The notes under the pieces were generated by a model that ran no database searches, was not told the DNA's origin, and was given only the letters and a program-made list of their open reading frames with translations. A DNA stretch of 20,946 bases from a virus, in IMG/VR virus record IMGVR_UViG_3300037189_014982, positions 1-20,946 of that record; one strand, given 5' to 3'. How positions within the stretch are numbered: the stretch's first letter is position 1; every line of letters starts with the position of its first letter. Made by a program: the position numbers and the translations under genes. Positions 1 through 20,946 of this stretch are shown here, one piece after another.

Positions 1-889
1 CGGGACTACGGTAGCCAAACGGCTGCTGCGGAACGCCAAATGGGTCAGGGTGCATCGTCGCAGGCATGCTCGCGGGCATAGCGGGCTGGCCCATGAACTC
101 GCGCCACTGCTCTGGCGCGATAGCAGCCACCCGCGCGCGCTGCTCGGCCGATCGAGGAGCGAAAACATCATTAATGTCGAACGGATCGTAAGCGCGCTTG
201 TTTTCCCACGCAGCGGGCTGCTGCGGCGCAGAATCGCCAAGCCCCTCCATGTCGGCTACGGCCGCAGAAACTGGGTCAGCAGGCTTCTCGGCGGCAGGCT
301 TCTCGGCGGCAGGCTTTTGGGCAGGCTTCTGGGGGGGGTTGGGTTTCTGCTTGCCAGCCGCGCCGCGTGTTTTTTTGGATGTGGCGGCTGCTTTCGTTTT
401 GGCTGCGGCTGCGCGCAAGTCCTTCAGCGTGTCCTCGCGCTGTCCCTCGTATTGCCACTTGTAGCCCGGCCCCATGTCGTTTTGTGTGAGCAGTTCGTCA
501 TCGGACAGGGCCGGAGGGTCTTCCAAGAGGTCTTCGTCGCCCGCCCGTTCGGGCAAGTTGCCGCTTTCAACCTTCTGGTTGGTGTCGGACACTACGGCGC
601 CGCCCTTTCCGGTCTTTGCGGCTTGCGGGGTTGCGTACAGCGCGTCGGCCAGCGCCGCAAACCCCTTGGTGACATTCTTGGGGTCGGCCCCGCGCACGAT
701 TCGCAGCGCCTCGGCCGCTAGTTCAGCGTCTTCGCCGCCCTCATCTACTCGCGTTTGCAGGGCTTGCCACATCTCCAGCATTTGCCGCTTGGAGGTGTCG
801 CTGTCTCCCGCCACGATGGCGTCAAAATCCGCGCGCTTTTTGGGAAAATCGCCGGAATCAAGCAGTTTGCGAAGGCTGGCTTGGGACAT
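1..889 (-). CDS. Partial hypothetical virion-region protein with Lys/Pro/Ala-rich linker (3' end outside window)
   Basis: The frame opens with ATG at 889, two bases after the TAA of the 815-aa gene, and stays open to the left edge, giving about 296 residues with no stop, so the C-terminus is missing. The N-terminal part (start MSQASLRKLLDSG, roughly residues 1-100) looks helical and acidic. Around residues 160-200 there is a low-complexity basic linker with KTKAAATSKK and KPAAEKPAAEKPA repeats, followed by a segment rich in Pro, Gln and Met. The linker DNA carries a 7-base A run and an 8-base C run on the coding strand, but the reading frame is consistent on both sides, so I do not infer a frameshift. 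No strong ribosome binding site is visible, and translation is probably coupled to the upstream gene. I do not recognise a family. Its place at the end of the virion-gene run suggests a structural or internal virion protein; that is inference. Confidence 0.75.
   Translation of the reverse strand, partial: MSQASLRKLLDSGDFPKKRADFDAIVAGDSDTSKRQMLEMWQALQTRVDEGGEDAELAAEALRIVRGADPKNVTKGFAALADALYATPQAAKTGKGGAVVSDTNQKVESGNLPERAGDEDLLEDPPALSDDELLTQNDMGPGYKWQYEGQREDTLKDLRAAAAKTKAAATSKKTRGAAGKQKPNPPQKPAQKPAAEKPAAEKPADPVSAAVADMEGLGDSAPQQPAAWENKRAYDPFDINDVFAPRSAEQRARVAAIAPEQWREFMGQPAMPASMPATMHPDPFGVPQQPFGYRSP
281..330 (-). repeat. 15-nt direct tandem repeat encoding KPAAE units
   Basis: The plus strand shows two exact copies of AGGCTTCTCGGCGGC (281-295 and 296-310), then a shortened copy (311-322) and a partial one (323-330). 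On the coding strand they give KPA(Q)KPAAEKPAAEKPA in frame. Such a repeat can expand or contract without disturbing the frame because its length is a multiple of three. Confidence 0.85.
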
Positions 890-891
890 GG

Positions 892-3339
892 TTAAACCAA
901 AAGAAAGCGCATGGGGGAGTTCTGCGGCAACTTGTATATGGACGCGCTGTCGGTGGTTCCGGGGCCGTCTCCCTCGCCCATCAACCGCATCAGTTCCTCG
1001 ATGGCCTGCTGCTCGGCGTCAGTGGAATCGGGAGGCGGAGCCGGGGTTTCGGCCTCTGCCCCCTCTCCCATGAGCCGCATCAGTTCGGCCTCTGCGGCGG
1101 CTTCCTCGGGCGAGGCGGCAGTGGGATCACGGCCCAGTTGGTCTTCGATGTTGCGAATCGGCTTGGCGGCAGGCGGGCGCTGCACAGCGCGCTCACCATA
1201 CACCGGATACGGGTAGTCCTGCGAGCCAACTCCTGCGCGCGCAGCCTTCTCCATTGACGGGCTGGCGAGGAACGGCTCGCCGTTCCAGTACGCAGCAGCA
1301 TCCGGCGTAGTGGGCTGGTCTGGCGCGGCGGCAATCGACCGCTCAATAAGCGGCGTTATCCGCTCCATGAAATCGGGGTCTTCAATGGAAAACAGGCTGC
1401 GGATCATGGCCGTAATGTGCTGCCCGCTTGGCATCAGATTTGGGTATGAATAGTTGCCTTCTGCGTCTACCAACGCAAAAGGCGCGCGCCACCACGGAAA
1501 CATCTGGTCAAGGTCAACCGTTGCCTCGTTGTCGATAGGCGCGCTAAATAGGCCGGATGCCTCGGCTTCAGCCTCCGACACGCCCTCAAACTGATATTCT
1601 TTCCTGACCGGGGCGGTCTTCTGGTACAGCGGAACAATGACCTTTTCGTAAGCGCCAAGGTTGCGCCGCTGCACCTCGCGCTCAATCTCCAGTGGTTTCT
1701 TGCCGCTCCAGCGAGCGCCCGGCCTTTGGGAAGTGCCGGTGGTAACCACCGTGTCTGGGTCAGGCCCGGAAGACGGCATGGCAACGTCATACAGCGCGCG
1801 CCGTAGTTCAACGTCTTGCTGATCGAGCCAGCGGCTTGCGGCCTTGACCGCTTGCGTGCTGCTTTGAGAGCCACGCAATACAGAGTAGAGCGCAGGGAGC
1901 CGAACCCCACGGGGCAGGGTGCCAATGTTCTCATCCACAAAAGCCGCCACAGCGGCCCGCCTGTCGCGACTTGGCTGCACTACGCGAGGCAGCGTGGCAG
2001 CGCCCCCGGTTTGCTCGGCGGCGTCCTCGGCCTTGGCAAGTTGCCCAAGTTGATCGCCCGCAAGCCGGGAGCGAGCCGTGCCGCGAGTGCTTGCGGCACC
2101 CTCTGTCATGCCCCAAAACTCCATGTCATCTTGCGTCAGGCCGCCGCTGCCGCCGCGAGGGCGCTGCTCTGCTGTGTCGAGCATCCCGTGCAAGGGGCTA
2201 AGGCCGCGCGCCGCCGGAACGTCGAGCGGCGTGACGCCATCCTTTGGCTCGAAATGCGAGTGCGTGTCGGCGCTCTTGACCACTTTGTTCTTAGAGTTGA
2301 GGTAGTCAGGGCGCACCATGTGTGCGCTGTGGCGCGCAGACACGGCGAGATGCGAGCGATCCCACGTGGGGGTTTCCGCGTTAATCGTGGCCCGCGCGGC
2401 TGCGCGCGCTCCCTCTTCGTCATCGAACAAGCCGCTCAAGGCCGGGCCGTCGCCCACGCCTCCTTTTAAAGGCGCTTGCTGCGAGTCCCGCGTCACCGTG
2501 GCGTCAAGAAGACCGCCAAACAAATCCAGCACGCTATTGCCGGGGGCCGCCTCTGACGTTTGCGCTCGCTTGGGCGCAATCAGAACGCCCCCCCGCGTTG
2601 CCTGCACTTGCGCGTCCTTTAGAACCTGAATGAGGTTGCGTTGGCGAGCCTGTGGGCCATCAGGCGCGATAGTGACACGCCTCCATCCGCGCGCCTTTTG
2701 CGCCTCGCTCCAATCTGTGCCCGGCTGCTCGACCTCCACGCGCTCCTCGCCGCGCTTGGGGGCGGGTGGCTCGGCTTGCTTGGGGACGAGCAGTGTCCTC
2801 GGCCCAGCGCGTTCCACCGCCTCGTTTGTGGCCTGCGCAAACTTTTGCTTCTTTGCCGAACCGCGCTTGGCTTTCGCGGGCGCGGCAGGCGGCTCTGCCA
2901 ACCCTCCGCCCAGCAGTGGCTCAAACACCTCCGGCCTGCCTGCGCGGCGCAGCACCAGCGCCCTCTCGTCGGGCGACAGCCGCAGCAGCGCACCAGCCAC
3001 GTGCCCCGTAATCGTGTCTGGCTCGCGGCGGTGCGTCTCTGCGACGGTGCGCACCAGATCAGCCAACTCATTTAGTGGCTTGATGGCTTGGTTAACGCCG
3101 GATTTCGCCGCCTTGGCGGCCTGCCAGTTGGACAGGGCTTGTCTTGCGCGCTCGGCTATTACCTCGGCGCTCGCCGCAACGTCTTTTTCGGGGGCCAACT
3201 CCTTGTCAATGATGCCAAGACCGCCGTCCTCTGTGGGGGCAAGCGTCTCAACAACGCCCACGCCTTTGCCGTACTGCTCGGGAACGCCGAGTTGCGGCAG
3301 GCGCGCGCTGGCAAGGAGTTTTCTAGTTTCGCCAGCCAT
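892..3339 (-). CDS. Large hypothetical protein (815 aa), candidate internal virion protein
   Basis: The ATG at 3339 overlaps the TAA of the preceding 104-aa gene as TAATG, a sign of translational coupling. The 815-residue product has no signal peptide or obvious membrane segment. The N-terminal 140 residues look mostly helical, with a basic Ala/Lys patch at about 155-166. The middle is rich in Ala, Gly and Arg and looks poorly ordered. A more ordered part near residues 560-690 contains YSYPNLMPSG and a helix-like stretch ITAMIRSLFSIEDPDFM. The C-terminus carries two copies of LMRLMGEG (residues 753-760 and 783-790) separated by a Pro-rich spacer. I do not recognise a family, and I see no lytic transglycosylase or peptidase motif. 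In short-tailed phages large proteins encoded just after the tail genes are often ejection proteins; that role is only inferred from position and size. Confidence 0.8.
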   Translation of the reverse strand: MAGETRKLLASARLPQLGVPEQYGKGVGVVETLAPTEDGGLGIIDKELAPEKDVAASAEVIAERARQALSNWQAAKAAKSGVNQAIKPLNELADLVRTVAETHRREPDTITGHVAGALLRLSPDERALVLRRAGRPEVFEPLLGGGLAEPPAAPAKAKRGSAKKQKFAQATNEAVERAGPRTLLVPKQAEPPAPKRGEERVEVEQPGTDWSEAQKARGWRRVTIAPDGPQARQRNLIQVLKDAQVQATRGGVLIAPKRAQTSEAAPGNSVLDLFGGLLDATVTRDSQQAPLKGGVGDGPALSGLFDDEEGARAAARATINAETPTWDRSHLAVSARHSAHMVRPDYLNSKNKVVKSADTHSHFEPKDGVTPLDVPAARGLSPLHGMLDTAEQRPRGGSGGLTQDDMEFWGMTEGAASTRGTARSRLAGDQLGQLAKAEDAAEQTGGAATLPRVVQPSRDRRAAVAAFVDENIGTLPRGVRLPALYSVLRGSQSSTQAVKAASRWLDQQDVELRRALYDVAMPSSGPDPDTVVTTGTSQRPGARWSGKKPLEIEREVQRRNLGAYEKVIVPLYQKTAPVRKEYQFEGVSEAEAEASGLFSAPIDNEATVDLDQMFPWWRAPFALVDAEGNYSYPNLMPSGQHITAMIRSLFSIEDPDFMERITPLIERSIAAAPDQPTTPDAAAYWNGEPFLASPSMEKAARAGVGSQDYPYPVYGERAVQRPPAAKPIRNIEDQLGRDPTAASPEEAAAEAELMRLMGEGAEAETPAPPPDSTDAEQQAIEELMRLMGEGDGPGTTDSASIYKLPQNSPMRFLLV
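970..1083 (-). repeat. Duplicated LMRLMGEG motif in the 815-aa protein
   Basis: Two in-frame copies of an (A/E)ELMRLMGEG segment start 30 residues apart, at residues 753 and 783. They are joined by an acidic, Pro-rich spacer containing TPAPPPDSTD. Each copy would form a short amphipathic helix ending in Gly-Glu-Gly. The DNA copies are similar but not identical (CCCATCAACCGCATCAGTTC and CCCATGAGCCGCATCAGTTC on the plus strand), so the motif looks kept at protein level after an older duplication. Confidence 0.75.
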
Positions 3340-3653
3340 TACTTCTTGGGCTTCTTTTTCGGCGCGGGCTTGGCCTTGGACTCGATCTCGTCCATAGCCT
3401 CGTCGGACAGGTCTTCGTCATCCATTTCGACCGGGGCAGGGGAGCCGTGCTGCTCTTCTGCGAGGTCGGCCAGTTTCTCGCGCTCCTCGTCAGCCTCTTC
3501 AGTCGCCTCGTCTTTGTCTGCCTTCTCTTTCTTGCCGCGCTTGTGGATGGGCAGAGAGCGCTCTTTCTCCGACATCACGGCGTCTTCCAGCATCTCGATG
3601 AGAGCGGACTTCGTGAACTTCTTGAACGGGTTCTTGCCGAGATTCATTTCCAT
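3339..3653 (-). CDS. Small, highly charged hypothetical protein (104 aa)
   Basis: I choose the ATG at 3653 rather than the in-frame GTG at 3659, because the TGAGGT ribosome binding site (3660-3665) sits at good spacing from the ATG and overlaps the GTG. The product begins MEMNLGKNPFKKF. A short N-terminal region (KSALIEMLEDAVM) looks like an amphipathic helix, followed by a Lys/Arg patch, a long Glu/Asp-rich stretch and a Lys/Pro-rich tail ending in KPAPKKKPKK. This alternation of basic and acidic blocks suggests disorder and interaction with nucleic acid or protein partners. No family is recognised. The gene lies between a 170-aa gene ending at 3663 and the 815-aa gene, whose start overlaps its stop. 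Confidence 0.75.
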   Translation of the reverse strand: MEMNLGKNPFKKFTKSALIEMLEDAVMSEKERSLPIHKRGKKEKADKDEATEEADEEREKLADLAEEQHGSPAPVEMDDEDLSDEAMDEIESKAKPAPKKKPKK

Positions 3654-3659
3654 AGCCAC

Positions 3660-3665
3660 ACCTCA
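3660..3665 (-). promoter_or_regulatory. Ribosome binding site deciding the start of the 104-aa gene
   Basis: The coding strand reads TGAGGT just upstream of GTGGCTATG. The distance fits initiation at the ATG (3653) and is too short for the GTG (3659). It overlaps the stop of the preceding gene. Confidence 0.6.
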
Positions 3666-4175
3666 AATAAGGCCACCAAGGATCGTGGTCTGCCGCGCCT
3701 TTGCGGCCACCGCCTCCTTGATCATGCGTTCGTAGTCGGACAGGTTGACATCGACAAACCGCTTGTAAGCGGCCATGCGTTCCCGGTTGAGGGTCTGGTC
3801 GCGGCCCAAGATCAGGTCGCGCACCCAGCCCTTCTCGCCAGCCAGCCGCTCTTGGAACTGCAAGTCGGAGGATGCGGAGTCCGAGAACTTGGTCAGCATG
3901 TCCTGCTGGGCTTGCGCGTACCCCTTGGCCGCTTCGGTGTCGGCCTGCACGCCAGACCTGTAGGCGCCCATCTTGCCGCCAGCGCCGATGCCCTTGCCCT
4001 GCTGCTGGTTGTACTGGCGCTGGTCACCCTGATAAGCAGCCTGCGCCATCGCTTGGTTGCGGCTGGAGTCTTGCAGGCGCGCGTCCGGGGTGATCGGCCC
4101 GGTGAACGTCGTGCTGTAGTTGTTGTTGGTCTTGTACTGCGTGGGCGAGTTTGTCTTGGGCGAGTTGGTGAACAT
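3663..4175 (-). CDS. Hypothetical virion-region protein (170 aa) ending in GGLI
   Basis: The ATG at 4175 directly follows the TAA of the upstream gene (TAAATG). The N-terminal 70 residues are rich in Asn, Gln, Thr and Ser and probably disordered, with QGDQRQYNQQQGKG near residues 49-62. The rest looks helical and rich in Gln, Ala, Arg and Glu (from about residue 80), including SSDLQFQERLAGEKGWVRDL and ERMAAYKRFVDVNLSDYERM. The protein ends in a hydrophobic TTILGGLI. The neighbouring 198-aa protein has the same plan: disordered N-terminus, helical second half, and a WLSMIGGLL end. The two may be distant paralogues that act together, for example as small ejection or internal virion proteins. 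No family is recognised and the role is inferred only from context. Confidence 0.75.
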   Translation of the reverse strand: MFTNSPKTNSPTQYKTNNNYSTTFTGPITPDARLQDSSRNQAMAQAAYQGDQRQYNQQQGKGIGAGGKMGAYRSGVQADTEAAKGYAQAQQDMLTKFSDSASSDLQFQERLAGEKGWVRDLILGRDQTLNRERMAAYKRFVDVNLSDYERMIKEAVAAKARQTTILGGLI

Positions 4176-4772
4176 TTAGAGCAGCCCCCCGATCATCGAT
4201 AGCCACATAGCGGTCTGCTCGGCGTTCTCGTTCAGCCTCTCGGTGTGCCAGTACTGGGACAGGTCTTTGATGCCCGTCGTGTAGCGCGTGTCGGTGTCCT
4301 CACCAAAGATCGCCTTGTAGACCTCCATTTGGAAGCGGTCGCTGGCGTTCTGTCGCTGGGCAAGAATGTCCTCGGCGCGGGCCTTCTCGGCCTGCTGCCG
4401 GTACTCGGTGTTGAACTTGTCGGCAGACTTGTTGAGCGACTGTCGGCTGAAGTCGGCTACAGAGCGGGACAGCGCGGCCCGCGAGGACGCCCCGGCCCCG
4501 GAGCCGTAGGACTGCGGGGTCTGCTTTACGGAACTGATCTGCGCCATGCGACCGGGATCGAGCGGCGGGCGCGTTGAGATCGAGGACTGATAGCCACCGG
4601 CTGGCGGCTGGATTTCCGTTGGGCCTACGGTGGGGAAACGCGGGCTGCGGAAGCCCGGCTGCGGCATGCGGCCCAGCGGCGGCGGATCGGCAGGCTTCTT
4701 GTCGGCGGTGCCCGTGTAAGGCGTCCAGTTGCCGACTTGCTTGTAACCGGGGTTTCCGTAGTCAGAACGCAT
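4176..4772 (-). CDS. Hypothetical virion-region protein (198 aa) ending in GGLL
   Basis: The ATG at 4772 follows the stop of the 228-aa gene after 4 bases, with AGGGTG upstream as a possible ribosome binding site. Residues 1-90 are rich in Pro, Gly and Ser (PPPLGRMPQPGFRSPRFPTV) and probably extended. From about residue 95 the chain looks helical: SRAALSRSVADFSRQSLNK, then a charged Arg/Gln/Glu stretch, then ERLNENAEQTAMWLSMIGGLL with a hydrophobic C-terminus. It has no signal peptide. It shares its layout and its GGL(L/I) end with the next gene. I do not recognise a family; internal virion or ejection protein is a guess from position. Confidence 0.75.
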   Translation of the reverse strand: MRSDYGNPGYKQVGNWTPYTGTADKKPADPPPLGRMPQPGFRSPRFPTVGPTEIQPPAGGYQSSISTRPPLDPGRMAQISSVKQTPQSYGSGAGASSRAALSRSVADFSRQSLNKSADKFNTEYRQQAEKARAEDILAQRQNASDRFQMEVYKAIFGEDTDTRYTTGIKDLSQYWHTERLNENAEQTAMWLSMIGGLL

Positions 4773-4776
4773 GCCG

Positions 4777-5463
4777 TCACCCTGTCCACAAGAACGCGCT
4801 TTGGAGAAACTCGCCGGGCGGAGTGCCTACCTTCTTAATCCCGCATTGCCCGCCAAGGCTGTCCTTGATCTCGATCTGCTCGATGTTCTTGATCTGCATG
4901 AACTCTTGCGGCTTGAGCCGGATGCGGATCACCGTGCCCTCGGGCCGTTCCTCGACAGTGGCCTCTAAATATTCTTTTGGCTCGACTTCCACCGAAATCG
5001 GCACCGACTCGACCTCGCCGGTCGCAGCGTTAAGGCGAGCGTGGTCACCTCCCTGCTGCCGGATGTTCAGCGTCACCTCGGACTGCGACACCTCGTCCGT
5101 TGCTCCGGTAGCCACCGAGACAAACTTCCCGGCCTTCACATTGGGCGTGGACAGGGTGGGTGAGGCGGATGCGGGTTGGGCGCCGTCATACGGGTGCCGG
5201 GTGTCGCGTGGCTGATACTTCACGCCGCTGCCACGAACGCGCGCTCGGAATGGACTATCCACGGGGTGGTCGAGGTTCGGCAGCAGATACCGGCGGGTAT
5301 CGGCGTCGATCATGCGCATGCGGTCGGTCGGGGTGGCGTCCGATAACTGCGGGCCGGTGGACAGCCGCCCGGTGGCGGCGTTGTCGATGGCGTTGCTGAT
5401 GAGTTTGGCGGCTGCTGGCGAGATGCCGCCATTGATCAGGCTTTTCTCAAGATCACTCGGCAT
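4777..5463 (-). CDS. Hypothetical protein (228 aa) following the giant tail gene
   Basis: I prefer the ATG at 5463 to an in-frame TTG at 5472, because GGAG (5473-5476) lies 9 bases before the ATG and touches the TTG. The start overlaps the end of the giant tail gene by 11 bases. The N-terminal region (MPSDLEKSLINGGISPAAAK) looks helical, followed by a segment rich in Arg, Asp and Pro up to about residue 110. The second half is predicted beta-rich: SEVTLNIRQQGGDHARL, SVEVEPKEYLEATVEE and GTVIRIRLKPQEF. The end (GEFLQSAFLWTG) is hydrophobic. No family recognised. It could be a minor virion protein that attaches to the tail; that is inference from gene order. Confidence 0.75.
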   Translation of the reverse strand: MPSDLEKSLINGGISPAAAKLISNAIDNAATGRLSTGPQLSDATPTDRMRMIDADTRRYLLPNLDHPVDSPFRARVRGSGVKYQPRDTRHPYDGAQPASASPTLSTPNVKAGKFVSVATGATDEVSQSEVTLNIRQQGGDHARLNAATGEVESVPISVEVEPKEYLEATVEERPEGTVIRIRLKPQEFMQIKNIEQIEIKDSLGGQCGIKKVGTPPGEFLQSAFLWTG

Positions 5464-8400
5464 CCTCGACAACTCCGTTCAAGTTCAGGCTGTGCAGCAC
5501 GAACTGATGCGGCTGCTTGACGATGTCGTTCGCGATCCAAAAGTTGGTGCGCTCCCACGGGCTGGCCTGCTCCGGCCTGCCGTACAGTTCGACCTGAAGA
5601 TGCTGATCCTCTCCGGTCATGTCCGTGTACACGCGGGAAGCGAACTTGGCCTTGGCAACACCCGTGGCAAACCCAAGATGCGAGGCTTCACGGCTGGTGT
5701 TGAGGACGGTGCTGGCGCTGTCCTGCCGATGCACGAACCCGCCCGGCCCGCCTCGGTCGCGGCGCATCAGGTTGGCCCGCATCTCGTCGCGTCCGTTGAA
5801 CCGCTCGATGATCTCGACTTCCTTGTCGGACTGCGTAGGCGTATAGACCACCGTGACAGAGCGGTCGATCAGGCCGTCGCCACCCTTGGCGTTGTCCTCG
5901 TTGACCAACTGCATGAAGCCAGTTGCCATGCGGAACGGCACGTGGGTGCGGAACGGCTTGCGAAACATCACTTCCATTTCGGTGCCGCCGTAATCCAGCC
6001 AGCCCGGCGCATTGCCAACCAAGCCGTCGCCGGTCGCGTCTACACGGAATCGCTCCTCCATGGCCTTGGCAGCAGCCGTGCCCAAGGAATGCGACTCCAG
6101 CGTGGAAAGGTACTCCCACGAATCGGTCATCGACCACGCGGCCAGAAAGCCAAACGTGTTGTTGCGATACAGCAACTGATTGACGCCGTTGATGCGCTCC
6201 GCCGCGAGCGGCGTTTCGTTGTTGGCCGCAAACGCAGCCATCGTCAATCGATTGCCCCAGAACTTAATGGCGGTGCTGTTGGCAAAGAGTTCGCCAATCG
6301 AGTTGTAAGACAGGATCGTGCTTTCTTGCTGGTCGATCCATGTCTGCCCGGCGGGTGGGCCGTACACGCGCGCGGCCCCAAACAGCATGCTGACCGGCGT
6401 GCCGTCCGGGTGCGTGAGGTGGATGTTCTGGCCGTCGATCCGCGACACGAATGCGTTGAGCGGAATGAACGGCCCGATAGCCTCCATTCCAATCTCGGCT
6501 ACGGGGGTTTCCAGCCGGATCGGTGCAGTGGCCTCGGTGGTCAGTAGTGCGGACAGTTCGGAGGAGAGGTTAGCCGTGACGGCTGGCTCGATAGTCGTGA
6601 GCCTGCGGGGCTTGAGGCGAACGTAGTCCTGCCCCTTAGACACCGTGCAGAGGCGGCGAACCAGAGGGGTAACCGTGTAGTTGGCATAGGCCACCGCCTG
6701 CACTCCGCCCGGCTCCGGCGCGCCGATGTCCAGTTTGATGGCGTCGTACTCCACGCCCTGCAACGCCAGCCCATCGTGCGTGGCGAGTGGGCTGTTGTTC
6801 TCTGCGAGCAGGCCGATGCCCCACGATGCGGCCCAGCCAGCGCTCTGGATGATCACATCGACCAGCCGCCCCTCGCTCACCACGCCCCGGACAACCGCAC
6901 CTGTGCAGTTGGGCACCGTGATAGCGGGAGCCTCCCGGTATCCGCTGCCGCCCGCAGTCACGAACGCATCGGTGAGGGAGTCGTTGGCGTGATCGCTGTC
7001 TCCGGCGATCTCATACAGGTTGCCATCCACGCCCCCCAGCAGGATCGTGGTAAGGCGCGCATCGCTCGGCCTGCCGGTGCAGGCTGCGGTCAGGCTGTTG
7101 GGATAGGACTCTGTCCACCACGTGCCCGCCTGAATGTCGAAGCACAGGGCGAACGCTGGCGTGTCCGTGGGGTTCGTTTTGAGCGTGCAGAAGAACCGCA
7201 GAATGTGCGTGCGCGGATCGGTCTGTAGGAAGAACGTCTCCCGCTTGCTGAAGTCGATCAACTCGCTGACGAAGAAGTCGCGAATGGGTAGACTGATGTC
7301 CTTGACCTCGCCGTTACGGGCCATCGAGTAGATGCCCGATTCGTCGGCGGCATACAGCACGTTTTCGTGGATGTCCCACCCGCGCTGATGCAAACACCCT
7401 CGGTGCGCCATCATCTGGATCGAGGCGTCTACTGCCGGGTCGGTGTTGTAGGAAACGGCGTAGGTGTGCGAGTGCTGCATCGCAAGCAGCATGCTGCCGA
7501 ATGGAACGAGCGCAGTGAGAACGTCGGTGTTCTTCTGGTTGTTCTGGATCGGCAGTTCGTTCACATCGGGGAACGATTCAAACTCGTCAAACTCGCTATA
7601 GAACAGCGTGTTGACATCCTTGCCGCTAGTGCTGGCCCCCATCCAAAGGCGGTCTTGGAACGCCACGCCTACGGCCATGTCGGTGCGCGGCCTGCCAAAG
7701 CGATAGGCATTCACGGAGCCGTTGGGCAGCACGACAGGCATGGCAGCGTAGTTGGCCCGGTCGGGGTCGAACAACTGCTCGTCAGTCAGCGTGTCCCCGC
7801 CCACGATCTCGACGCCGTTCGGGCCGGGCGCCCCATACGCCTCCAGCCGATAGAACACCAACGATTGGTCGGCACTGGTGCGCCAGAGTTCAACCATGTC
7901 GGCACGGTCGGGGGGAGTCGCGCCCGGCAGTGACCAAACAAGTTTGGAGCAATGCGTGCGGCTGTCGTTTGGCCCGGCGTCCACATCAAAGATGGGCGAC
8001 AAGTCGCTGTAGGCGATTGGCTTGGTCAGGTCGCGAATCGTGACGGTTGTTGTCGGACGCGCGGCGAAGATCACAAGGTTGCCGCTGTTGAGCAGTTCCA
8101 ACTCGGCATTGGGGTATTCGCCGGGCGCGAATGTCTGTGTTGACCAATGCGGCAGGTCATCGCCCAACCGGATCGTCATGCGCCCCAAGCCGCCAAAGGA
8201 CAGGCGCGAACCGGCAATGCTGGTGCCCGCGTTCCAGATCACCGTGGAGGTGTCGAGGTCGGTGATCGTGAGGTCGCCGCCTGTCTCCATCTTGAGTTCG
8301 TATCGCCCGTTTGGAGAGCGAATCGCCTCTCCGGGGTCAAGAAACGATCCCGTTAGAATGCGAGACGCGCTGTTGCTGGAGCGCGGAGTAGCGGTGCGCG

Positions 8401-11239
8401 CCGGGTCGCTTTGCCAAACTGGCGCCCCAGTGTTTGCCAGCGCCGTGATCTCCTGATTGATCTCGACTTCGGCCCCGTTGACGCTTTTGATCTTGGAGCC
8501 AAACGGAATGCCTGTGCCCTCTACCAGCATGTCGGGCTTGATTTCGGCAGCGCCATAGCCGGTCAACGACAGGGTGGTGGGCGAGTCGAGGCGAGAAGCC
8601 GTGGCGGTGGCAACCACAGTTTCGGTGCGATCCACGTACCTGTACGCACAGCGGTACTTGCCACGCATCGCAGGACGCATGACGGTGGTCAGTTCCGCCG
8701 CCCGCGCGCTGGTGTAGAGTTCGGGGGCCGATGTGTAAGACGCGCCGGGGTCAGTGATCTGCACCGACTCGATCCGCCCGTTCTCGACGGTTGGCGTCAC
8801 CGCCAGCCCGTAGCCATTGCCTCCGCCGCGCACCAGAACAGTCGGCGGGGCGAAGTAGTTCTGGCCCTTGTTCAAAATCGTGATAGACGCGATTGAGCCG
8901 GTGCTTTGCGCCGAGAGCGTGTCGAGCGTGGCCGCCGACCATGTCAGGGTTTGTGCCGCCACGGCGGTAGATGCGGCGGCGCCAACATCGCGGCGAAGCA
9001 ACGTCACCGTGCCCGTAGCGCCGGTGGCGTAGCCGTCACCCGGAATCGTCACCGTGGCCGGAGTGAGCAGTGTTTGCGGCGGGCCGTGCGGCGTCAGATT
9101 GTCGGGCGTGTTTGCCGTAAACCGGAACTCCACGTACTTCGTGGACTCGCGCACGTGCGCGGCGCGCTTGGCGTCTTCCACGACGGCGGTGTTGTAGTCC
9201 ACCGTCTGGGCGTATGCGTTGGCCTGATACAGGCGAAAGGCGAACACTTGGCCTTTGGCCCAGCCGCGCCCCGCGTCGGTGATTGTCACCAAGTCAGCGG
9301 TGATCGGGGTCTGGGACGATGGCCGAATGTCAACGATTGGCCTCGGCACGGTGGTTTGCGGCGACCACCAAGGCAGGCGATTGGGCTGCGCCTCCTTCTC
9401 CTGTGTCGGCAGGCACTGTGTGAAATCGTTGGCGACCCAAGAGTCCGGGCACTCGCGCAGGTACAGTTTGACCTCGGGCGCAACGGGATCAGGCAAATCA
9501 TCGTAGGGCGAGTAGTCAGTTGCGAGAGTTGCGCCGCCGATCCGCCGCGCCGCGCGGGCGCGCTTGGCTGGCTTCAAGCGGAACCGCAGCACTTTGGCGC
9601 TGATGTTTGTGTTGGGATCGATCTCAGTCTCGACCGTGACGTTTACGCGCTGCCAGTGAGCGTCATCGCCGGAGTACTGCCCGGTGCAAAACCAAACACT
9701 GATCGCGCTATAGTCGGGCCAATACACATCTGCCCGGCGACCGTTCACAGTGCCGGAGCGCCCACGGACACGCCGGTTTCCGTGTGCTTGAAGGCCGCCG
9801 TAGATCGAGTTTTCGCCGCTGCCCTTCACATCGAAGTCCGACCCGGCCCAGTACTCGTCATACAGAAAGCGCTGGGTGCCGCCGCTGATTGGCCGATAGG
9901 TCTGCCAGTTGCGATTGATCGCCGTGATCGAGGCGTTGTTGGCGGCGTTCAGCCCAAACCCCAGCGGCGACGGCGAGAACTCCAGCGTGGCCTGCGCCCC
10001 CTTGCCCGTAGCAGAGGCCGAAGACAGGGGGATCGTCGCCCGGAATCGGCGAGTGTTGGTGTCATAGGCCGCCTCGGCCTGTGCGATGGTGCTGGCCCGC
10101 TGGAAAGTCGCCTCATACGAAGTGTTGGCAACCGGAGAGAAAGCGTTGCTCGACACCGTCACCACATTTGTCGAGATGTTCACCGCCGTAACAGTGACTG
10201 TCCCGGCGTTGAAGGGAGCCGCAGCGGGGTAGACGGTGACGGTGTCGCCGTTCTGAATGCCCGTGACGTTGTTGAGCGTGAGGTTCGCACCGGCAGCAGA
10301 CAGGATGCGCACCTTGGCAACCGTGGGCGACGAGCGGTACAGGATGCTGTTGCCCGTGGTGCCGTCCGTTGACCCGTAGGTCTGCGTGGCTGACGCCGCT
10401 GTGCCGGTGATCGTGGCGGAGGCGCTTTCGGAAAACCCGCTGACAGTGCGGGCGCTTGAGGAGATCGTGCCCCGCGCCCGAAACCCAGTGCCGACCTTGT
10501 CAGACGCGACCTCGATCCGGGGCGGCGACTTGTAGTTCAGGCCGCCGTCAACGATGTCCACGCCGACCACATTGCCAGACTGCACGATGGCCTTGAGTTT
10601 GGCTGCGCGATCTGGCGAGCCGCCGACCAGCGTCAGAGCGGGTGGCTCAAAATACGATCCGCCACCGGACTTCACATCGACGTTCTCGATGAAGTAGCCG
10701 GTTCCCTCCGGCAGCACAGACGGCGCGGACTTCGGTGCCAACAGTCCTATCGGGATGGCTACGTTGGCAAGGTCACTTGGCCGGTACAGCCGTGGCTCGA
10801 CGCCGTGTCCGTAGAAGACGAACATGCGACCGTGCCGATCCTCGGCCACGCACATGTTGCTGATCGGAGACGTTGATCCGGTGGGCGTGATTGGCAGGGT
10901 GTCGATGATTCGGGACTGATACCCCTCGATCCGCCGCAGCATCCACACGTACTCAAACCCGTACTCCTGCGCCGCCAGTTGCGTGCCGGTCAGTTCTTTC
11001 TCGACCAGCACCTTCTGGAGCCAGAGGAAGTCGTTGGGCGAGCCAAGGATCGTGGCTCGTCGGTACAGGCCGTAAATGGCCTCGTTATCGTACTTGCCGT
11101 AAATCTTGGTCAGGCCACGGCGCGAGAGCAGCATGCCGGGACGCCGGGCCTGCAAGTTGTTGAGTACACGGAGTTCGCCCGGTCGCAGCAGATACTGCGA
11201 AGCGTCTTCGTTGTACCCAAGCCACTGGCGAATCTTCAT
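5453..11239 (-). CDS. Giant tail protein (1928 aa), P22 gp10-like nozzle/hub with inserted beta modules
   Basis: The ATG at 11239 overlaps the stop of the adaptor gene as ATGA. The N-terminus (residues 29-49, RRPGMLLSRRGLTKIYGK) resembles the start of P22 gp10-type tail proteins, where a loop bearing PG and R-P-G-T/I-K precedes a beta-propeller. Residues about 1096-1416 look like the matching core: DRLWMGASTSGKDVNTLFYS, EFDEFESFPDVNELP, VLTALVPFGSMLLAM, and a later GGVDGNLYEIAGD. The C-terminus (LQVELYGRPE, residues 1881-1890) also fits. Known gp10/gp12 proteins are roughly 450-800 residues, so this one is unusually long. The extra length comes from beta-rich insertions: GxGY...PP modules (about 193-243, 783-842, 1424-1469), TGxxV/GTGIP modules (about 888-938) and a B-lectin-like domain (960-1062). 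It would sit at the tail end below the adaptor. The family call rests on motif memory, not on a search. Confidence 0.6.
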   Translation of the reverse strand: MKIRQWLGYNEDASQYLLRPGELRVLNNLQARRPGMLLSRRGLTKIYGKYDNEAIYGLYRRATILGSPNDFLWLQKVLVEKELTGTQLAAQEYGFEYVWMLRRIEGYQSRIIDTLPITPTGSTSPISNMCVAEDRHGRMFVFYGHGVEPRLYRPSDLANVAIPIGLLAPKSAPSVLPEGTGYFIENVDVKSGGGSYFEPPALTLVGGSPDRAAKLKAIVQSGNVVGVDIVDGGLNYKSPPRIEVASDKVGTGFRARGTISSSARTVSGFSESASATITGTAASATQTYGSTDGTTGNSILYRSSPTVAKVRILSAAGANLTLNNVTGIQNGDTVTVYPAAAPFNAGTVTVTAVNISTNVVTVSSNAFSPVANTSYEATFQRASTIAQAEAAYDTNTRRFRATIPLSSASATGKGAQATLEFSPSPLGFGLNAANNASITAINRNWQTYRPISGGTQRFLYDEYWAGSDFDVKGSGENSIYGGLQAHGNRRVRGRSGTVNGRRADVYWPDYSAISVWFCTGQYSGDDAHWQRVNVTVETEIDPNTNISAKVLRFRLKPAKRARAARRIGGATLATDYSPYDDLPDPVAPEVKLYLRECPDSWVANDFTQCLPTQEKEAQPNRLPWWSPQTTVPRPIVDIRPSSQTPITADLVTITDAGRGWAKGQVFAFRLYQANAYAQTVDYNTAVVEDAKRAAHVRESTKYVEFRFTANTPDNLTPHGPPQTLLTPATVTIPGDGYATGATGTVTLLRRDVGAAASTAVAAQTLTWSAATLDTLSAQSTGSIASITILNKGQNYFAPPTVLVRGGGNGYGLAVTPTVENGRIESVQITDPGASYTSAPELYTSARAAELTTVMRPAMRGKYRCAYRYVDRTETVVATATASRLDSPTTLSLTGYGAAEIKPDMLVEGTGIPFGSKIKSVNGAEVEINQEITALANTGAPVWQSDPARTATPRSSNSASRILTGSFLDPGEAIRSPNGRYELKMETGGDLTITDLDTSTVIWNAGTSIAGSRLSFGGLGRMTIRLGDDLPHWSTQTFAPGEYPNAELELLNSGNLVIFAARPTTTVTIRDLTKPIAYSDLSPIFDVDAGPNDSRTHCSKLVWSLPGATPPDRADMVELWRTSADQSLVFYRLEAYGAPGPNGVEIVGGDTLTDEQLFDPDRANYAAMPVVLPNGSVNAYRFGRPRTDMAVGVAFQDRLWMGASTSGKDVNTLFYSEFDEFESFPDVNELPIQNNQKNTDVLTALVPFGSMLLAMQHSHTYAVSYNTDPAVDASIQMMAHRGCLHQRGWDIHENVLYAADESGIYSMARNGEVKDISLPIRDFFVSELIDFSKRETFFLQTDPRTHILRFFCTLKTNPTDTPAFALCFDIQAGTWWTESYPNSLTAACTGRPSDARLTTILLGGVDGNLYEIAGDSDHANDSLTDAFVTAGGSGYREAPAITVPNCTGAVVRGVVSEGRLVDVIIQSAGWAASWGIGLLAENNSPLATHDGLALQGVEYDAIKLDIGAPEPGGVQAVAYANYTVTPLVRRLCTVSKGQDYVRLKPRRLTTIEPAVTANLSSELSALLTTEATAPIRLETPVAEIGMEAIGPFIPLNAFVSRIDGQNIHLTHPDGTPVSMLFGAARVYGPPAGQTWIDQQESTILSYNSIGELFANSTAIKFWGNRLTMAAFAANNETPLAAERINGVNQLLYRNNTFGFLAAWSMTDSWEYLSTLESHSLGTAAAKAMEERFRVDATGDGLVGNAPGWLDYGGTEMEVMFRKPFRTHVPFRMATGFMQLVNEDNAKGGDGLIDRSVTVVYTPTQSDKEVEIIERFNGRDEMRANLMRRDRGGPGGFVHRQDSASTVLNTSREASHLGFATGVAKAKFASRVYTDMTGEDQHLQVELYGRPEQASPWERTNFWIANDIVKQPHQFVLHSLNLNGVVEDAE
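5473..5476 (-). promoter_or_regulatory. GGAG ribosome binding site deciding the start of the 228-aa gene
   Basis: GGAG on the coding strand stands 9 bases upstream of ATG at 5463 and directly against the alternative TTG at 5472. It therefore favours the ATG. Confidence 0.55.
6833..6970 (-). repeat. GxGY...PP-type beta module, third clear copy
   Basis: Residues 1424-1469 of the giant tail protein read FVTAGGSGYREAPAITVPN, then EGRLVDVIIQSAGW. This matches the pattern also seen at residues 193-243 and 783-842: a Gly-rich turn with Tyr, a Pro, a beta strand, a Gly, and a strand with V-x-I-x-x-x-G. Similar units occur in structural proteins of T4-like cyanophages. Confidence 0.6.
8054..8362 (-). 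other. B-lectin (bulb-type lectin)-like domain within the giant tail protein
   Basis: Residues 960-1062 follow the bulb-lectin layout: ILTGSFLDPGEAIRSPNGRY, ELKMETGGDLTITD, a Trp (W1002) in TVIWNAGTS, a second repeat with HWSTQT (W1032), then ELELLNSGNLVIF. This matches the three-fold pattern of the family, in which SPNGRYxLxxQxDGNLVLYD alternates with xWxSxT. The mannose-site pattern QxDxNxVxY is degenerate: the first copy has E, G, D, T and T at the key positions, and the last keeps only N and V, with F for Y. The fold looks likely, but classical mannose binding is doubtful. In a tail tip the domain could touch host glycans. Confidence 0.65.
8714..8893 (-). repeat. GxGY...PP-type beta module pair, second copy
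   Basis: Residues 783-842 of the giant tail protein contain two linked units: ASITILNKGQNYFAPPTVLV and then GRIESVQITDPGASYTSAPE. They share strand-turn-strand spacing and the Y-x-(A/S)-P-P or Y-T-S-A-P signature with the other copies. Confidence 0.65.
10511..10663 (-). repeat. GxGY...PP-type beta module pair, first copy
   Basis: Residues 193-243 of the giant tail protein contain GGSYFEPPALTLVGG and, 30 residues on, VVGVDIVDGGLNYKSPPRIEV. Weaker relatives occur at residues 649-669 (TITDAGRGWAKGQVFAF) and 727-747 (TVTIPGDGYATGATGTV). The series is therefore scattered through the N-terminal and central part of the protein. Confidence 0.65.
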
Positions 11240-12363
11240 CCGATGTCAGGCATCAGTTCGCTGTGCCAGCCCATAGAGCGCGGTGTCGGATAGGGCGTGC
11301 TGTGCGGCCTGCCGGAGCGTGGCGCGAGAACATCGTTTTCCATCGCAATGCGAAGGTCGCGATTGAAGACGGCCATCGCTGCGTCGGCAGGCTTGCCTGC
11401 AATGCGGGCGTACCACATTTCGCAAGCCGAGAGGATTGCCGTGTACATCGTGGGCGAGACATCGATCTTGTCTGTGATCGCGTACTTGGTGTTGGCCGGG
11501 AGTGACGCGGAGTTGTTCGCGACGGTAAGCGCCGTGGCCGAAGCCACCGCAGAGATGTCGCGCTCAAGCAGATAGGGGATCGTTGCCCCCTGCGCCTCGG
11601 CCTCCATCCCGGCGGAGCCAAAGCGAATGACGGCACCGGCGCAGTCCAGTGGGAACGCCGTGCCCACGCCCGTAACGCTGGAGCCAGCCAGCGTGATCGT
11701 GCCCTGCCGTGTGATGCGTTCGTAGCCCATGTACTTGATGGGCTTGGGGCGAACGCGGTAGGTGTAATGCACCACCGTCCCGTTGACCGGAACACCCACG
11801 AACCGCACTTGCCACCTGTCGGGGTTCAGGTCAGACCGCATCAGCGTGTAGTAGTACGGCTCGCCCGCCCCTCTGGTGTTGATCTCCAGCCGCTGCCATT
11901 CCTGCGGGGTGAGGTAACAGTGCAGCGAGCCGACCGTGTTGGTGACGAGCGTGTCGATGTCCTTTAGGTCTGACGGCAGATCGTAGTAGGTCTGTGGCAG
12001 GACTGTGACACCGTTGGCCGTCTGGTTCGCGGCCACATCGACGGTGACGTTGTTGCCATTCACGCTGACGATGCGGATCGGAGTCGGGAACACAGAGGCG
12101 CCCACTGCGACCACTCGGCCCGGCACGAACCCGGTCGCGTCGGCCACTGCGATGACCTTGCTGCCCGTTGTGATCGAGCCGGTGGTCTGAATCTGCAAGG
12201 TCGTGAACGAGCCGGTGCGGGTGTGCCACAGCCAGTTCCGGCACTGGGTCACCTCGCGCACGCCGTGGATCACCGCCTGCCTGACGGCTGCATGTTCGCC
12301 GTCCTGCGCCCCGCCCCCGGTGGTCGCGAGGAGGTAGGCCACGATGTCCTGTGCAGTACTCAT
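11236..12363 (-). CDS. Head-to-tail adaptor-like protein (375 aa) with beta insertions
   Basis: The ATG at 12363 overlaps the previous stop as ATGA, and the stop likewise overlaps the start of the giant tail gene. The ends look like a phage adaptor helix bundle. The N-terminal helices (residues 1-48) include AAVRQAVIHGVREVTQCRNW, then a beta strand GSFTT and YYDLPSDLKDID (127-137), the usual 'LP.D...I' signature of gp4/gp11-type adaptors. The C-terminal helix (305-346) is YTAILSACEMWYARIAGKPA. In between lie two beta units: one like a tail-fibre 'ITTGSKVIAV...GTxI' unit (61-120) and one matching the common 'GTITLAGSSVTGVGTAF...YAITD' insert (220-298). It would dock beneath the portal and connect it to the giant nozzle protein, matching the gene order. 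The adaptor role is inferred from these motifs and position. Confidence 0.6.
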   Translation of the reverse strand: MSTAQDIVAYLLATTGGGAQDGEHAAVRQAVIHGVREVTQCRNWLWHTRTGSFTTLQIQTTGSITTGSKVIAVADATGFVPGRVVAVGASVFPTPIRIVSVNGNNVTVDVAANQTANGVTVLPQTYYDLPSDLKDIDTLVTNTVGSLHCYLTPQEWQRLEINTRGAGEPYYYTLMRSDLNPDRWQVRFVGVPVNGTVVHYTYRVRPKPIKYMGYERITRQGTITLAGSSVTGVGTAFPLDCAGAVIRFGSAGMEAEAQGATIPYLLERDISAVASATALTVANNSASLPANTKYAITDKIDVSPTMYTAILSACEMWYARIAGKPADAAMAVFNRDLRIAMENDVLAPRSGRPHSTPYPTPRSMGWHSELMPDIG

Positions 12364-12905
12364 CGCTTGCGAGGTTTCCGCCCGTATTTGCTGATTACGT
12401 ACTCACGTAACTCACCTTGTTTCATGGACGGTTGGCGCTTCGCCTCGGCCTTCATCATCTCCCGCGTCAATCGCTCGCTTAACGGCTTGCGATCCGGGCG
12501 CGGCTGCGCGATTCCCTGATGCTCGACTGCCCCGGAAACGGTCAGGTTTCTCTCGGCGGCCACCCGCTTAACGTCCCGCACGCTGTCGATCCACGCCGCC
12601 GGGTCTGCCGGGCCGCGCCCGTCTGCCAGCCCGGAGGAGTAGTACTTGCCGTTGGGGTTGATGCCTGCTCTGCGGGCAAGCGTGATCATGTTTTCGGCAT
12701 GGTCGCGCGGCATGCGGTCGAACTGCTGGTTATTTAGCCGACCCTCCATGAGCGCCCTGTCCGTGCCTCGCAGTCCGGGGGGCTGCTGGAGAGCAAGCAT
12801 CTCGGCCAGCCTTGGGGCCACTCCGTTGGCGACCATGTCGAGGTAGTGCGCCTGTATTTCGTCGCTGGCGCGCTGAATGTCGAAAGGCAGATCGTTCGTA
12901 CTCAT
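12360..12905 (-). CDS. Conserved podophage-type hypothetical protein (181 aa)
   Basis: The chosen start is the ATG at 12905; no clear ribosome binding site precedes it. The product begins MSTNDLPFDIQRASDEIQAH. The segment ARRAGINPNGKYYSSGLADG followed by PADPAAWIDSVRDVKRVAAE and NLTVSGAVEHQG (about residues 75-130) matches my memory of a family often found between portal and adaptor genes in short-tailed phages, with unknown function. The C-terminus is basic (SKYGRKPRKR). The first 58 codons overlap the C-terminal reading frame of the endonuclease VII gene. Because the N-terminal helices here look coherent, this is probably the older frame. A role in virion assembly is inferred from position. 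Confidence 0.7.
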   Translation of the reverse strand: MSTNDLPFDIQRASDEIQAHYLDMVANGVAPRLAEMLALQQPPGLRGTDRALMEGRLNNQQFDRMPRDHAENMITLARRAGINPNGKYYSSGLADGRGPADPAAWIDSVRDVKRVAAERNLTVSGAVEHQGIAQPRPDRKPLSERLTREMMKAEAKRQPSMKQGELREYVISKYGRKPRKR

Positions 12906-13158
12906 ACAGGTAGTCCCACGCTCGCTTCAGGGTTTCCTCGGTATCGCCCAGCATCCCAATGGCGCGGTTGCACGGACTGCACAGCAGGCCGCGAATGCCC
13001 TTGGTGTGATGACAGTGATCGACACAGAGTGTGCTTTGCTTCTGCCCGCATATCTGGCACTTCCCCCGGCACTTGCTGTGCAGGGCTTCGTACTCCTCTT
13101 GAGTCACGCGGTAGCGCACCCAGAGGTTGCTGCGGCGCTTGTGCTGGCAGGGCGGCAT
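12730..13158 (-). CDS. Endonuclease VII-like HNH nuclease (142 aa)
   Basis: The ATG at 13158 overlaps the portal stop as TGATG. Residues 30-71 carry the signature of T4 endonuclease VII-type His-Me finger nucleases: CQIC (C34, C37) and CSPCN (C60, C63) bind zinc, and VDHCH gives D47, H48 and H50. The residue after the last Cys is N64, matching N62 of the T4 enzyme, where D40, H41, H43 and N62 form the site. T4 gp49 resolves branched DNA before packaging, so a similar role in trimming DNA for packaging is plausible. The HNH domain ends near residue 88 (YLYEYERS). Residues 85-142 are Arg/Ala/Gly-rich and lie wholly over the start of the next gene in another frame. A free-standing homing-type nuclease is the main alternative. 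Confidence 0.85.
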   Translation of the reverse strand: MPPCQHKRRSNLWVRYRVTQEEYEALHSKCRGKCQICGQKQSTLCVDHCHHTKGIRGLLCSPCNRAIGMLGDTEETLKRAWDYLYEYERSAFRHSARQRRNTGALPRHGRQRSGPKAGRDACSPAAPRTARHGQGAHGGSAK

Positions 13159-15176
13159 CAGCCTCCCGGCATCAGTTCAGCCGGTACTTGTGGCGGAGGA
13201 GGGCCAGCCCCCGCCGCAGCCTGCTCCGGTGGGGAGGGGAGGCCGGGCGGCGCGGCAGGGGGCTGGGGGGGAGGTGGCGGAGGCAGCAAGTACGGAGACG
13301 CATCGATGTCGAGCGAGTCGGCCCAATCCTTCATCAGCGCGTTGAACGGCTCGATCATGCCGGAGCCAGCCAACTGCGACAGGATCGGCCCCAGCGTCTG
13401 CACGGCCATCTGCATCTGCTCGACGCGCGAGGCTTTGTTCGGCTTGCGGGCGCTGCCCGCCTCGACCCGGTACAGCAGTTCGCGGGTCAGGCCCACCAGA
13501 TCGCGCTTGTTGATGAACTGCGCCCACGCCGCAGCGCCCATCGGGCCAAGCACCGGGGCGATGTCCTGCGGCTCCAGTAGCCACCGTGCGGCCAACGCCT
13601 CGCGGCGAGCGAGGACAGACATGGTGTCCTCCAACTCGTTCGCCATGTTGTCCGGGCGGATGCTGATGTTCTCGTTCTTGATCTGGGCTTCTGCCGCCGA
13701 CCGGAAGGAACTTCTGGTGTAACCGTAGGCCAGTTCGCTCAAGCCCGTGCGCTTCGCGAACTCGTCCAAGATCGCGGAGATGATGTCCCACAAGTCCTTC
13801 GTGACTTGCGGCATCTGGAACACCGACACAACGTCCTCGATCCTGCGACCAAGCAGTTCGCTCAACTCCAGAATCTTGAAGCCGCCCTCGGATGGGGCCA
13901 GCAGTTGCTCCTTGATCGTCTCGTCCGCAGCCTTTTGCACGGCGACAATCGTTTCGCAACTGGTCGCGATCCGGGTGGCGAGGAACGAGAAGCACCAGTT
14001 CAGCAGCCGCAACTCGCCAATCGCCGGGCGGATGTGCGACACCGGCCATGCGTAGCCGGGCTTGCGGTGGAAGGCCAGCATCGTGAACGGCCAGCCGTTG
14101 GTGTCCGCGAAGAACGGGATCGGCCAACTGACGCGCGGGATGACCTCGGGCGGGATGCCCAGTTCCGGGTCTACGATCTCCTGCATCAGGGATGGCGGGA
14201 GATTTAAGGGGTACTCAACACCCTCGCAGACCACCAGATAGCAGTACTGGCCGACCGAATCGAACACACCGCGACTGCCCTTGGGTGCGTCCTTGAAGCG
14301 GTCGCCCATGCCGCACTTCGACCAAATCTTGTAGAAGGTGACCAGTTCGTTGGTCGTGTCCTTCTTCTTCTTGCCCTTCGGCTCGCGGCGCAGCGTGTTG
14401 TCGGTGTTGTCGTGATGCTTGCGCAGATGCTCGACCGGCACGCCGAATGTAGCGGCCACCTCTTCAATCGGGCGCACGCACTTCCGCGCGCACCAGAGCA
14501 TGTCATCCTCGTTGTCGAAGTCCGGGTCGATGAGGAGGTTGTCCACCGTGTCATAGAACGAGCCGACCAGTTTCATCGGCGGGATGCTGCCGTCGCTCGA
14601 CACCTCGACGCTGACCAGTTCTGTCCAGAACACGCCAGCGCCCTTGATCATCGCCTCGTTCACCACCTTGCGGGCCTGCCGCTTGAGGTCGAGTTCGACG
14701 GGCGTCCAGTTCAGGTACGCCTCCATCAGTTGCGCGATCAACTTCATCTGCTCGCGCTGGGCCTGCTCGGCCTGCACGGCTTGGATGACTTGCATCTGCT
14801 CCGGGCTGGGCTGGCCGTTTGGCCCGGCTGGCTCATCCAATCCCACGTGCTTCAGTGGGAACTCCGGCGGGTTCATCACTGTGACAGTGCGCACCGGATT
14901 ACGGTGGTAGATGACACTGGCGAAAATCTCGACCAGTTCAAATACCTTGTTCAGTTGCATCCTGAACGAGGGCGGGGCAATGGACGAGTTGTACCCCCGC
15001 TCGCCACGGGCGTAGGCGTCCCGCCACATCCAGTTGTGTTCGCCGTCGAAGAACTGGCTGGCTTCCTTGGCATCGTCACTGAACGGCTTCTTGTACTTTT
15101 CAGCCGCCTTGAGTTTCTTCACCCAAGTCGTGACGATCTGCCGCAGCGGGTTGCTACTTGGCAGGCTTTCTTGCAC
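13158..15176 (-). CDS. Portal protein (672 aa)
   Basis: The start is a GTG at 15176, with GGAG (15184-15187) 7 bases upstream. The protein would form the dodecameric ring at the head vertex that the large terminase feeds with DNA. The N-terminal part (residues 1-90) includes FFDGEHNWMWRDAYARGERG. Residues 205-260 carry the usual portal-wing text: GSFYDTVDNLLIDPDFDNED, then MLWCARKCVRPIEEVAATFG. The region near 440-545 fits stem and clip helices (KDLWDIISAILDEFAKRTGL, and NMANELEDTMSVLARREALA). The C-terminal 40 residues are Pro-rich with a run of PPPPPP, probably disordered. The length fits P22-like portals (about 725 aa). It follows the terminase and a small protein, a classic order. Family call is from motif recognition, not alignment. 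Confidence 0.85.
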   Translation of the reverse strand: MQESLPSSNPLRQIVTTWVKKLKAAEKYKKPFSDDAKEASQFFDGEHNWMWRDAYARGERGYNSSIAPPSFRMQLNKVFELVEIFASVIYHRNPVRTVTVMNPPEFPLKHVGLDEPAGPNGQPSPEQMQVIQAVQAEQAQREQMKLIAQLMEAYLNWTPVELDLKRQARKVVNEAMIKGAGVFWTELVSVEVSSDGSIPPMKLVGSFYDTVDNLLIDPDFDNEDDMLWCARKCVRPIEEVAATFGVPVEHLRKHHDNTDNTLRREPKGKKKKDTTNELVTFYKIWSKCGMGDRFKDAPKGSRGVFDSVGQYCYLVVCEGVEYPLNLPPSLMQEIVDPELGIPPEVIPRVSWPIPFFADTNGWPFTMLAFHRKPGYAWPVSHIRPAIGELRLLNWCFSFLATRIATSCETIVAVQKAADETIKEQLLAPSEGGFKILELSELLGRRIEDVVSVFQMPQVTKDLWDIISAILDEFAKRTGLSELAYGYTRSSFRSAAEAQIKNENISIRPDNMANELEDTMSVLARREALAARWLLEPQDIAPVLGPMGAAAWAQFINKRDLVGLTRELLYRVEAGSARKPNKASRVEQMQMAVQTLGPILSQLAGSGMIEPFNALMKDWADSLDIDASPYLLPPPPPPQPPAAPPGLPSPPEQAAAGAGPPPPQVPAELMPGG

Positions 15177-15447
15177 TGGTTGGCTCCGCAGTCAGTTCGC
15201 GGATGGTGCGGGTGATGGGCGCGAACTCCCACACACCCAAGTCCTGCCAGCCGTGGTCGCCAAGGAGCGCTGGATCGTCCTTGTGACGGCAACTGGCGTA
15301 CACCATCGAATATCCCGTCGAGGTAAACGTCAGGATGCTTATGGTCGAGGAACCCGGTTCTCGGTTAACGAACCCCACCACCGGATCGGTGAAGTTACGG
15401 AAGTCCTTGGAAAACAGCACGACATCCCCGATATCGGGGCGCGGCAT
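15154..15447 (-). CDS. Small beta-rich protein between terminase and portal (97 aa)
   Basis: The frame is open upstream to 15579, but I place the start at ATG 15447. It lies 7 bases after the terminase stop and begins MPRPDIGDVVLFSKDF. The 44 residues upstream of it would overlap terminase codons and are low in complexity. The product has strand-rich segments (DPVVGFVNREPG, STISILTFTS) and ends with VYASCRHKDDPALLG. Proteins beginning 'xxGDVVLxY' with a later 'VxHVDDP' are common between terminase and portal in phages, and I remember this pattern without a known function. The overlap of 23 bases with the portal start suggests coupling. The DNA around codons 3-7 contains a 14-base palindrome. 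Confidence 0.75.
   Translation of the reverse strand: MPRPDIGDVVLFSKDFRNFTDPVVGFVNREPGSSTISILTFTSTGYSMVYASCRHKDDPALLGDHGWQDLGVWEFAPITRTIRELTAEPTSARKPAK
15184..15187 (-). promoter_or_regulatory. GGAG ribosome binding site for the portal GTG start
   Basis: GGAG on the coding strand lies 7 bases before the GTG codon at 15176. No ATG lies nearby in frame, so this site supports the GTG start. Confidence 0.55.
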
Positions 15448-15454
15448 CGTCCAT

Positions 15455-17182
15455 TCAGTCGCTGGTGTCACGCGAGCGTCCTCCTTGTGGCCCCAAGAAT
15501 ACAAATCCCGGCCCGTCCTCCCCCAGCCGCTTTCTGCGCTCCTTCTGCCACTTGACCCACCACGGCTCGACCTCACCATTCTGGATGCGCGGCGCGTGGT
15601 AACGGGGGCGGTATGCGCAGAGGTATTCCAAGCACTGGCACAAGTGAACCTCCCCCTTGGTGTTCGGCCTGTCTGTCACGATAGCCGTCCCAGCAACGTA
15701 GTTCACCAACTTGCGATACCGCTTGATCTCACGCTCAAGGTCTGGGCAGGAGTTCCGTAGCACCCGGAGGATCGGCGTGCCGGTGGGGCGGATGTGCATG
15801 GCCGTGCGGCTGCTCTCGGTGCGGGCGATGATGTCATCGCACCCGGCCAAGAACGATGCCCCGGTGATCTGGCTGCGGATGCCGCGCTTCACCAACTGCT
15901 CCGTGTACTGCTCGGACGGGAGCCTGCCGGAGCCGATGTCGCGCAACCGGCCACCGTGCGCGTCGATGATGAAAGCGTGGAAGTTCCAATCTCGTACCTT
16001 CTTGGCGAACTCCTCGCCAAAGACCTCGGCGTTGGACTGCCGCAGATACAACTGGTCATAGACCAGCCAGTAGTCCTCGGTCGGCGGGACGGCGCAGAAC
16101 AGCACCGCCGTGACGGCGTGGCCGGGGTCGATGACGGCGTACCGGCACCACTCTCGCGGGACTTGCATGTTGGGCAACGCGCTCCGATCCATGCCGTGGA
16201 TACGCATGTCGAAGTTGGGGTAGACCAGCACGCTGTCCGTGATGAAGTCGCCCTCGGCGCGCATGCGGAGAACGTCTTCGCCCAGTGCCGCCCACCGCTC
16301 CAAACTCTTGGCCTTCTCGGTCGTGTCGAGGTAGGGGTTGTCGAGCATGCGGAGCCGGAACTGCCGGATGATCGACTTCTCTCCCAGCGCCTGCTCGCTG
16401 GCGTCGGCGCGCTCCTTCAGGCCCAACAGCGCGTTGTTGGTCGAGTGCGGCATAGCCGACCACGTGAAGACCCCCTTGCGGTCAACCAGACGGGCTTGGA
16501 GTTCCGGCACCCAGTTCTCATTGTTGATGTCCTCGTCCACGTGGGCGCGATCACATTGAAATCCCTGCACAGGCTCGCCTTCGGACGAGAAGAAGTGAAT
16601 CTCCCATCCCGTGTGCAGTTTGCAGTACTGCATGTAGTTGGCACTCTTCAGCACCCAACTAGTCGCTTTCACGAACCGTGGCGGAATCAGCGGCGGGGCC
16701 GGTTTCGTCTCGCCCTTGCGATGCTCGTCGGTCGCCGGGTTGTAGGCCCGCCACACCCCGGTGTTCTCGTCCTTGATGATGCGGAATGCGCCCGCGCGGA
16801 ACAACATCGGCACCACGACGAGTCCGATGTGCTTCCAATCTTTTCCCACGATGACGAGTATCCCTTCCTTGGGATACTTGCCGTATGGGTCTTGGTTCGT
16901 AACGCACCGGGCATCCTCCACGAACGTCGAGAGCGACTTGCCTGATCGGTTGCCGCCGATCACCAGAATCTCACTCGCCGTGCAGGCGTGGATCGCCTCC
17001 TGATTCGGGTTCGGGCGGTACAGCCGCAGCGACTCCAGTTTCCGCTCCCGCAGTTCGCTCTGGAGTTCCTTGATCGACTCCTTCTGAAACTGCGTCATCC
17101 CGGCCTGCGGCGGCACTACGGGGGGCTTTGCCTTGGGGTGCCGCTTGGGCTTCGATCCGGCGGGCTTCTTCTTGCGTGGCAT
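15455..17182 (-). CDS. terL: Terminase large subunit (575 aa)
   Basis: This is the packaging motor ATPase and nuclease. The ATPase has a Walker A motif GGNRSGKS (residues 76-83) preceded by an adenine-loop-like RPNPNQEAIHA (56-66). A Walker B-like segment QCDRAHVDEDIN (209-220) supplies the D-E pair at 216-217. The RNase H-fold nuclease shows AVIDPGHAVTAV (349-360, D352) and FIIDAHGG (404-411, D407). A third acid may be D504 in VTDRPNTKG or one near 519. Length fits the family. The chosen ATG at 17182 gives a basic KKKPAGSKPKRHPKAK lead; an internal Met at residue 29 (17098) is an alternative. The first 70 codons overlap the preceding gene in another frame. AAGGGA upstream may be a weak ribosome binding site. 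Confidence 0.92.
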   Translation of the reverse strand: MPRKKKPAGSKPKRHPKAKPPVVPPQAGMTQFQKESIKELQSELRERKLESLRLYRPNPNQEAIHACTASEILVIGGNRSGKSLSTFVEDARCVTNQDPYGKYPKEGILVIVGKDWKHIGLVVVPMLFRAGAFRIIKDENTGVWRAYNPATDEHRKGETKPAPPLIPPRFVKATSWVLKSANYMQYCKLHTGWEIHFFSSEGEPVQGFQCDRAHVDEDINNENWVPELQARLVDRKGVFTWSAMPHSTNNALLGLKERADASEQALGEKSIIRQFRLRMLDNPYLDTTEKAKSLERWAALGEDVLRMRAEGDFITDSVLVYPNFDMRIHGMDRSALPNMQVPREWCRYAVIDPGHAVTAVLFCAVPPTEDYWLVYDQLYLRQSNAEVFGEEFAKKVRDWNFHAFIIDAHGGRLRDIGSGRLPSEQYTEQLVKRGIRSQITGASFLAGCDDIIARTESSRTAMHIRPTGTPILRVLRNSCPDLEREIKRYRKLVNYVAGTAIVTDRPNTKGEVHLCQCLEYLCAYRPRYHAPRIQNGEVEPWWVKWQKERRKRLGEDGPGFVFLGPQGGRSRDTSD

Positions 17183-17693
17183 CGATGGTGATTCCCTTGA
17201 ATGATGAAACCGCCTCCACCAGCCGCTGCTGGAGTTCGGCTTCTAGGTCGGCGTCACTCCACAGTTGCAGGGGCTTCTTGGCCCCGCCGGAGTCCACGTT
17301 CTTGGTGACCAGCCTGCACATGGTTTCCAGCAGGCGGTTGCGGGCGGAGCCGCCCGGAGGCGAGTCCCAGTACTGCTTGACCAGCACGGCCCCAAAGCCG
17401 CCCACACCGCCGAAGTACTGGAACACCCGCTCCACCAACTCTGCCGTGTGCGGGATGTTTGACCCACCGTTGACCGTGGCCGCTGTGAAGATGTCCACCC
17501 CAGCAGCCTCGATCTTGTCGAGGGCGGCCTTGCGCTTGGCCTTGGCCTTCAGGCGGCTGACCTTCTTGGCCTTGGTGATGCACTCCTTGCATTCACCAGT
17601 GAAGTAGCCCTTGCCGTCCTGTTCACGCCAGCGGTAATGCTCGCGCGTCAGGGGCTTGTCTTTGCCGCAGATCGAACAGGTGCGGGTGTCCAT
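16971..17693 (-). CDS. Zinc-ribbon protein upstream of terL (240 aa), candidate terminase small subunit
   Basis: The ATG at 17693 is the first gene after the hairpin at 17709-17742. The N-terminus has two Cys pairs, C6-x2-C9 (CSICG) and C35-x2-C38 (CKECI), in a zinc-ribbon layout often seen on phage DNA-binding and HNH proteins. A basic helix follows (KAKKVSRLKAKAKRKAALDK). Residues about 60-165 hold helices around PHTAELVERVFQYFGGVGGF, NRLLETMCRLVTKNV and DADLEAELQQRLVEAVSSFK. Small size, DNA-binding traits and position just before the large terminase suggest a small terminase subunit that recognises packaging sites. I do not recognise the central domain. The last 70 residues are Ala/Gly/Glu-rich and read over the start of terL, so they may be an incidental tail. 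A regulatory or HNH-related protein is the alternative. Confidence 0.6.
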   Translation of the reverse strand: MDTRTCSICGKDKPLTREHYRWREQDGKGYFTGECKECITKAKKVSRLKAKAKRKAALDKIEAAGVDIFTAATVNGGSNIPHTAELVERVFQYFGGVGGFGAVLVKQYWDSPPGGSARNRLLETMCRLVTKNVDSGGAKKPLQLWSDADLEAELQQRLVEAVSSFKGITIDATQEEARRIEAQAAPQGKAPRSAAAGRDDAVSEGVDQGTPERTAGAETGVAAAVPPEPESGGDPRLHGE

Positions 17694-17708
17694 CTCGTTC
17701 CAGAAAGT

Positions 17709-17742
17709 GGAACAGCCTGCGGTGCGTACCGCAGGCTGTTCC
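17709..17742 (-). terminator. Perfect 15-bp stem hairpin, probable terminator or attenuator
   Basis: GGAACAGCCTGCGGT (17709-17723) is an exact inverted repeat of ACCGCAGGCTGTTCC (17728-17742) around a 4-base loop. On the plus strand the right arm is followed by TTTT, while on the minus strand it is followed by the weaker ACTTTCT. It lies after the stop of the 192-aa head gene and before the zinc-ribbon gene. It could terminate or partly attenuate head-gene transcription, or protect the mRNA end. The T-tract looks better for plus-strand transcripts, so its use on the gene strand is uncertain. Confidence 0.65.
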
Positions 17743-17765
17743 TTTTCGTCTGGATGTGCCAGCGG

Positions 17766-18344
17766 TCAGATTTGGTCGCTGTACAGATTCACTCGGGTCA
17801 GGCCCGCCGCAGCGGAGGTGGCAGCGCCGACGATCTGCTGGGCGATGGCGATGCCCGTCGAAAGCACGGCAATCGAGCCAGCCGTCGCGGAAGCCTGCAC
17901 GGCCACGCCCGCGCTGATCGCCACGGCGGTCTGCTTGATGCTGGTCGGCCCCTTCATCACCAGCCAGACGATGTCGTTCTGACGCAGGGTGCCGGTCAGG
18001 TACTCGTCCAGCACGCCGATGGCGAGGCCAGCCGTGGCGTTGGTCGAGGACGCCTTGTCGGTGAACTCGGTCAACGGCTTGCCGGTATCGAACAGGTACA
18101 ACTGGCCCGCGACGGTCGAAGCGTCGTTGACGGTGCTGCCCTTGTACCGGGCGGCCACGCAGTAGACGAGGCGGTTGCTGTACCGCTCGCCCGCGCCCAC
18201 AGGATTCACATCCTGAAACGCCTTGACCTGACCGACAATCTCGTTGCCCGCGACCGGGTTGCTGGAGGCATCGAGTTCGATGGCCTCGCCACTCAGCAGC
18301 GTGTTGCCACGGCGGAAGAACGGATCACTGAAGATGCTCGACAT
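17766..18344 (-). CDS. Candidate head decoration (cement) protein (192 aa)
   Basis: The ATG at 18344 has an AAGGAG site (18355-18360) 10 bases upstream, among the best in the window. The N-terminus reads MSSIFSDPFFRRGNTLLSGE. The central part is beta-rich (QLYLFDTGKPLTEFTDKAS, then GLAIGVLDEYLTGTLRQNDI and VWLVMKGPTSIKQTAVAISA). The last third is Ala/Gly-rich and ends SAAAGLTRVNLYSDQI. The pattern of a small, Gly/Ala-rich beta protein with a 'VGxA...AAAGxxVxVxL' end resembles the DUF2190-like group of head proteins I remember. Its place directly after the capsid gene and strong ribosome site suggest a high-copy head protein such as a decoration protein. The family link is tentative. Confidence 0.55.
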   Translation of the reverse strand: MSSIFSDPFFRRGNTLLSGEAIELDASSNPVAGNEIVGQVKAFQDVNPVGAGERYSNRLVYCVAARYKGSTVNDASTVAGQLYLFDTGKPLTEFTDKASSTNATAGLAIGVLDEYLTGTLRQNDIVWLVMKGPTSIKQTAVAISAGVAVQASATAGSIAVLSTGIAIAQQIVGAATSAAAGLTRVNLYSDQI

Positions 18345-18354
18345 GCTTGCGGTA

Positions 18355-18360
18355 CTCCTT
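18355..18360 (-). promoter_or_regulatory. AAGGAG ribosome binding site of the 192-aa head gene
   Basis: AAGGAG on the coding strand, 10 bases before ATG at 18344. The same hexamer and spacing precede the capsid gene, consistent with high and similar expression of both. Confidence 0.6.
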
Positions 18361-18361
18361 A

Positions 18362-19513
18362 TCAGGAAGCAGCGGTGACGGGGGCGAGGAGGAAGAAGTT
18401 ACGCGGCGACCGGAAGCGGAAGTTGCCGAGAGTCGAGCAGGCGTACCTGTAGGACTGCGTTTCTTCCGCGAAAAACGGGCCTTCAGCGACCATCAGTTGA
18501 TTTTCGAGACACCGCAGTTCCATGTTGCCGACCGACAGGCCGTAGCCCTTGCCAGCGGGAACGGCGTACTCCGAAGTGATCTCGACGCCGTCGAGGGTCA
18601 CGACATCGCTGAAGCCCAGCGCCTTCAGGCCGTTCTCCTTGCTCACCATGATCCGCTCCTGATCCTTGTAGGTGTTCAGGAACTGGATGTAGAGCGAGCG
18701 GTCGAGAACGACGAGGTCGATTTGCGCTTCCTTCGTGTCGTTCCGCTTGCACTGGTGGATGCCTTCACGCATCGCGAACACGCAGTTCGACTTCCAGTTC
18801 TGGCCGCCACCGGCTCCGTTGAACGTGGTCGCGTTGTAGTTGATGATCACCGGGCTGTAGAAGTCGAGGGAAGGATCGACCGGCGTGTTGGGCCACCGGC
18901 CCGTCCCGCCGCCGATCCGACCGCCGCCGTAGAAGCCCAACTGCGTGGACAGCCCGGCGTAGGTGTCGTTCGGGTAGCCGTAGCGGTCGCCCGTGTTGCT
19001 GCTGGTGCGCTTGTCGGCCACGCCCGAAGCAGTCTCGTTCACGGTGCCGTCATACGACAGGAACGATTCCATGCCGTGAAAGTCGTTCTCCGCGCCGCTC
19101 GCGTTGCCGTCCCGGTAGGGCTGGTACGACAGGTGCTGCTCAAGCGACTCCTGAAGCCGCTCGGCCATTTTCCCTGCGACATCGACCAGCGCCTGCTGGC
19201 CTCGGTTCTCCAGCATCTCGCGCCGGTAGATCGAGTCGGTGGTCGTGAAGCCGCGCCACGGCAACTCGGCGCGCTTCCACATGTTGACGCGCGAGAAGGT
19301 GCGCGGCGTGTCTCCGGTGTTCCCGGTCACGGGGGCATTTTGCCAGCGCACGTTCCAGTCGAAGCCCCTGCCCGACTGATTCATCACGACGTTGCCCGAC
19401 TGCTCCAGCAGCGCGAACACCTTGAACTTGCGGAACGTCGCCTCCTCGGTTTCCCGCAGGTGGTTGACGATCGTCGTGGCGATAACGCGCGACCAATCAG
19501 TGGGGCTTGCCAT
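18362..19513 (-). CDS. Major capsid protein (383 aa)
   Basis: Start is ATG at 19513, with AAGGAG (19524-19529) 10 bases upstream. The product begins MASPTDWSRVIATTIVNHLR. Residues about 25-115 contain FRKFKVFALLEQSGNVVMNQ, VRWQNAPVTGNTGDTPRTF and then RAELPWRGFTTTDSIYRREM with LENRGQQALVDVAGKMAERL. That gives an N-terminal arm, an extended loop and a long helix with the 'MLENRG' text I recall in capsid proteins of uncultured podovirus-like phages. Later segments are beta-rich with YDGTVNETASG and LVVLDRSLYIQFLNTYKDQE. Size fits an HK97-fold capsid protein of about 300-400 residues. It lies between a scaffold-like gene and a small head gene. The fold is inferred, not aligned. Confidence 0.75.
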   Translation of the reverse strand: MASPTDWSRVIATTIVNHLRETEEATFRKFKVFALLEQSGNVVMNQSGRGFDWNVRWQNAPVTGNTGDTPRTFSRVNMWKRAELPWRGFTTTDSIYRREMLENRGQQALVDVAGKMAERLQESLEQHLSYQPYRDGNASGAENDFHGMESFLSYDGTVNETASGVADKRTSSNTGDRYGYPNDTYAGLSTQLGFYGGGRIGGGTGRWPNTPVDPSLDFYSPVIINYNATTFNGAGGGQNWKSNCVFAMREGIHQCKRNDTKEAQIDLVVLDRSLYIQFLNTYKDQERIMVSKENGLKALGFSDVVTLDGVEITSEYAVPAGKGYGLSVGNMELRCLENQLMVAEGPFFAEETQSYRYACSTLGNFRFRSPRNFFLLAPVTAAS

Positions 19514-19523
19514 GTGCGTCTAA

Positions 19524-19529
19524 CTCCTT
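19524..19529 (-). promoter_or_regulatory. AAGGAG ribosome binding site of the capsid gene
   Basis: AAGGAG on the coding strand, 10 bases before the ATG of the capsid gene at 19513. It is a full Shine-Dalgarno sequence, unlike most genes to the left, which seem to rely on overlap with their neighbour. Confidence 0.65.
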
Positions 19530-19535
19530 CGCGGG

Positions 19536-20576
19536 TTACAGAAGCCCTTCTTCTTGAGCGGCGGCGAGTAGCCGCTCTTCAAAGGTCATGGACTTCTGGG
19601 GCGTTCTAGCGGCAGTGGTGGTGGCCGACCTCTGGCTTGCAGTTCGCATGGCCTGCTGTCGCAGGTAAGCCATGTTTTGCTGTTCGGCTGTCGGTTGCGG
19701 CTGTTGTGGTTGCTGGGGAACTGGCATTGGCCGCTGGGGTTGCTGGGCCTGTTGCGACTGCTGAATGGTGGCGAGCATCAAGTCCCGCTCAACCATCTTT
19801 GTCGCGAAGTCCCAGCGCGCCTGCGCGCCGTTGATGCCCAAACTCTTGGCATCCTGTATGTATTTCTGGACAGCAAGTCCTTCCGCAGACACATTGCCTT
19901 GCTCGTCATACAGCCAATCGCGGTTTTCCCGCTCTAAACTGGAGACGTAGGACTCGTTCTGCATGCGCTCCATGCGATCGTCTACGATTTTCTGGGCGCG
20001 CTCCATCGCGACCTTCTCGACCATCGGCCCCAGCGCTTGCTCCGGGTTCTCCAGAAACTTCTGCGCGAACTCGGCCCGGTACTGCTGGTACTCCTCCAGC
20101 GAGGCCCGGACATCGAACGGCGCGTCTGGGGAGATGACTTCTCGCCCGTTCTCGTCGCGGACGATGTAGCGCTTGTAGGATTCCTTGATCTTCGGCGGGT
20201 TCCACCAGCCCGGCTGCTCGGGCTGCGGGGCAGGGGCATGGGCAGGGGCGGCCTTGGCCTGCGCCTGATGCGCCCGCCACTGCTCAAACGCCTCGCGATT
20301 CGACAGGTAGTCCTGCGCGACCGGAACGATGCTCTGGTACTGCTGGAGGGCGCGGGCTGCGGCCCCCTCGCGCTGCATTGCTTCGTACAGCCGCTGGGCA
20401 ATGGCCCGGTCTTCCTGCCCTTGGAACTCGGGCAACTGGCGGAACGCCGACCAGACCTCTTGCTGCGGCGGGGCGGCCTGCTCGACTGCCTGCCCTTCGG
20501 ACTCAGCAGGCGCTGCCGATTCATCGGCCGGTGCTGAAGACTCGACGCCAACGTCCTCGACTTCTTCGTCGCTCAT
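19536..20576 (-). CDS. Scaffold-like head assembly protein (346 aa)
   Basis: The ATG at 20576 has AGGAGA (20583-20588) at good spacing. Residues 1-40 are acidic and Ala/Pro/Glu-rich. A conserved-looking part is PGWWNPPKIKESYKRYIVRD (122-141) with SPDAPFDVRASLEEYQQYRA (149-168). A long Gln/Arg/Glu-rich helical stretch with likely coiled coil follows (170-275). Gln/Pro repeats (QAQQPQRPMPVPQQPQQPQP) at 276-295 form a disordered linker. The end is a basic/hydrophobic helix SMTFEERLLAAAQEEGLL. Acidic N-terminus, coiled coil and charged C-terminal helix are typical of scaffolding proteins, and the gene sits just before the capsid gene, the usual place. The call is by layout and position, and I do not match a named family. 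Confidence 0.65.
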   Translation of the reverse strand: MSDEEVEDVGVESSAPADESAAPAESEGQAVEQAAPPQQEVWSAFRQLPEFQGQEDRAIAQRLYEAMQREGAAARALQQYQSIVPVAQDYLSNREAFEQWRAHQAQAKAAPAHAPAPQPEQPGWWNPPKIKESYKRYIVRDENGREVISPDAPFDVRASLEEYQQYRAEFAQKFLENPEQALGPMVEKVAMERAQKIVDDRMERMQNESYVSSLERENRDWLYDEQGNVSAEGLAVQKYIQDAKSLGINGAQARWDFATKMVERDLMLATIQQSQQAQQPQRPMPVPQQPQQPQPTAEQQNMAYLRQQAMRTASQRSATTTAARTPQKSMTFEERLLAAAQEEGLL

Positions 20577-20582
20577 GCGGCT

Positions 20583-20588
20583 TCTCCT
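20583..20588 (-). promoter_or_regulatory. AGGAGA ribosome binding site of the scaffold-like gene
   Basis: AGGAGA on the coding strand lies six bases upstream of ATG at 20576, in the 62-base gap after the previous gene. The rest of that gap holds only an 11-base near-palindrome GTGATTATCAC (20600-20610) and no obvious promoter. Confidence 0.55.
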
Positions 20589-20638
20589 GTGGGGCGCGCG
20601 TGATTATCACAACGCGAATGGCTCGCCCCAAGCAGGAT

Positions 20639-20941
20639 TTACCAGCGCACCTCTGCGACCGGGCGCGTGCTGGGGGGCTGGGAGCGCTCGCGCTCCTTCT
20701 GCTTGTTCTTGGCCCCCTCCTTGCGCATTTGCCCATACGTGTCGGCTGCGGTCATCTGATCCTCGCGCGCCTGTAGGTGCCTGCGCTCCACCTCGTCATC
20801 GAAGCCGGGAGTGTTTGGATCGCCCTTGTACCCGCGCATCATCAGGTTGTCGGTTTCGGGAGAAAAGAACGAGCCAAAGCCCATTGTTGCCGGGGCGATC
20901 ACGTTGTTTTCCAGCGTTTCCTCGACGGCGTCATCGGCCAT
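20639..20941 (-). CDS. Small hypothetical protein at window edge (at least 100 aa)
   Basis: The ATG at 20941 begins MADDAVEETLENNVIAPATM and the frame ends with TAA at 20639. The frame stays open to the right edge (codon CGA precedes the ATG), so the true start may lie outside the window. The protein is charged, with a likely helix around DDEVERRHLQAREDQMTAAD and a basic KNKQKERERSQPP tail. I do not recognise a family. It lies directly upstream of the scaffold-like gene, so a small head-region protein is possible. Confidence 0.6.
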   Translation of the reverse strand: MADDAVEETLENNVIAPATMGFGSFFSPETDNLMMRGYKGDPNTPGFDDEVERRHLQAREDQMTAADTYGQMRKEGAKNKQKERERSQPPSTRPVAEVRW

Positions 20942-20946
20942 TCGCA

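Follow-up and report, generated by a model that had tools for sequence, protein, structure and literature searches.

In the putative tail nozzle protein of an uncultured short-tailed phage, residues 955-1064 form what is, on the evidence of sequence comparisons and a structural model, a bulb-type lectin domain (B-lectin, beta-prism II). The domain is encoded in the window, by which we mean the whole 20,946-nucleotide stretch of IMG/VR virus record IMGVR_UViG_3300037189_014982 that was analysed, and comparison with relatives indicates that it was inserted, as part of a cassette of about 129 aa, at a variable site. The residues that canonically bind mannose have been lost from it. We propose, with a probability of roughly 0.58, that this beta-prism II cassette of the nozzle is displayed outward, where it would touch the host envelope by means of a ligand other than mannose.

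15455..17182, minus strand: terminase large subunit (PHROG 2, E=4e-12)
13158..15176, minus strand: portal protein (PHROG 156, E=6e-4; SU10_portal, E=0.003, under the cut-off)
11236..12363, minus strand: adaptor protein, SU10-like (PF24175, E=5.7e-5, 24.1 bits, just below the cut-off of 27)
5453..11239, minus strand: putative tail nozzle protein, 1928 aa, carrier of the lectin (open reading frame, gene order, model against the SU10 nozzle)
8438..8626, minus strand: beta-module, about residues 872-934, directly before the insertion point (relatives compared; mean pLDDT mostly 79-90)
8051..8437, minus strand: inserted segment, about residues 935-1063 (linker plus lectin), missing from most relatives (relatives compared)
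8048..8377, minus strand: predicted B-lectin (beta-prism II) domain, residues 955-1064 (phmmer, profile, model)
7040..8017, minus strand: conserved nozzle core, residues 1075-1400, with part of the propeller (alignment of relatives)
6014..6277, minus strand: second inserted domain, W_rich_C, residues 1655-1742 (PF07483, E=2.3e-12, 47.3 bits, cut-off 26.2)

Sequence evidence for a B-lectin domain

An earlier note, made from the DNA sequence alone, had recognised a B-lectin layout at residues 960-1062 (8054-8362, minus strand), and phmmer, a 55-sequence profile and the model all agreed with it. The motif quoted there, SPNGRYELKM, is present at residues 975-984, a second motif, LLNSGNLVIF, lies at residues 1049-1058, and both Trp1002 and Trp1032 were found in the reading frame at 5453-11239 (minus strand). 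The extent is slightly wider than first stated, the lectin fold spanning approximately residues 955-1064 and the inserted segment approximately residues 935-1063. When the excised domain was compared with the PDB by phmmer, pyocin L1 was matched at E=2.2e-10; with the whole 1928-aa protein as the query this match had E=1.4e-6, and no PDB entries other than the pyocin lectins L1 and L2 were matched at E≤0.01. In addition, a phage B-lectin profile that we made from 55 non-redundant phage B-lectin domains aligned with residues 955-1064 of the window protein at 42 bits (i-E 5.5e-12), whereas 200 shuffles of the lectin region scored at most 2.4 bits. Together with the pyocin L1 E-values, this difference indicates that the resemblance to B-lectins is beyond chance. 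The anticipated similarity to PF01453 was also detected, but it was weak (E=0.0018, 19.2 bits), stayed under the curated cut-off of 32.4 bits and appeared only when the domain was scanned alone, not in the whole protein. The same curated cut-off is missed by several phage-tail B-lectins with intact motifs.

Predicted fold of the lectin region

The AlphaFold2 model of residues 860-1405, built on an alignment of 16 nozzle sequences, had a mean pLDDT of 62, and ten-residue blocks of the lectin region ranged from 63 to 87, with one block at 51. The beta-prism II fold, and not another, was found in this model, as expected for a bulb lectin. Among its best Foldseek matches were bulb lectins and LlpA bacteriocins, beside the SU10 nozzle, with target-normalised TM values of about 0.7-0.79 for single-domain plant lectins. 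VIA-align 2 gave Z of about 12-16 when model residues 98-206 were superposed on plant lectins and on pyocin L1, and most of the alignments with single-domain plant lectins gave 1.6-2.6 Å over about 95-105 residues. A lectin-only AlphaFold2 model (three sequences) was poor, with a mean pLDDT of 38, and was discarded; the fold assignment therefore rests on the longer 860-1405 model.

The lectin-like bacteriocins (LlpA, pyocin L1, putidacin L1) provide the best sequence match and share the predicted fold (Z about 13.5-14), but the LlpA-type proteins are secreted, stand-alone tandem B-lectins, whereas the window encodes one such domain, embedded in a virion protein of 1928 aa. The plant bulb lectins of PF01453 (snowdrop, garlic, daffodil) also have this beta-prism II fold, with about 98 of 109 residues superposing at about 1.6-2.2 Å; these three lectins and pyocin L1 reach Z 13-16 against the model. 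Unlike them, the window lectin, at about 20-24% identity, lacks the canonical mannose residues and falls below the Pfam cut-off.

The carrier is probably a nozzle of the SU10 type

The earlier note had placed the lectin within a phage nozzle, and gene order, Foldseek and superposition of the propeller all support this placement. The genes run terminase, portal, adaptor and then nozzle, although the SU10-type matches of the portal and adaptor are weak. Foldseek ranked the SU10 nozzle (7z47) first for the model, and residues 1281-1381 (model 422-522) could be superposed on residues 720-821 of that nozzle (Z 13.6, 2.1 Å). This segment would be part of a seven-bladed propeller, which superposes on SU10 in part, model residues 288-422 having pLDDT under 50. 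A profile of the core also gave a weak sequence match to the Pa223 tail protein 9nwi_Y. On sequence and model grounds, we regard the window protein as a nozzle of the general SU10 type. According to the part of the SU10 description consulted (PMC9509320), the nozzle proteins of SU10 assemble into a hexamer at the tip of the tail, and their nozzle domains sit as insertions between propeller blades 2 and 3. The likeness thus covers the gene order after portal and adaptor and the superposed propeller part, whereas the nozzle domains reported in that part of the source are Ig-like, with no lectin described, and the window nozzle has a lectin.

The PHROG matches of the protein to baseplate and head proteins trace back to repeats that lectin-less relatives have too, and the lectin does not account for them. 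A search of the genome contigs with two short peptide patterns did not find the nozzle core, and hence we assign no host. A contig of 50,953 bases, IMGVR_UViG_3300032305_001455, is 99.95% identical to window positions 1-17239 (17,239 bases); all 8 differences fall at 2427-3675 and 0 in the lectin.

The lectin occupies a variable insertion site

Scans of viral contigs yielded 62 distinct rows in the survey of nozzle relatives. The junction is flanked by '..VEINQEITAL' upstream and 'VRDxTKPxxYS' downstream, and between these flanks lie, in the window protein, about 129 additional residues that include the lectin. The flanks are directly joined in the close relatives L005, L006, L007/L008, L009, L010, L011, L012 and L016. 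A diverged lectin occupies the same junction in L066 and L107; the L066 domain is 25% identical to the window lectin (BLASTP, E=3e-5), and the L066/L107 lectin has pyocin L2 as its best PDB match and no match in Pfam. Other relatives have GSGY-type modules (L043, L069, L074) or apparent module duplications (L053, L122/L123) at this junction, and the preceding beta-module is also missing in a more distant nozzle clade. None of the other nozzle-locus ORFs scored above 3.3 bits against the phage B-lectin profile. By tblastn, no relatives of either lectin insert, that of the window or that of the L066/L107 type, were found in 50,697 phage records; a weak match in PaBG (E=2) was obtained for the window insert only.

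When the lectin was mapped on a core tree with 56 sequences, at least two changes were required, and the lectin-bearing nozzles did not form one clade. A single lectin-bearing clade was therefore rejected, and the distribution could possibly reflect two gains, exchange, or one old gain followed by several losses. Between L066 and L107, dN/dS was about 0.16 for the lectin and 0.02 for the core, which implies that this lectin is constrained yet evolves faster than the core, as expected of a surface-contact module. The GC content of the insert (0.625) equals that of the gene (0.627), leaving a recent foreign origin of the insert unsupported.

At the site of the second inserted domain, W_rich_C, the relatives have a short linker instead, and the domain was missing in the four relatives scanned with Pfam. 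The L005 nozzle ORF (5001-10436, plus strand) has, close to its C-terminus, a second site with what seems to be another copy of the beta-module, so more than one nozzle site seems to accept modules.

Degeneration of the sugar-binding sites

Alignments with the HMM and with pyocin L1 located three sugar sites, which compare with the QxDxNxVxY motif as follows.

8261..8287, minus strand: sugar-site 1, residues 985-993, ETGGDLTIT, 0 of 5 canonical residues
8168..8194, minus strand: sugar-site 2, residues 1016-1024, GGLGRMTIR, 0 of 5
8066..8092, minus strand: sugar-site 3, residues 1050-1058, LNSGNLVIF, 2 of 5 (N and V)

The degeneracy noticed earlier thus holds for every site, and even site 3 is without the Q, D and Y. 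By comparison, the first site of the L066 and L107 lectins, QADGDLVIY, keeps four of the five canonical residues. Since all three sites are degenerate, binding of mannose by the usual route appears unlikely for the window lectin, and a changed sugar or a protein ligand is more likely. Among accepted LlpA lectins, too, the motifs are difficult to make out (PMC6240691), which implies that site loss bears on the ligand and not on the fold. In LlpA bacteriocins one B-lectin domain recognises the D-rhamnose of LPS, the other is used for a loop of an outer-membrane protein, and the sugar motifs are kept mainly in the D-rhamnose-binding domain (PMC6240691).

B-lectins in other phage tail proteins

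A DNA scan of viral contigs for the intact motif MQxDGNxVxY, which by design selects for intact sites, returned at least 120 stretches (L180-L299), and the encoded proteins were mostly 515-570 aa among the matches listed. In eight of the ten motif proteins scanned against PHROGs, a B-lectin comes after minor tail protein L (phrog_18); the lectin part of these proteins is matched by PHROG 19296, which is listed with no assigned function. Bulb lectins are thus common in phage tails. Minor tail protein L (PF05100 plus PF01453) resembles our case in bearing a B-lectin on a phage tail protein; there, however, the lectin is C-terminal to PF05100 and its QxDxNxVxY sites are intact, as the scan selected, whereas the window lectin lies inside the nozzle and is degenerate.

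A B-lectin in a phage tail is therefore an already known kind of feature, and what is new here is that the carrier is a nozzle, where the lectin is inserted, and that its sugar sites are degenerate. No description of a bulb lectin in a phage nozzle was found in the literature searched, which consisted mostly of freely accessible texts and is weak evidence. In the tail adaptor of phage DEV, an insertion of 101 aa that faces outward has been described as a lectin-binding domain (PMC10925440). DEV gp83, the head-to-tail adaptor, is thus similar in that a core tail protein of a short-tailed phage has an insertion pointing outward; it is nevertheless a different carrier protein from the window nozzle, and is likened to it by description and not by fold.

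Proposed role of the lectin cassette

The cassette precedes the conserved part of the nozzle core that contains the propeller. By analogy with SU10, the nozzle hexamer would present six lectin copies outward, and these could touch the host envelope by way of a non-mannose glycan or a surface protein. The affinity of each copy might be low, with avidity arising from six together, and before DNA is delivered the contact may help the tail to become anchored or oriented. Module swaps at the junction would adjust how the phage touches its host and leave the channel-forming core unchanged. The precedents of the LlpA domains, the DEV adaptor insertion and the B-lectins in minor tail protein L support such an outward contact role. 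A farther-reaching and more tentative suggestion is that the nozzle doubles as a swappable receptor-binding platform whose lectin recognises a host protein or an unusual sugar, not mannose.

Both a changed ligand and a purely structural role, the two options named in the earlier note, were retained, and a non-mannose ligand is favoured. The structural role is its main rival, since with all three sites degenerate the domain could be a mere spacer or an assembly contact: the beta-prism would brace the subunits to stabilise the nozzle or dock a tail protein, without binding a receptor. The loss of the canonical sugar residues, the close relatives that work without a lectin and the other small beta modules at the same site are consistent with this. 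However, two lineages have a lectin at this site, one site in L066/L107 keeps most of its canonical residues, and dN/dS shows the lectin changing faster than the core; we consider a purely structural decoration rather unlikely.

Persistence of the N and V in site 3, and the intact sites in many phage tail B-lectins, could point to a working lectin whose ligand, bound through this remaining site, is an ordinary mannose-type host glycan, but the complete loss of sites 1 and 2 and the missing Q, D and Y make this improbable. The degenerate sites would also be compatible with a functionless, decaying relic of an acquired lectin. Such decay is very hard to reconcile with an open frame free of stops, the retained core tryptophans and full-length profile match, the GC content shared by insert and gene, and the purifying selection on the homologous L066/L107 insert. 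On the favoured reading, contact with the host envelope through a non-mannose ligand, the cassette is probably a swappable host-contact module, assembled from components that phage tails already commonly have.

Should the cassette determine contact with the host, the host range of these uncultured phages could shift by a domain swap in the nozzle and not only via the tail fibres. The junction motif offers a simple handle for reading such nozzle modules from metagenomes, and bulb lectins, as the function-less entry of PHROG 19296 illustrates, are a common yet little-described part of phage tails.
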